A stretch of DNA of 64,000 nt, taken from Bacillus sp. Y1 (GTDB lineage: Bacteria > Bacillota > Bacilli > Bacillales > Cytobacillaceae). How positions within the stretch are numbered: the stretch's first letter is position 1; every line of letters begins with the position of its first letter. Positions 1 to 64,000 of the stretch are shown here, in pieces. Under the pieces are notes generated by a model. It made no database searches. It had not been told where the DNA came from and worked only from the letters and a program-made list of their open reading frames with translations. The translations under genes and the position numbers were made by a program. The stretch lies in assembly GCF_003586445.1 (NCBI RefSeq), contig NZ_CP030028.1, forward strand, positions 4,106,501 to 4,170,500. Direction: 5' to 3'.

Positions 1-689
1 ATCTCTGCTTTATCTATCCTACGTTTAAATCCACGAGATGTATATTGATATCCTCGATCGCTATGAATAAGTGGATGGTCCCCATCCAAACGTTCAGTGG
101 CCTGATCAAGCGTCTTGAATACAAGATCATTATTATTGGAATGTCCCAAAACATAGCTAATAATTGATCCATCATGAAGATCAAGAATAGCGCTTAAATA
201 GGCCTTCTTTGAGTGACCATATTTGAATTCTGTGACATCAGTTACCCATTTTTTATTTGGCTTTTCTGCAGTAAATTCCCGATTCAACACATTCTCCGCC
301 ACATGTTGAGGGGTTGAGCGTCTATAGGTCTTTTTCTTTCTTCGAATGACAGATTGTATTCCAGAGACTTTCATTAATCTATGAATACGCTTATGATTAA
401 AATTCTGGTCAAACTTACGATTCATGTTCAATGTCATTCGTCGATATCCATAGATACCATCAACTTCTTCATGGAGCACTCTCATCTCTATTATGATCGC
501 TTTATTCTGAAGTTCTCGATCCGTAGGTGTACGATTCAGCCACTTATAGTAAGCAGCTCTAGAAATACCAGCGATTTCACAAAGCGGTACAATAGCTAGA
601 CCCTCTTTCTCATTAAGTTCTTGAATAGCCATATACTTATCTGCCAATCGTAACTGGCTTATCTTCGCCTCCTTTCGATCTCCTCTAAC
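1..689 (-). CDS. IS3-family transposase OrfB (rve integrase domain), 3' end outside window
   Basis: This reading frame is open from the frameshift site to the window start. It translates to an HTH_21-like N-terminus (EIAGISRAAYYKWLNR, then GIYGYRRMTLNMN) followed by the retroviral-integrase core. The first catalytic Asp is in KWVTDVTEF and the second in HSDRGYQYTS; the Glu should lie beyond the window. It is in the -1 frame relative to orfA, so it is probably expressed as the OrfAB fusion. An AGGAGG at about 670-676 followed by ATA/TTG codons could also allow separate initiation. No stop interrupts the visible part, so the element may still be active. Confidence 0.88.
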
Positions 690-1339
690 TTTTTTAAGAA
701 TAAATTCTCCGCACGTAACCGTTCATTTTCTCTCTCAAGTTTTTTCATTTCTAGTTTGAATTTTTCTTCCTGAGTTAGCTCTACTTCAGGTTTGGTTCTT
801 CCGCGCTTGTCATGAAGAGCTTCAACTCCACCATTTTGATATTTCTTTACCCATTGATATACCTGTTGGTACGAGACATTATAGACATCTGCTGTCCTTT
901 GATAATCTTTCTGATTTTCCATACAATATGTAGCTATTTCAATTCTCTCTTTTACTGTTGTTTTTCTACCTTTGGTCATAGATTGGTTTCTCCCTTTTGA
1001 AGTTCGCTTTAATTCTCTATGACTATTATAAAGCTTAACCCACCTCTGAAGTACGGAGAGACTAGATATTTCGTACTTATGAATAACTTCAATAAGAGAA
1101 TATTCTCCAGACAAAGCATCGCTTACGGCAGCTAGCTTTAATTCTTTGGAGTATTGCCTCCTACCATTGGATCTTTCTAGTCCATCTAAACCAAAGCGCT
1201 CGTATTTTTCTCTCCAAGAAAAAAGAGTTCGCTGGGATATCTTATGTCTTTGGAGAAACTCACTTAAGGTTAATTCTCCCGTATTATAAGCTTTTAAAAT
1301 TTCATATTTTTCTTCCTTAGAAAATTTACTTTTAGCCAT
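659..1339 (-). CDS. IS3-family transposase OrfA (helix-turn-helix protein)
   Basis: 226 aa. The first OrfA-like HTH lies around residues 8-50 (SQRTLFSWREKYERFGLDGL) and a second HTH repeat around residues 120-180 (YNVSYQQVYQWVKKY). A basic, leucine-rich coiled coil follows at about 190-222 (ERENERLRAENLFLKKLEEI). This layout is usual for the IS150 branch of IS3, where OrfA binds the terminal repeats and the coiled coil allows multimerisation. The slippery heptamer lies 11 codons before the stop, so a fraction of ribosomes should shift into orfB and make the OrfAB transposase. The ATG is just inside the putative IS end. Confidence 0.9.
   Translation of the reverse strand: MAKSKFSKEEKYEILKAYNTGELTLSEFLQRHKISQRTLFSWREKYERFGLDGLERSNGRRQYSKELKLAAVSDALSGEYSLIEVIHKYEISSLSVLQRWVKLYNSHRELKRTSKGRNQSMTKGRKTTVKERIEIATYCMENQKDYQRTADVYNVSYQQVYQWVKKYQNGGVEALHDKRGRTKPEVELTQEEKFKLEMKKLERENERLRAENLFLKKLEEIERRRR
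689..695 (-). other. programmed -1 frameshift heptamer A_AAA_AAG
   Basis: On the minus strand the orfA codons are TTA AAA AAG, which contain A_AAA_AAG in the phase used by IS3 elements. Slipping back one base continues into the open orfB frame, and orfA terminates 11 codons downstream. This is seen directly; use of the site is inferred from the family. Confidence 0.8.
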
Positions 1340-1431
1340 AAAAAATACTCCCCCAAAGGAAACAGATTTTTTATTTCATCTGTCTACCTTTAGGGGAGCA
1401 TATCACCATAAGTCTGTACCTCTCCTTATTT

Positions 1432-2259
1432 TCACTCGATCTCCACTACAAACGGAAAGACTCTCACTTTCCCATCTTGCTTAAATTCTGCCCATATTTT
1501 ATATATTCCCGCTTGGTCAAACTGTGTACCAAATACAGGTTTTGTAGCATCTTCAGGGTGTACATGAAGATACTTTTCTCCATGTTCATCTAGAATGACG
1601 ACATGGCCCATTGCACCTAAATATGGTTCTAAATTACTTGTATCAAGGTCAAAATTAAGTGTCACTGGTTCTCCAGCTGTTTGTGAACTAATTTGTAAAG
1701 TAACCTTTTCTCCATCAATCTCCTGAGTAAGATCATTATCAGGTTGTAGCCCATGACCGTGAGCATCAGTAGTATCTCCGACGACTAAAGTCATCGGTTG
1801 AACTGTATAGGATAAATCCTTAGGCTTGATGTCAACGAACACTTTATAATTATCCTCTGTTAATTCAACAGGAACTTCGTATTCTCCCTCTCCAACTTCA
1901 TTCGGGTGAATATGTTGGTACGTGTCTAGGTGCTCATTCACAACTATAACATGCATATATTTTTCATGATTAATCTCCAAGTCAGATACAGGATTCCCCT
2001 CATCATCAGTCAAAGCGATGTGAAATAGATCCTCTTTGTAATCGAGTGTAACGTTTACTTCACTATCAGCTACATCATGTCCTGTATGACCGTCTTCTTC
2101 CGTGTGACCCTGTACTTGTTCTTCTTCTGAATGACCATGTTTATTACTCTCTCTTTGTACAGCTGAACTTTCTTCTTCCTGAAAAAATCCAATATAAGTC
2201 GTGTATCCAGCAACAACCAAGAATACATACAGAATGGCTGATAAAGTCCACTTTTTCAT
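1432..2259 (-). CDS. secreted or membrane-anchored His-rich protein with duplicated domain, probably metal-related
   Basis: The start is set at the second Met (MKKWTL, 2259): GGAGG lies 8-10 bases before it, and the more upstream ATG at 2280 contains that ribosome site. 275 aa. Residues 5-25 form one hydrophobic segment, either a signal peptide or an N-terminal anchor. A His/Glu-rich linker follows (KHGHSEEE, GHTEEDGHTGHD). Two similar beta-rich modules then occur, each ending in a His motif: YMHVIVVNEHLDTYQHIHP, and GHVVILDEHGEKYLHVHPED near the C-terminus. Such proteins are often found with copper or other metal genes in Bacillaceae, but no metal gene is adjacent here. I do not recognise a characterised homologue; a metal-binding role is inferred from composition. 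Confidence 0.7.
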   Translation of the reverse strand: MKKWTLSAILYVFLVVAGYTTYIGFFQEEESSAVQRESNKHGHSEEEQVQGHTEEDGHTGHDVADSEVNVTLDYKEDLFHIALTDDEGNPVSDLEINHEKYMHVIVVNEHLDTYQHIHPNEVGEGEYEVPVELTEDNYKVFVDIKPKDLSYTVQPMTLVVGDTTDAHGHGLQPDNDLTQEIDGEKVTLQISSQTAGEPVTLNFDLDTSNLEPYLGAMGHVVILDEHGEKYLHVHPEDATKPVFGTQFDQAGIYKIWAEFKQDGKVRVFPFVVEIE

Positions 2260-2408
2260 GATCTTATTCCTCCAGTTCATTATTCACTTACTTTTCTTTT
2301 GTATATTTTTATACTATACCCTCCTACCCTATAATGTCAACAGTTAAAGAATACATTTTCTAAATAAAGGAAACCAGGATGTTGGGTCCATTGTTATAAA
2401 TAAAATAA

Positions 2409-2429
2409 AAACCCCATTGAATGAGGTTT
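2409..2429 (-). terminator. terminator of the ger operon
   Basis: On the minus strand AAACCTCATTCAATGGGGTTT folds into a stem followed by TTTATTTTATT. It lies just after the gerC-type stop codon. Confidence 0.7.
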
Positions 2430-2436
2430 CTATAGC

Positions 2437-3498
2437 TTATTCAATTACTCCTGTTTCTGTAATTAACACTTTACTCGTTACTTGAAAGGTGGTGTTGGGA
2501 TAGACCGTATTCCACTGCTCTGGATTAAAATTTTTTGTTTGGGTTTTTGCTAATACTCCAATGCCAATAGGGTCGATGCCTTCATCTCGGAAACGATTAA
2601 GTAATTCTGTTGTTCTTTGATTTATTTGCTCTTCCAATGATTTACCAGCCCTATCAATAACTTCTGGACCAAGTTTTCTCCCTGAAAATTCTCTTATATG
2701 TGCTTCTAGTTGGACTTTCAACTTCACTTTTGGTTGAGTCAAAGGATCTTCAATATGATACTTCCTTTTCGTCGTTATATTATAGGTCGTTACATAATCC
2801 TTCCCTACTTTAAAGGTGTAAGCACCATTCCTAAAATTCTCCATAAGTGTCTTAAAAAAAAACATATCTTTATCATTTAGATAATCTACAACTTTATCTC
2901 CCCTGAATAAGGCAATCCCAATAATCTTCACTTTATTTCCTGTCAATTTAACATAAGGAAGAAAAGAATCCTTTACTTTTGAATAATACGAGTACATAAA
3001 TAAATGAAGATTCGACCGAGGTAACTCTCGGTGCCTCATATTATGTTCGAATAAGGTACCTAAATAGGCTCCTGTTCCAAGGTTTCCAAGATTCTTCTCC
3101 AATACCTCATCCGCATTGCCATCAACAACAGCCAAATATAATCGAGAACCAATACCAGCATCACGTTCAAATGTATCCGTTATTTCGTATACTCCTCTTT
3201 CCGCTAGCTCTTTTCCGAATAGAACAACTTCAATTCCTCCATTTTCTAAAGGATCGGCTGATTTCATTTGTGATTGCCGGTTTATTTCTTTGCTCACTTT
3301 AGCGACACTCATAAAAGATTCATTGGATATACTTTTATCCGCTTTGTAAACTGGGATAACGATAGTCCCTTTTACTTCTCCATCATCTCTAGCATCATAG
3401 CCAACCGCACTCATAATATTGATATCATCAATAATTTTTTGTTCTACACAGCCTGTTAATACCATTAGGGAAATCAGTAAGAAAAAGACCTTCATCAT
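2437..3498 (-). CDS. Ger(x)C-family spore germination lipoprotein
   Basis: 353 aa, the usual length for the C subunit of GerA-type germinant receptors. The N-terminus is a lipoprotein signal (FFLLISLMVLTGC), with Cys16 the predicted lipidated residue. The family opening follows (DDINIMSAVGYDAR), and near residues 90-110 the motif VLFGKELAERGVYEITDTF. The protein would sit on the outer face of the spore inner membrane. Its start overlaps the end of the permease gene by four bases (ATGA), typical of a co-translated operon. The receptor may be non-functional because the permease gene is frameshifted. Confidence 0.9.
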   Translation of the reverse strand: MMKVFFLLISLMVLTGCVEQKIIDDINIMSAVGYDARDDGEVKGTIVIPVYKADKSISNESFMSVAKVSKEINRQSQMKSADPLENGGIEVVLFGKELAERGVYEITDTFERDAGIGSRLYLAVVDGNADEVLEKNLGNLGTGAYLGTLFEHNMRHRELPRSNLHLFMYSYYSKVKDSFLPYVKLTGNKVKIIGIALFRGDKVVDYLNDKDMFFFKTLMENFRNGAYTFKVGKDYVTTYNITTKRKYHIEDPLTQPKVKLKVQLEAHIREFSGRKLGPEVIDRAGKSLEEQINQRTTELLNRFRDEGIDPIGIGVLAKTQTKNFNPEQWNTVYPNTTFQVTSKVLITETGVIE

Positions 3499-4588
3499 GC
3501 GGATTTCCGCCCTTTCATACGATAAAAAATAGTACTAAAAAGAAATAGAAAAGGAATATAACCAAAAATTAAATAAAAACCTATTTCAGCAGTAAAGTTA
3601 CTTATCATATCAATTTGCTCACGGGTTTTTAAAACAGAACTGCCTGCACAAACGATTAATAATAGTACGACTAATAGTGTCCGTTGTTTCTTTTTAAAGA
3701 CTCGTTTTGCCCCCCGGCTAGCAGACCACATCGCTAAACAAAGATTCGGTAAAATCACAAATAACCAAGAAGAAATTGCAACGTATTCGATTCGCTCGAC
3801 AAATGGAAGTTGAACTATTTTTAGCATGGTAAGGGTTCCCCATATATTTCGGTTTAATTGTTCTTCAGAAAAGTACGCAATACTTACGATCATAACTGCA
3901 AGATAAACAAAGATCGTCGATGCTGAACCTAGATGAGCCCATTTTTGTGATTTCTTCGGATCTTTAAAAAATGGATAATAAAAAAGCAATGTTTCAAACC
4001 CTAACACACTTAAGGAAATTTGTTTTGTTGATTTAATAATTTCTAACACGGAGTGATTAAAAATAGGCAGCAGATTTTCAAAAAATGCATATTTTAAGGG
4101 ATAAAACAAGGAAAACAGCAAATATGCAGGCAGGACAACTCCTAATACCGCTATCCCAGTAACCGTACGAAGGCCCCATTAACAATGTAAAAAACAATAA
4201 TCAATATCACAATCGAAAAAAGACTAATTCTAATTCCAGGAAACACCCACACCTGTACCACTTCTATATAGGATCTTAAGACAGTCGTTGTTAATAAACA
4301 AAAGTATAAGACTAACAAAATAGAAAAGGCAGACCCTATCCATTTGCCAAAAAGAACCCGATGTACGTCTGTAATATCTCCTTCTTGTTTATTAAGAATT
4401 TGATAAATCATCCATATGACTACGTGAACTCCTATTCCTCCTAAAATGATAGAAATCCAAGCATCATTTCCGACAGCTTTTGTGAGAATTCGTTGAAAAC
4501 CTAATATTCCAACTCCTATTTGGATCGCTTGGACCAGATAAAAAGAAAAAAATGGTGACACTTTTAATCGGTCTGGGATGGTAGTCAC
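3495..4588 (-). pseudogene. GerB-family spore germination permease, frameshifted
   Basis: Two pieces together give the expected ~364-aa, ten-helix permease of the APC/GerAB (spore permease) family. The first (4588-4151, GTG start behind AGAAGGAG) encodes the N-terminal helices and ends abnormally at GAFVRLLG-stop. The second frame (to 3495) continues as TVTGIAVLGVVLPAYLLFSL, exactly where family members have their middle helices. The shift falls at about 4160-4168 and is explained by loss of one base in ttcgtacggtta. The rest is intact, so the lesion is recent or a sequencing error. It lies between the gerA-type and gerC-type genes of the same operon. Confidence 0.85.
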
Positions 4589-4612
4589 AAAGGAACAACT
4601 CCTTCTAACGAG

Positions 4613-6112
4613 CTATTCATCAATATCTCGATGAACTCTTTCATCTTTTGGTGAGAAGCGTTTTTTCTGTTCGGGATGATTTTGAACTGGCCTTCGACTT
4701 AGCTTGGAAAATGGCAGTCGAATAATGGTATCCTTTAAATCTCTAACCCTTGTAGGATAAAAGGGCTCTAGATATGGTCTCCCTAATGAGGTTAACTGCA
4801 ATAAATGTCCTGCCAAAAAAGAAAAGCAGAGAACAATCCCGATTAAACCCCATGCATGTGCAAAGAATAAAAACGGAAAACGGATCAAACGAATCGTGTT
4901 ACCAAATTGATAGGTTGGTGTGGTAAACGAAGCCAGTGCTGCCAAGGCTACCATAATTAGCAAAACATTACTTGTTAACCCAGCTTCAACTGACGCAGTC
5001 CCGATAACGATCCCGCCTACGATACCGATTGTTTGCCCGACCTTCGTTGGAAGTCTTGCTCCGGCCTCTCTTAGTAATTCAATGGTCAGCTCCAGAAACA
5101 GAGCTTCCAAGATCGGCGGTAAGGGAATCGCTCTTCTTGATGTAATTAATGTTGCCAGTAAATCCTTTGGAATTAACTCATAATGATACGTCAAAGTCGC
5201 GACATAAATAGGTGTGATCAAAATAGAGAAGGCAATGGATGCGATTCTTACAATCCGAATGAAGGAAGCAGCATACCAATTTAATAAATAGTCCTCAAAA
5301 GTGGAGATGGACTCATTAAAAGTAGTAGGGCCTATCAATGCATGTGGTGATCGATCGACTAATATTGCTAGCTTCCCCTCAGCCAATGCGGTTGCTACCC
5401 GATCTGGTCTTTCCGTATCAAGAATTTGCGGAAAGGGGGATCGCTGATTGTCCGCAATAATTTGTGAAATATATGCCGTATCCCCGATCGCATCAAAATC
5501 GATTTCATTCAATCGCTGCCTAACTGTATTTATGTTTTCTTCATCTGCAATATCTTCAATATATAAGCAAGCTACTTCGGTATTTGATAAGTCCCCGATT
5601 GTGAATTTTTCCACTCTTAGGCTATCAATCGGTAGCCTTTTTCGAATAAGATAAATATTCGTATCTAATGATTCAATAAAAGATTCCTTCGGGCCGACGA
5701 CACTAAATTCTACCTCTGGTGGAGAGATGGACCGATTATCATCTTTTTGTGCTGGAATTAATACTCCATGATGATCTGAATCTGTAAAGTAAATATACAC
5801 ATATCCTGAAGGAAGCTTTTCAGTTAGATCCTTCGGGCTTGTGACATCAATAATTTCCTCAATCGGAATCTTTGACTTGAGTTCCTCCAAGTCACTGATT
5901 TGCAGCAAATTCGGTAGGATATATTGATGAATTATTTCCGCATCCACAATACTTGAAAAATAGGAAATAACATACGGAACGTTGCCATGATCTTTTTTAT
6001 AAAACACAAAATCAGTTGATTTCCTTAGAGAATCAAACGCTTCCCTTATGGTCGTTATTTCTGGTTTTTTCTCAGATTTTTTGTTACTCCCTTTTTTCAT
6101 CAAACTTCTCAC
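4613..6112 (-). CDS. GerA-family spore germination protein (A subunit)
   Basis: 499 aa. A cytosolic N-terminal domain (~residues 1-240) contains the family motifs VDRSPHALIGPTTF and DYLLNWYAASFIRIVR. A membrane domain with about five helices follows, with the conserved segments TLTYHYELIPKDLLATLITSR, ALFLELTIELLREAGARLP and IGIVGGIVIGTASVEAGLTS. The C-terminal tail is basic and cytosolic. It is the A subunit of an inner-membrane germinant receptor. First gene of the operon, 24 bases upstream of the permease gene. The start may be GTG at 6112 or the nearby ATG (MKKGSNKK, 6100); neither has a strong ribosome site. Confidence 0.93.
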   Translation of the reverse strand: MRSLMKKGSNKKSEKKPEITTIREAFDSLRKSTDFVFYKKDHGNVPYVISYFSSIVDAEIIHQYILPNLLQISDLEELKSKIPIEEIIDVTSPKDLTEKLPSGYVYIYFTDSDHHGVLIPAQKDDNRSISPPEVEFSVVGPKESFIESLDTNIYLIRKRLPIDSLRVEKFTIGDLSNTEVACLYIEDIADEENINTVRQRLNEIDFDAIGDTAYISQIIADNQRSPFPQILDTERPDRVATALAEGKLAILVDRSPHALIGPTTFNESISTFEDYLLNWYAASFIRIVRIASIAFSILITPIYVATLTYHYELIPKDLLATLITSRRAIPLPPILEALFLELTIELLREAGARLPTKVGQTIGIVGGIVIGTASVEAGLTSNVLLIMVALAALASFTTPTYQFGNTIRLIRFPFLFFAHAWGLIGIVLCFSFLAGHLLQLTSLGRPYLEPFYPTRVRDLKDTIIRLPFSKLSRRPVQNHPEQKKRFSPKDERVHRDIDE

Positions 6113-6193
6113 CGAGCTTTCACAAAGTAAAAATAATCCTAGGATTATTATCCTTTAAGAGGAAAAAATTATACTTTCTCTACATAAAAAAGA

Positions 6194-6215
6194 CGTAGAG
6201 AACTACTTCTCTACG
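6194..6215 (-). terminator. terminator of the BNR-repeat lipoprotein gene
   Basis: CGTAGAGAA-CTAC-TTCTCTACG is a 9-bp perfect stem followed on the minus strand by CTTTTTTAT, ten bases after the stop of the next gene. Confidence 0.85.
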
Positions 6216-6224
6216 CCAGATTCT

Positions 6225-7223
6225 TTATTGTAAATTTCCTGATTTCGCTAGCAAATTCCAGCTTTCACCGTGGTCGGTGGTTTGGTAAATGTCATTGTTA
6301 AAGCTGACGAACGTGATTTCATGCTCGTTTTTCGGATTGATCGCGGCGTACATGACGGCGTCTTCCTTCATCTCCGGCAAGGCAATTTCCTCTTCTTTAT
6401 CATCGGTTAAATTTCTTATTACCAATGAAGGCTGACCATCATATTCACCGTAAAGGAGGCTATCACCTGTAAAATAAACACTTGTTCCTTGTGTTCCCGT
6501 TGTAAGTAACTCAAAGGTTTCCCCCTGGTTTTTAGATAAGTAAATTCCGTCTTCACCCGCTGCAGCCAATATGTTTTTATTTGTTGGATGTACAGCCAAT
6601 CCGATGAACTCACCTTTTAAACCACTTGCTGTGACTTCCTTCCAATTAGCTCCATCGTCTTCACTCACATAAAATGCATCGGCCTTCATAATGGAGTTTT
6701 TATGCGGGCTCATCGCAAAAATCTGATGATTGTTATATCCAACCGCCATAAGATGAAAATCTACTTCGGCTTCAAACCCAAGACTTTGTAAGGTTTGACC
6801 ATTATCCACACTTTTCATAATGCCAATCGGATTGGGCAACTTAGAATCTGTTCCTGGATGGCCGCTAGAATAAAATCCATCATCGGTCGCATTAAAGCCC
6901 ATATAATCATTATTTTCTTTCTTTGTTTTTAACCATGTCCCGTTCTCATATACCTTTAACCCGTCATGAGCTGCAAAAAAGGCAGCCTCTTGATCTCCCA
7001 CATACCCGAGCCCGTGGATATGATCTATTTTTCCAGCGAACGATTCAAAAAAGTCATGTGCTGCAAGCGAGACTGTAGTTGAATCTTTGGTTTCATCCTG
7101 TGCATCTGAGCCCTGAGTTTCGGATTGATTTGTTGACTCCTCTGATTGCGCTGTCTCGTCTTCTTGGCTGCAAGCCGTTAATGTGAAAAGACTAATAGCA
7201 GCCACTAATAAAAATTTATTCAT
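6225..7223 (-). CDS. BNR/Asp-box repeat lipoprotein (sialidase-like beta-propeller, F510_1955-type)
   Basis: 332 aa. Lipoprotein signal with Cys18 in LFTLTACSQ, then an acidic, Ser/Thr-rich linker (residues 20-55). Asp-box motifs occur at intervals: SVDNGQTL, SEDDGANW, SKNQGETF and TTDHGESW. These are the beta-hairpin signatures of sialidase- and Vps10-like propellers. No catalytic triad of a true sialidase is apparent, so a glycosidase activity is not supported; binding or a structural role is more likely. Comparable lipoproteins are often annotated as F510_1955-family glycosylhydrolases in Bacillaceae. Good ribosome site (AGGAGG) before the ATG. A gene remnant lies immediately upstream. Confidence 0.75.
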   Translation of the reverse strand: MNKFLLVAAISLFTLTACSQEDETAQSEESTNQSETQGSDAQDETKDSTTVSLAAHDFFESFAGKIDHIHGLGYVGDQEAAFFAAHDGLKVYENGTWLKTKKENNDYMGFNATDDGFYSSGHPGTDSKLPNPIGIMKSVDNGQTLQSLGFEAEVDFHLMAVGYNNHQIFAMSPHKNSIMKADAFYVSEDDGANWKEVTASGLKGEFIGLAVHPTNKNILAAAGEDGIYLSKNQGETFELLTTGTQGTSVYFTGDSLLYGEYDGQPSLVIRNLTDDKEEEIALPEMKEDAVMYAAINPKNEHEITFVSFNNDIYQTTDHGESWNLLAKSGNLQ

Positions 7224-7243
7224 TTAAAAAGGTCCTCCTACTA

Positions 7244-7405
7244 TTAATGTGAACCATGTCCCGGTTCCGTTCCCCCCATACGTCTCGGCATACTTTTATC
7301 AACTGCTAATGCAAATTTAGTGGATCGTTACCGGTGATTTGCTCTACCTTATACTCTTCTAATGCATCAAGAACCATCTCGGTACCATCACTCATCTCCA
7401 TTCGA
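7244..7405 (-). pseudogene. decayed 3' end of an unidentified gene
   Basis: The minus strand reads as coding sequence in two adjacent frames. The upstream piece is LRMEMSDGTEMVLDALEEYK then VEQITGNDPLNLH-stop. The downstream piece is AVDKSMPRRMGGTEPGHGSH-stop. Joined by a frameshift near 7310 they resemble the C-terminus of a small protein ending in a Met/Gly/His-rich tail. The 5' part is missing. The family is not recognised. The remaining intergenic sequence (7406-7588) holds only the presumed promoter of the divergent sensor kinase. Confidence 0.45.
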
Positions 7406-7588
7406 AGTACAAGCAGCTATAAGTGAAAACATAGTTTCACTTTAACAACACTTTGTGCAGATTTTATGCATAAAGTTTGATTCTTTTTTGTCATCTGCTA
7501 GTATTGCCTTTTTTTCTTATCCATAAATTAAGATTTCCATAGTAATTTCGATTACTATAGAAGTATGACAGGAAAAGGAGATTTCCCT

Positions 7589-8989
7589 TTGAAAAAGCTA
7601 TCGATCAAATTAGGTGCCATTTTCTTTTTATGTATTTTAGGACTTGAATCGTTTATGTTCTTCTTTCTTCATTCCGCTTTAGTAGAATCACGGATACAAG
7701 AAGAACTGAATGCCCTTCAAGCTCGCGGGAATTCCCATCGTGCGATTTTAGAGAACCATTTTACCCCAGAAACCATAACCCACGTTGCTTTAATGGAGAC
7801 AGAATCCACAACAGATGTAGTGGTAACCGATGCTGATTTACAGATTCTTGGTTCTTCGAGTAAAAATGAACAACTCATAGATAACGTAAATCTCCCTTCA
7901 AAAGAGATTCCTCAGGAAGGTGTCATTATCGAGAATGACTGGGAGACAGAACCTTTCATTTCTACCGTTAGCTCGTTAGAAAATGAGGGAGAAATCATTG
8001 GATATGTGTTCATGTTTCAAGACACAGAAACCGTTCATTCATTAATTAAACGATTAAACCAACATTTCCTCCTTGCTGGGTTCTTAACGGTTGGTCTAAC
8101 ATTATTTATTATCGCTTTGCTTTCGAAAGCAATCACCAAGCCTCTTATCAATATGAAGGATGCAACCTTTCAAATCAGCCAAGGGAACTACTCCATCTCC
8201 TTGCCTGAAACAGGGAACGATGAACTTGGCGATCTGGCTAAATCGATTGAATCGCTCGCACATGATCTTACCTTTTTAACGCAAGAGAGAAATGACTTTC
8301 TAGCAAGCATATCACATGAATTACGAACACCGATCACTTATATAAAAGGGTATACAGAAATCGTCATGAAGCGCGAGTTATCTGAGGAAGAAAGACTGAA
8401 CTACCTAGCTATTATTCTTGAAGAAACCAATCGTTTAAATGACTTAATTAAGCAGCTATTTGACTTAGCCAAAATGGATCAGAATTCGTTCTTGATTGAA
8501 AAAACGGAAGTCAACATAAAGGAGATTCTTGAAAAAGTGGAGGCAAAACTAGCTCCAGCTTTTAAGGAGAAGGGAATGACTCTTCACATCTCCTGCCAAA
8601 AGGATTTCTTTTTACATGCGGACCCGATCCGAATGGAACAGATTTTTTTGAACTTACTGGATAATTCGATGAAATATTCATCAAATGGTGGAAGTACTAG
8701 CGTGATGGTTGAACTAAGGAAAAACCAACTTTATGTGACGATTCGTGATACCGGTAACGGCATTCCTGAAGAGGATTTACCACATATCTTTAACCGTTTT
8801 TACCGTGTAGATAAATCGCGGACTCGTATGCTAGGTGGTGCCGGTCTTGGTCTTTCCATTGTCAAGGAACTAGTAAATAAACATGACGGAACGATTACTG
8901 TGAAAAGCCAAATACAACAAGGAACAGAATTTCAAATGATGTTTAGGGGAGCGTGGAGTGATGAAAACGATCTTACTGGTGGACGATGA
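7589..8989 (+). CDS. two-component sensor histidine kinase with HAMP domain
   Basis: I choose the TTG at 7589 because AAAAGGAG ends eight bases before it; the upstream ATG at 7565 has no site. 466 aa. TM1 at about residues 5-27, an extracytoplasmic sensor loop of ~120 residues, TM2 at about 150-170, then HAMP (KPLINMKDATFQISQGNY). HisKA carries the phospho-acceptor His in FLASISHELRTPITYIKGY. HATPase has the N box NLLDNSMKYS and G boxes DTGNGIPEEDLPHIFNRF and LGGAGLGLSIV. All catalytic boxes are intact. It phosphorylates the response regulator encoded immediately downstream. The signal is unknown. Confidence 0.93.
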   Translation: MKKLSIKLGAIFFLCILGLESFMFFFLHSALVESRIQEELNALQARGNSHRAILENHFTPETITHVALMETESTTDVVVTDADLQILGSSSKNEQLIDNVNLPSKEIPQEGVIIENDWETEPFISTVSSLENEGEIIGYVFMFQDTETVHSLIKRLNQHFLLAGFLTVGLTLFIIALLSKAITKPLINMKDATFQISQGNYSISLPETGNDELGDLAKSIESLAHDLTFLTQERNDFLASISHELRTPITYIKGYTEIVMKRELSEEERLNYLAIILEETNRLNDLIKQLFDLAKMDQNSFLIEKTEVNIKEILEKVEAKLAPAFKEKGMTLHISCQKDFFLHADPIRMEQIFLNLLDNSMKYSSNGGSTSVMVELRKNQLYVTIRDTGNGIPEEDLPHIFNRFYRVDKSRTRMLGGAGLGLSIVKELVNKHDGTITVKSQIQQGTEFQMMFRGAWSDENDLTGGR

Positions 8990-9638
8990 GCAAAGAATGT
9001 TGAATTTATTATGCCTTTATCTAGAACCAAAAGGATACAAATGTGTTCCACACACTTCTGCTCTGTTTGCTCTAGAATACTTATCATCCAATCAGGTTGA
9101 CCTCGTGCTTCTTGATATCATGATGCCTGAGATGGACGGTTGGACTTTATGTGCAGAAATCAGAAAAAAATGGGATATTCCCATTATCATGTTGACGGCA
9201 CGAACGGATAAGACCGATGTGGTTAAGGGACTTTATATTGGTGCGGATGATTATATCTCAAAGCCATTTGATGAAGACGAACTACTTGCTCGAATTGGGG
9301 CTGTATTAAGAAGACATAAGTCCACAAGCCAACTATTAACTTTTAAAGGGCTAGTTTTGAATCCAGAATCCTTTGACCTGCATTATGAAAAAACACCGAT
9401 TCCATTAACACCAAAGGAATTTTCCATGATGGAGCTGTTTTTAACCCATCCAAATAGGGTATTTACACGCGACCATTTAATCACCTCGATTTGGGGCCAT
9501 GGTGTTTCTACTGAGGATAGAACCATTGACTCCCATGTTCGAAATCTCCGAGAAAAATTAAGAAAAGCCCACTTCCCTGCTGATGAGCACTTACAAACCG
9601 TATGGGGATTAGGGTACAAGTGGCAGGACGGACAATGA
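8961..9638 (+). CDS. OmpR/PhoB-family response regulator
   Basis: 225 aa. The receiver domain has the acidic pair at D8/D9, phospho-acceptor Asp52 in LVLLDIMMPEMDG, Thr in IIMLTARTDK and Lys in DDYISKPFDEDELLARI. The C-terminal winged helix is of the Trans_reg_C type (PLTPKEFSMMELFLTHPNRV, TIDSHVRNLREKLRK, TVWGLGYKW). The ATG at 8961 is preferred over the adjacent GTG at 8958. It overlaps the kinase gene by 29 bases, so the two are translationally coupled. Its targets are not evident; the downstream membrane protein is in the same operon. Confidence 0.95.
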   Translation: MKTILLVDDEQRMLNLLCLYLEPKGYKCVPHTSALFALEYLSSNQVDLVLLDIMMPEMDGWTLCAEIRKKWDIPIIMLTARTDKTDVVKGLYIGADDYISKPFDEDELLARIGAVLRRHKSTSQLLTFKGLVLNPESFDLHYEKTPIPLTPKEFSMMELFLTHPNRVFTRDHLITSIWGHGVSTEDRTIDSHVRNLREKLRKAHFPADEHLQTVWGLGYKWQDGQ

Positions 9639-10171
9639 ACGAAATTCTTTTTATTATTGGAAGTGTAATTGGGAATGTGCTCATCGCTGTGGCTGGTGTT
9701 ATTCCGAGCGCCTTTTTAACGGCAGCGAATATTTCCATCCTCGGTTTTGAGGTTGGGTTAGTTGTTTCTATTATAGGAGAAGCACTTGGTGCCATTGTGA
9801 GCTTTTGGCTTTACCGAAAAGGATTTTCGCGGGTGAAGGACAAGGTACAAATCAAGTGGAAATGGAGTCGACTCCTTCTTGACCGGTTGTATCAATCAAA
9901 AGGGTTAGAAGCTGTTGCCATCGTTCTATTGCTTCGGCTGTTACCGTTTGTTCCGTCAGGCTTCGTGACGTTGACTGCTGCGATTGGCAAGATGAATATA
10001 GTAGCTTTCGGAATAGTGAGTACGATTGGAAAGATCCCTTCTTTGTTTATCGAGGCTTATGGGGTTCACCAAGTTCTGAAATTTGATACCAAACTTCAAC
10101 TCATCTTGGCAACTGTTTGTATCATGATTTTTGTGATTTATTTTTTCGTAAAAAAGCGTCCCCGTGATTAA
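9635..10171 (+). CDS. TVP38/TMEM64 (DedA-like) membrane protein
   Basis: 178 aa from the ATG at 9635, whose ATGA overlaps the response-regulator stop by four bases; the longer frame from 9602 lies inside the regulator gene. About five to six hydrophobic segments. The SNARE-associated/VTT core includes AVAGVIPSAFLTAANISILG, EALGAIVSFWLYRKGF and LLRLLPFVPSGFVTLTAAIG, with the family Arg and Pro residues (LRLLPFVP). Family members act in lipid transport or membrane homeostasis, but no function can be assigned here. Coupling with a two-component system suggests envelope-stress regulation. Confidence 0.85.
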   Translation: MNEILFIIGSVIGNVLIAVAGVIPSAFLTAANISILGFEVGLVVSIIGEALGAIVSFWLYRKGFSRVKDKVQIKWKWSRLLLDRLYQSKGLEAVAIVLLLRLLPFVPSGFVTLTAAIGKMNIVAFGIVSTIGKIPSLFIEAYGVHQVLKFDTKLQLILATVCIMIFVIYFFVKKRPRD

Positions 10172-10460
10172 CTAAAGGGGTTCCGTTTTCGGGTGCAAAC
10201 GTCTTTTCTTTATTTATTAACGTTTCTACGAAATCCCATTAACTTTGACATATCAATTGACATCATTATTAAGATGGGCAATAAGTATTGTACAATTAAA
10301 TATAGAGGGTAGAAAATTGTGTCATTTGCAGTGCCGCTTTGAGTACCAATTTTATTGATCATTATAAGCTGCTCGATAAAAAGCTGCTGATTCCCGCATC
10401 TAAGTTCAAGAGGGTCCGCACTTTTCGGTTGGGGGATCAGGTTAAGCACCCGAGCTGATA

Positions 10461-10648
10461 ATAGACGGAGAAATTCCGCTTAATTAGTAATTATGATTAA
10501 AAATGGCTTAAATAGACGGAAAGATTCCGCCTATTGGCTCGAAATATTCGAAAAGGGGAGATTTTGCTTTGCATAAGCGGAAAACCTCCCCTTATTTACC
10601 CCAAAACGAGCTCCATTTCGCATCTAACCGGAAAATTTCCGCTTATTT
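10461..10648. repeat. four dispersed imperfect palindromes of the AATAnnCGGAAAnnTTCCGCTTATT type
   Basis: Units lie at about 10461-10483, 10511-10533, 10573-10597 and 10624-10648. Examples are AGACGGAGAAATTCCGCTTA and AGACGGAAAGATTCCGCCTA. Each is an imperfect dyad centred on CGGAAA/TTCCG. Bacillaceae genomes often carry such intergenic palindromes; their role is unknown. They occupy most of the gene-free stretch 10172-10698. The rest of that stretch holds only an open frame without ribosome site (10210-10449), which I do not call. Confidence 0.6.
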
Positions 10649-10698
10649 CTTTTGCTGATTACTCGAATTAAGGTCAAGACATGAACCCTTCTTTTTGT

Positions 10699-11964
10699 TT
10701 ATCCTGCTTTTTTTACAGACTCTATTACGGCTTGCGATTTTAATTTATTGATATCAGCCCGAATTAATAGAGAAAGAACAAGCGCAACTATAAATAATCC
10801 CGAAAAGAAGGTTAAGCTTCCTGCATAACTTCCTGTTGTATCCTTGATCCAAGCTGCGAACAGTGGACCCGCCAAACCAGCAGCTGCCCATGCGGTTAAA
10901 ATATATCCATGAATCGCGCCTAACTGCTTCGTTCCAAACAAGTCGCCGATATAAGCTGGAATGGATGCGAATCCCCCACCATAACATGTATAAACAACGA
11001 TCAGCATGCCCATAAACAACCATTGAATGGACACTTGCGGCAAGAAAAAGAAGATAACCATTTGCAGTACAAAAAATGCGGTATACGTGTTGGGTCTACC
11101 AATATAATCCGATAATGAAGCCCAACCAATTCGTCCAAGACCATTGAAGATTCCAATCGCACCAACTAAAGCAGCCGCTGTTGCCATGTCAATCCCAATA
11201 CTCTCCATCGCTAGTGGTTTTGCTACTGCTAAGATCGCAATTCCACAGGTAATGTTAATGAATAACATGAACCACAAATACCAGAAACGCTTGGTCTTAA
11301 CAGCTTGATTCGCTGTTAATTGTGATAAATCCAACGTAGCCTTTGCTTTTCCACTAGCAATCTTCTCTTTAAAACCTTCTGGCAACCAGCCTTCTTGTGG
11401 TTTTTCAAGATATAAAGAAGAGACAACCATGATGAGAAAATAAGAGATACCTAGAATGTAAAATGTGTTAGCCACTCCAACAGACGTAATTAATGAGTTC
11501 ATAATCGGGCTAGCTATCGCTGCCGCAAAACCAAATCCCATAATGGCTAAGCCTGTCGCTAAGCCTCTTCTGTCAGGAAACCATTTTACGAGAGTTGAAA
11601 CAGGAGCAATATAACCCACACCTAAACCAATTCCTCCAAGTGCCCCATAAAATAAATACAACAGGGACTTGGATTCCATATCAACAGCAAACCCTGCCCC
11701 TGTCATTCCAATCCCAAAGAAAACTGCTGCTAGTAACCCCGCTTTTTTCGGTCCATATTTCTCTACAAAATGTCCTAAAAAGGCAGCAGATAATCCTAAA
11801 AATAAAATTGCAATACTAAAGGTTAAAGCCACTTCAGAATCAGACCAACCAAACATTTCTTTTAACGGCGCAGTAAAGTTACTCCATGCGTACACGGAGC
11901 CAATGGAAATATGAATCCCCACTGCTGATAATGCGATCAACCACCTATTCTTCCTCACTAACAT
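10699..11964 (-). CDS. MFS transporter, oxalate/formate antiporter (OFA) family
   Basis: 421 aa, 12 predicted helices. The OFA-family N-terminus is clear (GIHISIGSVYAWSNFTAPL), with the MFS loop motif GHFVEKYGPKKAG between TM2 and TM3 and GGIGLGVGYIAPVSTLVKWF around TM4. The family moves small organic anions such as oxalate or formate; the actual substrate cannot be read from the sequence. ATG at 11964 is very close to AAGGAG, so the GTG two codons downstream may be the real start. It stands alone, with palindromic repeats downstream. Confidence 0.88.
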   Translation of the reverse strand: MLVRKNRWLIALSAVGIHISIGSVYAWSNFTAPLKEMFGWSDSEVALTFSIAILFLGLSAAFLGHFVEKYGPKKAGLLAAVFFGIGMTGAGFAVDMESKSLLYLFYGALGGIGLGVGYIAPVSTLVKWFPDRRGLATGLAIMGFGFAAAIASPIMNSLITSVGVANTFYILGISYFLIMVVSSLYLEKPQEGWLPEGFKEKIASGKAKATLDLSQLTANQAVKTKRFWYLWFMLFINITCGIAILAVAKPLAMESIGIDMATAAALVGAIGIFNGLGRIGWASLSDYIGRPNTYTAFFVLQMVIFFFLPQVSIQWLFMGMLIVVYTCYGGGFASIPAYIGDLFGTKQLGAIHGYILTAWAAAGLAGPLFAAWIKDTTGSYAGSLTFFSGLFIVALVLSLLIRADINKLKSQAVIESVKKAG

Positions 11965-12189
11965 CTCTCCTTAGTAAATTCTATTAATATCTAAAAACGT
12001 TATGGAAAGTTCATAACGGATTTTACTTACCTTAGGATCGAATTACCTAAAACACGAACATTAATTAAATAAAAATAAAAAACATTCGTCTTTAAAAAGA
12101 ATAAACCTACTTTACCATGTGAAAGTGAGGAAGACAATAGTAAATATGATATTTAATGTGGGAATGTTATAAATTTGAGGAATGAAAAA

Positions 12190-12222
12190 TAGCTGTAAGC
12201 CTTTTGGTAAGCGCTACAGCTA
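12190..12222 (-). terminator. terminator of the cyclase-less RiPP operon
   Basis: TAGCTGTA (12190-12197) pairs with TACAGCTA (12215-12222), extended by AGC/GC pairs, and is followed on the minus strand by TTTTTCATT. It overlaps the stop codon of the nucleotidyltransferase gene and ends the operon. Confidence 0.8.
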
Positions 12223-13236
12223 CTGGTGTTTAGTAGAGGATATAACAAGTGGTTTGGTTGGTCGTAAGGATTTAATCCAGCTTAAAAACTCACTTTTACT
12301 ATGGGATAAGCTATCATAGCTAAAAAAAGAGTAGTCCACAAAATCTAGATAGTTCTTTAACTGTTTCTTGTGTCCATTTCTAAACGCATTATAATCCCAT
12401 AAGTTTGGCCTTTTAACAGGCAATGGTTTAACGTTTTGCAAGTATGGGTGCTGTTGATAAACGATTGCGAGAGTACGGATCATTCGTTTTTGAGTACGAT
12501 GATGTCTAGCCTGAACGAGCAATTGTATGTAATCCACTCTGTCACCAATCCGATAAATCAGTTGAATGATATCTAGAAAGTGTTTCGGGGAATCAAGATT
12601 ATGTCTCCATCCATGCAAGCAAATCATATAAAAGGTGTGATAGTCTGATAGTTCTTTTATATATTGGTAGCTCCCTAAAGACTTAGCTCCCTGCCAAAAC
12701 TCTTCTATCGGAAGCTTGGAGGTATCATCCTTCAACAGGTTCCAGTGTAACTCTACTGTTAATGGAATTTTTGAGTTCGGAATCGGTTTACTAAAACTAC
12801 AGTGAAAATGTCCAGCAATCGGCTCTTCTTCAACGGAATAGCCTAAAGTGATAACGGTAGATATCGCACGTTCCAAGTCCTCCGGCTGAATGAGTACATC
12901 TATATCTGATGTACCTCTTGCCCCAATATGACCAAAGTACTTTTCAGCAAATAGTACTCCCTTTAAAGGAATAGCTGGAAGTTCAGCTTGCTCAAAGCAA
13001 TCCAAAACCTTCGTTAATTCGCTTTTAATAAAAAGAGATAAAAAGAGATTTACTTCGTATTGCTCCTTCAAGCGTTCCTGGAAAAATACAGGTGTGCGAT
13101 TTAATGTTCCTTGTTGCTTTAATTGGTAGTAAGCTTGGGGAGCAACACCAAACTCCAAGATTTCTTTTAATATAGATTTGTAATCATATGAATCTAGAGG
13201 TGCCTCAGCTTCATACAATCCCTGAATCCATTTCAT
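12220..13236 (-). CDS. nucleotidyltransferase-family RiPP tailoring enzyme
   Basis: 338 aa, of the NTP_transf_5 type common in lasso-peptide operons. The polymerase-beta-like active site is GARGTSDIDVLIQPEDLERA (two Asp), preceded by PLKGVLFAEKYFG. Further motifs are TVELHWNLLKDD and MICLHGWRHNLDSPKHFLDI, which are matched in the second nucleotidyltransferase of this window (TKVEIHWRLN, THGARHGWSRLRWLMDI). Family members modify the peptide after kinase action in some lasso pathways, but substrate and chemistry here are unknown. Perfect ribosome site (AAAGGAGG). Last gene of the operon, 17 bases after the exporter gene. Confidence 0.8.
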   Translation of the reverse strand: MKWIQGLYEAEAPLDSYDYKSILKEILEFGVAPQAYYQLKQQGTLNRTPVFFQERLKEQYEVNLFLSLFIKSELTKVLDCFEQAELPAIPLKGVLFAEKYFGHIGARGTSDIDVLIQPEDLERAISTVITLGYSVEEEPIAGHFHCSFSKPIPNSKIPLTVELHWNLLKDDTSKLPIEEFWQGAKSLGSYQYIKELSDYHTFYMICLHGWRHNLDSPKHFLDIIQLIYRIGDRVDYIQLLVQARHHRTQKRMIRTLAIVYQQHPYLQNVKPLPVKRPNLWDYNAFRNGHKKQLKNYLDFVDYSFFSYDSLSHSKSEFLSWIKSLRPTKPLVISSTKHQ

Positions 13237-13253
13237 GACACATCCTCCTTTCT

Positions 13254-15053
13254 TTATGCAAGTGATAGCTCAACTTTAGGTTTGAATTTTGTACGGCTTA
13301 GAGTTTGATATAATCCTGGTTGGTTAATTAACTCCTCATGTGATCCCTGCTGAACGATTTTTCCTTGATCCATTACCAAAATTAAATCAGCACTTTCAAT
13401 CGTTGATAAACGATGAGCAATGACAAGAGTGGTTCGATTTTTCTTTAGTGAGTTCAGAGCTTCCTTCACATAGTATTCCGTTTCCGTATCAAGTGCGGAG
13501 GTTGCTTCATCTAATAAAAGAATCGGCGCATCCTTTAATATTGCCCTGGCAATCGCTATTCGCTGCTTCTGGCCACCTGATAGCTTCATTCCTCTTTCAC
13601 CGATTTCAGTATCGTAACCGTTTTGGAGTGAAAGAATGAAGTCATGGATGCAAGCGTCTTGTGCAGCACAAATCATTTCCTGTTCTGTAATCCCAGGTCT
13701 TGCTAACATTAGGTTTTCACGTATGGTTCCAGCAAAAAGGAATGTTTCTTGAGGGACACTGGCGATCGTGCTTCTTAATTTTGATACGGTCATTTCCTTT
13801 ATGGACACTCCATCAAAAAGGATGTCTCCTTTTTGTGGTTGGTAGAAGCCTTGTAGTAGGTTGAATAGGGTGCTTTTTCCCGCTCCGCTTGGGCCTACTA
13901 GGGCGATGACTTTGTTGGCTGGGATGGATAGTTGTAAATTTTTGAATACCTGAGTTGTTTCATTATAACTAAAGGTTATCCCTTGAAATTCCATCGCATG
14001 TGAAAGACTCTTTCCTGATGTGTAGGAAGGTAGTCGAGGAGATTCTGCCTTTTCTTCGGTTACATTTAGTATTCTTTCCACTGATGTAAGAGATCGCTGA
14101 AAGCCTGCCCATTGTCCTGCAAGTCTTGTCATTGGACTGACTAAATATCCGACAAGACTCTGAAAAGTTAGTAATGCTCCTACCGTCATAGATCCTTTAG
14201 AAACAAAATATGCCCCTAATAAAAGACTGATATAGTAAGAGCCCGCACTTAGCAGATTTCCCCCTGAGGAAAAATATCCTCTTAACTTTGCATTAGTAAG
14301 CTCAAGATGATAGAGTTCTTCATTTTGAGAAGAAAATTCTTGGTAGGATTTCTTTTCTAAAGTAAAAGATCGAATAACAGAAATACCCTGAAAGGTTTCG
14401 CTAAGATGTGCATTTACTTTTTCAAAAAGGGTGTTGAGCTTTCTACTATTTCGACGAAGCAATACCCCAAATACGGCTCCAGCTAAAATGGCCAATGGTG
14501 TGGCAAGAAGGGTCAGAAGAGACATCGTCATATTTAACTGAAGAAGATAAATAAAGACGACCAAAAAAATGAGTGGAAGTCTGATGAGGTTAATTAAGTT
14601 GCTCCCAATAACACCGTCAAGGTTATGAATGTCATTTGTAAAATACGTAATAACTTCTCCAGATTTCATTTGAGAGAAGCGGCTTGTTGGAAGTCTTAAA
14701 ATGTGGCTAAATAAATAGTCTTTAATATCTCGTTTTACACCGTTTGTTGCTACTGTTTCAAAGTAAATATCTGCGAAAGAAAAGGAAATACTTATTACAA
14801 CCAGTGTAAGAGCAATTGGGATGAGTGTTTTGATTTCCTCGAAATCTGCACGAACCGCAGCATCAGCAATCTTTCCAAAAAATGAAGCAAACGCAACTGT
14901 TAAAAAAATATCAACAAATAATAATAACAATAAAACCAAATAAGCCTTCCATCGCTTCAAAACAAAAGGCTTCAATAATCCAAAGGTTTTTTTAAAATCC
15001 TTAAGCACAATATATTCTTTCATGCGAGGTAAGAGCTGCTGAACTCTATTCAT
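13254..15053 (-). CDS. ABC exporter (permease-ATPase fusion) of the RiPP operon
   Basis: 599 aa. An N-terminal six-helix exporter domain (~residues 30-330) is followed by an ATPase with Walker A GPSGAGKST, Q-loop ASVPQETFLFAGT, signature LSGGQKQRIAIARAIL, Walker B ILLLDEATSALD and the H-loop His in VIAHRLST. There is no C39 peptidase domain, so the leader must be removed elsewhere, plausibly by the S26 peptidase encoded just upstream. It is expected to export and give self-immunity to the modified peptide. It lies 14 bases after the peptidase gene. A homologous exporter serves the lasso operon. Confidence 0.9.
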   Translation of the reverse strand: MNRVQQLLPRMKEYIVLKDFKKTFGLLKPFVLKRWKAYLVLLLLLFVDIFLTVAFASFFGKIADAAVRADFEEIKTLIPIALTLVVISISFSFADIYFETVATNGVKRDIKDYLFSHILRLPTSRFSQMKSGEVITYFTNDIHNLDGVIGSNLINLIRLPLIFLVVFIYLLQLNMTMSLLTLLATPLAILAGAVFGVLLRRNSRKLNTLFEKVNAHLSETFQGISVIRSFTLEKKSYQEFSSQNEELYHLELTNAKLRGYFSSGGNLLSAGSYYISLLLGAYFVSKGSMTVGALLTFQSLVGYLVSPMTRLAGQWAGFQRSLTSVERILNVTEEKAESPRLPSYTSGKSLSHAMEFQGITFSYNETTQVFKNLQLSIPANKVIALVGPSGAGKSTLFNLLQGFYQPQKGDILFDGVSIKEMTVSKLRSTIASVPQETFLFAGTIRENLMLARPGITEQEMICAAQDACIHDFILSLQNGYDTEIGERGMKLSGGQKQRIAIARAILKDAPILLLDEATSALDTETEYYVKEALNSLKKNRTTLVIAHRLSTIESADLILVMDQGKIVQQGSHEELINQPGLYQTLSRTKFKPKVELSLA

Positions 15054-15067
15054 ATTGACACTCCATC

Positions 15068-15502
15068 TTAAAATCTTCTATTTAAATAGCTTCTAAGAAT
15101 AAAAGAAAGAAACGGAAAAGTAATAATTAACTTACTCCATCCTGCTACAATCAAATTGCTCGGTTGAACTACATGCTTTTGTTTTTCAATGGAAACAAGT
15201 GTACCTAGAATCCGTTCTTTTTGAATGGGTTCATCAAATCCAAGGTTTGTATCACCTTTACAGCGATATATATTCTCTGATTCCATCTCGTAAAATCGGT
15301 GGGCAATCAACTTACCGTTTGAAGCCCAAAATAATAGAATATCTCCTTTTTTTAAAGAGGTTGAATCAAAAGGTGTAAACCTGCAAATATCTCCTTGTTG
15401 TATAAGGGGATACATACTATTCCCTTCACTTGGCAGAGAAATAGATCCTTCATTAGTAATCGTTTTTTGAAGAACGGAAATAATATCCTGACTAAACAGC
15501 AT
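15068..15502 (-). CDS. S24/S26-type (signal-peptidase-like) serine peptidase in RiPP operon
   Basis: 144 aa. The nucleophile Ser is in LPSEGNSMYPLIQQGDICRF (the SMxP box). GDILLFWASNGKLIAHRFYE follows, with a His where SipW/ER-type signal peptidases use a Ser-His dyad, then YRCKGDTN. There is no N-terminal membrane anchor; one hydrophobic segment lies at the C-terminus (~residues 120-140). Its gene overlaps the PqqD-type gene by 11 bases. In this operon it takes the place of the transglutaminase-like leader peptidase (B2) of lasso pathways, so I infer that it cleaves the 53-aa precursor. This is not proven. Confidence 0.8.
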   Translation of the reverse strand: MLFSQDIISVLQKTITNEGSISLPSEGNSMYPLIQQGDICRFTPFDSTSLKKGDILLFWASNGKLIAHRFYEMESENIYRCKGDTNLGFDEPIQKERILGTLVSIEKQKHVVQPSNLIVAGWSKLIITFPFLSFILRSYLNRRF

Positions 15503-15758
15503 GAATAACCAATCCGTATTCGATAAGGTCTTTTAAAAATACCTCAATGTCTTTTGCATCAACTGATAGGTCTCCTTGAAACTCAGCTTCTATGGATTGA
15601 ATAATGGAGCCAACCGTCTGTTTCTCCTTAAGCAATGACCAACAAAAGCCACCCATTTCATTAAGCTTTGTGACGGTAAAATGCTCAGCATCTAGAATAA
15701 TCCACTCTCCATCGAGTTGGGTAGTATCAAAGCTCTCTTTTTGGATGTAGTGCGTCAT
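15492..15758 (-). CDS. PqqD-like RiPP recognition protein
   Basis: 88 aa from the ATG at 15758, which shares bases with the kinase stop (TAATG) and has GGGAG upstream; a longer frame would start inside the kinase gene. The PqqD fold is recognisable: DGEWIILDAEHFTVTKLNEM (strand region), GGFCWSLLKEKQTVGSIIQS and the helical C-terminal half DAKDIEVFLKDLIEYGLVI. Such RRE proteins bind the leader of a ribosomal peptide and deliver it to the modifying enzymes. Tight overlaps on both sides show co-translation with the kinase and peptidase. Confidence 0.85.
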   Translation of the reverse strand: MTHYIQKESFDTTQLDGEWIILDAEHFTVTKLNEMGGFCWSLLKEKQTVGSIIQSIEAEFQGDLSVDAKDIEVFLKDLIEYGLVIHAV

Positions 15759-16531
15759 TATGAAATCAACTCCCAAAAGGTATCATTTTTCTGAAAATGC
15801 AGTTCATAGACTGAGACTTTATCTACTAAACTCAATAGCAGGTACATAATCTTTTTCGTTTCCTCAGGACAGTGTACCCAGTAAAATACCTTATCCATAA
15901 GATTTAAGACAGCATCTGACTTTTTTAGTTGGTTCCTGCTATTGAACAAAGCTTGCCGTAAAAGCTGAATGCTTACTAGCGGTGTTGAGGTTTCTTTACC
16001 CGTTACCTTTAACTCGCTACGAAATGGTGAATTAAACACCGTTATTCCTTCAGGAGCAATTTTGACAAGCGTCGCTTCATCCGAAAGGAGCTCTCTCGGT
16101 GCTGATAATTTGGCAGCAGTCGACTTCCCCGCTCCAGAACGGCCTGTAAAAATATGAGCCTTCCCTTCCTCCACTACACAGGAGGAATGAATTAATAATC
16201 CCCAGTTATTGTGAAGGATATATGCGCTGTAAAAGTTCATCAGAGCATGCTTTAGGGCTAGTTCGTCATTTACGTAAATTGTTGCTTGTTTATAATCCTC
16301 ATCGGTATCGATAAGGTAATCTGCGCGACGGTAATATAAGTTATTTGATTGTTTTTTGATTTCAACATCGTAGTCTGTAAAGGGTACACCATAACCAGTT
16401 TTTATATTGATCGAAATGTCATACTGGGGATTTTTTAAAGGTAGTAGTCTAAAGTTTCTTTGAAAAAAATCTAAAATATAAGAAGACTCGTATGTTACAG
16501 ATGCTATATGCTCCCCTATTTGTAGGTACAT
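15758..16531 (-). CDS. HPr-kinase-like RiPP kinase
   Basis: 257 aa. An N-terminal beta-rich domain is followed by the P-loop HIFTGRSGAGKSTAAKL and the HPrK-like acidic motif ELLSDEATLVKI. The family includes lasso-peptide kinases that phosphorylate a C-terminal Ser. Here the encoded precursor ends in Asn-Lys, so a different Ser (residues 28 or 34 of the precursor are in the likely core) or another acceptor would be needed. Excellent ribosome site (AAAGGAG). First gene after the precursor, separated from it by an attenuator hairpin. The lasso operon has its own homologue at 51965-52882. Confidence 0.85.
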   Translation of the reverse strand: MYLQIGEHIASVTYESSYILDFFQRNFRLLPLKNPQYDISINIKTGYGVPFTDYDVEIKKQSNNLYYRRADYLIDTDEDYKQATIYVNDELALKHALMNFYSAYILHNNWGLLIHSSCVVEEGKAHIFTGRSGAGKSTAAKLSAPRELLSDEATLVKIAPEGITVFNSPFRSELKVTGKETSTPLVSIQLLRQALFNSRNQLKKSDAVLNLMDKVFYWVHCPEETKKIMYLLLSLVDKVSVYELHFQKNDTFWELIS

Positions 16532-16561
16532 TGTTTTTCTCCTTTAACACTTTCAGAAAAG

Positions 16562-16618
16562 TACGGGACCAATATGTACATTTTCTGCTATGTTATAATA
16601 ATGAACTATTGTCCCGTA
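16562..16618 (-). terminator. attenuator hairpin between precursor and kinase genes
   Basis: On the minus strand TACGGGACAATA pairs with TATTGGTCCCGTA (one bulged base) and is followed by CTTTTCTG. Leaky termination here would give more precursor mRNA than enzyme mRNA. The same arrangement occurs after the lasso precursor. Confidence 0.7.
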
Positions 16619-16633
16619 TCATGAATGGGATTG

Positions 16634-16795
16634 TTATTTATTCGGATGATCCTTCTTAGGGTCAAACGGATCATGCGGATATTTCTTTCCATCACTCTTT
16701 CCTGGATCTCCAGATACAGGCCCATGACCTTTATTCCAACTTTGAGAAGTTTCAAAGCGAATCGGCTGATGACTTAATACTAGAGGTTTTTCCAT
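16634..16795 (-). CDS. putative RiPP precursor peptide, 53 aa
   Basis: Found by reading the region upstream of the kinase gene. It has the best ribosome site of the operon (AAAGGAGGTGA, seven bases before the ATG). The N-terminal leader-like part is MEKPLVLSHQPIRFETSQSW. The C-terminal half is rich in Gly, Pro, Asp, His and Lys with no Cys: NKGHGPVSGDPGKSDG, then KKYPHDPFDPKKDHPNK. KPLVL may correspond to the YxxPxL motif read by PqqD-type proteins. It does not fit a normal lasso precursor: there is no Thr at -2 before Gly/Ala with a ring Asp/Glu at 7-9, and no cyclase gene is present. The mature form is unknown. The SinR-type operators lie upstream and the attenuator downstream. Confidence 0.75.
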   Translation of the reverse strand: MEKPLVLSHQPIRFETSQSWNKGHGPVSGDPGKSDGKKYPHDPFDPKKDHPNK

Positions 16796-16816
16796 TAATT
16801 TCACCTCCTTTACAAA

Positions 16817-16832
16817 ATTCTCTATAAAGAAC
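16817..16832 (-). promoter_or_regulatory. SinR-type operator dyad, proximal copy
   Basis: ATTCTCT-AT-AAAGAAC: two seven-base half-sites with two-base spacer, one mismatch to GTTCTYT. It lies between the promoter and the precursor ribosome site. Confidence 0.6.
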
Positions 16833-16904
16833 AGTAGTGGTAAAAAAAGAAATCTTATCTAAGTTAATAGATAAAACCTCTAATTAATCTACATTAACAA
16901 GTAG

Positions 16905-16937
16905 ATTATACATGATTAGCAGTTCTTTGGAAAGAAC
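16905..16937 (-). promoter_or_regulatory. promoter of the RiPP operon with SinR-type operator over the -35 region
   Basis: The -10 is TATAAT (16910-16905 on the minus strand). The dyad GTTCTTT-N2-AAAGAAC with perfect half-sites covers 16922-16937, over the -35 position, whose own sequence (TTTCCA) is poor. Repressor binding here should exclude RNA polymerase. The second dyad is 105 bases downstream. Confidence 0.65.
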
Positions 16938-16967
16938 GAATTATTCGACAAAAACTTCATTTTTATA

Positions 16968-17435
16968 TTAAATGGTTAGATCCTTTTTGTCTTCTTTATT
17001 ATAGGTTATTTTCCTTAGGAAGTTACCAAATCTTGACCTTTTATTCTCATATCTCTTATTTAACAAATAGCCTAGTGCCCAAACACCAATACAATTCTTC
17101 AACAAATCCACTAAAGAAAACGACCGAAAGGGAATATAGTATTGGTGCAGTTCATCTACGAGCCCATACCCAATTGCTAAGACAGCAGCAAAAACTTCTA
17201 ATCTATACGAAAGCTTTCCAAACACAAGGAAAGCCATCACTAAAAACAAATAAAGAAGACCAAATTCAAAAAGATGAGCTAACTCTAGCCCAGCACCTAT
17301 TAATAAAAGGATCTTCATATCTATCTGAGTGGAGAGCATATATACAGATTCCGGATCAAAGTTGCTCGTTTGAATCCAAATCAATGCCATATACACGAAT
17401 GGGAGAACTAAAAGAAACATTCTGATTAAAAACAT
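16968..17435 (-). CDS. VanZ-family membrane protein
   Basis: 155 aa from the ATG at 17435, five bases after GGAGG; the longer frame starts at a TTG inside that site. Four to five hydrophobic segments. The VanZ-like motif is GYGLVDELHQYYIPFRSFSLVDLLKNCIG, with the conserved DExHQ and D...N residues. VanZ-like proteins are linked to teicoplanin resistance in enterococci, but most Bacillaceae members have no known function. It follows the phosphoesterase gene by 24 bases and may be read into the RiPP operon promoter region; no terminator is seen between them. Confidence 0.8.
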   Translation of the reverse strand: MFLIRMFLLVLPFVYMALIWIQTSNFDPESVYMLSTQIDMKILLLIGAGLELAHLFEFGLLYLFLVMAFLVFGKLSYRLEVFAAVLAIGYGLVDELHQYYIPFRSFSLVDLLKNCIGVWALGYLLNKRYENKRSRFGNFLRKITYNKEDKKDLTI

Positions 17436-17459
17436 ACTAGCCTCCAATTGGGCATCCTA

Positions 17460-18176
17460 TTACAGTTTTCCATTTAAGACGACATTACTCATCATTTCTG
17501 CATTTGGATAGGCTACGTTTTTGTACTGGTCAACTACTTTTTGCAAATCATAACTTACACGGACATTGGAAGTCTGAATGCTGTCCTTATTAATTTCTAC
17601 GATACAATAGGATGCCTTACTAACTCCATCAAACGGTAGTCCTACGCTGCCTATGTTTACAATACATTTTCCACTGATGAACCGGATATATGGCTTATGA
17701 ATATGAGCATATATGTACAAATCAGCCTCTTGTGTTATCAACTTCTCTATAATTTTATCATCACTTACGTCCGGTGGCACCACATCGAATAAACTATCGG
17801 GTGTCGCATGGAAGGCATAAATCCTTACACCCTCTACCTCAAAGTTCAATTGGGATGGTAATTCTCTCAAGTAATTAACACTTTCATGTGATAAATTTGA
17901 GACGATCCAATCTCTTTCTTTGTTCATTAACTCAAGGGCATGATCTGGAACTTCCCCCCGCTGAACGCCACGGACTACCCACTCGTCTGCATTTCCTTTG
18001 ATTACTTCACAATCAAGCTCTCGAACCAAATCCAACGCACGCTGCGGTTCTGGTCCACGATAACAGATATCGCCTAGGACAAATACTTTATCTACATGTT
18101 TTTCTTTTATATCTTCTAGTACCGCATCCAGTGCAATCGCATTGCCGTGGATGTCGGATATGAATGCTAGTTTCAT
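17460..18176 (-). CDS. YfcE/MJ0936-like metallophosphoesterase
   Basis: 238 aa. Calcineurin-like metal-binding motifs in order: SDIHGN near the N-terminus (D-x-H), LGDICYRGPEP (GD-x-x-x-RGP), KGNADEW (GN-x-D), YAFHATPD and YIYAHIHKPYI (GH-type motif with His-x-His). The second part, FISGKCIVNIGSVGLPFDG, is the usual closing element. It would hydrolyse phosphodiester or phosphomonoester bonds using two metal ions; the substrate is unknown. In Bacillaceae similar genes stand alone or near cell-surface genes. It is likely co-transcribed with the VanZ-like gene. Confidence 0.85.
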   Translation of the reverse strand: MKLAFISDIHGNAIALDAVLEDIKEKHVDKVFVLGDICYRGPEPQRALDLVRELDCEVIKGNADEWVVRGVQRGEVPDHALELMNKERDWIVSNLSHESVNYLRELPSQLNFEVEGVRIYAFHATPDSLFDVVPPDVSDDKIIEKLITQEADLYIYAHIHKPYIRFISGKCIVNIGSVGLPFDGVSKASYCIVEINKDSIQTSNVRVSYDLQKVVDQYKNVAYPNAEMMSNVVLNGKL

Positions 18177-18224
18177 TGTAATACCTCATTTCATAATTTC
18201 ATTTCAGTGTTAAAGTGTAAGAAT

Positions 18225-19379
18225 TCAAATAGTAACTTCAGCATCTATTTGTTTAATATGATTTGAACCAGTCTTACTAATTTTTTTTCCTAGTCTCATT
18301 GAAGGCACTTCTACAAATTTATAAGAAATAGTGGCCACTATTATACTAATAATAAAAGACAGAACCCAAATAAGTCCTATATGTATTTTCCCATGATACA
18401 GATGAATAAATGTAAACAAAACAATACAGTGATATAAGTATAAACTATATGAAATTTCTCCTAAGTAATGGATAGGTTTTAATAGCAATAATTTTGATAT
18501 TTTAGAAACGCTTAGAGATAAAATTATAAGAATACTTGCCCCCAATGTTACTACCCAACTATCTAATATTGTTGCAAGAAATGCATCACGCGAACCAAAT
18601 ATTATTCCTAAAGCAAAAGCTGGCTTTGCATATAAATAGACAAATAAACCGAAACCCAAAAGTGTATACTTAAATTTTGTTGAGAGATTCCCAAAATATT
18701 TAATAAGATATTCTTTATTTCTTGCTAAAATCGCCCCAACAATAAACATTGAGATGTAATGAATAGTTTGAAAGTAATCATGATTACTCGGTTTTGAGGA
18801 TGTAATATAAAAAATAAACGCTATAGTACTAAAAAAAAATGCAACTCCTAAAGCTTTTTTCCAACTTAACTTTATCACTATAAACGCAATTAATGGAAAA
18901 ATTAGTGAGATTCTCATTTCATGAACTAAAGACCATAAAACAGGATTATAATGTACGTTTGCAAAACTCTTTATTAATAGTAAGTGATCAACTAGTGTTT
19001 TTACATTAAAATTACCACTCCAAGATGCATTAAACCAATTGCTTAATTGTACTATATCACCACTATAATATAAGGAGGACACTACTAAAACCAAAAATAA
19101 AGACACATAAAAAGGGATATAAATTCTTAAAAATCTTTTTAGAATAAAAGGGAAATAGGCAACTTTCACATCTCTATAAAACGGCAGTGATAAAACAAAA
19201 CCACTTAATATAAAGAATAGGGTTACAGCCTCACTTCCTGCAACAAAAAATCTTAATGGACCAAATTCAATAAGTTGTGTAATCTTAGAGGTTTGCAGAA
19301 CTAACATAAAATGTCCCAATACCACTGCTAAAGCTGCTATTCCTCTTAAGGAATCTAATTCTTCATATCTAGTCCTCAT
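18225..19379 (-). CDS. acyltransferase 3 (OafA-like) membrane protein
   Basis: 384 aa, about ten hydrophobic segments. The N-terminal motif LDSLRGIAALAVVLGHFML contains the R and catalytic His of acyltransferase-3 enzymes. FFILSGFVLSLPFYRD follows, and the C-terminal half has the typical GEISYSLYLYHCIVL. These integral membrane enzymes transfer acetyl or other acyl groups to surface or secreted polysaccharides. Its place beyond the exopolysaccharide flippase, with two paralogous genes, suggests decoration of the same polymer. Its transcription unit is separate from the main eps run. Confidence 0.88.
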   Translation of the reverse strand: MRTRYEELDSLRGIAALAVVLGHFMLVLQTSKITQLIEFGPLRFFVAGSEAVTLFFILSGFVLSLPFYRDVKVAYFPFILKRFLRIYIPFYVSLFLVLVVSSLYYSGDIVQLSNWFNASWSGNFNVKTLVDHLLLIKSFANVHYNPVLWSLVHEMRISLIFPLIAFIVIKLSWKKALGVAFFFSTIAFIFYITSSKPSNHDYFQTIHYISMFIVGAILARNKEYLIKYFGNLSTKFKYTLLGFGLFVYLYAKPAFALGIIFGSRDAFLATILDSWVVTLGASILIILSLSVSKISKLLLLKPIHYLGEISYSLYLYHCIVLFTFIHLYHGKIHIGLIWVLSFIISIIVATISYKFVEVPSMRLGKKISKTGSNHIKQIDAEVTI

Positions 19380-19421
19380 TTTATTACCTCCAACTTCATA
19401 TTTTCATTAGCAAATAGAAGG

Positions 19422-20492
19422 TTAAATTTCCACTTGCTTAGTATCAGAACTATTTTGCTGCTTTAAGATAACTTTTTGAATACTTTTTCTTAATACTTCA
19501 GTATGCCTTTCTGTAATCATGGCTAAAAACCAAGAGTATGTTAGTACAGACAGTGCAAGTACAACCTTTACTAACAGAGTTGTTTTTGAAAATGGCCATA
19601 ATGGTGATACTAACCAAGTTAAAATTAGGTTAGCTAATGGATAATGGGCAAGATATAAAGTAAAGGAAAAACCTGCCAAATGCTTTGGGATATTGGTTTT
19701 CAAGTTACTAGACTCCTGGTTATAGAACGAAATAATAATGTATACAAATAATGCACTGGTAATCCCGACTTTAATATCCTTTAGAAATGTGGCCATAGTA
19801 GCTGGGTAATTCATTGAGATAAACAATAACGCTAAACTAAATAATGTAATTACACTTTGTATTTTCTTATCTTGTAGGTTTAGCAATTTGATAAATGGAA
19901 TAATAGCACCTAACATCCATACTAAAAAATAAAGCATTATATGGGGTCCAACAAACAGTGCAATTGAAATAAATAATGTTAAATAAAAAGCTTTTTTCCC
20001 AACTGTCTTAGAATGAATTGTTAGTATTAGACATGGGAAAAGCAAATAATAACAAAACTCATAACTCAAACTCCATAAGGGACCATTCATACCATAAGGA
20101 TCAACTAAAATCTTTTGCAGAAAGAAAATATTACCAACAAAAGTTTGCCAGTTTAAACTTTCTACTAACTTATGGTAACCAAATATTGAAACCTGGATGT
20201 TACCAATAATATAAGTTAAAATAAGACATGGTATTAGCACTATCCACAATCTAGTTACCCTCTTTATTAGATAATCACTCCAACTCCATTTTCCGTTATT
20301 AATAGTCTTTATTAATGTAGAAGAAATGAAGTAACCACTTTAAACAAAGAATACCATTACTGCTTGGTATCCAGGTAAAGGAACATAAAAATGAAATAAA
20401 AACACTACCATTGCAGATACAAATCTTAATAAATCTAATATATTTGATGCTTTACTATCATTATTAATAAAGGAAACAGTTAGTTTAAACAC
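19422..20492 (-). pseudogene. acyltransferase 3 gene with in-frame nonsense codon
   Basis: A continuous frame runs from GTG 20492 (GGGAG upstream) to 19422 and is interrupted only by TAA at 20342-20340. The N-terminal part reads ILDLLRFVSAMVVFLFHFY, with the family Arg and His. The stop falls inside the invariant motif: VMVFFV-stop-SGYFISST, where a Leu or Ile codon is expected (TTA to TAA is one base). The rest (275 aa, from WIVLIPC) includes GPLWSLSYEFCYYLLFPC and AGFSFTLYLAHYPL. The full protein would be 356 aa. Because the remainder is intact, the mutation is recent or a sequencing error. Confidence 0.88.
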
Positions 20493-20528
20493 TTTTTACA
20501 CTCCCTATAGTTTGTTAGTAGTTAAAAA

Positions 20529-20554
20529 AAACTATCTTCTATATAAGATAGTTT
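20529..20554 (-). terminator. terminator between acyltransferase genes
   Basis: AAACTATCTT and AAGATAGTTT form a ten-base perfect stem; on the minus strand it is followed by TTTTTTTAAC. It would end transcription from the acyltransferase gene at 20880-21938. Confidence 0.75.
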
Positions 20555-20879
20555 GAAGTAGTTTTATTTTTCCCTTTGCTGGTATATATCCTAAAAATAA
20601 AAAGAAATTGAGATATTATTCCATACAAATTCAACTAGGAATGTTCTTATATACTTTTTATTTACTGTATATGTTCAAAAGATTTACATATTAGCTTTTA
20701 AACCTCATACATATTAGATGGGTATAGATAAAGCAAATTTTTCATGGAAATAAATAAAGTAATACTTAAGAACGAAGGTCATTAACGGAATTACTTTTAA
20801 TTAAAGGAAACATTATTAATAGTGTATACTATCTCAAATAGTTTAAGACACTGGCGTTAGTAAATGTGTTCCTTTTTGA
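20555..20879. other. AT-rich intergenic region, no gene seen
   Basis: 325 bases between the terminator and the next acyltransferase gene. All frames have many stops, no ribosome-site/start combination is convincing, and I see no repeat or conserved dyad. Confidence 0.6.
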
Positions 20880-21938
20880 TCAATTAAAATTACGATTCCG
20901 TGCGGTAGTAATCATCTTTACAAAATTAATTTGTTTAAAATACGATTTTACTTTTTGTATCCATTCATAAGATACATATGATAAAACAAAGACAATTAAA
21001 GGGTATACGGATTGCCAAACAACACTATTATTTATATAGGATAAGTTTAAAAAGTTTACACTTAAATTAATAATTCCTATAAAAAATACATGGATCACAA
21101 ATATACCAAGAGAATTTGAACCGATTTTATTTATTATCGAACCTTTTCCTAATTGACTATATTTTAATACAAATAGAAATAGGGACAAGGAAATGAATGC
21201 AGTTGATAAAAAATAACTTCCCTTAGGTTGTGCAAATTGTGTTATTAATATATATCTTTCTATCATCTGAGTAAATGAAAAGAATAAAAATAAAAAAGAT
21301 AAAGTCAATGGCTTTATCTTTATCTTTTTTATCTGATCCGATTTCAAACCTAAAAAATATCCCAGTGTTGTGTACATTAATCCAAAGCACATGGTATCTC
21401 TTGTACGTAAAGGTAATTCAAAAAACATTGTGTAAGATTCACCTAATAATGCAATTGTGTTTAAGATTATAGATACTAACAAAAGGATGCCTATTTTATT
21501 ATAAAACGCAAATATACTAATTATTAAAATGCTCCAAATTAATGCCGTAAGAAACCATAATTGAAAACCACTTGTACTATCTCCATAGTATAAAACATTT
21601 ATTAAGGTTTGATTTTTTAACAAACTAACATAGTCATTTTTTAGCGTTCCAATAACCTGTCTGCTTAAAATATCATATATAAAATAAAATAATACCCAAC
21701 AGAAATATATTTTTATAATTCTTGAAAGATACTTTTTGAGTTGTCCCATAAGAGTGTTCTGTTTTGCTATTGTTTGATTAAACAAATAACCCGATGACAT
21801 AAAAAAGAATGGTACTGCGAATCTTGAAAAAGTGTGAAGTATAAAACCTATTTCATTACTGAATAAGTTTGTATGGATAAATACCACACCGAGGATTGCA
21901 AAAAACTTAAAAAAATCGATTGAATAGTTTCTTTCCAT
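20880..21938 (-). CDS. acyltransferase 3 family membrane protein
   Basis: 352 aa from the ATG at 21938 (MERNYSIDFFKF), seven bases after AAAGGGG; the GTG three codons earlier is less well placed. The family N-terminus is YSIDFFKFFAILGVVFIHTN (catalytic His in FIHT), then RFAVPFFFMSSGYLFNQ and, near the C-terminus, IGSNSLGIFVIHVFFIG. About ten hydrophobic segments. Likely an O-acyl transferase for the nearby polysaccharide. It is more similar to WecH/OafA-type acetyltransferases than to the two other acyltransferase genes here. Very AT-rich, like its surroundings. Confidence 0.85.
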   Translation of the reverse strand: MERNYSIDFFKFFAILGVVFIHTNLFSNEIGFILHTFSRFAVPFFFMSSGYLFNQTIAKQNTLMGQLKKYLSRIIKIYFCWVLFYFIYDILSRQVIGTLKNDYVSLLKNQTLINVLYYGDSTSGFQLWFLTALIWSILIISIFAFYNKIGILLLVSIILNTIALLGESYTMFFELPLRTRDTMCFGLMYTTLGYFLGLKSDQIKKIKIKPLTLSFLFLFFSFTQMIERYILITQFAQPKGSYFLSTAFISLSLFLFVLKYSQLGKGSIINKIGSNSLGIFVIHVFFIGIINLSVNFLNLSYINNSVVWQSVYPLIVFVLSYVSYEWIQKVKSYFKQINFVKMITTARNRNFN

Positions 21939-21947
21939 TTTATTCAC

Positions 21948-22631
21948 CCCTTTATTCTGTTTTACTTAATAATTTGTTTATCAAAAGAAAAAATACATTA
22001 TTTTAAATAATACTCACATAAAATTAAGAAACTTTAAATTTATATTCATTATTATTGATATAATCGTAACCTTTTTTTATAAACTGCATCAACTAAAGGA
22101 TCTTTTTCACTAAGGAAAAAAATTATTCAATTTAATAGTTCCATAATTAACTTCAGGTCCAAGAAAGAGTATTGAATATAATTTAAAGAAAATTGTTTCT
22201 TCAAGAATACTGCTCTTCCCCTTAAAATTCCCCATTTCTTTCCTTTTTACCATTTGCAATCATTTGCAAAACTAGTTTCCAAAATACTTAGTTCCTTTTA
22301 CCCCGTAAGTCTACCCACTCTATTTATTCAATAAAACCTTTAGTTGTTTCAATATGAAATATACCATTTTTATATATGCGAATGTTTTGGTTTCAAGTTC
22401 ATCAGAAAAGCATTTAGGTTCTCATTCATCACTTTTTTCAAAATACAAAACAAGCTAATAAAATTATTAATAGCTGGGTTACTACAAGTATATTCCTCTA
22501 CACTAAAGTAATTATCTAGCTAATTAGTAACTTAAGAATGTGTCTTTAACCTCCTAAAGATGTCTATACAAAATATTCCAATCTTTCATATACTCTTATT
22601 GATTACTTTAAAAAACCAAGGAGGAGACTAT
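21948..22631. other. AT-rich divergent intergenic region
   Basis: About 680 bases between two divergently transcribed genes. No frame longer than a few tens of codons has a ribosome site and I see no remnant of a known gene. It must contain promoters for both sides, but I cannot fix them. AAGGAGGAG at about 22619 belongs to the short frame that starts at 22632. Confidence 0.55.
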
Positions 22632-22697
22632 ATGAAAAAAAGATCCGAGAAAATTATTTCTACAAAGCCCCCTATTATGATAGGTGTTTATCAATGA
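22632..22697 (+). CDS. short upstream frame (21 aa) overlapping the beta-helix gene
   Basis: ATG with a strong ribosome site (AAGGAGGAG), encoding MKKRSEKIISTKPPIMIGVY and a final Gln. Its TGA overlaps the ATG of the following large frame (ATGA). It is either a short coupled leader frame or the true N-terminus of the beta-helix protein separated from it by a frameshift. A weak AGGTG site before the second ATG makes coupling possible. Confidence 0.5.
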   Translation: MKKRSEKIISTKPPIMIGVYQ

Positions 22698-24742
22698 CTT
22701 CTAACTCTTATTTAATTGAGTTAACACGTTGGAACATTAAAAATGATGGAACTGATGCTGCATCGACTTCTTCAGGTATAAATGCTGCCTTAAGTTGGGC
22801 TGAGCAGGAGGGCTATAACGAAGTAGTACTACCTAGAGGAGTATATCTAATTGATGAAAATAACCCTATAAAACCCTATAGCTTTATGACTTTTAATCTA
22901 AGTGGAGCAACATTAAGAATTAGGAATAATAACTTACCAAAATATGCAATAATTTTATTAGCAAATAATCAGAAATACACACAAATCACAAACGGTAAAA
23001 TAGAAGGCGACCGATATAATCATAATTATTCAGGAGGAGGTACCCACGAGTTCGGGGTCGGTATTGAACTAAGAAATGGTGTTGAGAACATAAAAATAAA
23101 TAATCTAGAGATATATAACACTACTGGTGATGGAATACTTGGCATTACATCTTTTGGTGGCATCGGGGGAAATTTCCCTAAGCTCGCTGATAATATGGAA
23201 CCCGGTGGTATAAATACTTCCACAGGTGCTTTGACACAAGAAACTAACCGTATTAGGTCAAAAGTTAACATTCCTATGGTCCCCCAAATTACTAATTTAG
23301 GTTATTTCGGACTATATGGTGATAGTTTTGGAGGAATCGGAAAAGAAATTACTACAGATATTTATGATGTAATATTTTATAAAAATGATAATTCCTTTTT
23401 ATCTTCGGTAACTGAGCTTCATTTTTTTGATGAAGTTGAAGTTCCTCTAGGCGCAAGTTATGCAAAAGTAGTTTTACACCAGAAAAATGTACCTTCCTCA
23501 ACGGGGAATACTATTCTTATAAGAACTCCCGAATTCCCGAAATATGTCTTCATTGAAAACTGTAATATTCACCACTGCCGTAGACTAGGAGTAGCTATTT
23601 GCGGAATGAAATATTGCTATATTAATTCCTGTGAGATTCATCATATTAGTGGAATTGCTCCACAAGGTGCAATTGATATTGAAGATGGATATGATTTAAA
23701 TCAGTATATATTTATTAACGGAAACAATATATACGATAATAAAAGCTACAATATAATTGCTGTAGCTGGTAAACACCTAAGTATCACTAACAATAGAATA
23801 CAATTAGGAATTTTCACTATTAATTCCGGTGTAAATAAAGCTATTGTTGAAAACAACTATTTCTATAACTGTGGCCCACGACTTGAAGGAGAAACTGTAT
23901 TCTCCAATAACTATATATATGGTTCTAAACTATTACTTTTGGGTAATAGTCAACAAATTATATCTAACTGCCAATTCCAAAATAGTCCTATTGTGTTTAA
24001 TAAACTTAAAGCATATGTTGTTCTGATCAATAACTCTAAATTTACTTTTGATGAGGATTTTAAATTCGCTTCTTTGAATCCTGGCTCTCCATTAATTTTT
24101 AGTATTGAGCCCCAAACAATAACTGATTCTACATTTGAAGGGTGTGGAATTGAAGCATTTGCCGCTGTTCCAAATGGAGCACATGACTGGATTTTATCAA
24201 ATGTTATTTTTTATAATACTAGGCACCCTGAAAATAGAATATTTAAATTACCTCCTGGTATATATAAAGGTTGTAAATTTATTAATAGTGGTAGACTTGG
24301 AGAGAGCTCCGGAGCAATAAATACCAAGTATGAATTTGATGGCTGTCACTTTGAGTGGTCAACTTATCCATTGTTTTATTTTGCTCCATCAAGTAAAATT
24401 CATTTCTTCAGTGTAAATAACTGTCATTTTGATAATTTGAATAGTTATGATGCTAGCTTTTTTATTAATGGAAATTGGGGTAATATTCACCTTTCAAATA
24501 ATACTTTTAATTATCCTAACGGTAACAGAATGTATATGATAGATGTAAGAAATACTGCGGTAGTAGATAATTTTGTTGTAACCAACAATACTTTTCTGTC
24601 AAACGGTATGATTAGTTTGAGTGTTAGCGCTTCAACAATCCCCGTGATTTTTAGAGATAACTTTTTAACAAAATCACCTACAAGATTATTAAGTAATCAT
24701 ATTCAACTTAATAATATCGTAGATAATATCCTGATTCCGTGA
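22694..24742 (+). CDS. right-handed parallel beta-helix (pectate-lyase-like) protein
   Basis: 682 aa. The N-terminus has the beta-helix entry of phage tailspike and pectate-lyase-like proteins (RWNIKNDGTDAASTSSGINA, then EVVLPRGVYLI). A long Asn-rich region with repeating beta-helix coils follows (NCNIHHCRRLGVAICGM, NSCEIHHISG, NGNNIYDNKSYNIIAVAGK, ENNYFYNCG). No signal peptide is seen in either possible N-terminus. Proteins of this fold bind, cleave or modify polysaccharides. Its position beside an exopolysaccharide operon, on the opposite strand, suggests a polysaccharide-active enzyme, but catalytic residues cannot be assigned. Confidence 0.75.
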   Translation: MTSNSYLIELTRWNIKNDGTDAASTSSGINAALSWAEQEGYNEVVLPRGVYLIDENNPIKPYSFMTFNLSGATLRIRNNNLPKYAIILLANNQKYTQITNGKIEGDRYNHNYSGGGTHEFGVGIELRNGVENIKINNLEIYNTTGDGILGITSFGGIGGNFPKLADNMEPGGINTSTGALTQETNRIRSKVNIPMVPQITNLGYFGLYGDSFGGIGKEITTDIYDVIFYKNDNSFLSSVTELHFFDEVEVPLGASYAKVVLHQKNVPSSTGNTILIRTPEFPKYVFIENCNIHHCRRLGVAICGMKYCYINSCEIHHISGIAPQGAIDIEDGYDLNQYIFINGNNIYDNKSYNIIAVAGKHLSITNNRIQLGIFTINSGVNKAIVENNYFYNCGPRLEGETVFSNNYIYGSKLLLLGNSQQIISNCQFQNSPIVFNKLKAYVVLINNSKFTFDEDFKFASLNPGSPLIFSIEPQTITDSTFEGCGIEAFAAVPNGAHDWILSNVIFYNTRHPENRIFKLPPGIYKGCKFINSGRLGESSGAINTKYEFDGCHFEWSTYPLFYFAPSSKIHFFSVNNCHFDNLNSYDASFFINGNWGNIHLSNNTFNYPNGNRMYMIDVRNTAVVDNFVVTNNTFLSNGMISLSVSASTIPVIFRDNFLTKSPTRLLSNHIQLNNIVDNILIP

Positions 24743-24749
24743 ACAAGAC

Positions 24750-24780
24750 CATAGTCGCCTAGTTTAACTAGGTGACTATG
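24750..24780. terminator. hairpin between convergent genes
   Basis: CATAGTCGCCTAG pairs with CTAGGTGACTATG around a five-base loop (one G-T pair). It lies between the convergent beta-helix and flippase genes and probably ends transcription from both sides, although neither side has a long T-tract. Confidence 0.6.
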
Positions 24781-24822
24781 ATTATAACGATAAGCCCCAA
24801 CACCTAGTTTAATTCTCAAAAC

Positions 24823-26376
24823 CTAAATACTCTTTGAAATTTTTTTAACCCTTTTTTGGAATCTAGCCTCTTTATATGAAGAAATCACATTTAACAAGTA
24901 TCCAAACTCATCTTTCTTATTAAAAATAATTATATAGATTAGATTAGGAACTATAATACATACCAGCCCTTTTACTATTAAGGAGATTAAACTGTTTCCA
25001 GGTGTAGAAATTTGACAAATAATACTCGTTATATAACATATAGTAACTGTTAGCACTGTATAATAACTATATGTTACGAAGTATGTATGCACAGGTTTTT
25101 TAAATAAATGCTTATACACAATAATTGGTTGTGAAAAGAAAACTGTTAAAATAGTACTTACCATGGTTCCAATAAATATACCAACTAGTCCAAGAGATTT
25201 AACAAGGATAATTGAAACCACTAAATTAATTAACCCTTCTAGTATTGGTATATACTTATCTTGTGTGAATAAACCAGCCTTATTTTTAAATGTTGCTATT
25301 GAAGTACGCATTCCTAATAGGTATAAATTTATAATAATAAAAATAAACGTAATATTATCCAATACATATGCTTTTCCTAACCACCACGAAATAAATGGCC
25401 CTAATACATTAAAGAGAAATATTACGACTATTGAATAGATCCAGAAGTTAATAAAAAATGTTACTTTAAATATTGAGTAATTTTTTTCAATAGTCTCGGT
25501 TGCTATTAAATTCCCCACACTTGCTCCAATTCCTCCAAGTATAGAATTCACAACTGCTGTCGCTTGATTAATTACCATTGTGTAGTTTGAATATATACCT
25601 ACAGCAGCTAAACCAATAAAAGAAGATATTAATAGATTATCTACCCCAAATACTAAAAATCCACCAAAATTATGCAAGAACATCGCCTTTACGTTAGTTT
25701 TAAGATTAACTTTAGTTTCATACTCTAAATGATGCTTTTCTTTTGTTTTTATATATGAATAACGTGTGTTAACAATTCTCCCATTAACTATATTTTGTAT
25801 AATATATAAAAATAGCTCTAGAAGTAGATAGAAAATAAAGTTTTTTGTTAGGACTAATACGACTATTTTGAAAAGTGTGGTTATTATTTGGAAGTAGAGG
25901 TTTGTTCTTGCTATTACATAACCCTTCTGATCTGCATTTATTAATGACCATTTATGAGCATTTAAGTATGAAATAACACTCTTTGCGACAAATAGAAAAT
26001 AAACTATTGTTAGGTTATTTATAGACGCCTCATCTTTAATTAGCCCCCCTAAAAATGGGAAAAGCGCCAGACTAAATACTACTACAATCAGTGCTAGTAT
26101 GCTGTATATCCTTTTATAAAGTTGCACTAATGCAATTACCTTATATTTATTATTCTCTGCTAATGGTTTATATAAGTTATAAACTATACTTATTCCAATA
26201 CCACCTTCGACTAACACCATCACTGAAAAGATATTTGTTAATAACCCATTTATTCCTAAGTAATTTATATTTAAATTATCTATTAGAACTTTCCTTGAAA
26301 CAAATCCTAATAAAATTATAACTATCTGAGATAAAATTCCAATTGAAATGTTTTTTAATGAATTATTTATCCTCAT
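24823..26376 (-). CDS. MOP-superfamily polysaccharide flippase (Wzx/EpsK-type)
   Basis: 517 aa, 12-14 predicted helices. The N-terminus is typical of polysaccharide flippases (IGILSQIVIILLGFVSRKVL, then YLGINGLLTNIFSVMVLVEG). Charged loops such as GGIGASVGNLIATETIEKNY are also family-like. It should move the lipid-linked repeat unit across the membrane for outside polymerisation. It is the last gene of the eps run and is separated from the glycosyltransferase before it by about 135 bases, without an obvious promoter. In B. subtilis the flippase is also a late eps gene. Confidence 0.88.
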   Translation of the reverse strand: MRINNSLKNISIGILSQIVIILLGFVSRKVLIDNLNINYLGINGLLTNIFSVMVLVEGGIGISIVYNLYKPLAENNKYKVIALVQLYKRIYSILALIVVVFSLALFPFLGGLIKDEASINNLTIVYFLFVAKSVISYLNAHKWSLINADQKGYVIARTNLYFQIITTLFKIVVLVLTKNFIFYLLLELFLYIIQNIVNGRIVNTRYSYIKTKEKHHLEYETKVNLKTNVKAMFLHNFGGFLVFGVDNLLISSFIGLAAVGIYSNYTMVINQATAVVNSILGGIGASVGNLIATETIEKNYSIFKVTFFINFWIYSIVVIFLFNVLGPFISWWLGKAYVLDNITFIFIIINLYLLGMRTSIATFKNKAGLFTQDKYIPILEGLINLVVSIILVKSLGLVGIFIGTMVSTILTVFFSQPIIVYKHLFKKPVHTYFVTYSYYTVLTVTICYITSIICQISTPGNSLISLIVKGLVCIIVPNLIYIIIFNKKDEFGYLLNVISSYKEARFQKRVKKISKSI

Positions 26377-26511
26377 TTTATCTTCCTTTTTATGCCAAAG
26401 TTAAGTTAATTACACTTAATTGATATTAATTCTAATTTTCAAGTTCTATATACAGAAAATTCAGGACATCACTTTATTAATCTATAATTTTTATTAAATA
26501 CTATTACTGTG

Positions 26512-27699
26512 TTATCTAAGGACATTTTCTATTTTTCTAATTTCGTTCAATTCTTGATTTTCTATATTACCTACTAAATTTTTTCTCAAACTTATATCAT
26601 CAATTAATGACTTTACCTTTGAATAGATACCATTTTCTGAACAATTTACAATTAATCCATTAAATTCGTCCGTTATTTGCTCATAAGCTCCAACAAAGTT
26701 AGTAGTTATTATCGGCTTCCTTAAGCATTTTGCCTCTGCAAGGGTCAAACAATATCCCTCATGCCTTGAAGTTTGAACATATATATCACTTTTCAAAATA
26801 TACGGGTATGGATTTTGCATTGCTCCCAGCAGTAAGAAATCATTGTGTAGGCAGTACTTCTCAATTAATGATTCGTAAAACTTACGATCATTTCCCTCTC
26901 CAATACAGTACCATCTGATATTATATCCTTCGTTTTTCAAACGAAATAAAACCTTTATAGCAATATCCTGGCCTTTTTCCATTGACAGTCTACCTACCGT
27001 TACAATTTTAACTCCATCATATTCTTCATCGAATTTTATTGGCTTTTGAGCCAACTCTTTAATCTCACTAATTGGTACAATATTCGAAAATACTTCCACT
27101 TTTTTCTCAACAGAAGGTACTACTTCAATAAGGTTTAATAATCCCTGTTTTGAAACTACTCTTATTTTTTCGAATCTAGTATAAATTTTATTATATAATT
27201 TACTATTTATTTTGTGATTTCTTACATCAAAATGCACCCAAGCTATCTTTTTCCTAGCGTTAATTTTTTCTGCAATAAAAAAATCTATTATATCAGTTGG
27301 TCCCTGATATGCTATTGCTATATCATATTCTCCACTAATCTTAGGTATATCTCTCATAATAGTTTTATAGAATAAATATCTATTATTAAAATGCTTTGAA
27401 ACTAAATAAGAATAAATATATCTAATACCATCAATTATCCTTTTATTTCGAAGAAGATCATTGATAACATCGTATGGAGAATTCATTATAAGCGGCTTAA
27501 TCTTGCTAAACCAACCAACTTCTTCAACCTTTATTTCCTTAGGTATAGAACTTAAAAATCCGCCTTTTTTCTCCAACAAAAGGATAGTAATATCGTAATT
27601 TTCCCTTGGTATTACAGATAATAGTGCTAATAAAGATTTTTCAACACCACCAATATTCATACTTGTTAACATAAATAACACACTTTTTTTCAAAAGCAA
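26512..27699 (-). CDS. GT4-family glycosyltransferase (first of three paralogues)
   Basis: 395 aa, GT-B fold. The N-terminus LKKSVLFMLTSMNIGGVEKS has the acceptor-side glycine motif. Donor-site motifs are VTVGRLSMEKGQDIAIKVL, LLGAMQNPYPYILKSDIYVQ and TSRHEGYCLTLAEAKCLRKP (EX7E). The start codon is TTG; the second TTG two codons on is equally possible. It transfers a sugar to the growing repeat unit on the cytosolic side. It is closely similar to the next two genes, which points to tandem duplication. Confidence 0.88.
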   Translation of the reverse strand: MLLKKSVLFMLTSMNIGGVEKSLLALLSVIPRENYDITILLLEKKGGFLSSIPKEIKVEEVGWFSKIKPLIMNSPYDVINDLLRNKRIIDGIRYIYSYLVSKHFNNRYLFYKTIMRDIPKISGEYDIAIAYQGPTDIIDFFIAEKINARKKIAWVHFDVRNHKINSKLYNKIYTRFEKIRVVSKQGLLNLIEVVPSVEKKVEVFSNIVPISEIKELAQKPIKFDEEYDGVKIVTVGRLSMEKGQDIAIKVLFRLKNEGYNIRWYCIGEGNDRKFYESLIEKYCLHNDFLLLGAMQNPYPYILKSDIYVQTSRHEGYCLTLAEAKCLRKPIITTNFVGAYEQITDEFNGLIVNCSENGIYSKVKSLIDDISLRKNLVGNIENQELNEIRKIENVLR

Positions 27700-27768
27700 A
27701 TCACCACTGCTTCCTACTTAATATCTTATTATGGAATAAACCGTATTGCAGTCTGTCAGTTTATTTAA

Positions 27769-28884
27769 TTAGTAACTGACCTCTAAACTGTTTATCACTT
27801 TATTTATTTCAGCAACCAATTGCTCTGCATTGAATTCAACCACAACACCTCTATCAAAATCTTGTAACTGTTCTTTAGCTCCAGTAAAATTTGTACAAAT
27901 TATAGTATTATTAAAACATTTCGCTTCCGATAAGGTAATACAATATCCTTCATGACGGGATGGCTGAACATAAATATCACATTGCTTCATTAATGTGTAG
28001 GGATTATCCAAGGCACCTAACAATATAAAATCATTACTAAGATCATACTTATTGATTAATTCTTCATATTCTTTCCTTGAATTCCCATCCCCAACACAAT
28101 ACCACTTGACATTTTTCCCTTCAGCTTTAATTTGTAGCATAACCTGTATTGCTAAATCTTGGCCCTTTTCCCGACTCAAACGCCCTACTGTTAATATCCT
28201 GATTCCTTCAAAATCATCTATAAATCCTTGTCCCTTTTCAGCCATTTCTTTAACTAATTTATCTGAAACTATATTTATAAATTCATCAGTCATATCAGAA
28301 AATTCAGGAAGCAAACTAACAACCTTTTCTTTCCCCTCTTTTGATACCACAAAAATCTGATTAAACATTTTGTAATACTTTCTAGCAAAATATTTATTAA
28401 AACCTATTTTTGTAATATCAAAATGAATCCACTGTAATTTTTTTTCTGCTTTAACTTTTTTAACAATAAAATAGCTTATGAAGTCCATTGGGCCTGCATA
28501 AGCTACTGCTATATCATATGTGTGCTTAATAATTTCTACATCTCTCAATAAGTATTTATATAATAAACTTGTTTCTCCTGTAATTTTACTAATCAAGTAT
28601 ATATATAATAAAATTAATGCTCTTATAAGATACCCTTCTTTAAGAAGACTTAGAGCTGTATTTTGTATAGGCTCATTCAAAATCTTTTTCATAATCCTAT
28701 ACTCCCTTAACTCTTCTACCTTTACATACTCAGGAATAGAATTTAGAAATCCTCCCTTTTTTTCTAACATTAAAAAAGTTATATCATATTTTTCCTTAGG
28801 CATTTCTGCAATCATGTTTAATAGTGCTTTTTCAGTACCACCAATGTTCATATTAATAATCATAAAGAGAACACTCTTTTTCAC
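27769..28884 (-). CDS. GT4-family glycosyltransferase (second paralogue)
   Basis: 371 aa if it starts at the GTG of KKSVLFMIINMNIGGTEKA, which aligns with the start of the downstream paralogue; a TTG at 28917 would overlap the previous gene. Motifs: YDITFLMLEKKGGFLNSIP (nearly the same in its neighbour), LTVGRLSREKGQDLAIQVM, LGALDNPYTLMKQCDIYVQ and PSRHEGYCITLSEAK. No ribosome site clearly decides the start. Cytosolic glycosyltransferase for the exopolysaccharide repeat unit; sugar specificity unknown. Confidence 0.85.
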   Translation of the reverse strand: MKKSVLFMIINMNIGGTEKALLNMIAEMPKEKYDITFLMLEKKGGFLNSIPEYVKVEELREYRIMKKILNEPIQNTALSLLKEGYLIRALILLYIYLISKITGETSLLYKYLLRDVEIIKHTYDIAVAYAGPMDFISYFIVKKVKAEKKLQWIHFDITKIGFNKYFARKYYKMFNQIFVVSKEGKEKVVSLLPEFSDMTDEFINIVSDKLVKEMAEKGQGFIDDFEGIRILTVGRLSREKGQDLAIQVMLQIKAEGKNVKWYCVGDGNSRKEYEELINKYDLSNDFILLGALDNPYTLMKQCDIYVQPSRHEGYCITLSEAKCFNNTIICTNFTGAKEQLQDFDRGVVVEFNAEQLVAEINKVINSLEVSY

Positions 28885-28901
28885 GATAATCACATTCTTT
28901 C

Positions 28902-30092
28902 TTATCCTATTAAACAATAAAATTTAGCGATTTCTTCTTTATTCCCCTTTTTCTCACATTCCAGATACTTGGTTATTCTCTCATTTAATTCATTATCTAA
29001 AATTAGCCTCATGATACCTTCAAAGACATTCTTACTATCCATATCAACAACTAAGCCGTTTTTTTCATCGATCATCTGATTAAAAACAGCATCGAACTTA
29101 GTTGTTACAACTGGAGTATTTAGGATTCGTGCTTCTGCAATTGCTAGACCAAAACCTTCAAATCTTGATGTTTGAACATAAATGTTAGCCTTTTTAATAT
29201 ACGGGTATGGATTTGCCTTAACTCCAAGTAATACAAATTTGTCTACTAGACCATATTCTTTAATCTTTAGTCTAATCTCTTGTTCTAAAGGACCTTTCCC
29301 TAGTGCATACCATTTAAAGTTAATTCCTTTTTCATTTAACATTTTAGCAGCGTCTAAAGCAATATCATAACCTTTTTGATAGGCTAGTCTTCCGATTGTA
29401 AGTATTCTTAATCCATTAAACCCATCGTTATAACCATCTTCAATATCTGCCATTCTATTAATTAGTTCAGGGTTATTAATATCATATATCACCTCTACTT
29501 TTTCAGAGAGATGTGGAAAAGTTTCTAAAAATATTTCTTTGGTTGACTCGGAGACAGCAACAATTTTGTTATATGAATCATAATATCCCCTTTGAAATTG
29601 TTTATCACGATTTTCTAATCGGTAGCTAACGTTTACCCAAGCAAACTTTTTCTTTGCATTGACTTTTTCTGCTACATAGAAAGTTGGAATTCCTTGTGCA
29701 TAACTAATTGCAATATCATACTCTTTCTCACCATATTCAATTACTTTTGATGTTTTTTGCCAAAAAAGCCTTGCCTTTTGAGGGTTACTATATTTTTTTT
29801 TCCTTATCTCTAACGAGTAATTTAGTCTTGAAAATAGTTTTTTATACTCACCATTCTTCAATGTATATTTAATAGCCTTTACCAAATTAAGGCTTGAAAA
29901 AGTTGAATACTTAGATGGTGGCAGTATAGTAACTTCTTTAGGTACAAGATTTTCTAACAATCCCCCATGTCCAAATAGCATTAAGTCTACTGAGTAACTA
30001 GAATAGTCGAGTAACGATAATAAAGTTACTAAACTTTTTTCAGCTCCTGCACACTCAAGAGAATCTATTGCAATGAGAATTTTCTTTTTCAT
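28902..30092 (-). CDS. GT4-family glycosyltransferase (third paralogue)
   Basis: 396 aa. MKKKILIAIDSLECAGAEKS gives the N-terminal domain; ILTIGRLAYQKGYDIALDAA, LLGVKANPYPYIKKANIYVQ and TSRFEGFGLAIAEARILNTP (EX7E) are the donor domain. It shares YDIAISYAQG and AKKKFAWVNVSYR-type segments with the two following genes and with the gene at 36880-38079, so four enzymes here belong to one subfamily. A sugar transferase of the exopolysaccharide pathway; linkage unknown. Confidence 0.87.
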   Translation of the reverse strand: MKKKILIAIDSLECAGAEKSLVTLLSLLDYSSYSVDLMLFGHGGLLENLVPKEVTILPPSKYSTFSSLNLVKAIKYTLKNGEYKKLFSRLNYSLEIRKKKYSNPQKARLFWQKTSKVIEYGEKEYDIAISYAQGIPTFYVAEKVNAKKKFAWVNVSYRLENRDKQFQRGYYDSYNKIVAVSESTKEIFLETFPHLSEKVEVIYDINNPELINRMADIEDGYNDGFNGLRILTIGRLAYQKGYDIALDAAKMLNEKGINFKWYALGKGPLEQEIRLKIKEYGLVDKFVLLGVKANPYPYIKKANIYVQTSRFEGFGLAIAEARILNTPVVTTKFDAVFNQMIDEKNGLVVDMDSKNVFEGIMRLILDNELNERITKYLECEKKGNKEEIAKFYCLIG

Positions 30093-30130
30093 TTAATAGC
30101 CACCTTCCTTCACCTTTATTAAAACAACTT

Positions 30131-30562
30131 TTATATAACCTTTTCTTTTGGTTTAATTTTTTCTTTTAAGCTCGTAGACGATACCCCTAACGTATACGGA
30201 AAGTAAACAATTTCTACTCCTACTTGCTTAAATTTTTTTTCCATATCATTAAAAAGAGGATCACCTTTCCAGTCATCCCCAACAAACATAGCATTAAATT
30301 TTAAATTCTCCCAGGCGTCAAACTTATTCCTATGTGTTTGTGGGACTACTAAATCTACATATTTTATTCCCTCTACAATTTGCATTCTCTCACCATGTGG
30401 AATGACTGGGAGTTTGTTTTTGTACATTTGAACCAATTCATCTGTACTTACTCCAACAATTAAATATTCACAATGTTCCTTTGCTCTTTTTAATATATTT
30501 AAGTGTCCAACATGAAATAAATCAAACACCCCGGTTGTATATCCTACTTTGTATTTTTTCAT
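30131..30562 (-). CDS. tagD: glycerol-3-phosphate cytidylyltransferase
   Basis: 143 aa from the ATG at 30562, preceded by GGAGGAAAGCTG; the longer frame begins inside the previous gene. Nucleotidyltransferase motifs: TTGVFDLFHVGHLNILKRA (HxGH), VGVSTDEL and the closing SSTSLKEKI. It makes CDP-glycerol from CTP and glycerol-3-phosphate, the donor for poly- or mono-glycerolphosphate transfer. It lies directly after a CDP-glycerol glycerophosphotransferase-type gene (41-base overlap), so the pair probably adds glycerol phosphate to the exopolysaccharide. Housekeeping tagD is expected elsewhere. Confidence 0.92.
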   Translation of the reverse strand: MKKYKVGYTTGVFDLFHVGHLNILKRAKEHCEYLIVGVSTDELVQMYKNKLPVIPHGERMQIVEGIKYVDLVVPQTHRNKFDAWENLKFNAMFVGDDWKGDPLFNDMEKKFKQVGVEIVYFPYTLGVSSTSLKEKIKPKEKVI

Positions 30563-31724
30563 CAGCTTTCCTCCATTCTTTCTCAAAACAAACTCGATAT
30601 ATTCTTTCCCATATCAGTGCACTCGCTTTCCCTGATTCAAATGAACCTACACTTTGTAGGAAATTTTTAACCGAATCCTTATAATTTTCATTATTAAATT
30701 GATGAATAATCACATTGAGTTCTACATTGTTAGTGGCTGCTTTAAATGGCAGTTCCAAAATGTCAAAATATAATTTTCTGTCCTGTTGGGTGTAGTCAAT
30801 AATATCAGGTACATATAAGAAGCAAGGTCTATTTGTAACAGCAAAGTCAAACATTAATGAAGAATAATCAGTTATTAGTAGATCAGAAATACTTAACAAC
30901 TCTTGAATATCATCATAACTTGTTACATCCAGTACTTTATCTTCGAGAAGCAATTGACTGGATTTTGCAATTAAATGTGGGTGTAGTTTTACTAAACATA
31001 TCCACGCTGATCCAAACTTTTCTTCCAATGATTTTATTAATTGCTTGTAATCAATGTCGTATACTGATAAATCATTTTGCTTTCTAAAGGTTGGAGCATA
31101 CAAGACTACTTGAATATCGTCGGATATATTTAAACTTTCTCTAATCTTTTTGCTTCGCTCTGAATTGTGATGAAAAAGAATATCATTTCTAGGTGTACCA
31201 ATCTCAAATATTTCTCCACCATACCAAAAGGCTTTTTTAAAAATTTCGGTACTTGAATCACAACCTGATAAAAGCAGGTCACATTTCAATGAATCTTTTT
31301 TTGCCATTTTCACGTAATTTTTGGGTAAGGACTCTTCTGCATCCTTTTCAATTTGCTTTAATCTAAGGGAACTGTGCCAGGTTTGTATATAATATTGATT
31401 CTTCCTTTTTACAAAATGTTCGGTTGTGCGAAAATTAGTAATAATTATTTTTGAAGTGCACAATTCGTAAAAATATCGCAAACTCATAGTCTTTACTTTT
31501 CTAACACCTGTAATATTGACTCTACTTGGATTATTAAAAGCCCAAACTATATCAAATTCCCTCTTGAAGTCACTCTTCATGGCATACTCAGTTATGTATT
31601 TTGGATTACAACCATACTGGCTTCCATAATAACTAAATAGGAATATCTTATTTTTTTTTATAGGGAATAAATTAAATAAATTGATAAGTACCAAGGTAAT
31701 ATAATTTTTAAGATTTTCAGTCAT
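30522..31724 (-). CDS. CDP-glycerol:polyol glycerophosphotransferase (TagB/TagF-like)
   Basis: 400 aa from the ATG at 31724, with GGGTGG upstream at the end of the previous gene. Family motifs: YYIQTWHSSLRLKQIEKDAE (catalytic-site His), LLSGCDSSTEIFKKAFWY, IFEIGTPRNDIL, VVLYAPTFR and LLITDYSSLMFDFAVTNRP (donor-binding). The short length and absence of a tandem-repeat N-terminus suggest a single glycerol-phosphate transfer rather than polymerisation. It uses the CDP-glycerol made by the tagD product encoded next. Confidence 0.88.
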   Translation of the reverse strand: MTENLKNYITLVLINLFNLFPIKKNKIFLFSYYGSQYGCNPKYITEYAMKSDFKREFDIVWAFNNPSRVNITGVRKVKTMSLRYFYELCTSKIIITNFRTTEHFVKRKNQYYIQTWHSSLRLKQIEKDAEESLPKNYVKMAKKDSLKCDLLLSGCDSSTEIFKKAFWYGGEIFEIGTPRNDILFHHNSERSKKIRESLNISDDIQVVLYAPTFRKQNDLSVYDIDYKQLIKSLEEKFGSAWICLVKLHPHLIAKSSQLLLEDKVLDVTSYDDIQELLSISDLLITDYSSLMFDFAVTNRPCFLYVPDIIDYTQQDRKLYFDILELPFKAATNNVELNVIIHQFNNENYKDSVKNFLQSVGSFESGKASALIWERIYRVCFEKEWRKADEKIQSRIYNRGV

Positions 31725-31725
31725 G

Positions 31726-32781
31726 CTAACCACCCTTTATTATCTCCCTCGGCTTTATAATCATTTTCACTAACTCTTTAGACTCAGGAACAAACTTTAA
31801 CATCCTTAATGCTTTCATTACTGCCAATGGAAATAGAGTTAAATAAGGTTTAATTAAGAATAACCTTAGTTGAAGATTTAGCATTTTATCCCCTTTTAGA
31901 GCTTTTAATAAAAACGGATGCTTATTCCTTATATACGTCTCTATTTGTTTTTTATGTTTACCATCTCTATCTAACTCTCTGTTTACTAATATAAGATGGT
32001 AATGAGTTAAGCTTGCTTTAAAAATTGTTACGAGAGATTCATGAAGTAAATAGGGATAATGTTTTTCAATAAATTCATGTCTTTCTTTTAGTCCCTCAAG
32101 AATATCTAAATTCCTAATCGTATACGTTGCAACAATACTATCGTTTCTCTGATAGTAATAATACATAGGTTCATGTAAAATCACATACCTCTCTACTCGT
32201 TGCATTACCTTGTGTGCCCAAAAGACATCTTCAAAGAGAACGCCTTTTTTAAATGGAAGATCTCGGACTAGTTTAGTTTTATAAAGTTTTCCCCAAGCAA
32301 AATTCTTCACAATATCATTTTTAACTAACTCTCTCATTAACTCACTATTGGAAAAAGAAATAATCTCACTATCACTATTATAGAATCGATTGTCATAAAG
32401 CATATAATCATCATAAGCGTAGTAAAATGATGTCTGTACTATGTCTGCCTGTTTTGATTTACTTGTAGTGACTAACCTTTGAATAAAATCTTTTTCTATC
32501 CAGTCATCGCTGTCTACAAAAATGACATACTCACCACTAACAATCTCCATTCCTACGTTTCTAGCATCAGACAAACCACCATTTTCTTTATGAATAGTAA
32601 TAACTCTATTATCTTTCTTTTCATACTCATTAATAATCTCGCCACAATTATCTGGGGAACCATCATTAACAAGAATGACCTCTAAATCTTCATAAGATTG
32701 TTTTAAAATGCTATTTATACATCTATGAATATATTTCTCTACCTTATATATTGGAACAATTACACTTACTTTCTCCTTCAT
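31726..32781 (-). CDS. GT2-family glycosyltransferase (EpsJ-like)
   Basis: 351 aa, GT-A fold. SVIVPIYKVEKYIHRCINSI opens the domain, LVNDGSPDNCGEI and VDSDDWIEKDFIQRL (DxD) bind the nucleotide sugar and metal, and ENGGLSDARNVGMEI is the usual middle motif. The C-terminal half is basic with a membrane-associating look (LRLFLIKPYLTLFPLAVMKA). It fits the EpsJ/capsular transferases of Bacillus. Located 25 bases after the sinR homologue. Confidence 0.87.
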   Translation of the reverse strand: MKEKVSVIVPIYKVEKYIHRCINSILKQSYEDLEVILVNDGSPDNCGEIINEYEKKDNRVITIHKENGGLSDARNVGMEIVSGEYVIFVDSDDWIEKDFIQRLVTTSKSKQADIVQTSFYYAYDDYMLYDNRFYNSDSEIISFSNSELMRELVKNDIVKNFAWGKLYKTKLVRDLPFKKGVLFEDVFWAHKVMQRVERYVILHEPMYYYYQRNDSIVATYTIRNLDILEGLKERHEFIEKHYPYLLHESLVTIFKASLTHYHLILVNRELDRDGKHKKQIETYIRNKHPFLLKALKGDKMLNLQLRLFLIKPYLTLFPLAVMKALRMLKFVPESKELVKMIIKPREIIKGG

Positions 32782-32806
32782 CCTACCGCCTACTTTATTT
32801 CATTTA

Positions 32807-33154
32807 CTATTTATTTTTTGATTCCTGTAAGTTTTGCCACTTAATAAAATCAAGTAACATTTTATATTCTTGTATTTGGTCCTTTTCCACCCCTGAGTCT
32901 CTTAATTCTCTAACGAAGTCGACCCATTCACTGTCTAATTGGGGTCCTTTTACATCATTACCTGTTCCCAGCAATTCCTTTAAATCTACTTCTAGAACGG
33001 AGGCAATTTTTTCAATGACATTTATTGAGGGATTTTGATTTAAATTTCTTTCAATATTACTAAGGTATGATTTGGCTATTCCGGCTCGGTCTGCAAGTTC
33101 TGTTAAAGTAAGTCCTCTTCTTTTTCGAATTTCGTATATATTTTTCCCTATCAT
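32807..33154 (-). CDS. sinR: SinR-type biofilm repressor inside the eps operon
   Basis: 115 aa, close to the 111 aa of B. subtilis SinR. An N-terminal XRE helix-turn-helix (MIGKNIYEIRKRRGLTLTEL, then AGIAKSYLSNIERNLNQNPS) is followed by the C-terminal oligomerisation/SinI-binding domain (QLDSEWVDFVRELRDSGVEK, then a helix ending FIKWQ). Both parts match SinR in order and length. SinR represses matrix genes through GTTCTYT sites. Three operons of this window carry such sites. No sinI-like gene lies next to it, and its place as a distal gene of the eps run means it would be under its own control. A paralogue elsewhere in the genome is possible. Confidence 0.9.
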   Translation of the reverse strand: MIGKNIYEIRKRRGLTLTELADRAGIAKSYLSNIERNLNQNPSINVIEKIASVLEVDLKELLGTGNDVKGPQLDSEWVDFVRELRDSGVEKDQIQEYKMLLDFIKWQNLQESKNK

Positions 33155-33168
33155 TATTTATACCCCGT

Positions 33169-34350
33169 TTATCCGTATTGTTGAACTTTATCACATCCAA
33201 GGTTAACGGATTTGATACATTCAACTACTCTTTCAAATTCATCATTAGACATATTTGATCCTGATGGAAGACACATTCCCGACTCGAATAATTGATCCGA
33301 AACACTATATGTTTCATGATGTGGATAATATTTGATCCCTCTAAATAAAGGTTGCAAATGAAGTGGCTTCCAAACAGGTCGGGCCTCTATATTCTCCATA
33401 TTCATTATTTCTAAAATTCGATTCACATTTACTCCAGATTCCCTTTCATCTACAGTAATGGCTGTTAACCAACGATTAGACATAGTGTCCTTTAATTCAG
33501 GCATAAAATAAATTCCAGGTAGCGTACCTAGCTCTTGCTGATATTTAGAAAATACTCTTCTTCTGGCTTGTACTCGATCATCTAGTACCTCTAATTGCCC
33601 TCTACCTATACCTGCTAATATATTACTCATTCGATAGTTATAACCCATAGCACTATGTTGGTAATGCGGAGCAAGATCTCTAGCCTGTGTTGCTAAGAAT
33701 CTTGCTCGACTTAACGCTTCGAGATCATCCGAAACTAACATACCACCGCCTGAAGTGGTAATGATCTTGTTGCCATTAAATGAGTAAATACCGAACTTAC
33801 CAAACGTCCCACTGGGTCTTCCTTTATAGGTTGCTCCTAGTGATTCCGCAGCATCTTCAATTATAGGGACATCGTATTTTTCACAAATGGCTACTAATTC
33901 ATCCATTTTGGCACTTTGACCATAAAGGTTAACGACAATTACCGCCTTGGGCATTTTTCCTTCAAGCTTGGCGTCTCTAAATGCTCGTTCAAGTGCAATC
34001 GGAGACATATTCCAAGTATCTGGTTCTGAGTCAATAAATACTGGTTCTGCACCTTGATAAAGAATTGGATTGGCACTTGCCACAAACGTAAGAGTGGAAC
34101 AAAACACGAGATCTCCTTTACACACATTTAATAAAGAAAGAGCCAAATGTATGGCAGCTGTACCTGAACTAACAGCCACCGCTCCACTGGTTCCAACGTA
34201 TTCGGCAAGTTCTTTTTCAAAGGCATCTACATTTGGTCCTAAAGGGGCAATCCAGTTCGTATCTATTGCCTCCTGAATATACTTCGCTTCATTTCCAGAA
34301 AGATGAGGAGGTGATAGGAAAACTCGACTTTTCTTTACTGAAGGAATCAT
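33169..34350 (-). CDS. epsN: pyridoxal-phosphate sugar aminotransferase (EpsN homologue)
   Basis: 393 aa, DegT/DnrJ/EryC1 family. SPPHLSGNEAKYIQEAIDTN opens the protein, then AVSSGTAAIHLALSLL and IEDAAESLGATYKGRPSG, with the PLP-binding Lys in FNGNKIITTSGGGM. It should convert the UDP-4-keto-6-deoxy sugar made by the EpsC-type enzyme into the 4-amino sugar, on the way to UDP-N,N'-diacetylbacillosamine. Gene order L-M-N is the same as in B. subtilis, and the previous gene stops one base upstream. Confidence 0.92.
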   Translation of the reverse strand: MIPSVKKSRVFLSPPHLSGNEAKYIQEAIDTNWIAPLGPNVDAFEKELAEYVGTSGAVAVSSGTAAIHLALSLLNVCKGDLVFCSTLTFVASANPILYQGAEPVFIDSEPDTWNMSPIALERAFRDAKLEGKMPKAVIVVNLYGQSAKMDELVAICEKYDVPIIEDAAESLGATYKGRPSGTFGKFGIYSFNGNKIITTSGGGMLVSDDLEALSRARFLATQARDLAPHYQHSAMGYNYRMSNILAGIGRGQLEVLDDRVQARRRVFSKYQQELGTLPGIYFMPELKDTMSNRWLTAITVDERESGVNVNRILEIMNMENIEARPVWKPLHLQPLFRGIKYYPHHETYSVSDQLFESGMCLPSGSNMSNDEFERVVECIKSVNLGCDKVQQYG

Positions 34351-34995
34351 TTATACACCCTCTATCAGTTGTAGTTTTATTACTTTTGCAGGGACACCAA
34401 CAGCTGTACTAGATGGAGGTATTGATTTTATCACTGTTGCACCAGCACCGATGGTGGACCACTCCCCAATTTCTATGTTGGGGATTACTGAAGCTCCAGC
34501 ACCAATATGAACTCCCTCTTCAACTTTTACTGCACCAGTTAAGGTGGCATGTGGAGATATGTGAACATAATTTGAAATATGATTATCGTGCTCAATGATT
34601 GCAGATGTATTTATAATTGTATGTTTACCAATATACGAATCTGCATTTATTACTGATTGAGGCATAACGACTGTCCCCACACCAATGGTTACACTAGGAC
34701 TAATCCATGCTGTCGGATGAATGAGTGTTGCATAACATTCATCTTGGACACTTAATCTATTAACAATATCCTTTCGAATCCTGTTATTCCCAATGGCGAT
34801 AATAAACTTTATATCTGGATGAATTCGTAGAAGCTGGTTTGCCGAATCGATTGGACCCATATAAATAGCATCTTTAAAAGTTAGACTTGTGTATCTATCA
34901 TCCAAAAAGGCTATAATTTGATTTTTTTCATTTAACCGAATCAAATCCAGAATGACCTTGCTATGTCCTCCCGCTCCAACAACTGCTAGTTTCAT
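34351..34995 (-). CDS. epsM: sugar O/N-acetyltransferase, PglD type (EpsM homologue)
   Basis: 214 aa. An N-terminal Rossmann-like nucleotide-sugar domain (VVGAGGHSKVILDLI) is followed by a left-handed beta-helix with hexapeptide repeats (GVGTVVMPQSVINADSYIGK, VEEGVHIGAGASVIPNIEIG, STIGAGATVIKSI). The catalytic His is in IIEHDNHI. It should acetylate the 4-amino group of the bacillosamine precursor with acetyl-CoA. It overlaps the sugar-transferase gene by four bases. Confidence 0.92.
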   Translation of the reverse strand: MKLAVVGAGGHSKVILDLIRLNEKNQIIAFLDDRYTSLTFKDAIYMGPIDSANQLLRIHPDIKFIIAIGNNRIRKDIVNRLSVQDECYATLIHPTAWISPSVTIGVGTVVMPQSVINADSYIGKHTIINTSAIIEHDNHISNYVHISPHATLTGAVKVEEGVHIGAGASVIPNIEIGEWSTIGAGATVIKSIPPSSTAVGVPAKVIKLQLIEGV

Positions 34996-35603
34996 CCATG
35001 TCCTCCTTCAACTGTTTTTGTTCCCTTAAAGGGTTCTACCGTTGCGACTCCTCTTTGAGTAATCCCTTCGGTTTTAATTACCTTTTTAATGGTAATCAAT
35101 AATATTTTTAGGTCCAGCCATAACGAACGGTTGTTCACGTACCAAACATCAAGCTTAAACTTATCTTCCCAACTAATTGCATTCCTACCATTTACTTGGG
35201 CCCAACCTGTTATACCTGGGCGAACTAAATGGCGTTTGGCCTGTTCTTCTGTGTATAACGGTAAGTATTCCATTAATAAGGGCCTTGGACCAACAAGGCT
35301 TATGTCTCCTTTAATTACATTCAGTAACTGCGGTAATTCATCCAGGCTGTACCTTCTTAAGGTCGCTCCAAAAGGAGTTAGGCGAATACGGTCAGAAAAT
35401 AAATTACCCATGCTGTCTGTCGCATCAGTCATTGTTCGAAACTTATAGAGATAAAATGGTTTACCCTCTAAACCAGGGCGTTGTTGCTTAAAAAGAATAG
35501 GTGACCCTAGCTTTATTCTTACTAAGAGGGCAACAACCAGCATGACTGGTAAAAGTAAAATAAATATCATTACTCCATAAATGAGATCAAGACATCTTTT
35601 CAC
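34992..35603 (-). CDS. epsL: undecaprenyl-phosphate sugar-1-phosphate transferase (EpsL homologue)
   Basis: 203 aa, the short form of the bacterial sugar-transferase family (PglC-like monotopic). One N-terminal hydrophobic segment (FILLLPVMLVVALLV), then KQQRPGLEGKPFYLYKFRTM, RLTPFGATLRRYSLDELPQL (catalytic Asp-Glu) and GDISLVGPRPLLMEYL. It should start repeat-unit assembly by moving the diacetylbacillosamine-1-phosphate (made by EpsC, EpsN, EpsM) to undecaprenyl phosphate. Confidence 0.93.
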   Translation of the reverse strand: MKRCLDLIYGVMIFILLLPVMLVVALLVRIKLGSPILFKQQRPGLEGKPFYLYKFRTMTDATDSMGNLFSDRIRLTPFGATLRRYSLDELPQLLNVIKGDISLVGPRPLLMEYLPLYTEEQAKRHLVRPGITGWAQVNGRNAISWEDKFKLDVWYVNNRSLWLDLKILLITIKKVIKTEGITQRGVATVEPFKGTKTVEGGHG

Positions 35604-35615
35604 GTTTCCTACTCC

Positions 35616-35765
35616 CTAGGAAAGAATCTGCTTTTTAGATTCTAAAAGTTCATTCAGTCTTTGCTGAATCTCCATAATCATGTCATTCACTTGAATATCT
35701 GATTCCTGTCCTTTTGAATAAACTTCTACTAACAATTCCTTAAACTTTTGTTGCTGCATTCCCAT
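35616..35765 (-). CDS. small conserved-looking protein in eps operon, 49 aa
   Basis: Found in the gap between galE and epsL. Ribosome site AGTGAGG nine bases before the ATG. The sequence is helical and charged (MGMQQQKFKELLVEVYSKGQ, ESDIQVNDMIMEIQQRLNEL, LESKKQILS). No signal peptide or membrane segment. It ends 13 bases before epsL. Function unknown; a coiled-coil adaptor is only a guess from composition. Confidence 0.65.
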   Translation of the reverse strand: MGMQQQKFKELLVEVYSKGQESDIQVNDMIMEIQQRLNELLESKKQILS

Positions 35766-35775
35766 TGTTTTTTCC

Positions 35776-36855
35776 TCACTTTATAGACTCTTTAATTTTT
35801 TCTCCAAATAAAAAATCCTCACTTTTGCCTTTAAAGTGAGGATTTTCTTCATACCCATTTGGATGACTTTGTTGCCATCTCCAAGCATCTATACACATGT
35901 CTTCTATCCCTTTTTCTGCCTGCCATTTAAGTTCATTTTTTGCTTTGGTTGGATCGGCAAAACATGCTGCCACGTCACCTGTTCTAGGTTCCACAATTCT
36001 ATAAGGAACTTGAACTTCTGAAGCATTTTCAAAAGCTTGAATCATTTCAATAACACTGTAGCCATTGCCTGTTCCAAGATTGTATGCATCGATACCGTTT
36101 CTTTCTTTAACCCTTTCCACTGCTTTTAAGTGACCTTTCGCCAGGTCAACAACGTGGATATAATCTCTTACTCCTGTTCCATCTTTAGTTGGATAGTTGT
36201 TTCCAAAAACACTTAACTCCTTCAACTTTCCGACTGCCACTTGAGTTATAAAAGGCATTAAGTTATTCGGAATACCATTAGGATCTTCGCCAATTAGTCC
36301 GCTTTCGTGAGCTCCAATCGGATTAAAGTATCTTAATAAAGCGATGCTCCAGCTTTTATTAGATTCGTATAAGTCCCTTAGAATCTCTTCGATCATAAGC
36401 TTGGTTCGACCATAAGGATTCATAGCCCACAAACTAGCATTTTCTTTAATTGGTACACTTTCAGGAATACCATAAACAGTAGCAGATGAGCTAAAAACGA
36501 GTTTCTTAACACCGTATTTCTCCATCACTTTACACAGAATCACTGTGCTTGTGATATTGTTGTGATAGTACGAGAGTGGAACATTTACTGATTCTCCAAC
36601 TGCTTTTAGACCCGCGAAGTGGATAACTGCCTCAATTTCGTTTTCAACAAATACTTTATCGACCGCTTTCTCGTCTAGTAGGTCAATATAATAAACTTTG
36701 AAGTCTTTCCCTGTAATTTCCTCTATTCTCTTCAAAGATTCTAGCTTGCTATTTATGAAGTTATCTACAATTACGATTTCATTTCCTTCATTTAATAGTT
36801 CCACGCAGGTATGACTCCCGATGTAGCCCGCTCCACCTGTAACAAGTATAGACAA
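35776..36855 (-). CDS. galE: UDP-glucose 4-epimerase
   Basis: 359 aa, extended SDR fold. NAD-binding VTGGAGYIGSHTCVELL, catalytic Ser in VFSSSATVYG and Tyr/Lys in NPYGRTKLMIEEIL, and the family segment RYFNPIGAHESGLIGEDPNG. It converts UDP-glucose and UDP-galactose, supplying galactose for the polymer. With the GalU-type enzyme in the same operon it forms a UDP-galactose supply. Its C-terminus is about 20 residues longer than E. coli GalE. Confidence 0.95.
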   Translation of the reverse strand: MSILVTGGAGYIGSHTCVELLNEGNEIVIVDNFINSKLESLKRIEEITGKDFKVYYIDLLDEKAVDKVFVENEIEAVIHFAGLKAVGESVNVPLSYYHNNITSTVILCKVMEKYGVKKLVFSSSATVYGIPESVPIKENASLWAMNPYGRTKLMIEEILRDLYESNKSWSIALLRYFNPIGAHESGLIGEDPNGIPNNLMPFITQVAVGKLKELSVFGNNYPTKDGTGVRDYIHVVDLAKGHLKAVERVKERNGIDAYNLGTGNGYSVIEMIQAFENASEVQVPYRIVEPRTGDVAACFADPTKAKNELKWQAEKGIEDMCIDAWRWQQSHPNGYEENPHFKGKSEDFLFGEKIKESIK

Positions 36856-36879
36856 ATTTCTTCCCTCCCTTTTGTACTA

Positions 36880-38079
36880 TTATGAATCGATTAATTGATA
36901 TAGCTTTTCTATTTCATTCTCATTTCCGTAGCTAGTATTTTTTATATTATTAATAATGTTATTTTTATACTGTTCATCATCAATAAACCTTTTAATTCCC
37001 TTTACAATTCCTTCGACATTTGAATCCACAATAATTGCGTCATACCCATCTTTTGCCTGGCTTTTTGCAGTAGGGAAGTTGGTTATTAGTACAGGCTTTT
37101 CTAAAATTTGAGCTTCTCTTATCGTTACGGCTTTCCCCTCATATCTCGAAGGTTGAACATATATATCTGCAGTTTTAATGTATGGGTAAGGATTCACTTT
37201 CTTTCCAAGTAAAAAGAAGTGTTCTTGTAATTCTAAATCATAAATAAGCCTAGATAGCTCTTCTTCTAATGGCCCATATCCAATAACATACCACTTAATT
37301 GAATACCCTAGGTTAACTAGCTTTTTACAAGCTCTGATTGCTCGGTCGATCCCTTTAGCATGGGAAAGTCTACCCACAGTAACAAGAATAGTATGATCTG
37401 TATTACTCTCTATTTCTATTGGCATCTCAAAATTTGCTTGTTCTCTTACCATTTCTGCAGAGAGTATGTTTTCTATTACTGTTGTTTTTTCCTTTAGGGT
37501 TGGAAAGGCCTGGAGAAAGGTTGAGGAACATTCTTCAGATACAGCTACCACTTTATCTAATTTATTCCACATTCGACTTTCAGCTTTTTTGTTGAGGTAG
37601 ATATTCGAATAATCCGTATGTACCCACCCGATTTTTTTTCGAGCATTCACCTTCTCTCCAATAAAATGATGTGGCCACAGGAAACCTATGGCCACATCAT
37701 ATTCTTTATGTAATTTTGGTAAGAAAGGGGTTACCATTTCCCAACCATATTGAATGTTTAAGTAACCTGGTTCTTCAATGCCTTTTACTTTCCCTTGCAG
37801 TTCACTTAGAGTCTTTCCCAGTAGTCTTGTAAAACCTATTTGATAGTACCCTTCCTTTATTATCTCCTTAATAGATTTTCTAAAAGTAGTATACTGAGGA
37901 ATCTCATTTAGTAAATTTGGTCCTTCAGGAAGAAATGAAAAGAATTCTCCTTCGTGTTTGAATAGTAACAGGTCAATTTCATACTTTGTATAATCGAGGT
38001 GCTGTAACAAACCTATTAAACTTCTTTCAACCCCCCCGATTGCTAAATCAAAAGAAGAAATTAATATTTTTTTCTTCAT
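36880..38079 (-). CDS. GT4-family glycosyltransferase
   Basis: 399 aa from the ATG at 38079 (MKKKILISSFDL), with GATGAGG eight bases upstream; a longer frame reaches into the previous gene. Motifs: SFDLAIGGVERSLIGLLQHL, VTVGRLSHAKGIDRAIRACK, LLGKKVNPYPYIKTADIYVQ and PSRYEGKAVTIREAQILEKP (EX7E). It belongs to the same subfamily as the three tandem genes at 26512-30092 and may be their ancestor or a sister. Confidence 0.88.
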   Translation of the reverse strand: MKKKILISSFDLAIGGVERSLIGLLQHLDYTKYEIDLLLFKHEGEFFSFLPEGPNLLNEIPQYTTFRKSIKEIIKEGYYQIGFTRLLGKTLSELQGKVKGIEEPGYLNIQYGWEMVTPFLPKLHKEYDVAIGFLWPHHFIGEKVNARKKIGWVHTDYSNIYLNKKAESRMWNKLDKVVAVSEECSSTFLQAFPTLKEKTTVIENILSAEMVREQANFEMPIEIESNTDHTILVTVGRLSHAKGIDRAIRACKKLVNLGYSIKWYVIGYGPLEEELSRLIYDLELQEHFFLLGKKVNPYPYIKTADIYVQPSRYEGKAVTIREAQILEKPVLITNFPTAKSQAKDGYDAIIVDSNVEGIVKGIKRFIDDEQYKNNIINNIKNTSYGNENEIEKLYQLIDS

Positions 38080-38102
38080 TATTATTACCTCATCATTTGA
38101 CA

Positions 38103-39227
38103 TTAAGCTTGTAAACCATATAGGTTCATCCATTCGTTCACATTATCATCTATATGGAATCCTTTATAACGTATTTGTTTTTCTACTTCTTTTGGATTAA
38201 TTGCCTTTGAAGAGGATTGACTCAGGATGGCTTCTTTCCATTGTTCCTCTGTATTATCAATTGATATAAATCCTACTAAACCTAATCCTAAATCTACTGT
38301 TTTGGGAACAGCTGTTGATGCCAAACATGGAGTTCCAGCACTTTGGGCCTCTAACATTACGATTCCAAAACCCTCAAATATAGAAGGAAATAAAAAGATA
38401 TCAAAGGATTTCATTAATCTCGAAATATCCTCCCGTACACCTATGAACTTCACATGATCCATTAAATCCATTGCTCTAGCTTCTAGCTCAATAGTTTCTC
38501 TTAAAGGACCATCTCCCACAAATATGGCTACATAATTTGAATCTTTTTCTACAACCTTTTTTAATACTTTTAATATAAATTTTTGATTCTTAGACTCGGA
38601 AAATTTCCCTACATGACCTAATAGTTTAACTTTAGGTGATAAGTCAAACTCTTCTATCACACTTGATCTAATATCATTGCCCATATTCATATAACCAGAT
38701 ATATCAATACTATTTTTTAATATCTTTACTTTATTATATTCAATGGACTTTTTTCCAAATAAAAAAGCAGCCGCTTCTTCACTGCAGCTGCATAATTTTG
38801 TTGCATTCCACTTAATTAATCCCTGTAAAGCCTTAAAGATTAGCCCATTTATTGGTCCATTATTTTTCAACCAGTTCGTACTATGAGAGTGACAAATTCG
38901 ATTTTGCACTCCGGACAGCCTAGCAGCAAGGGCTGGAAAGCCACATTGGAAATCTGTATGGACATGAACCACTTCATATGTCGTTGAAGAGATAATTTTA
39001 ACTAAGTTATTTGTATACTTGAAAGGTCCAACCGAACCTAGACTTTCAGTTTTAAATATCCGTCCTCCAAGTAATTTTATCTCAACGTCATAATCGTCGA
39101 CCTTTTCACTATGTGTGACAAAATCAAACTGAACTTTTGACCGGTCAATATTTCTATATATGTTCATAATTAGAGTTTCTGCTCCACCTCTGTCCATCGC
39201 ACTTACAATGTGTAAAATCCTTTTCAC
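38103..39227 (-). CDS. GT4-family glycosyltransferase (EpsF-like)
   Basis: 374 aa. MKRILHIVSAMDRGGAETLI and FDFVTHSEKVDDYDVEIKLL match EpsF-type enzymes, as do VHVHTDFQCGFPALAARLSG and ICHSHSTNW. Donor-site segments are LGHVGKFSESKNQKFILKVL and FPSIFEGFGIVMLEAQSAG. A cytosolic transferase for the repeat unit. A similar gene lies at 41250-42344, so the operon has two EpsF-like enzymes. Confidence 0.87.
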   Translation of the reverse strand: MKRILHIVSAMDRGGAETLIMNIYRNIDRSKVQFDFVTHSEKVDDYDVEIKLLGGRIFKTESLGSVGPFKYTNNLVKIISSTTYEVVHVHTDFQCGFPALAARLSGVQNRICHSHSTNWLKNNGPINGLIFKALQGLIKWNATKLCSCSEEAAAFLFGKKSIEYNKVKILKNSIDISGYMNMGNDIRSSVIEEFDLSPKVKLLGHVGKFSESKNQKFILKVLKKVVEKDSNYVAIFVGDGPLRETIELEARAMDLMDHVKFIGVREDISRLMKSFDIFLFPSIFEGFGIVMLEAQSAGTPCLASTAVPKTVDLGLGLVGFISIDNTEEQWKEAILSQSSSKAINPKEVEKQIRYKGFHIDDNVNEWMNLYGLQA

Positions 39228-39242
39228 TTTTTGACCACCTTT

Positions 39243-40322
39243 TTAAATAAAAGCATCTAGAATGTCACTTTTATATATTACATTTAAACTAACAACATTT
39301 TCATAAAAGTAATATATGAGGTAACAGACTACTAAAGAAAAATAGATAAATCTCTGGGATCGATTTTTAAAAAGTTTCACAATCCAAGATATAAGTATTA
39401 ACTGATAAAGGCTAAAATAAATTGAGAATCTAGCAAATATCCAATTTTGAGTAGAGATCAGCATAAATGCAAATCCTAATAGTGCCATGTTAACAATAAA
39501 GTCACTACTTGGATTAATTTCCCTGAAGCGATCTTTCCCTAAAAAAGCAATTACTAATGGTACCGCATCAACTGCTACCCTAATAATATTTGCTCCGCCT
39601 TCATTAAAATTGGAGTAATGCCCATACTGTGTCTCTTCAATTGCAGAAAATAAAATTGAAGAGAACTGATCAAACCCTATTACAATTATGACGGAAGAAA
39701 AAAGTAAAATTATCGTCGCTTTCGACCAAGCCTTGTAACGAACGATAAAATAAATTGGGATTAATACTAGAGCACTTTGGTGAAAGGTCGATGCGAATAT
39801 CGCAATTAATATATAAGCAATCCAGTTTCCATTAATTAAAAACCTTGTTGCCCCAAACACTATCGCAGCAGCCAGGACTTGCCTTATGCCATTCATAGAC
39901 ACTAAAAACAATCCACCTGTAATATAAACAAACAAACTTAACTCAAACAATCTTGAATACTTATACAGAACAGAAACAATTAATATGTTGGTAATAAGTG
40001 CACTCGTTAAAATCATTGCTTGTGAGTCACTAAAGTATATCTTTAGAAACATCTGAAGAATGCCAAAACCAATATCTTTTTGAGAAGTAATATACTCCCA
40101 AGAAAATTCGTTAGTATCATATATGTGTTTATAGAAGTAAGTATCTCCTATGTTTGATCTAAGTCCTGAAATTAAAACTAAGGATACTAATGCACCTAAT
40201 ACTAGTAATTTGTTAGGACGCATGTGAGAAGAATATTCTGTGTCTAGAACTGGTCTTGCAAAATATCTTGCACCTAGGGCAAATACAAACACTACAAAAA
40301 GATTAATCCATAGTAATGTCAT
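39243..40322 (-). CDS. epsG: EpsG-family membrane protein (probable polysaccharide polymerase)
   Basis: 359 aa, about ten helices. Family features include LVLISGLRSNIGDTYFYKHI, DIGFGILQMFLKIYFSDSQ, FVYITGGLFLVSMNGIRQVL and FASTFHQSALVLIPIYFIVR. The conserved Arg residues in outside loops fit a Wzy-like polymerase that joins flipped repeat units. It sits between glycosyltransferase genes, as epsG does in B. subtilis. Confidence 0.88.
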   Translation of the reverse strand: MTLLWINLFVVFVFALGARYFARPVLDTEYSSHMRPNKLLVLGALVSLVLISGLRSNIGDTYFYKHIYDTNEFSWEYITSQKDIGFGILQMFLKIYFSDSQAMILTSALITNILIVSVLYKYSRLFELSLFVYITGGLFLVSMNGIRQVLAAAIVFGATRFLINGNWIAYILIAIFASTFHQSALVLIPIYFIVRYKAWSKATIILLFSSVIIVIGFDQFSSILFSAIEETQYGHYSNFNEGGANIIRVAVDAVPLVIAFLGKDRFREINPSSDFIVNMALLGFAFMLISTQNWIFARFSIYFSLYQLILISWIVKLFKNRSQRFIYFSLVVCYLIYYFYENVVSLNVIYKSDILDAFI

Positions 40323-40357
40323 AAAGTTTTCCTTTTATATAAATTGTATAAATACGT

Positions 40358-41245
40358 TTATGCTGCTCTTGTTTTAGATGTAATATAAATAAATAGAAAA
40401 AAGCCAAATGGAATTGCTAAAACTGTTAAGAACTTTTCAGGACTCTCCTTTATAAAAAAAACATTTTTAGTTAGGAGACTGCTTGAAACATAATGTATGG
40501 CTTGCCTAAACTTAAATGAACCCCCTGCAAAAGGGAGTTTCATTAATTCTTTTCTATAGAAGGCAAATCCTCTAGGATTTTTCCGATACTGTCTTAACAT
40601 ATTTAAAGAGGAACCATCTGGTAAATATTCTACACAACAAATCGTTTCATTCATTAATAACATTTCAAACTGTTTATCTAGCATATAGTATTTGTAAGCT
40701 AATCCTACATATCTTTCATTCTGATACACAGGGTATGGATATTTTTTGGTTAAAACTGTACGATATACCAGTTTCTTATCTCCGCTAACTCCATGTTTAT
40801 AATACAAATCAAATAGGGTCGAGTGTCCTATGTGTTCTGGAAGCTTTGTTCCAATAACTTTATTTTGGGTATCCGTGTCAAGCCCGATTAGTCCACTTAC
40901 CTGGTCATTACCATGCTCTCTCCAAAATCTAGTGATTTTTTCAACAGCATCATCTGGCATATAATCATCGGAATCAATACAAACATTTAGTTCCGTGTTT
41001 ATTAATTCGTAGGCCTTATTATGTGCACCATGCATCCCTTGATTCTCTTGCCATACGTATTGTATTTCAACTAGATTTTCTTTTAACCATTTTTCCACTA
41101 GTTCTTTTGTGTGATCTGTTGAACCATCATCGATGATTAACCAGATAAAGTCCTTACATGTTTGTCTAACTAAACTTCGATAGCAATTCTCTAGGCAATA
41201 AGCTCGGTTATAAGTAGGTGTGAATACCGTTAATATTTTCTCCAT
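40358..41245 (-). CDS. GT2-family glycosyltransferase
   Basis: 295 aa, GT-A. TVFTPTYNRAYCLENCYRSL, LIIDDGSTDHTKELVEKWL and NVCIDSDDYMPDDAVEKITR (DxD). KYPYPVYQNERYVGLAYKYY and the C-terminal hydrophobic segment (LAIPFGFFLFIYITS) suggest membrane contact. It resembles transferases of capsular clusters rather than B. subtilis EpsE, so a flagellar clutch role should not be assumed. Confidence 0.85.
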   Translation of the reverse strand: MEKILTVFTPTYNRAYCLENCYRSLVRQTCKDFIWLIIDDGSTDHTKELVEKWLKENLVEIQYVWQENQGMHGAHNKAYELINTELNVCIDSDDYMPDDAVEKITRFWREHGNDQVSGLIGLDTDTQNKVIGTKLPEHIGHSTLFDLYYKHGVSGDKKLVYRTVLTKKYPYPVYQNERYVGLAYKYYMLDKQFEMLLMNETICCVEYLPDGSSLNMLRQYRKNPRGFAFYRKELMKLPFAGGSFKFRQAIHYVSSSLLTKNVFFIKESPEKFLTVLAIPFGFFLFIYITSKTRAA

Positions 41246-41249
41246 ATTC

Positions 41250-42344
41250 TCACCCCGTTTGATTTAAATATATACTTTGTATCTTTTTTGCCGTTGAGGA
41301 AATATCGTATCCTTGTTCTAGAAGTTGTTTCCTTACATCCAACCGTGTATTTTTCGAAACACTTTTTAGTTGATCAACCCAAGCTTTGGTAGAGGTTAAA
41401 GGAAAAAAATTTACTAATTCCATGCCTAAATCAACCTCTGTTGATACCCCCTCTGAAATTAGACAAGTTAACCCCGATCCTTGAGCTTCAATTAATGAAA
41501 CCGGCAGTCCCTCATGTAATGAAGGGAAAATAAAAACATCCATTGCTTGCAGTAAATGATCAATATCATTACGAATACCCAAAAATTTAACATTATCTTT
41601 TAGATTTAGTCTATGTACCTTATTTTCTATATCTTTACGCAAAGGTCCATCTCCAACTAAGATTAATGTACTATTTGGATTGAATTTTAGGTAATTAGCA
41701 AAAACATCAATTAAGAAAGAATGATTTTTTTGTTTAGCAAATCTCCCTACATGTCCTAATACCATTGTGCTTTCATCTAGATTTAGCTCATTTCTTATTT
41801 TATTTCTTTTATCTATTGAAAACTCGAACCTTTCACTTTCAATTCCATTTTTAATGATTGTCGCTTTTTTCTCAAAAAGCCACTTGGCAGCAAGATTTGA
41901 ACAAGCTAGTCTTAGTGTTGAATTTGACTCTATAAGCTTTCCAGAAAACCACTTATACGTTCTTGTAACAATATTCCCTTCACTTCTTGTATTATGACTA
42001 TGGGCAATTCTAACAGGTACCCCAGCTTTTTTAGCCGCTCTTAGAACGAACCCACTCATTTTATCTAAATGGGAATGCACGATATCGTATTCCTGATGCT
42101 CTAAGAAAAATTCATCTAACCCTTTTACATATTGAAAATGACCTACATCAGTAATATAAGGAATACGATAAATCCTGCCTCCCATTTTTTTAATTTCCAT
42201 ATCAAAAACACCCGGCTTGCATGTAAGAAAGTCAAATTGCACTTTTTTCCGGTCAATATTACGGTATAGGTTCATGATAAGTGTCTCCGCCCCTCCACGG
42301 TTCATATTGACCACTACATGCAACACTCTTAATGGACTGCCCAC
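41250..42344 (-). CDS. GT4-family glycosyltransferase (EpsF-like)
   Basis: 364 aa. GTG start at 42344 behind GGAGG. The protein begins with LRVLHVVVNMNRGGAETLIM and FDFLTCKPGVFDMEIKKMGG, close to EpsF. Further motifs are IVHSHLDKMSGFVLRAAKKA, AHSHNTRSEG, LGHVGRFAKQKNHSFLIDVF and FPSLHEGLPVSLIEAQGSG. Overlaps the end of the epsD homologue by 16 bases. Confidence 0.88.
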   Translation of the reverse strand: MGSPLRVLHVVVNMNRGGAETLIMNLYRNIDRKKVQFDFLTCKPGVFDMEIKKMGGRIYRIPYITDVGHFQYVKGLDEFFLEHQEYDIVHSHLDKMSGFVLRAAKKAGVPVRIAHSHNTRSEGNIVTRTYKWFSGKLIESNSTLRLACSNLAAKWLFEKKATIIKNGIESERFEFSIDKRNKIRNELNLDESTMVLGHVGRFAKQKNHSFLIDVFANYLKFNPNSTLILVGDGPLRKDIENKVHRLNLKDNVKFLGIRNDIDHLLQAMDVFIFPSLHEGLPVSLIEAQGSGLTCLISEGVSTEVDLGMELVNFFPLTSTKAWVDQLKSVSKNTRLDVRKQLLEQGYDISSTAKKIQSIYLNQTG

Positions 42345-43480
42345 TTTACTTCCTCCATATCGTTTATTACTTTTACATATAGTACTTTCTTTTCTTCTAA
42401 CACACGATTTAAACTGAATGTATCTAATATGATTTTCCTACTTTGTTCGCCCATTTCCTTTTGTAATTCCTGACTTTTTGCTAACTGAATCATTCTCTCA
42501 GCCATTTTTACTGGTTCATCAGATACAATCCATCCATTACGATTTTGTTTAATTAACTCGCAATGTCCCCTGTTTTGAACAGCAATAATTGGTAGGCCAC
42601 ATGCCATTGCTTCCATAATATTTACTGGGAGTCCTTCTCTTTTACTTGAAGCCACAACGATGTCACTTATTTTTAACAATGATTCAATATCCTTTCGAAA
42701 ACCTAGGAATTCAACCATGTGTTCAACCCCTAGCAACTTGGCAAACTTTTTGCATTCCTCGAGTAATACACCCTCACCAGCTAAAAGTAGCTTTGTCTTA
42801 GGAATACTTTCTTTAGCAATTGAAAGTGCCTCAATTAATAACTGTTGATTCTTATTCACATTAAACTCGGCTGCATAAAACATTAAAAAAGCATCGTTGT
42901 CAAAACGATACTCTGCTCTTAATACTTCTTTATGAAATTCTAATACGGGTGAGTATCGTTCAGTATCAACACCTACTCCGTGAATATGTTCAATTTGCTT
43001 AGCTCCAAACTGGTGAGTTTTAGCCAGGTTGTAGTCCTCTTCATTAATTGTAATTAAACAGTCTGTAAAATATGAGAGTATTCTTTCAAAAGGATAATAC
43101 ACTATCCAGTTTGGTAGGGGAGCCCCTTTACAAAAGTGGAAGCCATGTGCTGTGTAGATCACTTTCGTACCTTTCTTTCTTGTAAATCTTGCAGCTAATC
43201 TAGCAATCACTCCACCCATTGGTGTGTGACAGTGTATTAGTTGATAGTCATTTTGATTAATAATATCTTTTAGCTGTTTGTATGCTTCAATGTTTTTTCT
43301 ATGAATAGGTGACCGCTGTATAGGCAAATTGAACTTTTTATCAACATATGGAAGTTCCATGTTTCCAGATGCAGCTACGTGAACATCCCATCCCTGTTCC
43401 TTAAACCACTTTAAATAAGGTAGGTGAAAGGCACTAAAATGATAATCGACGGTCGCACAGAACAACACTTTTCTTTTCAT
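42329..43480 (-). CDS. epsD: GT4-family glycosyltransferase (EpsD homologue)
   Basis: 383 aa. The N-terminus, KVLFCATVDYHFSAFHLPYL followed by KWFKEQGWDVHVAASG, is the distinctive EpsD opening. LIHCHTPMGGVIARLAARF and YTAHGFHFCKGAPLPNW follow, and the donor domain has MFYAAEFNVNKNQQLLIEAL and SSKREGLPVNIMEAMACGLP. Third enzyme gene after epsC, with the uridylyltransferase gene inserted between, a small difference from B. subtilis order. Confidence 0.9.
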   Translation of the reverse strand: MKRKVLFCATVDYHFSAFHLPYLKWFKEQGWDVHVAASGNMELPYVDKKFNLPIQRSPIHRKNIEAYKQLKDIINQNDYQLIHCHTPMGGVIARLAARFTRKKGTKVIYTAHGFHFCKGAPLPNWIVYYPFERILSYFTDCLITINEEDYNLAKTHQFGAKQIEHIHGVGVDTERYSPVLEFHKEVLRAEYRFDNDAFLMFYAAEFNVNKNQQLLIEALSIAKESIPKTKLLLAGEGVLLEECKKFAKLLGVEHMVEFLGFRKDIESLLKISDIVVASSKREGLPVNIMEAMACGLPIIAVQNRGHCELIKQNRNGWIVSDEPVKMAERMIQLAKSQELQKEMGEQSRKIILDTFSLNRVLEEKKVLYVKVINDMEEVKWAVH

Positions 43481-43487
43481 AGCGCAC

Positions 43488-44369
43488 CTACTTTATAAAT
43501 TGTCTATCCAGCACCGCTGATAGATAGTTTAATAGATCCGTTCGTAACTCCTCTTTTTGAAGAGCAAATTCAATTGTAGTTTGAATAAAGCCCATCTTTT
43601 CCCCCACATCATGTCGAGTTCCTTCAAAATCATACGCATATACTGCTTCATACTTATTTAACCCAGCGATAGCATCAGTCAACTGAATTTCTCCACCTGC
43701 TCCAGGTCCTTGCTCTCCTAAAATATCAAATATTCTTGGATTTAAGATGTAGCGGCCCATAATGGCTAGATTTGAAGGAGCCTCTTCCATTTTAGGCTTT
43801 TCTACTAGGTTATTTACACTAAAGAATCGTTCACCAATTTCATTACCGTTAACAATACCGTAACGTGAAACCTCTTCCATCGGGACCTTTTGTACACCTA
43901 GAACGGATGCTTGATATCTTTCATATTGATCAATTAACTGCTTTAAACATGGTTTTTCTGCTTGAACAATATCATCCCCCAGGAGGACAGCAAAGGGTTC
44001 ATTCCCAATAAATTTCCTTGCACACCAGATGGCATGACCTAATCCCTTAGGTTCCTTTTGACGTATATAATGAATATCTGCCATTTGAGACGACTTTTGT
44101 ACTTCACTTAGTAGTTCAAACTTTCCTTTTTCAATCAGATTTTGTTCTAATTCAAAAGAGTTATCAAAGTGATCCTCAATCGCACGTTTTCCTTTTCCCG
44201 TTACGATAATGATATCCTCGATTCCTGAAGCCACTGCTTCTTCAATAATGTATTGAATCGTTGGTTTATCTACAATTGGTAGCATTTCCTTAGGCATTGC
44301 CTTTGTAGCTGGAAGGAATCGAGTTCCTAGTCCTGCTGCCGGAATAATCGCCTTTTTTACTTTTTTCAT
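43488..44369 (-). CDS. galU: UTP-glucose-1-phosphate uridylyltransferase
   Basis: 293 aa. [20 protein letters not shown] (nucleotide-binding), [40 protein letters not shown] and [20 protein letters not shown] are diagnostic of GalU/GtaB. It makes UDP-glucose, which galE in the same operon turns into UDP-galactose. This is presumably an eps-specific copy beside a housekeeping gtaB. Confidence 0.94.
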
Positions 44370-44383
44370 TTGTTTCTCCTTTC

Positions 44384-46216
44384 TTACCCTGATATGGATA
44401 CAACAGTCGCTTTCTTTCTCTTTACCTTATTATTCGCAAGATTAACTAACGCATCTTTTAGCACTTCTCTCTCCATGGTATGGAAAGTTTGAATGATATT
44501 ATCTATATCCTCTAGAAAAAGCTTAGCCGGCTTTCCTATATATATATTTGGAAATACTTGTTTTTCCTGTACTTCATCATCCTTAAGTAATTCCTCAAAA
44601 AGCTTTTCTCCGGGCCGGATCCCTGTAAATTCAATTCCTATTTCTTCTATTGTATATCCAGATAGCTTGATTAAATTCTTTGCCAAGTCTACAATTTTCA
44701 CCGGTTCACCCATATCCAACACGAAAATTTCTCCTCCACGAGCTAAAGCTCCTGCTTGAATAACTAGTCGTGAGGCTTCTGGAATCGTCATGAAATAACG
44801 AATCATTTCAGGGTGGGTTACGGTAACCGGCCCACCCTTAGCAATCTGCTTTTTGAATAACGGAATCACACTTCCACGACTTCCGAGTACATTCCCAAAA
44901 CGAACAGCAACAAATTTTGTCTTACTTTTTTGATCCATGTTTTGAACGATCATTTCAGCAAGTCTTTTCGTTGCTCCCATGACGCTTGTTGGGTTTACAG
45001 CTTTATCAGTAGAAACCATAACAAATGTTTCGACACCATGCCAACTTGCCGCTTCTGCTACATTCCTAGTTCCAATAATATTATTTTTGACTGCCTCTTC
45101 TGGGTTTCTTTCCATTAAAGGTACATGCTTATGGGCTGCTGCATGGTATACCACAGCTGGATGGTGAGTTCCCATGACATCCATCATTTTTTTAGCATCC
45201 TGCAAATCAGCAATTTCTGTTACAATCTCAATTGGTAAATGTCCAAACTTCTCTTTCAGCTCTTGTTCAATGGAATAGATACTATTTTCACCATGTCCGA
45301 GTAAAACAAGTTTTTCAGGTGAAAACATAGAGATCTGTCTACATAGTTCTGATCCAATAGAACCACCTGCCCCAGTTACTAACACGACTCGGTTAGTTAC
45401 ATATTCCGAGATACGGTCCATATCAAGAACGACTTGACTTCGACCAAGTAAGTCCTCTACCTCAACATCTCTTATTCCGCTAACAGCCACTCTTCCAGTA
45501 ACAATGTCCTCTAACATCGGAAGGATTTGAGTTTTCGCTTTGGTTTTGGCACATTCTTGAAAAATAATGTTCAGTTCTTTTCTTCCTAAAGAAGGAATGG
45601 CAATAATAATGTTATCAATATTTAATGAGTCTACTGTTTTAGTAATTTGATTTATACTTCCCAATACTGGTATACCTAGAATGTCTAGTTGATGTTTATT
45701 GTGATCATCATCAATAAATGCAACTGGATTTAAAAATGAATCACTACTTCTTAATAACTGTCTTGCAACCATCATTCCAGCAGAGCCAGCACCAATAATT
45801 AATGTTCTCTTTTTTTTCTCATTGGACTTTAAATAGTTATCACGATAAATTCTCCAACAGAATCTTGAGCCACCAATCATCGACATATGAAGAAGCCAGG
45901 TAACCGCTAATAACCGAAAATAAATTTCTCCAAGCATAATCTGTTGAGTTATTGCGGCTGTTACAATTGATAATGTTACCACTTTACAAATGATGATCAT
46001 TTCCCCAACACTTGCATATTCCCACGCTTTCTTATACACATGTAAAAGCAAGGAATAGATATGATGGCTTAGTACTATAGCTAATGAGCTTAATACAATT
46101 GGAGATGTAATAACACCAGTACTTGCATTCGTAAGAAAAAAGCCAAAGAAAATAGCCGTTAACACAATGAAAGAATCAATTAATATAAATAATGACACTC
46201 GTTTCTTATAAGACAA
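44384..46216 (-). CDS. epsC: membrane nucleotide-sugar 4,6-dehydratase (EpsC homologue)
   Basis: 610 aa. Four N-terminal helices (~residues 10-115), a first Rossmann domain ([17 protein letters not shown]) and a second, catalytic SDR domain ([20 protein letters not shown]). The active-site segment is [20 protein letters not shown], with Met in place of the usual Tyr, as in PglF-type UDP-GlcNAc 4,6-dehydratases. [20 protein letters not shown] is also present. It starts the bacillosamine branch completed by EpsN and EpsM. Confidence 0.93.
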
Positions 46217-46245
46217 TTTTCAACCCCCCAATTCGTCTTAATTGC

Positions 46246-46386
46246 TTAATCTAAAGTCACATTTCTCCGTTGAATCGCATAATCAATGATTTTTTTAATC
46301 TCTTCTAACTGTTCACGTGTAGCTTCTTGTTTTATGTACCTTACCGTCTTTTTTATTGTCTTCGGAAACTTATCAATATTCCCCAT
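46246..46386 (-). CDS. small protein between EAR element and epsC, 46 aa
   Basis: Found by reading the epsB-epsC gap. AAGGAG lies upstream of an adjacent GTG-ATG pair; I use the ATG at 46386. The peptide (MGNIDKFPKTIKKTVRYIKQ, EATREQLEEIKKIIDYAIQR, RNVTLD) is charged and fully helical in character. It is placed just after the operon's internal terminator, so it is expressed only on read-through. Not recognised; not SinI. Confidence 0.65.
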   Translation of the reverse strand: MGNIDKFPKTIKKTVRYIKQEATREQLEEIKKIIDYAIQRRNVTLD

Positions 46387-46418
46387 CACTAATCGAACTC
46401 CTTAGGAAAAAAATAAAA

Positions 46419-46460
46419 AACTTAACTATAAGTTTTCTTTGAAAAACGTATAGTTAAGTT
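46419..46460 (-). terminator. internal terminator of the eps operon
   Basis: AACTTAACTATA pairs over 12 bases with TATAGTTAAGTT and is followed on the minus strand by TTTTTTATTTTTTT. It lies after epsB and before the bulk of the eps genes, so expression of these needs read-through. Confidence 0.88.
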
Positions 46461-46482
46461 TTTTATTAAATAAAGGGGCATC

Positions 46483-46586
46483 TAACCCCACCTCACATCA
46501 CACTATCGACGACACGCGTCTAAGGTATTTCACCCACAGCATAACCGAGTGCCTCCGTTGATATAGGTAAGGAGACATCACCTTTA
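46483..46586 (-). ncRNA. putative EAR element (eps-associated antitermination RNA)
   Basis: A structured, GC-richer stretch in the 320-base gap between the epsB and epsC homologues, where B. subtilis has the EAR RNA. On the minus strand it includes AACGGAGGCACTCGGTTATG, CTGTGGGTGAAATACCTTAG and GAGGTGGGGTTAGATGCCCC. A strong terminator follows at once, as expected for a processive-antitermination element. Identification rests on position and the downstream terminator; boundaries are approximate. Confidence 0.72.
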
Positions 46587-46643
46587 AATATTTATTACGA
46601 ACGATAAATTCTTAATCAAGAACACTTAATTTTAAAAAAGAGC

Positions 46644-47306
46644 TTAACTAACTTGGTTAACAATAATTCCAACCAAGGGTGCTTTTGCAAATTCTAGGAC
46701 TTTCTTTGATTCTTGTGCTGCTTCCATCTTTGTCTTTGACTTCTGAACAACCAGAATTACACCATCGCAAAGATTTGCAAGAACCTTTGTGTCTGTGACC
46801 TCAAGCACAGAAGGCGAATCGATAAGGATAAGATCATATAGAGGTTTAATATGTGATAGTAACTCTTTCATTTTCTTCGATTCGAGTAATTCTGCTGGAT
46901 CAAGGGGAATAGCTCCACTCGTTAATATATCTAAATTGTTAATATTACATCTGGTCACCGCTTCACAGAAGGGAGTCTTTTCGTTAAGGACATCTGTTAA
47001 CCCAACCACATTACTCACTTTAAAAAGATGATGAATACTTGGATTTCTTAAGTTTCCATCAATTAATAGTACTTTTTCTCTTTGCTGAGCTACTGATATG
47101 GCAGTATTGGCAATGATTGTTGACTTCCCTTCCCAACGTCCAGGAGAACTAACAACAAGTAAATTGTTTTTCTCATCTTGATTCAAAAAGTGAATATTGG
47201 TTCGTATCGTTCGAAATTGTTCCGAGATGATTGATTCTGGGTTCGAATACGTAATTAAGTTTCTTCTTTTCATATTTTTTAACTGTTTACGTCTCCTAAA
47301 AACCAA
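46644..47306 (-). CDS. epsB: BY-kinase-type tyrosine kinase, ATPase subunit (EpsB homologue)
   Basis: 220 aa from TTG at 47306 (VFRRRKQLKN), since GAGGTG lies six bases upstream and the B. subtilis protein starts similarly. Walker A is SSPGRWEGKSTIIANTAI (GRWEGKST instead of the usual GEGKST), Walker A' is VLLIDGNLRNPSIHHLF and Walker B is LILIDSPSV. RTIRTNIHFL is the oligomerisation motif. The C-terminus ends at VGIIVNQVS and lacks the usual tyrosine cluster. It pairs with the EpsA-type activator and overlaps its gene by 11 bases. Confidence 0.88.
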   Translation of the reverse strand: MVFRRRKQLKNMKRRNLITYSNPESIISEQFRTIRTNIHFLNQDEKNNLLVVSSPGRWEGKSTIIANTAISVAQQREKVLLIDGNLRNPSIHHLFKVSNVVGLTDVLNEKTPFCEAVTRCNINNLDILTSGAIPLDPAELLESKKMKELLSHIKPLYDLILIDSPSVLEVTDTKVLANLCDGVILVVQKSKTKMEAAQESKKVLEFAKAPLVGIIVNQVS

Positions 47307-48015
47307 TAGAATCACCTCGTTCAATTACATTTGTTTTTTTTGTCTTATTAATATTTTTTTTTGACATTATAGAAACACTTCCCAAGATAGGAACTTCTAG
47401 TATATGCTCAACATCTTGTTCTGTTCGAATGGAGTCATCTAGTGAATCAATTAAAAATATTAAGCCAATCCCTATTACTATCCCACCAAAAATCGCTGCC
47501 ATAATAATTTTATTTTGATTGCTTTCATTGATTGGAGCATGATTGATCTGAGCATCCGATAAAACTCTCACATCATCAAACCCCATTATCTTAGGAATTT
47601 CTTCTATAAAGATTTTGGCAGTAGTGTTTGCAATATCAGCTGCTCGTTCAGCTTCTATGTCTATGACACTTATTTTTACTACTTGTGTATCATCAATACT
47701 TCCAACTTGGATACTTTCTGCTAAAGAATCTGTTGTTCTGTCTAGTCCAAGTTGCTCTATCACCTTTTCTAATACAGTTTTATCCTTAATAATGACCTCA
47801 AGTGTCTTCCTTTGACCAGCATCTGCATTAATAATAATGTTGGTCGAAGAACTATAAAGAAGAGTTGTTTGATTGATTGAACTGTAAAAATAACCAAAAA
47901 TTGCTGCAAGTAACGTTATAATGATCCCGATCCAAGCACGCTTTTTTAAAACACCAAGTATTTCTTTTAGATTTATTTCCTTAGCTATACGTTGATCTGT
48001 TTGGAAGCGTCCCAT
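47296..48015 (-). CDS. epsA: Wzz/YveK-type chain-length regulator (EpsA homologue)
   Basis: 239 aa from the ATG at 48015 (MGRFQTDQRI), five bases after AAGGTGG. Two helices, at about residues 25-45 (AWIGIIITLLAAIFGYFY) and 170-190 (IIMAAIFGGIVIGIGLIF), flank an outside domain. The cytosolic tail (VEHILEVPILGSVSIM) should activate the EpsB kinase. First gene of the eps operon, immediately after the SinR-type operators. Confidence 0.9.
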   Translation of the reverse strand: MGRFQTDQRIAKEINLKEILGVLKKRAWIGIIITLLAAIFGYFYSSINQTTLLYSSSTNIIINADAGQRKTLEVIIKDKTVLEKVIEQLGLDRTTDSLAESIQVGSIDDTQVVKISVIDIEAERAADIANTTAKIFIEEIPKIMGFDDVRVLSDAQINHAPINESNQNKIIMAAIFGGIVIGIGLIFLIDSLDDSIRTEQDVEHILEVPILGSVSIMSKKNINKTKKTNVIERGDSIGF

Positions 48016-48027
48016 ACATACCACCTT

Positions 48028-48058
48028 GTTCTCTTATATTTAGTTCTGAATAAAGAAC
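48028..48058 (-). promoter_or_regulatory. SinR-type operator dyad in the eps leader plus extra half-site
   Basis: GTTCTGA-AT-AAAGAAC at 48043-48058 and a further GTTCTCT at 48028-48034 (plus-strand sequence), just before the epsA ribosome site. Same seven-two-seven geometry as the other dyads; one half-site has two mismatches. Confidence 0.6.
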
Positions 48059-48127
48059 GTAAATGGCAAAAAAATAGATCTCCATCGCGAAATCTCCAAT
48101 TCATCACTAATATTCTTTATATATAAT

Positions 48128-48156
48128 ATATTAGTTCTTTAAAAAGAACAAGTCAA
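48128..48156 (-). promoter_or_regulatory. eps promoter with SinR-type operator filling the spacer
   Basis: -35 TTGACT (48156-48151), 17-base spacer, -10 TAATAT (48133-48128). The spacer contains the perfect half-site dyad GTTCTTTTTAAAGAAC (48149-48134), so a bound repressor would sit between the two promoter boxes. The second dyad is 91 bases downstream. Confidence 0.8.
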
Positions 48157-48189
48157 TAACTTTATTAACTTTTCAATACTTAAATATAC

Positions 48190-49983
48190 CTATAGAGTGG
48201 CTTCTAATTGTTTTCCAAGTAGATGACTAAACAAACCTTTTCTGTCATTAGCTAATTGATTAAATTTTCCAGTTTGTATAATCTTTCCTTGTTCCAAAAC
48301 TATTACTTGATCAGCATTTCTAATGGTTGATAAACGATGTGCAATGACAATGATAGTCATCTTTCCTTTTAGTCTTTCAAGTGACTCCTGTATTTTCCTT
48401 TCATTTTCCGTATCTAATGCGCTTGTAGCTTCATCAAGAACAAGAATGGCTGGCTTACGTAATATTGCTCTTGCCATTACAACTCTTTGTCTTTCACCAC
48501 CTGAAAGTCGAATACCACGATCACCAATGACTGTATCTAATCCCTGTGGCAAACTTTTAACAAAGTCCGCAGAAGCAAACTTAATGGCTTCCCACAACTC
48601 TTCCTCACTTGCCTCCGGACTTGATAATAACAAGTTTTCTCTAATTGTCGTATTAAAAAGAAAAGGGTCCTGTGGAACATAACTAATTGATTGCCTTAAA
48701 GCTAAAACATTAGCCTTTGTTAGGGGCTCATCGTCAATTCTTACTTCTCCTTTTTCAGGTTGATTTAATCCCATGACTAAATCTATTAAGGTACTCTTTC
48801 CAGCACCAGATGGACCAACAATAGCCGTCATGCAATTAGCTTTAAAATAGGTATTTACTCTATTTAAAGCGAAGGTACTTTCCTCTTCGTTATAACGAAA
48901 GAAGATATCTTTACACTCAATTCCACTCTTAATCTGTATCCTTTTTATATTATTGTTTTCAAGGTCATTAAATTCTTTTGCAAGACGTGATTCATTTCGA
49001 AGGTTTATTACGGCCTTTAGTGCAGGAACAATAATTGCAATTTGCTCAAGACTTGATTGGATACCAGTTACACGTGGCCACAACCTAGAAAAAATAACTA
49101 AAATAATCATTAATTGTGCCGCTTGTGCTTCAAAAAGCTGCACAGAAAAGAACGTAAAAACAGCAATTAACACTACAGAAGTAATTTTATAATAAAATTG
49201 TGAAGAAGTTTTTAAGGTGATATACTCCATCTGCTCCACATACATTTTTTGCGTGATTGAGCGAAACCAATTCATTCTTGATTGTTCAAGATAGTTACTT
49301 TTTATTTCTTTCATTCCGTTAAAATTATCTGTAATACCCGCCAGAAAGTTCTTTCCATTTTCAGAAGTTTTACTACCTAGTGCAGTGGATTTTTTAATAA
49401 ATCCTCTTGAAAAGATCGTTAGAACAAAACCGCTTATTATAACAAATGCAGTAATTTCAGGTGATAAAAAGAGAGCAATTCCTATTTGAATCATAGAGAA
49501 AATGATAGCTGTTATAAACTGCAAAAATACATTGGTTCCTGTACTTACTCGTGCTAATTCTGCTGTGATTGTATTAATTAAGTCTGTTTTTCTTTTTTTG
49601 ATATAAAAATCCCAATTCGCCAGTAACAAATCTTGATATACTTCTAGTCTTAAGTGCTTTGCAAATCCATGCTGAATTTTCACGTTCTTAACTGTTACAT
49701 ATCTCTGAATTAAGTTTAAAATAATATTTACAAGCACGAATAAACTCAGAATCATAATTAACCTTATATCTTCTGGAAGCTCATTGAAAGAATTAAATAG
49801 GTTTGATATCGGTATTCCTTGATTATTTATGTTTATTAATCCACTGTAACTAATCAATGGTACTATTAATAACAATCCTAAACCATCTAATAAGCTAACT
49901 AATACCATACCAAAGAGATTAAAATAAAGTTTATTTCCAACATATGAGTATAACTGCTTATAAAAGTATAAGACCTGTTTCAT
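48190..49983 (-). CDS. lasso-peptide ABC exporter
   Basis: 597 aa. Six-helix exporter domain (~residues 10-320) and ATPase with Walker A GPSGAGKSTLIDLV, Q-loop SYVPQDPFLFNTT, signature LSGGERQRVVMARAIL, Walker B ILVLDEATSALD and VIAHRLST. It lacks a peptidase domain, as lasso exporters (D proteins) do, and should give export and self-immunity. Ribosome site GGGGGA. Last gene of the lasso operon. No terminator separates it from the eps promoter, so read-through into eps is possible. Confidence 0.9.
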   Translation of the reverse strand: MKQVLYFYKQLYSYVGNKLYFNLFGMVLVSLLDGLGLLLIVPLISYSGLININNQGIPISNLFNSFNELPEDIRLIMILSLFVLVNIILNLIQRYVTVKNVKIQHGFAKHLRLEVYQDLLLANWDFYIKKRKTDLINTITAELARVSTGTNVFLQFITAIIFSMIQIGIALFLSPEITAFVIISGFVLTIFSRGFIKKSTALGSKTSENGKNFLAGITDNFNGMKEIKSNYLEQSRMNWFRSITQKMYVEQMEYITLKTSSQFYYKITSVVLIAVFTFFSVQLFEAQAAQLMIILVIFSRLWPRVTGIQSSLEQIAIIVPALKAVINLRNESRLAKEFNDLENNNIKRIQIKSGIECKDIFFRYNEEESTFALNRVNTYFKANCMTAIVGPSGAGKSTLIDLVMGLNQPEKGEVRIDDEPLTKANVLALRQSISYVPQDPFLFNTTIRENLLLSSPEASEEELWEAIKFASADFVKSLPQGLDTVIGDRGIRLSGGERQRVVMARAILRKPAILVLDEATSALDTENERKIQESLERLKGKMTIIVIAHRLSTIRNADQVIVLEQGKIIQTGKFNQLANDRKGLFSHLLGKQLEATL

Positions 49984-49994
49984 TTTAAATCCCC

Positions 49995-51170
49995 CTAGGA
50001 TAAAACATGTTTACTCTTTCTTTTCCATAACAATAAAAATGGTCTAAGAGGAAAGTACAGAAAATGCAATTTTTTTGGTAACGGCAATATTTCGGCATCA
50101 GTGTAAAATGGGTGTAGGATACTTAGTAAGTGAAGTACTTTTTGCTGTGTAGACATTAACGAGAATAAATGTCTTGCGTGAAACTTTGAAATCCCTATCG
50201 GTAATGGTTCGTTATGTAAACTCACCATCCGCTCTAGATAAAACACTGCATCTTGTGCCAATTGTATCGACTGTCTCTTAGATGTTAATTCTTTTACTTC
50301 ATTAGGGATCTCTGTATTAAAAAGGGAATTTGAAAGGATTAGTGATTGTCCGGCAAGTTTTGCCGATTGAAAACTATGAAGGTTTTTATTAATTCCTCCC
50401 CAATCCAATTCTTTATCTAGTATTTTGTGGATGTCCATAAGCCATCGTAACCTAGACCAACCATGACGTGCACCATGAGTGACTAAAAAATAGAATAAAT
50501 CTTCCACACCTAAGTAATGTATCGGTTTATCCTTTAATACAAATTGTCTGCTACGTTTCCATAAATCCTCAAACATTGGTTCTTTACTTGGGGCTGGATT
50601 TAGTCTCCAATGTATTTCCACTTTTGTTCCTTTCTCTCTGTGAAAATATGTAAAATGATGGTGTCTCCATTTCCAATCACCTAATAAAGTTTTTATATAT
50701 TCATCCTTCTTGTACCCTAGTTGTATAAGTAGGTTGTCAACTGCTTGGAGGTCACGAAAAGGTACCAGTACATCTAAATCCCCACAGGTTCTACTTGATA
50801 GATCTTCATAAAGGTCTTTTGCAAGGAGAGGACCTTTTAAAAAAAGTGCAGATATTTCATTACTTTGTAATACTATATTAAGTTCTTCCATTTCACCAAA
50901 GAGAGATAGCATACGAAAAGTGTTTTTTTCATAGGAACTTTTTAGTTGTTGAATAACACTTGAAGGAATCCACTGATTCTTTTCTTTGTGTATTTTTTTA
51001 TAAAGAATTGGATAGAGGCGATGATGAAAAGCAAGTTGTAAAAAGTGATTCCAATCAATGTCAATATTTTTGTATCTATTTGTTGTATCTACGTTATTGT
51101 TTAGGAGATCTAAGAGTAAGTTTAATTCTATTGGTAATGTCGATAAGTTAAGTCCCTTTAAGTTTCTCAT
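49995..51170 (-). CDS. nucleotidyltransferase-family lasso tailoring enzyme
   Basis: 391 aa from the ATG at 51170 (MRNLKGLNLS) with AAAGGGGA upstream; overlaps the B2 gene by 23 bases. Active-site motif SSRTCGDLDVLVPFRDLQAV, preceded by ALFLKGPLLAKDLYEDL; then TKVEIHWRLNPAPSK and THGARHGWSRLRWLMDI. The family (NTP_transf_5) recurs in Bacillaceae lasso operons with a kinase; from memory, in the pseudomycoidin pathway the corresponding protein is tied to further modification of the phosphorylated peptide. The exact reaction is not deducible. A shorter homologue is in the other RiPP operon. Confidence 0.82.
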   Translation of the reverse strand: MRNLKGLNLSTLPIELNLLLDLLNNNVDTTNRYKNIDIDWNHFLQLAFHHRLYPILYKKIHKEKNQWIPSSVIQQLKSSYEKNTFRMLSLFGEMEELNIVLQSNEISALFLKGPLLAKDLYEDLSSRTCGDLDVLVPFRDLQAVDNLLIQLGYKKDEYIKTLLGDWKWRHHHFTYFHREKGTKVEIHWRLNPAPSKEPMFEDLWKRSRQFVLKDKPIHYLGVEDLFYFLVTHGARHGWSRLRWLMDIHKILDKELDWGGINKNLHSFQSAKLAGQSLILSNSLFNTEIPNEVKELTSKRQSIQLAQDAVFYLERMVSLHNEPLPIGISKFHARHLFSLMSTQQKVLHLLSILHPFYTDAEILPLPKKLHFLYFPLRPFLLLWKRKSKHVLS

Positions 51171-51639
51171 TTCTTTCCCCTTTTTCACTTCCAGTTCTCT
51201 TAGCAAACATACTTACGACTGTAAATCTCTTCATCTCTTCAACCCCCGAAATATACAAGGGACCACTTCGTAACCAAGCATGTGCAATAAGTTTGCCATC
51301 ATTTTCTCTTGCAGTACCAAGATAAAGTGTACTATCAATATCTCTTCTCTCAAGCATCTTCATTCCTGCGATTGCCTTTACCAGACATTGACTCTCCCAA
51401 AACGTATACTTACTCATAATATGAATGGCACTAGAGATATTTTTAATCATTTGTTTTTCATCTTCAATAAAGTCATAGGAAGTTTCCGACATTTGTTCCC
51501 CTAAAATTGGAGCAATATCAGAGAAACGCTTCATCTTAAGAAATCTTGCCCAACCTAAAAGAATGAATGCCTCGAGAAACAACAACTGTGTAATTAAACC
51601 CAACCGAAAAAAAGTACTACATTTAGAAATTATTCTCAT
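51148..51639 (-). CDS. lasso leader peptidase (B2, transglutaminase-like)
   Basis: 163 aa. Catalytic Cys in FWESQCLVKAIAGMKMLERR and His in GKLIAHAWLRSGPLYISG. The third (Asp) position expected about 12 residues after the His is Ser/Gly here, which may be normal for this subfamily. The N-terminal part has a hydrophobic stretch (ITQLLFLEAFILLGWARFL). It cleaves the leader after the conserved Thr-Met, with the B1 protein presenting the substrate. 28 bases after the B1 gene. Confidence 0.88.
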   Translation of the reverse strand: MRIISKCSTFFRLGLITQLLFLEAFILLGWARFLKMKRFSDIAPILGEQMSETSYDFIEDEKQMIKNISSAIHIMSKYTFWESQCLVKAIAGMKMLERRDIDSTLYLGTARENDGKLIAHAWLRSGPLYISGVEEMKRFTVVSMFAKRTGSEKGERNEKLKGT

Positions 51640-51667
51640 ACTAATAGACCTCTGCTCCTAAAGTAAC

Positions 51668-51958
51668 TTAGGTCAATTCAATTAACTCTTCTTTTAATAA
51701 ATGATTCAAAAATTGAATAGCTTGTGTTTCACAATCGACCCTTTCAACCTGATAGATTTCGATCAGTTTTTCAATTAACTCATTTACTTCAAAAGTTGGA
51801 TCTATTATTTCCCAAATAATCCCACCACTTTCACCAAGATTATAATACTTGCCATTCTTTACACTTAACATTACTTTCTCTCCACCCATATCACTTACAA
51901 TATTTCCTTCAACTTTCTTGACTCTATCTTTTAAAGTAACACCTTTTTGGGTTAACAT
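51668..51958 (-). CDS. lasso leader-recognition protein (B1, PqqD-like RRE)
   Basis: 96 aa. Ribosome site AAAGGAGTGA overlaps the end of the kinase gene. PqqD-like fold: NIVSDMGGEKVMLSVKNGKY, YNLGESGGIIWEIID and the C-terminal helices QAIQFLNHLLKEELIEL. YYNLGESGGIIW is typical of lasso B1 proteins. It binds the leader motif WQTPEL of the precursor and recruits B2. Confidence 0.9.
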   Translation of the reverse strand: MLTQKGVTLKDRVKKVEGNIVSDMGGEKVMLSVKNGKYYNLGESGGIIWEIIDPTFEVNELIEKLIEIYQVERVDCETQAIQFLNHLLKEELIELT

Positions 51959-51964
51959 ATCACT

Positions 51965-52882
51965 TCACTCCTTTTGTGCGACCTCTAAAATTAAATCCGA
52001 TAATTCCTTAGTGGTAAACCGACTTTCGGGACGAGTTAACTGGTACATCATGGTAGAATTAGCTAATGTAGTTGTAATATTGAAATGCCACTCTAGTAAG
52101 TCAAGCCGTTCAACTAGGAAACTACGAAATGTATGTTCAAAGAGTTTTTTTATTTGTTCAAGTTTGTTTAAAGGGCGTAAAGTAACTTCTTCCGCGCCGG
52201 TCACAAGTTCAAATATCCCAGCTAACGGTATCTGTTCATCATAGAATTTAGAATGTAAGGGGATTAAAAATTTGTTTTCCCTATCGAATATAGGTTGATA
52301 TTGATCTGAACTAACTTTTAAAGCATCAAGGCTCTCCTTCCAAAGTTTTTGTTGAGGGTAAGAGGGTAAAACCATCGGAATTCCACTTTCTAGAGTGACT
52401 GGAATGATATCGTCAGTTAATAGTCGGTAGCCTTGATTTAATAATGTAGCAGCCAATGTAGATTTACCTGCTCCCGATTCTCCAACAACTCCATAAGCTT
52501 TCTTATTAATTTCTACAACACTACCATGAAGTGGTATTATCTTTCTTTGTAACAACAAAGCCCCCATGCAAGTACCTAACAAATATAAACGAATTTGATT
52601 TTCCTTTATACTCCCTATTGGAGTGCAGATTATTTTACTTCCAGATTCAATAGAAAAATAAGCTATGTTTGGAACTCTTATAAATACTTTTTTATCTTTA
52701 ACAATACAAAAAAGACTTGATTCTTTAAAGACTTCACGTAATTTTGACGAATAATCAAAACGAATTATAATATCTATATCCCCGTACTTTTCTGTAACTT
52801 GCGTTAGTTCTGGGAAGTATATATCACTAATAATATTTAGACCAAATGCTCTGTACATAATTTGAGTCGTTAATTGTTCCAT
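51965..52882 (-). CDS. lasso-peptide kinase (HPrK-like)
   Basis: 305 aa from ATG 52882 (MEQLTTQIMYRAFGLNIISD); the longer frame from 52936 would run through the attenuator hairpin, so I reject it. P-loop AYGVVGESGAGKSTLAATLL, then YRLLTDDIIPVTLE with the HPrK-like Asp pair. Members phosphorylate the C-terminal Ser of paeninodin-type peptides; the precursor here ends in Tyr-Ser, which fits. N-terminal YRAFGLNI...LPEL is typical of these kinases. First gene after the precursor. Confidence 0.88.
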   Translation of the reverse strand: MEQLTTQIMYRAFGLNIISDIYFPELTQVTEKYGDIDIIIRFDYSSKLREVFKESSLFCIVKDKKVFIRVPNIAYFSIESGSKIICTPIGSIKENQIRLYLLGTCMGALLLQRKIIPLHGSVVEINKKAYGVVGESGAGKSTLAATLLNQGYRLLTDDIIPVTLESGIPMVLPSYPQQKLWKESLDALKVSSDQYQPIFDRENKFLIPLHSKFYDEQIPLAGIFELVTGAEEVTLRPLNKLEQIKKLFEHTFRSFLVERLDLLEWHFNITTTLANSTMMYQLTRPESRFTTKELSDLILEVAQKE

Positions 52883-52913
52883 AGTCCCCCCAATAAAATG
52901 AAACTTGAGAAAA

Positions 52914-52933
52914 GCCCTTATGCCAATAAGGGC
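52914..52933 (-). terminator. attenuator hairpin between lasso precursor and kinase genes
   Basis: GCCCTTAT-TGGC-ATAAGGGC, eight perfect pairs, followed on the minus strand by TTTTCTC. It should limit transcription of the downstream enzymes relative to the precursor. Confidence 0.8.
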
Positions 52934-52959
52934 CACCCCAATTACTTCGTTAAATAAAA

Positions 52960-53085
52960 TTAGCTGTAATGTACCACTTCATCTACATCTGGTTGACTTG
53001 CATCTGGAGTTTTAATTCCAGGTCCAGCCATTGTCATATTTACATCAAGAACTTGTAGTTCTGGAGTTTGCCATTCCTTTTTCAT
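52960..53085 (-). CDS. paeninodin-type lasso peptide precursor, 41 aa
   Basis: Ribosome site GGGAGGTGA overlaps the cyclase stop codon. The leader is MKKEWQTPELQVLDVNMTM (19 aa), with WQTPEL in place of the YxxPxL recognition motif and the conserved Thr at position -2. The 22-residue core begins AGPGIKTPD and continues ASQPDVDEVVHYS. Ala1 to Asp9 would give a nine-residue macrolactam ring, and the terminal Ser22 is the expected phosphorylation site. The pattern AGPG...PDA.QPD...VHY.S is that of paeninodin as I remember it. Too short to appear among longer frames. Confidence 0.93.
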   Translation of the reverse strand: MKKEWQTPELQVLDVNMTMAGPGIKTPDASQPDVDEVVHYS

Positions 53086-53090
53086 ATTTC

Positions 53091-55028
53091 TCACCTCCCT
53101 TCAATATTCTTTATAAATCGAAATAAAATGAGAACTCTCATTAATATCTTAAAATCAAACTCGAATGCCAATTCTGGTTTTGGAGTTTCTTTCACAGAAA
53201 GTAGACATTGATTAAGTACATCCATATTGATTAATTCGTGAATTGCAGGATGTTTCTTTAGCTCTTCTAGTTCACTTATAAAATTACTCCAATTAGATTT
53301 CATTCTATGGATACTGTCTGCTCCTTGGATTCCCTTTGTCTGCAAATTTAGCCTAACACTATCTGGTAGAAGATCCTTTGTTACCCTTCTAATTAGAGAT
53401 CTACTGTATCCGTTTTGAACATACTGTTCTTCTGGAATAGATAAACAAAATTTAATAACTCTCAAATCATTGGTTGGATCTCGGTCAACAAGACCATACT
53501 TAGTTGATAATTTTGCTCCGTATGTACCAGTTGTATTCCAATAATATAGTCTACTAAATTGGTTATCTCTCATTTCATAGACACTAGGAAACTCTAATCC
53601 ATATTTATCAATGTTATTTTGCTTTAAAATCTCATACACACTTGTCTTATTAGCTAGATTATTATTAATAAAAACAGGAAAAGGAGTTGAACTAATTGCG
53701 GTAGATAATGAAGGAAGTGCTCTTCTTAAAACATCACTTAGTATCCTTTTTTTCTTAATACCGCCAAGATTTTTACTAAAAGCATTTAGTTCCTGATTTA
53801 ATTTCAACCATTGAACTCTCTTAAAAAGCAAAGCGTAATATTCTAAAATTGGCCCCCATGAAACAGACCAATTTCCTCTTTGACCTGTTAACAATACTCC
53901 TACTTCCTGCTCTCTAGCTTCCCTATAAATCTCTTCCAACCAAAATGTATTTTCAAAATATTTATATGGCATTTCTAATGTGTCAAGACTATTATCAATA
54001 ACAGAATATGGACTTTTATCAGGGAACGAAAGGAATTTAGGTTCTATGTTTCCAACATAACTTACTATCTCTTCTATTTGAGGTCTTTCGTTCGCAATTC
54101 TACTTTTATGAGTCCAATCTACAAAGTCATCTACCGGTACATAGCTGAATGTATATAATCTCTTTTTATTTTCTTTTAATTTCTTCACTGCAAAACTAAC
54201 TACTGAACTCGAATCAAGTCCACCACTCAAATGAGATCCGATTTCTTTATATGTCCTTACTCTATCGGTCACTGCAATCTCAAATACCTCTGTAAAAGCC
54301 TCTTCATATTCTTTATTTGACTTTAGTTTAATTTTGCTTTCCTGTTTTAAATGACTATATCTTTGTAAAAAGTACCCTTTATTATCTAATTTTAATGAAT
54401 GGGAAGGTGGCAGTTGTTTAATATTTTTATAGACTGTTGAAGATGGATTTACAGAATCAAACTGACTTGGGTTCGCAATAAACTCCGCCAACCATTGTTC
54501 ATTTAAATCTCTATTGAGAACCGGCAACCCCAACATCGGCTTCATCACCGTACAAAACACAAACCGCTGCCCATCTTTAAAATAATAAAGCGTTCGACTA
54601 CCCGAAAAATCTCGAGCCCCAAACAACTTCTGCTCTTTCTCATCCCAAATCACATAGGCAAAGTCTCCAACTAAGAACTTTGGCGATTCCTCCCCCCACT
54701 TATGATAGGCAAGAAGAATCAGCTGACTGTCTGTAATCTTCTTCCGATCTTCTCTATCAATCTGCAAAAGCTGGAAAAGCTCTTCTCGATTGTCGATTAT
54801 CGCGTCTGCTGTGATGGCTAGACGTCTTTCATAATCATAGAATGGTAGCTGTTCGCCAATCGATTCTGGTGTGATCCATTGAGCATGGCAGCCAAGGAAC
54901 AGGTTATCATTATGCCAAGTTTGTATGTCGTTGGCAGGAAATTTTTCTAGAGCTTTCATCATGCCAGTGCTTTGTTCAATTGAGACGGGTTCCCCGTTAA
55001 GGTTTAAGATTCCAGCAATTGCGCTCAT
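53091..55028 (-). CDS. lasso cyclase (asparagine-synthetase-like, C protein)
   Basis: 645 aa. A glutaminase-like N-terminal domain lacking the catalytic Cys (MSAIAGILNLNGE) is followed by the ATP-pyrophosphatase domain with SHLSGGLDSSSVVSFAVKKL (SGGxDS) and later YGAKLSTKYGLVDRDPTNDL. It activates the ring Asp with ATP and closes the bond with the new N-terminus. First gene of the lasso operon, placed before the precursor; the stop codon is part of the precursor's ribosome site. Confidence 0.93.
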   Translation of the reverse strand: MSAIAGILNLNGEPVSIEQSTGMMKALEKFPANDIQTWHNDNLFLGCHAQWITPESIGEQLPFYDYERRLAITADAIIDNREELFQLLQIDREDRKKITDSQLILLAYHKWGEESPKFLVGDFAYVIWDEKEQKLFGARDFSGSRTLYYFKDGQRFVFCTVMKPMLGLPVLNRDLNEQWLAEFIANPSQFDSVNPSSTVYKNIKQLPPSHSLKLDNKGYFLQRYSHLKQESKIKLKSNKEYEEAFTEVFEIAVTDRVRTYKEIGSHLSGGLDSSSVVSFAVKKLKENKKRLYTFSYVPVDDFVDWTHKSRIANERPQIEEIVSYVGNIEPKFLSFPDKSPYSVIDNSLDTLEMPYKYFENTFWLEEIYREAREQEVGVLLTGQRGNWSVSWGPILEYYALLFKRVQWLKLNQELNAFSKNLGGIKKKRILSDVLRRALPSLSTAISSTPFPVFINNNLANKTSVYEILKQNNIDKYGLEFPSVYEMRDNQFSRLYYWNTTGTYGAKLSTKYGLVDRDPTNDLRVIKFCLSIPEEQYVQNGYSRSLIRRVTKDLLPDSVRLNLQTKGIQGADSIHRMKSNWSNFISELEELKKHPAIHELINMDVLNQCLLSVKETPKPELAFEFDFKILMRVLILFRFIKNIEGR

Positions 55029-55073
55029 ATTTCCTCCTGATTACAAACGATATGTATTCATGTATATCACGAT

Positions 55074-55089
55074 GTTCTCATTAAAGAAC
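55074..55089 (-). promoter_or_regulatory. SinR-type operator dyad in the lasso operon leader
   Basis: GTTCTCA-TT-AAAGAAC, 46 bases before the cyclase ATG. One half-site is perfect, the other has one mismatch to GTTCTYT. It is 70 bases from the upstream dyad. Confidence 0.65.
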
Positions 55090-55143
55090 AACCATTGCAA
55101 AAAAAATTCACTTCCCAATTTTTCTAAATAGAAGTATCAACAG

Positions 55144-55159
55144 GTTCTTTATTGAGAAC
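55144..55159 (-). promoter_or_regulatory. SinR-type operator dyad near the lasso transcription start
   Basis: GTTCTTT-AT-TGAGAAC. It begins about 17 bases after the -10 box and so covers the early transcribed region. Confidence 0.68.
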
Positions 55160-55175
55160 TACTTTTGATAAAATA

Positions 55176-55204
55176 AAAATACCACCTTCCGTCCCTTTAG
55201 TCAA
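55176..55204 (-). promoter_or_regulatory. sigma-A-type promoter of the lasso operon
   Basis: -35 TTGACT (55204-55199), 17-base spacer, -10 TATTTT (55181-55176), reading towards the cyclase gene. The two dyads lie downstream. Confidence 0.7.
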
Positions 55205-55235
55205 TCTACTTTTCTTAATTTACAAAAAAATAAAA

Positions 55236-55259
55236 TAGACATCCAAAAATGAATGTCTA
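55236..55259 (-). terminator. terminator of the EamA transporter gene
   Basis: TAGACAT pairs with ATGTCTA, followed on the minus strand by TTTTATTTTTTTG. It overlaps the stop codon and insulates the lasso promoter. Confidence 0.85.
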
Positions 55260-56117
55260 CAAAATGAGCAACGCGGTCCCAATCGTTATCATTACCGCTC
55301 CAACAACCGTATTTCTCGACGGCTTCTCCTTCAAAAGAATAAAACTTAGCACCATCGTAATAACAACACTGAACTTATCAATCGGCGTGACCACACTCAC
55401 CTTCCCGAAGGCAAGTGCTGCAAAGTAGCAGAGCCATGAAAGCCCGGTAGCCGCTCCGGATAAAATTAAAAATATGTAGGAACGTTTCGAAATGGTTTTC
55501 AACTCTTTGCCTGTTCTTTGAAAAAAGACAATGCCCCACGCAAACAGGATGATAACAACCGTCCTAATAAAGGTGGCTACATTTGAGTCAACGTCTTCGA
55601 TTCCGATCTTAGCTAATATATTTGTCAAAGATGCAAAGATGGCTGATAGAACCGCCAACCAAATATACGACTGACCTACTCGAACTTTTTTCATTTCTTT
55701 ATTTATTCCAATTAGTACAAAGGTTCCGACAGAGATAATGACTCCTCCCGCTACGACAAGGGTAGTCGCAGGCTCTTGAAGAACAATAAACGAGAGAATA
55801 ATTGTTAAAACAACACTTGCTTTATCAATCGGAACGACCTTTGATACATCCCCGATTTGAATCGCTTTGAAAAAGCAAAGCCAGGAAAGTCCTGTTGTTA
55901 ACCCAGACAGAACGAGGTAAAACAGTGCTTCTCCTGAAACCTCAAACAAGGCATCTGTTTGTTTGGTGATGACAACCATGAGAAATGCCATAATCAGTAC
56001 CACCACTGTTCGTATGGCTGTGGCAAGGTTGGAATTCACATTTTCAATTCCGATTTTGGCCAAGATAGCGGTTAGTGCTGCGAATAAAGCAGCAAGTAAA
56101 GCTAAAATAATACTCAT
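55257..56117 (-). CDS. EamA/DMT-family transporter
   Basis: 286 aa, ten helices in two homologous halves of five. The repeats are visible: AKIGIENVNSNLATAIRTVV and AKIGIEDVDSNVATFIRTVV; SGLTTGLSWLCFFKAIQIG and SGAATGLSWLCYFAALAFG; KVVPIDKASVVLTIILSFI and VVTPIDKFSVVITMVLSFIL. Drug/metabolite transporters of this type export or import small molecules; the substrate is unknown. A single-gene unit. Confidence 0.88.
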   Translation of the reverse strand: MSIILALLAALFAALTAILAKIGIENVNSNLATAIRTVVVLIMAFLMVVITKQTDALFEVSGEALFYLVLSGLTTGLSWLCFFKAIQIGDVSKVVPIDKASVVLTIILSFIVLQEPATTLVVAGGVIISVGTFVLIGINKEMKKVRVGQSYIWLAVLSAIFASLTNILAKIGIEDVDSNVATFIRTVVIILFAWGIVFFQRTGKELKTISKRSYIFLILSGAATGLSWLCYFAALAFGKVSVVTPIDKFSVVITMVLSFILLKEKPSRNTVVGAVMITIGTALLIL

Positions 56118-56274
56118 TGTATCAGCTCTTTTTCTCTTTATATACTTACTATCTCACCGTTGGATAATGAAATTCTTCTTTATCTTATTTTCGCCAATTT
56201 CTAAACATTCGTCCAGTTTGTACCAAATTAAAAATAGAATTCTACCATCTAGGTTATATTCTTTTGTTTTTAAA

Positions 56275-56301
56275 AAGCTTGTGGACATAGGCCACAAGCT
56301 T
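56275..56301 (-). terminator. terminator after asnA
   Basis: AAGCTTGTGG-ACATAGG-CCACAAGCTT forms a ten-base perfect stem with TTTAAAAAC on the minus strand and TTCCTTTT on the plus strand. It is 14 bases after the asnA stop. Confidence 0.88.
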
Positions 56302-56315
56302 TCCTTTTACTCACA

Positions 56316-57323
56316 TTATAATAGTTGGATATTCGCATCTCTACAAGATTGTAAAATCTCTTCATTCCATATGGACACTTGAACCTCACCAATATGTGCT
56401 TTTTGCAGGAAAAACATGCATAATCTTGATTGGCCGATTCCTCCACCAATGGTGTATGGAACTTCCTTATTTAAAATAGATTGGTGAAATTCTAATTGTG
56501 CACGATCTTCAGCACCCGCCTGTTTTAACTGCTGTTTCAAGGCTTCTTCATCTACTCGTATCCCCATAGAAGACACTTCAAAAGCCATTTCAAGGGTAGG
56601 GTTCCAAAGGACTATATCGCCATTTAACGTCCAATCGTCATAATCAGGCGAGCGACCGTCATGTTTGCTGCCCGACTTTAATGCACCCCCAATTTGAGAG
56701 ATAAACACGGCACCGTATTGCTTTGCAACCCTATCTTCTCTTTGCTTCGGCGTCAGGTGTGGATATTGATCTTCTAATTCTTGCGTGGTAACGAAATGAA
56801 TATTCATAGGAAGTGAGGGTTTTAGTTCTGGGAAAAAGTCATTAAGGTAAATCTCTGTGGATCGAAGCACATTATATATTTTTCGAACCTCCGCTTGCAA
56901 GGTTTGGACATTGCGTTGTTCGTTTGTAATGACCTTTTCCCAGTCCCACTGATCCACATACAGAGAATGAAGATTACTTAGAATTTCGTCGCGGCGTATG
57001 GCATTCATATCAGTATACAATCCCTTGCCTAAACCAATTCCGTATTTCGCTAGAGCTAGTCGTTTCCACTTGGCCAAAGATTGTACGACTTGGATTTGGG
57101 TGTCTTTTATATCTAAAGCATCAAAGGAAACGATACGTTCCACACCATTTAGGTTGTCATTAATCCCATTGCCTTCTTTTACAAGGATTGGTGCTGAAAC
57201 ACGAATTAGATTTAGCTCTTCTGCCAAATTGCTCTCAAAATAATCCTTCACTTTCTTAATCGCTTGTTCCGTTTGTAATAAATCGAGCTTTGATTTATAA
57301 CCTGCAGGGATTTTCCTTATCAC
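56316..57323 (-). CDS. asnA: aspartate-ammonia ligase (AsnA)
   Basis: 335 aa, normal for AsnA (class-II-synthetase-like fold, ammonia-dependent). Diagnostic segments: IRVSAPILVKEGNGINDNLN, VQSLAKWKRLALAKYGIGLG, YTDMNAIRRDEILSNLHSLY, VDQWDWEKVI, FEVSSMGIRVDEEALKQQL and YTIGGGIGQSRLCMFFL. It makes asparagine from aspartate, ammonia and ATP in the cytosol. I looked for a T-box leader upstream (57324-57526) and saw none of its conserved AGGGTGG-CCGCG sequence. Confidence 0.95.
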   Translation of the reverse strand: MIRKIPAGYKSKLDLLQTEQAIKKVKDYFESNLAEELNLIRVSAPILVKEGNGINDNLNGVERIVSFDALDIKDTQIQVVQSLAKWKRLALAKYGIGLGKGLYTDMNAIRRDEILSNLHSLYVDQWDWEKVITNEQRNVQTLQAEVRKIYNVLRSTEIYLNDFFPELKPSLPMNIHFVTTQELEDQYPHLTPKQREDRVAKQYGAVFISQIGGALKSGSKHDGRSPDYDDWTLNGDIVLWNPTLEMAFEVSSMGIRVDEEALKQQLKQAGAEDRAQLEFHQSILNKEVPYTIGGGIGQSRLCMFFLQKAHIGEVQVSIWNEEILQSCRDANIQLL

Positions 57324-57526
57324 TTCACATCACCTATTTCTAACATAATATCTGCCTCTTTCGCTTTAAACGGCTGAAGAACACACACTCACGTACAGTG
57401 TATGAACCGGATAAGGGGTGGTGAATGTCCGATTTAATGTTCTCTTTGGCCCCCTGGAAAACTTTGTATATCCCACCTTTAACTGGACATTCTATGACAG
57501 TAATAATAATTTAGGAGGTTATCTTT

Positions 57527-59173
57527 TTGGCAGAGAACAAAGATATGAATGCTTCAAACGGACAAGATGAGAATCGTGAGACTCTAACCACACGTCAGGG
57601 CCATCCTGTTTCAGATAATCAAAATATCCGCACGATTGGTAACCGCGGACCAGCTACACTTGAGAATTATCACTTCATTGAAAAAATTTCCCATTTTGAT
57701 CGTGAAGAAATACCAGAGCGTGTGGTACACGCACGTGGTTCTGGAGCATTTGGGTATTTTGAAACTTATGGAAAAGTGGGAGATGAACCAGTAGAAAAGT
57801 ATACGCGCGCAAAAGTCTTTTCTGGTGCCGGGAAGAAAACACCATTAATGGTTCGTTTCTCTACAGTGGCAGGCGCGAAGGATTCGCCCGAAACAGCGCG
57901 TGATCCGCGTGGCTTCGCTGTAAAAATGTATACGGAAGACGGAAACTGGGATCTTGTTGGGAACAACCTGAAGATTTTCTTTATTCGTGATGCGATGAAG
58001 TTCCCTGATATGATTCACGCTTTTAAAGCGGATCCTGCTTCAAACGTTCCCAATCCACAGCGGATGTTTGATTTCGTTTCTCGTACACCTGAGGCGACAC
58101 ATATGATTACCTTCCTCTTCTCTCCATGGGGAATTCCAGCTACATATCGTCATATGCAGGGTTCTGGTGTAAACACTTATAAATGGGTGAATGCCGAGGG
58201 TGAGGCGGTGTTGGTAAAATACCACTGGGAACCAAAGCAAGGAATCCGAAATTTAACACAAGATGAGGCTAACGAGATTCAAGCCAAAAACGTAGGTCAT
58301 GCAACACAAGATTTATATGAAGCAATCGAGCGTGGGGAATATCCTGAATGGGAGCTTTTTGTTCAAATCATGGAAGATGATTACCATCCAGAGCTCGACT
58401 TTGATCCTCTCGATGATACAAAACTGTGGCCAGAAGATCAATTCCCATGGTTACCAGTAGGTCGTATGGTTCTTGATCGCAATCCAGTTGATTTTCATGC
58501 TGAGATTGAGCAAGCTGCCTTTGGTACAGGAGTTCTTGTCGATGGAATGGACTTTTCAGATGATAAAATGTTGCAAGGTCGTACCTTCTCTTACTCCGAT
58601 ACGCAACGCTATCGTGTTGGAGCAAACTATCTAAAAGTGCCTGTAAATGCGCCAAAGGCACCTATCCACACAAATCAGCAACGCGGGCAAATGGATGTAC
58701 GTGACCCAAAAGAGTCAGGGGATAATCCACATATTAACTATGAGCCATCAATGCTCGGCGGATTTAAGGAAGCTAGTAGAGAAGGTCGTGCACCACACCA
58801 GCCAATGTATAATGCAGCAGCAATGAGTGCGCCAATTGATCGTCCTAACAACTATGGGCAGGCAGGCCACACATACCGAAGTTTGGAAGATTGGGAGCGC
58901 GATGAATTAATTAAAAACTTATCCGAAGCACTTGCCGTATGCGATCCAAAAATTCAAGATGCCATGATTGAACATTTCACACAAGCCGATGAAGAGTATG
59001 GACGCCGTGTGAGAGAAGGTCTTCAAATGAAAATGAAAGAAATGGAAGGCATGGAAGCAGGTAAAGTTCCAGGGCGTGAATCAGGACAATCAAAATATGG
59101 ACAAGGTACATTAGCTGCGAATGAAGCAACAAAAGAAGCGGTACAGAAAAGTCACGAGTCCGATCCTTATTAA
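57527..59173 (+). CDS. haem catalase
   Basis: 548 aa. TTG start eight bases after AGGAGG. Catalytic His in [18 protein letters not shown], Asn in [19 protein letters not shown] and proximal haem Tyr in [18 protein letters not shown]. It decomposes hydrogen peroxide. The C-terminus has an unusual charged extension ([20 protein letters not shown], then residues rich in Gly, Lys and Glu). The length is near that of the spore catalase KatX (547 aa), and vegetative KatA is shorter. No PerR-type box was evident upstream, so regulation is open. Confidence 0.93.
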
Positions 59174-59227
59174 TGATTAAGTGGATGTTGAGATGAAAAA
59201 AGCTGATCTTTAATATGAGTAGAGAGG

Positions 59228-59256
59228 CGAGCTGCACGGGGTGCGGCTCGTTTTTT
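59228..59256 (+). terminator. terminator of the catalase gene
   Basis: CGAGCTGCAC-GGG-GTGCGGCTCG, ten-base stem with one G-T pair, followed by TTTTTTG. Confidence 0.92.
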
Positions 59257-59288
59257 GTTGATTGGGGGACCGCTGTTTTTAGGAGGTC

Positions 59289-59359
59289 GCCGATAGAACA
59301 CTGAAACTCGCGGATAAAACACCGAAACTCGCGGATAGAACACTATAACTCGCGGATAT
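59289..59359. repeat. 21-bp tandem repeat, about 3.5 copies
   Basis: Units at 59289-59309, 59310-59330 and 59331-59351, then a partial unit. The consensus is GCGGATAGAACACYGAAACT followed by C. It lies in the 312-base gene-free stretch 59174-59485 between the catalase terminator and the next gene. The rest of that stretch shows nothing further. Similar GCGGATAAAACA tandem units occur between genes in some Bacillaceae; function unknown. Confidence 0.75.
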
Positions 59360-59485
59360 CCCCATTCACCACACCAGTTTCTCCCCCATTTTGTTACAGA
59401 ATGCCATGAAATCCCATCCATATTCAGCTATAATAAAACCATAAGCTAGTCTTCTACTGAATTTTCCTTAGGATGTGTAAAAGTA

Positions 59486-59770
59486 ATGAGTCATTATTCT
59501 GCTACGAATATAAAGATTAGTAAACTATCCATCTTTAGTGGGTATCAGGTACTATTTGAAGTGAAAGGCAACTCCTATCAAATGCTAGTTGGGGGAGATA
59601 AATTCGGCTTTCCTATGAACATTATTCATCATTTTAAAGAAGATGGAAAATGTCCAGTTTGCGATAAGTATACATGGGCCTATCCCATGGGACAACAGCC
59701 ATGTTCGGCGTTGCTTCGAGACAAAATGATGCTATTCGATCTTTTCCAAAGAAAATTCCAGGCAAAATAA
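59486..59770 (+). CDS. small CPVC-containing protein of unknown function
   Basis: 94 aa. AGGATG upstream of the ATG is only a moderate ribosome site, but the frame ends exactly before a good terminator. The N-terminal half is beta-like (SGYQVLFEVKGNSYQMLVGG). DGKCPVCDKYTWAYPMGQQP follows, then a Cys in CSALLRDKM and a basic C-terminal helix. CPVC plus one more Cys suggests a redox or partial zinc site. No recognised homologue, no signal peptide. Confidence 0.65.
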   Translation: MSHYSATNIKISKLSIFSGYQVLFEVKGNSYQMLVGGDKFGFPMNIIHHFKEDGKCPVCDKYTWAYPMGQQPCSALLRDKMMLFDLFQRKFQAK

Positions 59771-59775
59771 AACCA

Positions 59776-59800
59776 GGCAGCCGTAATCAATGTGGCTGCC
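59776..59800. terminator. bidirectional terminator
   Basis: GGCAGCC pairs with GGCTGCC; T-tracts lie on both sides (TTTTCTT on plus, TTTTATTTTG on minus). It separates the convergent CPVC and MFS genes. Confidence 0.88.
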
Positions 59801-59805
59801 TTTTC

Positions 59806-61011
59806 TTATGCGGCTAGTTGCTGTTGCTTTAAGCTTGTTAGTTTACGATATTGGAAGAAAACAACACCTGCTGCAAGGATTCCTATGAAGTTAACTAGAA
59901 GCGCAAACACAAATACGCCATAAATATCTACATATCTGGTGATGAATCCTGATACCATCGGAATAAGGGTCGTTGCTAAGCCTGTTGCGGTGTACATAAC
60001 TCCTGTTACTGAGCCTTTACGATCCCAGAAGAACTCGCATAATACGGTTAATCCTAGCTGAAGAACACCTGCTAGAAAGAAGCCGATAAGAAATGCAGAA
60101 ATCATTGCGAGCACTGGTGTTTTAAAAGCCAATAATGCCAAAATCGACAAAAATGAGAATATCGGATAAACAAGAACAATGGTGACGGGACGAATCGTCT
60201 TTCTTACTAAAAATGCTAAAGAGATGACAGAGAGAAGAGCTCCCCAGCTGTAATAAGACATCAGCTTTAACGAATCCACTAAAGGCATCCCTATCATTTC
60301 CTGCCCGTAAGTGGGAATCCAAATATTCATTAAATAAAGAAGAGCTGGAGCAGTAAAACCAATAACAATAATGGCCACTCCTTCGATCATAAAATTAGGC
60401 TTTGTATAGAAGACGACAGGTGGACCACTATCCGTACTTTCTGCGCTAACCTTATGATTAGGAAACTTTGCCTTTACTAGCATGAAACCTGATACCAAGA
60501 AAATAATGGCTGGAATAAAAAACGATGCCCCGTAAAAAATATCATGCTGAATAAAAAAGGCGATCAGTAATGGAAGTAAAGCAGAGCCGAAAGAAATAAA
60601 TGCCTTTAATGCAACCGTAGCTGATCCAGCTGTCTTTGGGAAAACCTCCATTAACGTTGGGTACGTTCCTGCATCTAAAAATGCATTACCCAATCCACCA
60701 CAGAAAGCAAAGATAATCGCCATTACATAGTTAGGACTAAGTGGTATACCTATTAGGAAGACAGCAAACAAAAGACAACCAGCGACAATAAATGGTTTTC
60801 TTCCAATCTTATCTGACCATACACCACCCAAATAGAGTGATAATAGTCGACCGAGTCCAAACGCCGAAATGATAAAGCTGATTCCGGCTTTATCTGTGTG
60901 GAATTGTTCCGTTAAGAAAGACATATTTTGTGCAATCATAATATAGGCCATGCCAAAGACAAAATAGTTGATGTAGCAGCCAATTGCAGTGAAAGAGTAT
61001 TTATTTTTCAT
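59806..61011 (-). CDS. MFS transporter, probably shikimate/quinate-type or related acid
   Basis: 401 aa from ATG 61011 (MKNKYSFTAIGCY), eight bases after AAAGGAG. 12 helices. Loop motif GVWSDKIGRKPFIVAG between TM2 and TM3, then GGLGNAFLDAGTYPTLMEVF, which is also present in its neighbour as GGVANSFIDTAVYPAIMEIF. The two transporters are paralogues. Location beside the aroE- and aroK-type genes suggests import of an alicyclic acid, but this is an inference. Confidence 0.82.
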   Translation of the reverse strand: MKNKYSFTAIGCYINYFVFGMAYIMIAQNMSFLTEQFHTDKAGISFIISAFGLGRLLSLYLGGVWSDKIGRKPFIVAGCLLFAVFLIGIPLSPNYVMAIIFAFCGGLGNAFLDAGTYPTLMEVFPKTAGSATVALKAFISFGSALLPLLIAFFIQHDIFYGASFFIPAIIFLVSGFMLVKAKFPNHKVSAESTDSGPPVVFYTKPNFMIEGVAIIVIGFTAPALLYLMNIWIPTYGQEMIGMPLVDSLKLMSYYSWGALLSVISLAFLVRKTIRPVTIVLVYPIFSFLSILALLAFKTPVLAMISAFLIGFFLAGVLQLGLTVLCEFFWDRKGSVTGVMYTATGLATTLIPMVSGFITRYVDIYGVFVFALLVNFIGILAAGVVFFQYRKLTSLKQQQLAA

Positions 61012-61160
61012 TTTCAGCACTCCTTTCTTCTTAAGTAAAGTACACCTTGTGAGAACCTGAGCATATTATATCAATATTAAGATACTTAATACGTTGTAAA
61101 TGCGTCTACTTTTTGAAATCAAATTGTCTAATTTGAGAACTTTCCATAATCATAGGGGAT

Positions 61161-61189
61161 GGCACTAATACGTACGATTAGTGCCATTT
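61161..61189. terminator. hairpin between the two MFS genes
   Basis: ATGGCACTAAT pairs perfectly with ATTAGTGCCAT around ACGTACG. The T-tract (TTCCTTTTTT) is on the plus strand, while the flanking genes are both on the minus strand, so its direction of action is uncertain. Confidence 0.5.
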
Positions 61190-61195
61190 CCTTTT

Positions 61196-62422
61196 TTAGC
61201 TCGCCATTTTAACCGGAACTGTCGCCTTTTCTGCATACTTCTTGTTCACATATACAGCAAGTCCGACACCGATTGCTGTGATCGCAAAGTTAAACAATAG
61301 AAGATACAATGGGCCATTTACTCCGCCAGCTTTCGTAATTGCTCCTGCAGCTGTTAGAATCGTGTAGTTTGCGAGACTTGAAGCGATCATAACAATCGAT
61401 GTCATTTTTCCACCGTTTGCTGGTGATAGTTCTACAGCTAAAGATGTGACTAATTGAAGAACTCCACCTGCAGCAGTAAACCCAAGGACGAATCCACCGA
61501 CTAATAAAATCGAAGGTACTTTCACAAAGTAAATCACTAGCAGCATGACAGCAGCAATCGCCGGGTAAAGAGCAACGACTTGAACCGATTGGAGAATTTT
61601 TTTGTTAATTAAATAGGATGTGACTAGAATTGCAATAACTGTACCAAGTGCATAATACGATTGAATTTTACTTGGGTCCGCTAAACCGTATAGTTTTCCT
61701 AATTCCTGATTCGCATTTAACCACAAGATAAATGTAGAAGTAACGGTAAATCCTAATATCACAATCGCCAAACTTGGTCCTGTTAGCTTTACCTTTTCTG
61801 ATTTTTTAGAGTCTGCTTTTTCAACTTTCACCAACATTGGAGGGAATGGTAAAACCGCCATTAGTACCCCTGCTACTGCTAAAAGAATCGCTGATAAATA
61901 GAATAATGTTGTAAATGGCATAGTATTTGCTGCTACAAAACCAATCATAAATGGAAGCAAAAATTGTCCAATGGAAATCGAGAACTTTACAAATAGATTA
62001 CCCACATCGCCTTTTTTCTTAAAAATTTCCATGATGGCTGGATAAACCGCTGTATCTATGAAAGAGTTCGCCACTCCGCCTAGTAAAGCAAATGCGTAGG
62101 CAACATACATACTTGGTGAGAATACAAGACCAATAAAATAAGTGACATAAGCTGTAATACCAATTAATCCAGATACTCTTCTTCCAAATTTATCTGATAG
62201 TGGTCCTGCAATGGGAAGCGAGATTAAACGTCCCAAACCTAATGCAGCAATGACCGTAAGCACCATACTAACGTCAAATGTACCGTCCGTTAATGTGGTA
62301 GCCCCCCATTTTTCTGCAAAGTTCTGCTTGTATTGCGCTAAGATGGATACTCCAATTCCGTGTACTAAATAAGTAAAATAAAGTGCGAATGCGATTGGAT
62401 AATATTTTTTATTTGTCTCCAT
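61196..62422 (-). CDS. MFS transporter, paralogue of the preceding gene
   Basis: 408 aa from ATG 62422 (METNKKYYPIAF) with AAAGGAG seven bases upstream; the frame from 62440 begins in that ribosome site. 12 helices; AGPLSDKFGRRVSGLIG (loop 2-3) and LGGVANSFIDTAVYPAIMEI. An 18-bp palindrome lies before the gene and a better copy before the dehydrogenase gene, so the two are probably co-regulated. Likely substrate: quinate or shikimate, inferred from neighbours. Confidence 0.83.
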   Translation of the reverse strand: METNKKYYPIAFALYFTYLVHGIGVSILAQYKQNFAEKWGATTLTDGTFDVSMVLTVIAALGLGRLISLPIAGPLSDKFGRRVSGLIGITAYVTYFIGLVFSPSMYVAYAFALLGGVANSFIDTAVYPAIMEIFKKKGDVGNLFVKFSISIGQFLLPFMIGFVAANTMPFTTLFYLSAILLAVAGVLMAVLPFPPMLVKVEKADSKKSEKVKLTGPSLAIVILGFTVTSTFILWLNANQELGKLYGLADPSKIQSYYALGTVIAILVTSYLINKKILQSVQVVALYPAIAAVMLLVIYFVKVPSILLVGGFVLGFTAAGGVLQLVTSLAVELSPANGGKMTSIVMIASSLANYTILTAAGAITKAGGVNGPLYLLLFNFAITAIGVGLAVYVNKKYAEKATVPVKMAS

Positions 62423-62442
62423 ACCTTCTTCTCCTTTCAAAT

Positions 62443-62460
62443 TTGTGAATCACTTCACAT
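62443..62460. promoter_or_regulatory. palindromic operator-like site before the MFS gene
   Basis: TTGTGAA-TCAC-TTCACAT, one mismatch from a perfect dyad, 20 bases upstream of the ATG. It matches the site before the dehydrogenase gene. Confidence 0.65.
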
Positions 62461-62513
62461 TATTAATGAAAAAAATTTATTTATTAGTGAAAGGAATACT
62501 ATTCCTTTCTCTT

Positions 62514-63395
62514 TTAAAACATTTGCTCTTTTACATACTCAACAGGCATATCCTCGCCAGTCCAAAGCTTAAATGCTGCTGCACCTTGCCAAAGCATCAT
62601 GCCTAAACCATTGATTACTTTCGCACAACCAGCTTCTTCTGCTAATTCTAGTAATCTTGTTTTACGTGGAATGTATACGACATCAGATACAATAAGCTCT
62701 GGTCTTAACCAAGATGCATCTGGCACCACGCTCTCACCTTCTAACGGTTTCATTCCTACACCTGTTGCATTTGTAAGAATATCGCTAGTTGCAATTTCTT
62801 CCTTTAATCGATCGGCATCATCAAGATTGTAAACCGTCGCCTTACAATTGATTCCTTCTATTTCTTCGTTAATGATTTGGGCATTCTTTAATGCACGATG
62901 GTAAAAGTCGTCCTCACGGTTGAAAATCGAGATTTCAGCCACTCCATCCAAGGCTGCTTGAATCGCAATCGCAGTCGCTGCTCCACCAGCACCCATCAAG
63001 GTCATTTTCTTGCCAACGACGTCCACACCTGCTTCTTTTAATGCTCTCATATATCCAGTTCCGTCTGTAATATGACCGATTAGCTTTCCGTTTTCATTAA
63101 CCACTGTATTCACTGCACCCGTAAACTGAGCAGCAGGAGAAAGTTCATCTAATAATGGAAGGATTTTCGTTTTATTAGGCATGGATACATTAAATCCTCT
63201 TACGCCTAACGCTCTCATTCCTGTTACTACATCGGATAACTGCTCATTTCCTACCTCAAATGCCATATATGCATAATTTAAACCACGCTCTCTTAATGAC
63301 ATGTTTTGCATAGCTGGTGATAATGAGTGTCCGATTGGGGTTGCTAAAAGTCCGATTAATTTTGTTCTACCATCGATGCGTCCTAAATCTGCCAT
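62514..63395 (-). CDS. shikimate/quinate dehydrogenase (AroE/YdiB-type)
   Basis: 293 aa from ATG 63395 (MADLGRIDGRTK), with GGAGG eight bases upstream. Substrate-binding segments LLATPIGHSLSPAMQNM and GFNVSMPNKTKIL (Lys), TGAVNTVVNENGKLIGHITD (Asn, Asp), NAD(P) loop LMGAGGAATAIAIQAAL, C-terminal INGLGMMLWQGAAAFKLWTG. The SRTDGRT-like start and length favour the YdiB type, which also oxidises quinate with NAD. Together with two transporters and a shikimate kinase, it suggests a catabolic entry of quinate/shikimate into the aromatic pathway. Confidence 0.88.
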   Translation of the reverse strand: MADLGRIDGRTKLIGLLATPIGHSLSPAMQNMSLRERGLNYAYMAFEVGNEQLSDVVTGMRALGVRGFNVSMPNKTKILPLLDELSPAAQFTGAVNTVVNENGKLIGHITDGTGYMRALKEAGVDVVGKKMTLMGAGGAATAIAIQAALDGVAEISIFNREDDFYHRALKNAQIINEEIEGINCKATVYNLDDADRLKEEIATSDILTNATGVGMKPLEGESVVPDASWLRPELIVSDVVYIPRKTRLLELAEEAGCAKVINGLGMMLWQGAAAFKLWTGEDMPVEYVKEQMF

Positions 63396-63438
63396 GTTCC
63401 TTGCCTCCAATTGAAATGTTGTTTTCCTAGTTGCTTAA

Positions 63439-63456
63439 TTGTGAAATGATTCACAA
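63439..63456. promoter_or_regulatory. palindromic operator-like site before the dehydrogenase gene
   Basis: TTGTGAA-ATGA-TTCACAA, a perfect 18-bp dyad with a four-base centre. The matching site lies before the MFS gene at 62443. Confidence 0.72.
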
Positions 63457-63544
63457 AAATAAACAAAGTTTTTCTTTTTCTATCATGAATTCATGTTATG
63501 TCTTAATTGTATGGGGGAGAGAAAGGAAAGTCTAATTGAAAAAA

Positions 63545-63620
63545 ACAGCCTGATTCATAGGCTGTCCCTATTAAAAATTCTAATAAAAACAGAAAAAGCC
63601 ATTCAGTTGAATGGCTTTTT
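63545..63620 (-). terminator. tandem terminators after the shikimate kinase gene
   Basis: AAAAAGCCATTCA pairs with TGAATGGCTTTTT (63593-63620), directly after the kinase stop, and works in both directions. A second hairpin, ACAGCCT...AGGCTGT (63545-63565), is followed by TTTTTTT on the minus strand. Confidence 0.85.
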
Positions 63621-63629
63621 CCACACATA

Positions 63630-64000
63630 TTATCTTGGCTCATAAATATCCCAAGCAACTTTTAAAGAATCGACGATATAATCGGCGATCTCATCTGCTT
63701 CCTGAGTATCGGTTTTTACCTTTGAATGGTGGTATTGATAGATCTCTTGTCTACTATTAAAAAGCTCCAATATTTCATCAATATTCCGACCTTGAAGAAC
63801 CGGTCTTGAATCAATAATTAGACTAATACGATCCTTCCAATATTCCCACGATAAGTCTAGGAAAAACACGATACAATTTTTCAAACACGCTTCCCTTATA
63901 TCTTCTTGAAGAAACGCACCGCCCCCTAAAGAAAGAACAGAAAGCTTCTTCTTGCTTAATTCAGTAATTACTTCTTTTTCTTTCGCTCGGAAGGCTTTTT
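63630..64000 (-). CDS. aroK: shikimate kinase, 5' end outside window
   Basis: The frame is open to the window end; the ATG at 63884 is internal, since coding sequence continues upstream as KAFRAKEKEVITELSKKK and LSVLSLGGGAFLQEDIREAC. GGGA is the shikimate-binding glycine motif; FLDLSWEYWKDRISL and DSRPVLQG (lid Arg) follow. The P-loop lies beyond the window. The enzyme phosphorylates shikimate with ATP at O3. Next to the dehydrogenase gene, on the same strand, it is probably part of the same pathway module. Confidence 0.88.
   Translation of the reverse strand, partial: KAFRAKEKEVITELSKKKLSVLSLGGGAFLQEDIREACLKNCIVFFLDLSWEYWKDRISLIIDSRPVLQGRNIDEILELFNSRQEIYQYHHSKVKTDTQEADEIADYIVDSLKVAWDIYEPR

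Follow-up and report, generated by a model that had tools for sequence, protein, structure and literature searches.

The window, that is, the whole 64,000-nucleotide stretch of DNA analysed, carries on its reverse strand six genes coding for a 53-aa peptide, an HprK-like kinase, a PqqD-like RRE, an S26 peptidase, an ABC exporter and an NTP_transf_5 protein (Table 1). ORF inspection and Pfam confirmed this set, its place and overlaps as given in the first-pass annotation, together with an exporter devoid of a peptidase domain, for which Pfam lists membrane and ATPase domains. All six frames are open; those of the kinase and the PqqD-like protein share 4 bases, those of the PqqD-like protein and the S26 peptidase 11. 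A promoter and a terminator had also been proposed, and a promoter-like site (16933-16905) and a terminator-like stem (12018-11998) were indeed found, but promoter-like sites are not commoner than in shuffled sequence (13 vs 17.3 +/- 4.5); terminator-like stems number 8, vs 3.0 +/- 1.8 in shuffles.

Table 1. Features of the six-gene operon and of the neighbouring lasso operon (window coordinates; all on the reverse strand).
Feature	Coordinates	Strand	Length	Basis or remark
lppN-like NTP_transf_5 protein	12220..13236	-	338 aa	Pfam and alignment
lppD-like MsbA-type ABC exporter	13254..15053	-	599 aa	Pfam, NCBIfam
lppS-like SipW/archaeal-type S26 leader peptidase	15068..15502	-	144 aa	NCBIfam and alignment; roles from PMC13381572
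lppB-like discrete RRE (PqqD family)	15492..15761	-	89 aa	Pfam and best solved relative 9x8z
lppK-like HprK/PEPCK-fold kinase	15758..16531	-	257 aa	Homologues, alignment, fold comparison
lppA-like precursor peptide	16634..16795	-	53 aa	ORF and homologues
Precursor leader M(-16)EKPLVLSHQPIRFET(-1) and core SQS(3)WNKGHGPVSGDPGKSDGKKYPHDPFDPKKDHPNK			Core 37 aa	Boundary taken from LppA cut after T-1 (PMC13381572)
ABC exporter, lasso operon	48190..49983	-
NTP_transf_5 protein, lasso operon	49995..51206	-
B2 leader peptidase, lasso operon	51148..51639	-
RRE (B1), lasso operon	51668..51958	-		Best solved relative PbaB1 9x90
HprK-like kinase, lasso operon	51965..52936	-		H, K, D, D assigned by visual inspection
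Paeninodin-like lasso precursor	52960..53094	-		WxxP leader (EWQTPEL); likely core AGPGIKTPDASQPDVDEVVHYS, start presumed by analogy with paeninodin
Lasso macrolactam cyclase, outside the six-gene operon	53091..55028	-		Profile searches

Pfam and ORF inspection revealed no cyclase within 12190-16937, and the six-gene operon contains an S26 protein instead of a B2 transglutaminase-like peptidase. The earlier statement that both enzymes are lacking thus holds for the operon itself; however, it overlooked a complete paeninodin-type lasso operon, cyclase included, lying at 48190-55028 of the same window, at a distance of 31 kb and beyond a polysaccharide locus. Asn_synthase domains occur at five places in the genome and only the cyclase of this operon reaches a lasso-cyclase score; the lasso-operon RRE retains the Gly found at residue 42 of PbaB1.

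The six-gene set corresponds to the "linear polyphosphorylated peptides" (LPP) of Popov et al. 2026 (PMC13381572), a family first in print in May 2026, and both gene content and order equal lppA-K-B-S-D-N of that paper. The LPP core genes (SpI-like peptidase, discrete RRE, HprK-like kinase, NTP transferase and MsbA-like exporter) are all present in the window, and all five are detectable at 66 of 70 loci, as counted from the locus listings. The locus is therefore not new in kind, since the LPP kind is already published, and the prediction of a cyclase-less RiPP presented by a PqqD-like protein, phosphorylated by the kinase and matured by the S26 enzyme agrees with the published system. A literature search found the phrase "linear polyphosphorylated peptide" in no second paper, and a word search of the main text of PMC13381572 gave no mention of Robertmurraya, Neobacillus or Mesobacillus.

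The precursor starts with an ATG preceded by AAAGGAGGTGAAATTA, a strong ribosome site. No Pfam or NCBIfam family matched the peptide; a database search, conversely, returned 45 homologous protein clusters, and a precursor of the same leader type is kept at 67 of the 70 loci. A chance frame was ruled out because of this conservation. Among 52 leaders most codon differences fall at the third position (4850/3401/11315), in a measure biased by the selection of these leaders by protein pattern. The published motif PxVLxHQxIxFETxxS is found in the window precursor as MEKPLVLSHQPIRFETSQS, and the longer form is fitted save for the Tyr (xxxPxVLxHQxIxFETxxS), position -16 being occupied by the initiator Met. 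A boundary with T at -2, suggested by analogy with lasso leaders, was rejected, as published LppS cuts after T-1 (PMC13381572); the conserved Ser is therefore the third core residue. Among 70 precursors core position 3 is Ser in 64, the window included, Cys in 3 and His in 3.

The kinase falls under every Pfam and NCBIfam cut-off; its nearest PDB folds are PEPCK, followed by HPr kinase, and four database proteins share 80-89% identity with it. H115, K136, D151 and E152 are invariant among 51 aligned sequences, and by their position around the Walker A motif we read them as the putative HKDD-type active-site residues. The fourth residue of the lasso-kinase motif, Asp, is replaced by Glu in 51/51 LPP kinases aligned. 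As a possible change in activity, Glu for Asp in this motif counts against the LPP reading of the window enzymes.

The S26 protein matches the NCBIfam archaeal-type signal peptidase I model (56.5 bits, cut-off 51.85). Its Ser29, Phe42, His68 and Asp90 are invariant among 39 aligned sequences, LppS itself lying outside the alignment; S29, H68 and D90 are taken to match the catalytic Ser, His and Asp of LppS (S29, H68 and D93), the Asp90/D93 pair having been matched by residue count along the KGDTN..FD segment in a related protein. A single C-terminal membrane anchor was considered and discarded, the model giving two helices (117-128 and 131-143). In the published system LppS was active in an in vitro translation assay and, aided by LppB, cuts LppA after T-1 (PMC13381572). 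The NTP_transf_5 protein scores 126.4 bits with the Pfam model (cut-off 31.2) and has D111 and D113 conserved in 33/34 sequences.

The RRE matches Pfam PqqD (52.1 bits, cut-off 23.4) and lies under every NCBIfam cut-off. Among solved structures LppB (9x8z, E 9.8e-24) is its best relative, lasso RREs following at 5.8e-4 and 1.1e-3, and its N34 and D71 are the counterparts of N33 and D70 in LppB, the former position being Asn in 69/69 RREs aligned; judged only by this relative and these residues, the protein is assigned to the LppB clade. Tyr-16 matters for LppB binding (PMC13381572), but it is absent from 27 of the 70 precursors scored, namely that of the window and 26 more, as well as from 15 of the 45 database homologues. 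As the motif of the paper is a consensus logo, the missing Tyr is taken as a variant and not as an exclusion from LPP. Five loci without Tyr-16, all of one genus, also have Ala or Ser in place of the D70 acid; this acid is missing at 0/41 Tyr loci vs 6/23 others (P 0.0013, with locus L114 scored by its main precursor). Since five of the six acid-less loci share that genus, and P rises to 0.097 once it is counted as one, a joint disappearance of the D70 acid and Tyr-16 may be regarded as a hint, not a result.

Taken together, these data indicate, with a probability of roughly 0.9, that the locus is an lpp operon for a linear, phosphorylated peptide, whose enzymes would act as in the published LPP system. 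Ser3 phosphorylation, the cut after T-1 and RRE binding were shown for Paenibacillus alginolyticus, where LppK polyphosphorylates core Ser3 (PMC13381572); by analogy, we infer that the enzymes of the window strain do the same. The RRE would bind the precursor via its leader and, because the initiator Met occupies the -16 position of the published Tyr, recognition would have to rest on P-13 and other leader parts. The kinase would phosphorylate core Ser3 (the second S of SQSWN) once or several times; the RRE would next offer the leader's FET end to the SipW-like peptidase, whose cut after T-1 would free a linear core for export by the ABC protein; the NTP_transf_5 protein probably attaches a further group to the phosphoserine.

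The last step could instead be the defining one, with a nucleotidylated or hexosylated product and phosphate as a mere intermediate. In pseudomycoidin the homologue PsmN is required for hexoses on phosphoserine (PMC9266682); moreover, the NTP_transf_5 gene is detectable at 70/70 loci, and sugar-nucleotide and glycosyltransferase genes are found close to the window operon. However, deletion of lppN had no visible effect in a heterologous host (PMC13381572), and the proposal extends the LPP explanation more than it replaces it; we consider it plausible, though rather less probable than its opposite. It is very improbable, conversely, that the operon is a decaying relic in which the loss of Tyr-16, seen also in the other precursors mentioned and accompanied by replacement of the D70 acid in one genus, broke recognition and left the peptide unprocessed: open frames, a strong ribosome site, intact peptidase and kinase residues and the high identity of the kinase to database proteins speak against it, as does the MEKP start that two further database peptides have in common with the window (P0001, P0002).

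Even less credible is a neighbouring cyclase and B2 acting in trans on the 53-aa peptide to give a lasso or another macrolactam. A lasso cyclase is encoded in 59 of 69 LPP-bearing genomes, in 53 of them no more than 50 kb away along one contig, and the Pro-to-Thr spacing of the window leader (12) equals the distance between P-14 and residue -2 of BsfA, a lasso precursor (PMC10368454). In contrast, ten of the 69 gave no lasso cyclase match under an E<=1e-100 threshold, and all ten keep the LPP precursor, so that the cyclase is no part of the LPP system; a cyclase always nearby, which the first-pass annotation named as grounds for refutation, is thus not what the genomes show. In four of the 59 (G074, G254, G418, G524) the sole copy is interrupted or in pieces. 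The window core reads G7 H8 G9, or H7 G8 P9 with the cut one residue later, with no Asp or Glu for a ring, a residue present in 13 or 14 of the 69 pattern matches; furthermore, discrimination by the two RREs and linear products from the LPP core genes are both documented in PMC13381572. A lasso made in trans was rejected on the cyclase-free genomes and on the core lacking a ring acid.

The preferred LPP reading leaves the linkage of the two systems to be considered, an association that PMC13381572 also reports for LPP at large. In a family sample, lasso cyclase is found in 32/34 LPP genomes vs 32/159 without LPP, and in an order sample in 31/39 vs 59/358; kinase and cyclase lie 31-47 kb apart in 28 of the 32 family genomes with both. 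The polysaccharide locus between the operons is shown for the window, where the intervening genes were annotated, and is only partly indicated elsewhere, where 12-19 kb around the LPP operon were read. That the two operons stay linked over a long and comparable distance within a single bacterial family, with a polysaccharide locus between them in the window, hints at a shared cell-surface role. It is conceivable, if unlikely, that LPP and lasso peptides of these bacteria are both surface-polysaccharide components, and that phospho-Ser3, extended by the NTP_transf_5 protein, anchors a sugar or glycan from the intervening locus; if true, this would explain the conserved distance. As for recognition, about four in ten precursors lack Tyr-16, which is thus not required across the LPP family, and all 69 RREs aligned have Asn where LppB has N33; therefore, the published Tyr/Trp switch is not the sole separator of LPP and lasso pathways.

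Among known systems, HprK-related kinase A and the SynChlorMet ScmC-ScmD pairs of NCBIfam show weak similarity to the window kinase (33.9 vs 200 and 31.8 vs 125 bits) and PqqD-like protein (31.4 vs 100), far under the cut-offs. In the Bsf lasso peptide of Bradymonas, an RRE-aided kinase phosphorylates core Ser3 and the Pro-to-cleavage spacing is like that of the window, but the cluster has a cyclase and B2 removes the leader (PMC10368454). Paeninodin/pseudomycoidin-type lasso operons (C, A, K, B1, B2, N, D) have in common with the window operon the HprK-like kinase, discrete RRE, NTP_transf_5 protein, ABC exporter and a related leader motif; unlike them, it has neither cyclase nor B2, and the gene that follows the RRE gene encodes an S26 peptidase. 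Their phosphosite is a C-terminal Ser and their kinase motif H-K-D-D, vs a site near the core N-terminus (PMC13381572) and H-K-D-E in LPP. The closest counterpart is the LPP system of Paenibacillus alginolyticus DSM5050 (PMC13381572), with the same six genes, leader/core motif (save Tyr-16), peptidase residues and RRE N33 and D70, and with lasso and polysaccharide loci nearby; the window differs in a leader of 16 residues vs 27 in LppA, in Met vs Tyr at -16, and in a lasso operon that is 31 kb off across the polysaccharide locus, whereas in P. alginolyticus it is adjacent.

All six genes of the peptide operon reported in the first-pass annotation were found where it placed them, and neither a cyclase nor a B2 gene is present within 16795-12220. 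The 53-aa peptide has a strong ribosome site before its ATG, the ABC exporter lacks a peptidase domain, and the window belongs to one 5.03-Mb contig. Two Robertmurraya proteins share 84 and 81% identity with the kinase, and an R. beringensis protein shares 93% with the S26 peptidase, which makes a Robertmurraya or a close neighbour of that genus the probable host. The same gene set has been described for the linear polyphosphorylated peptides, LPP (Popov et al., Nat Commun 2026, 17:6633, PMC13381572), whose precursors carry the motif YxxPxVLxHQxIxFETxxS. The window system is a member of LPP, a kind already known and very recently described; the annotation's observation and most of its interpretation hold.

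Features located in the window and in fetched loci (L, locus; G, genome)
Feature	Position	Strand	Content
LPP operon	16795 down to 12220	-	53-aa peptide, HprK-like kinase, PqqD-like RRE, S26 peptidase, ABC exporter, NTP_transf_5 protein
Just upstream of LPP operon	16968-18176		VanZ-like gene, calcineurin-like phosphoesterase
Between the operons			glycosyltransferases, sugar-nucleotide enzymes, EpsG, CapD-like, Wzz/Wze-like; two acyltransferases, VanZ-like gene, phosphoesterase
Complete paeninodin-type lasso operon	48190-55028		cyclase, WxxP precursor, kinase, RRE, B2, NTP_transf_5 protein, exporter
Lasso gene group of L067 (G127)	13346-17990		lasso cyclase with one in-frame TGA
Lasso gene group of L071 (G145)	2-4776		lasso cyclase with one in-frame TGA
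L114	9120-9356		extra divergent precursor
L119	6657-7136		extra divergent precursor

In the protein database, 45 clusters are homologous to the 53-aa peptide; P0001 among them may represent the window peptide itself. The LPP kinase gave full-length matches (E below 1e-70) in 34 of 193 family genomes, weaker matches being short and left uncounted, and matches at E<=1e-20 in 39 of 397 genomes drawn evenly from the order; four genomes are common to both sets, leaving 69 LPP genomes. Of these, 68 supplied the 69 regions fetched, one genome giving two; together with the window for its own genome they make 70 loci. The precursor is present in 67 (65 through the leader pattern, plus L133 and L134) and was not found in L043, L106 and L125; a chance frame is rejected on this conservation. 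The other five genes (kinase, RRE, S26, exporter, NTP_transf_5) could all be detected in 66/70 loci, the exceptions being L043 and L046 (no LPP-type exporter), L106 (exporter fragment) and L135 (no RRE match). Deviations in strand or from the order A-K-D-S-T-N (precursor, kinase, RRE, S26, exporter, NTP_transf_5) occur in L062, whose precursor lies on the opposite strand away from the operon, L064, L072, L106, L118, L122, L125-L127, L130, L131 and L135; one gene was matched as two pieces in L047, L056, L104 and L137. The extra precursors of L114 and L119 (FETTVSG, FETTISG) stand beside the main one and have the same leader type. Relatives of the VanZ and phosphoesterase genes upstream of the operon occur in 23 and 19 of the 69 fetched regions.

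LPP loci are reported to be co-located with capsule loci and with lasso clusters of the paeninodin-like type; about one third of LPP peptidases are linked to lasso genes, and lasso enzymes are encoded by more than half of the bacteria that have LPP (PMC13381572). The window also holds a lasso operon, which the first-pass annotation overlooked; its precursor ends in Ser, Wzz/Wze-like genes lie directly downstream, and the stretch separating it from the LPP operon consists for the most part of polysaccharide genes. At E<=1e-100, a lasso cyclase was called in 32/34 LPP genomes of the family vs 32/159 others (Fisher P 2e-16, kinship ignored), and in 31/39 vs 59/358 in the order (P 1.5e-15, kinship likewise ignored). 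Within the family, kinase and cyclase share a contig at less than 50 kb in 29 of 32 genomes (median 36.8 kb); outside it, they are within 50 kb in 24/27 and within 15 kb in 21/27, and the LPP precursor is often directly preceded by the lasso exporter. Four of the 59 cyclase-bearing LPP genomes (G074, G254, G418, G524) have a single cyclase copy, and it is fragmented or interrupted. In L067 and L071 the TGA-bearing cyclase directly follows the LPP operon and is accompanied by precursor, kinase, NTP_transf_5 gene and the start of an exporter; RRE and B2 matches are absent between cyclase and exporter, inside which the stretch covered ends. Both genomes have a second, stop-free cyclase elsewhere.

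At the same threshold no lasso cyclase was found in ten of the 69 LPP genomes (G013, G071, G285, G287, G339, G342, G359, G426, G477, G514), which runs counter to the annotation's refuting case of a cyclase always nearby. All ten keep the LPP precursor (G514 at one of two loci), and therefore the operon is independent of the cyclase. Among them, G013 is without an LPP-type exporter, the 12 kb examined in G285 contain no RRE, and a lasso exporter fragment retained by G359 suggests the loss of a lasso operon there.

Core Ser3 receives up to four phosphates from the kinase LppK, and the mutants S3A, S3T and S3Y are not phosphorylated; the peptidase LppS (S29, H68, D93), with the RRE protein LppB, cleaves after T-1, and lppN deletion had no visible effect (PMC13381572). 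Ser3 is replaced by Cys in three loci (L052, L053, L069) and by His in three divergent precursors (one in L126, two in L135). The cores of L122 (G342), L127 (G287) and L131 (G477), from cyclase-less genomes with the NTP_transf_5 gene second (order A-N-K-D-S-T, for precursor, NTP_transf_5, kinase, RRE, S26, exporter), are short and Lys/Asp/Glu-rich; Ser3 is their sole Ser and, except for Thr1 in two of them, the sole hydroxyl residue.

In the published leaders, numbered back from the cleavage site, Tyr-16 is held by LppB D70 (PMC13381572), whereas the window precursor has its initiator Met at -16; the window RRE retains Asp at position 70. Forty of 67 pattern-scored precursors have Tyr-16 and 27 do not; the pattern overlooked the L114 main precursor, L133 and L134, all carrying Tyr, so that Tyr-16 is absent in 27/70, and it is absent in 15/45 database homologues. 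In 69 RREs the equivalent of LppB N33 is always Asn, and that of position 70 is Asp in 53, Glu in 10, Ala in 3, Ser in 2 and Tyr in 1. Every locus without an acid there also lacks Tyr-16: 6/24 loci without Tyr vs 0/40 with it among 64 loci, a set that omits the second precursor of L119, L135 (no RRE) and five loci that the pattern did not match, and 6/23 vs 0/41 with L114 scored by its main precursor. Five of these six loci come from one genus; treated as a single case, that genus leaves no significant difference (P 0.097).

The two RREs of the window match solved structures, the LPP one LppB (9x8z, E 9.8e-24) and the lasso one PbaB1 (9x90, E 3.2e-29); a sequence search retrieved no close solved relative of the LPP kinase or the S26 protein. 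The predicted kinase fold (mean pLDDT 89.1) is nearest to PEPCK in the PDB (best E 1e-7, TM about 0.56 on the model), followed by HPr kinase (E 6e-4, TM about 0.3), while the S26 model (pLDDT 91.2) best matches a signal peptidase complex chain (E 8e-4, TM 0.48) and then LexA-type domains (E above 1e-3). A search of the LPP paper's main text returned no mention of HKDD or Walker (PMC13381572). Compared with the known systems, the window has a gene set identical to that of LPP and the residues of its S26 peptidase and kinase are kept; the LPP kinases carry H-K-D-E, with the Glu invariant in 51 sequences, in contrast to the lasso kinases, for which H-K-D-D, with all four residues required, has been reported (PMC9266682).
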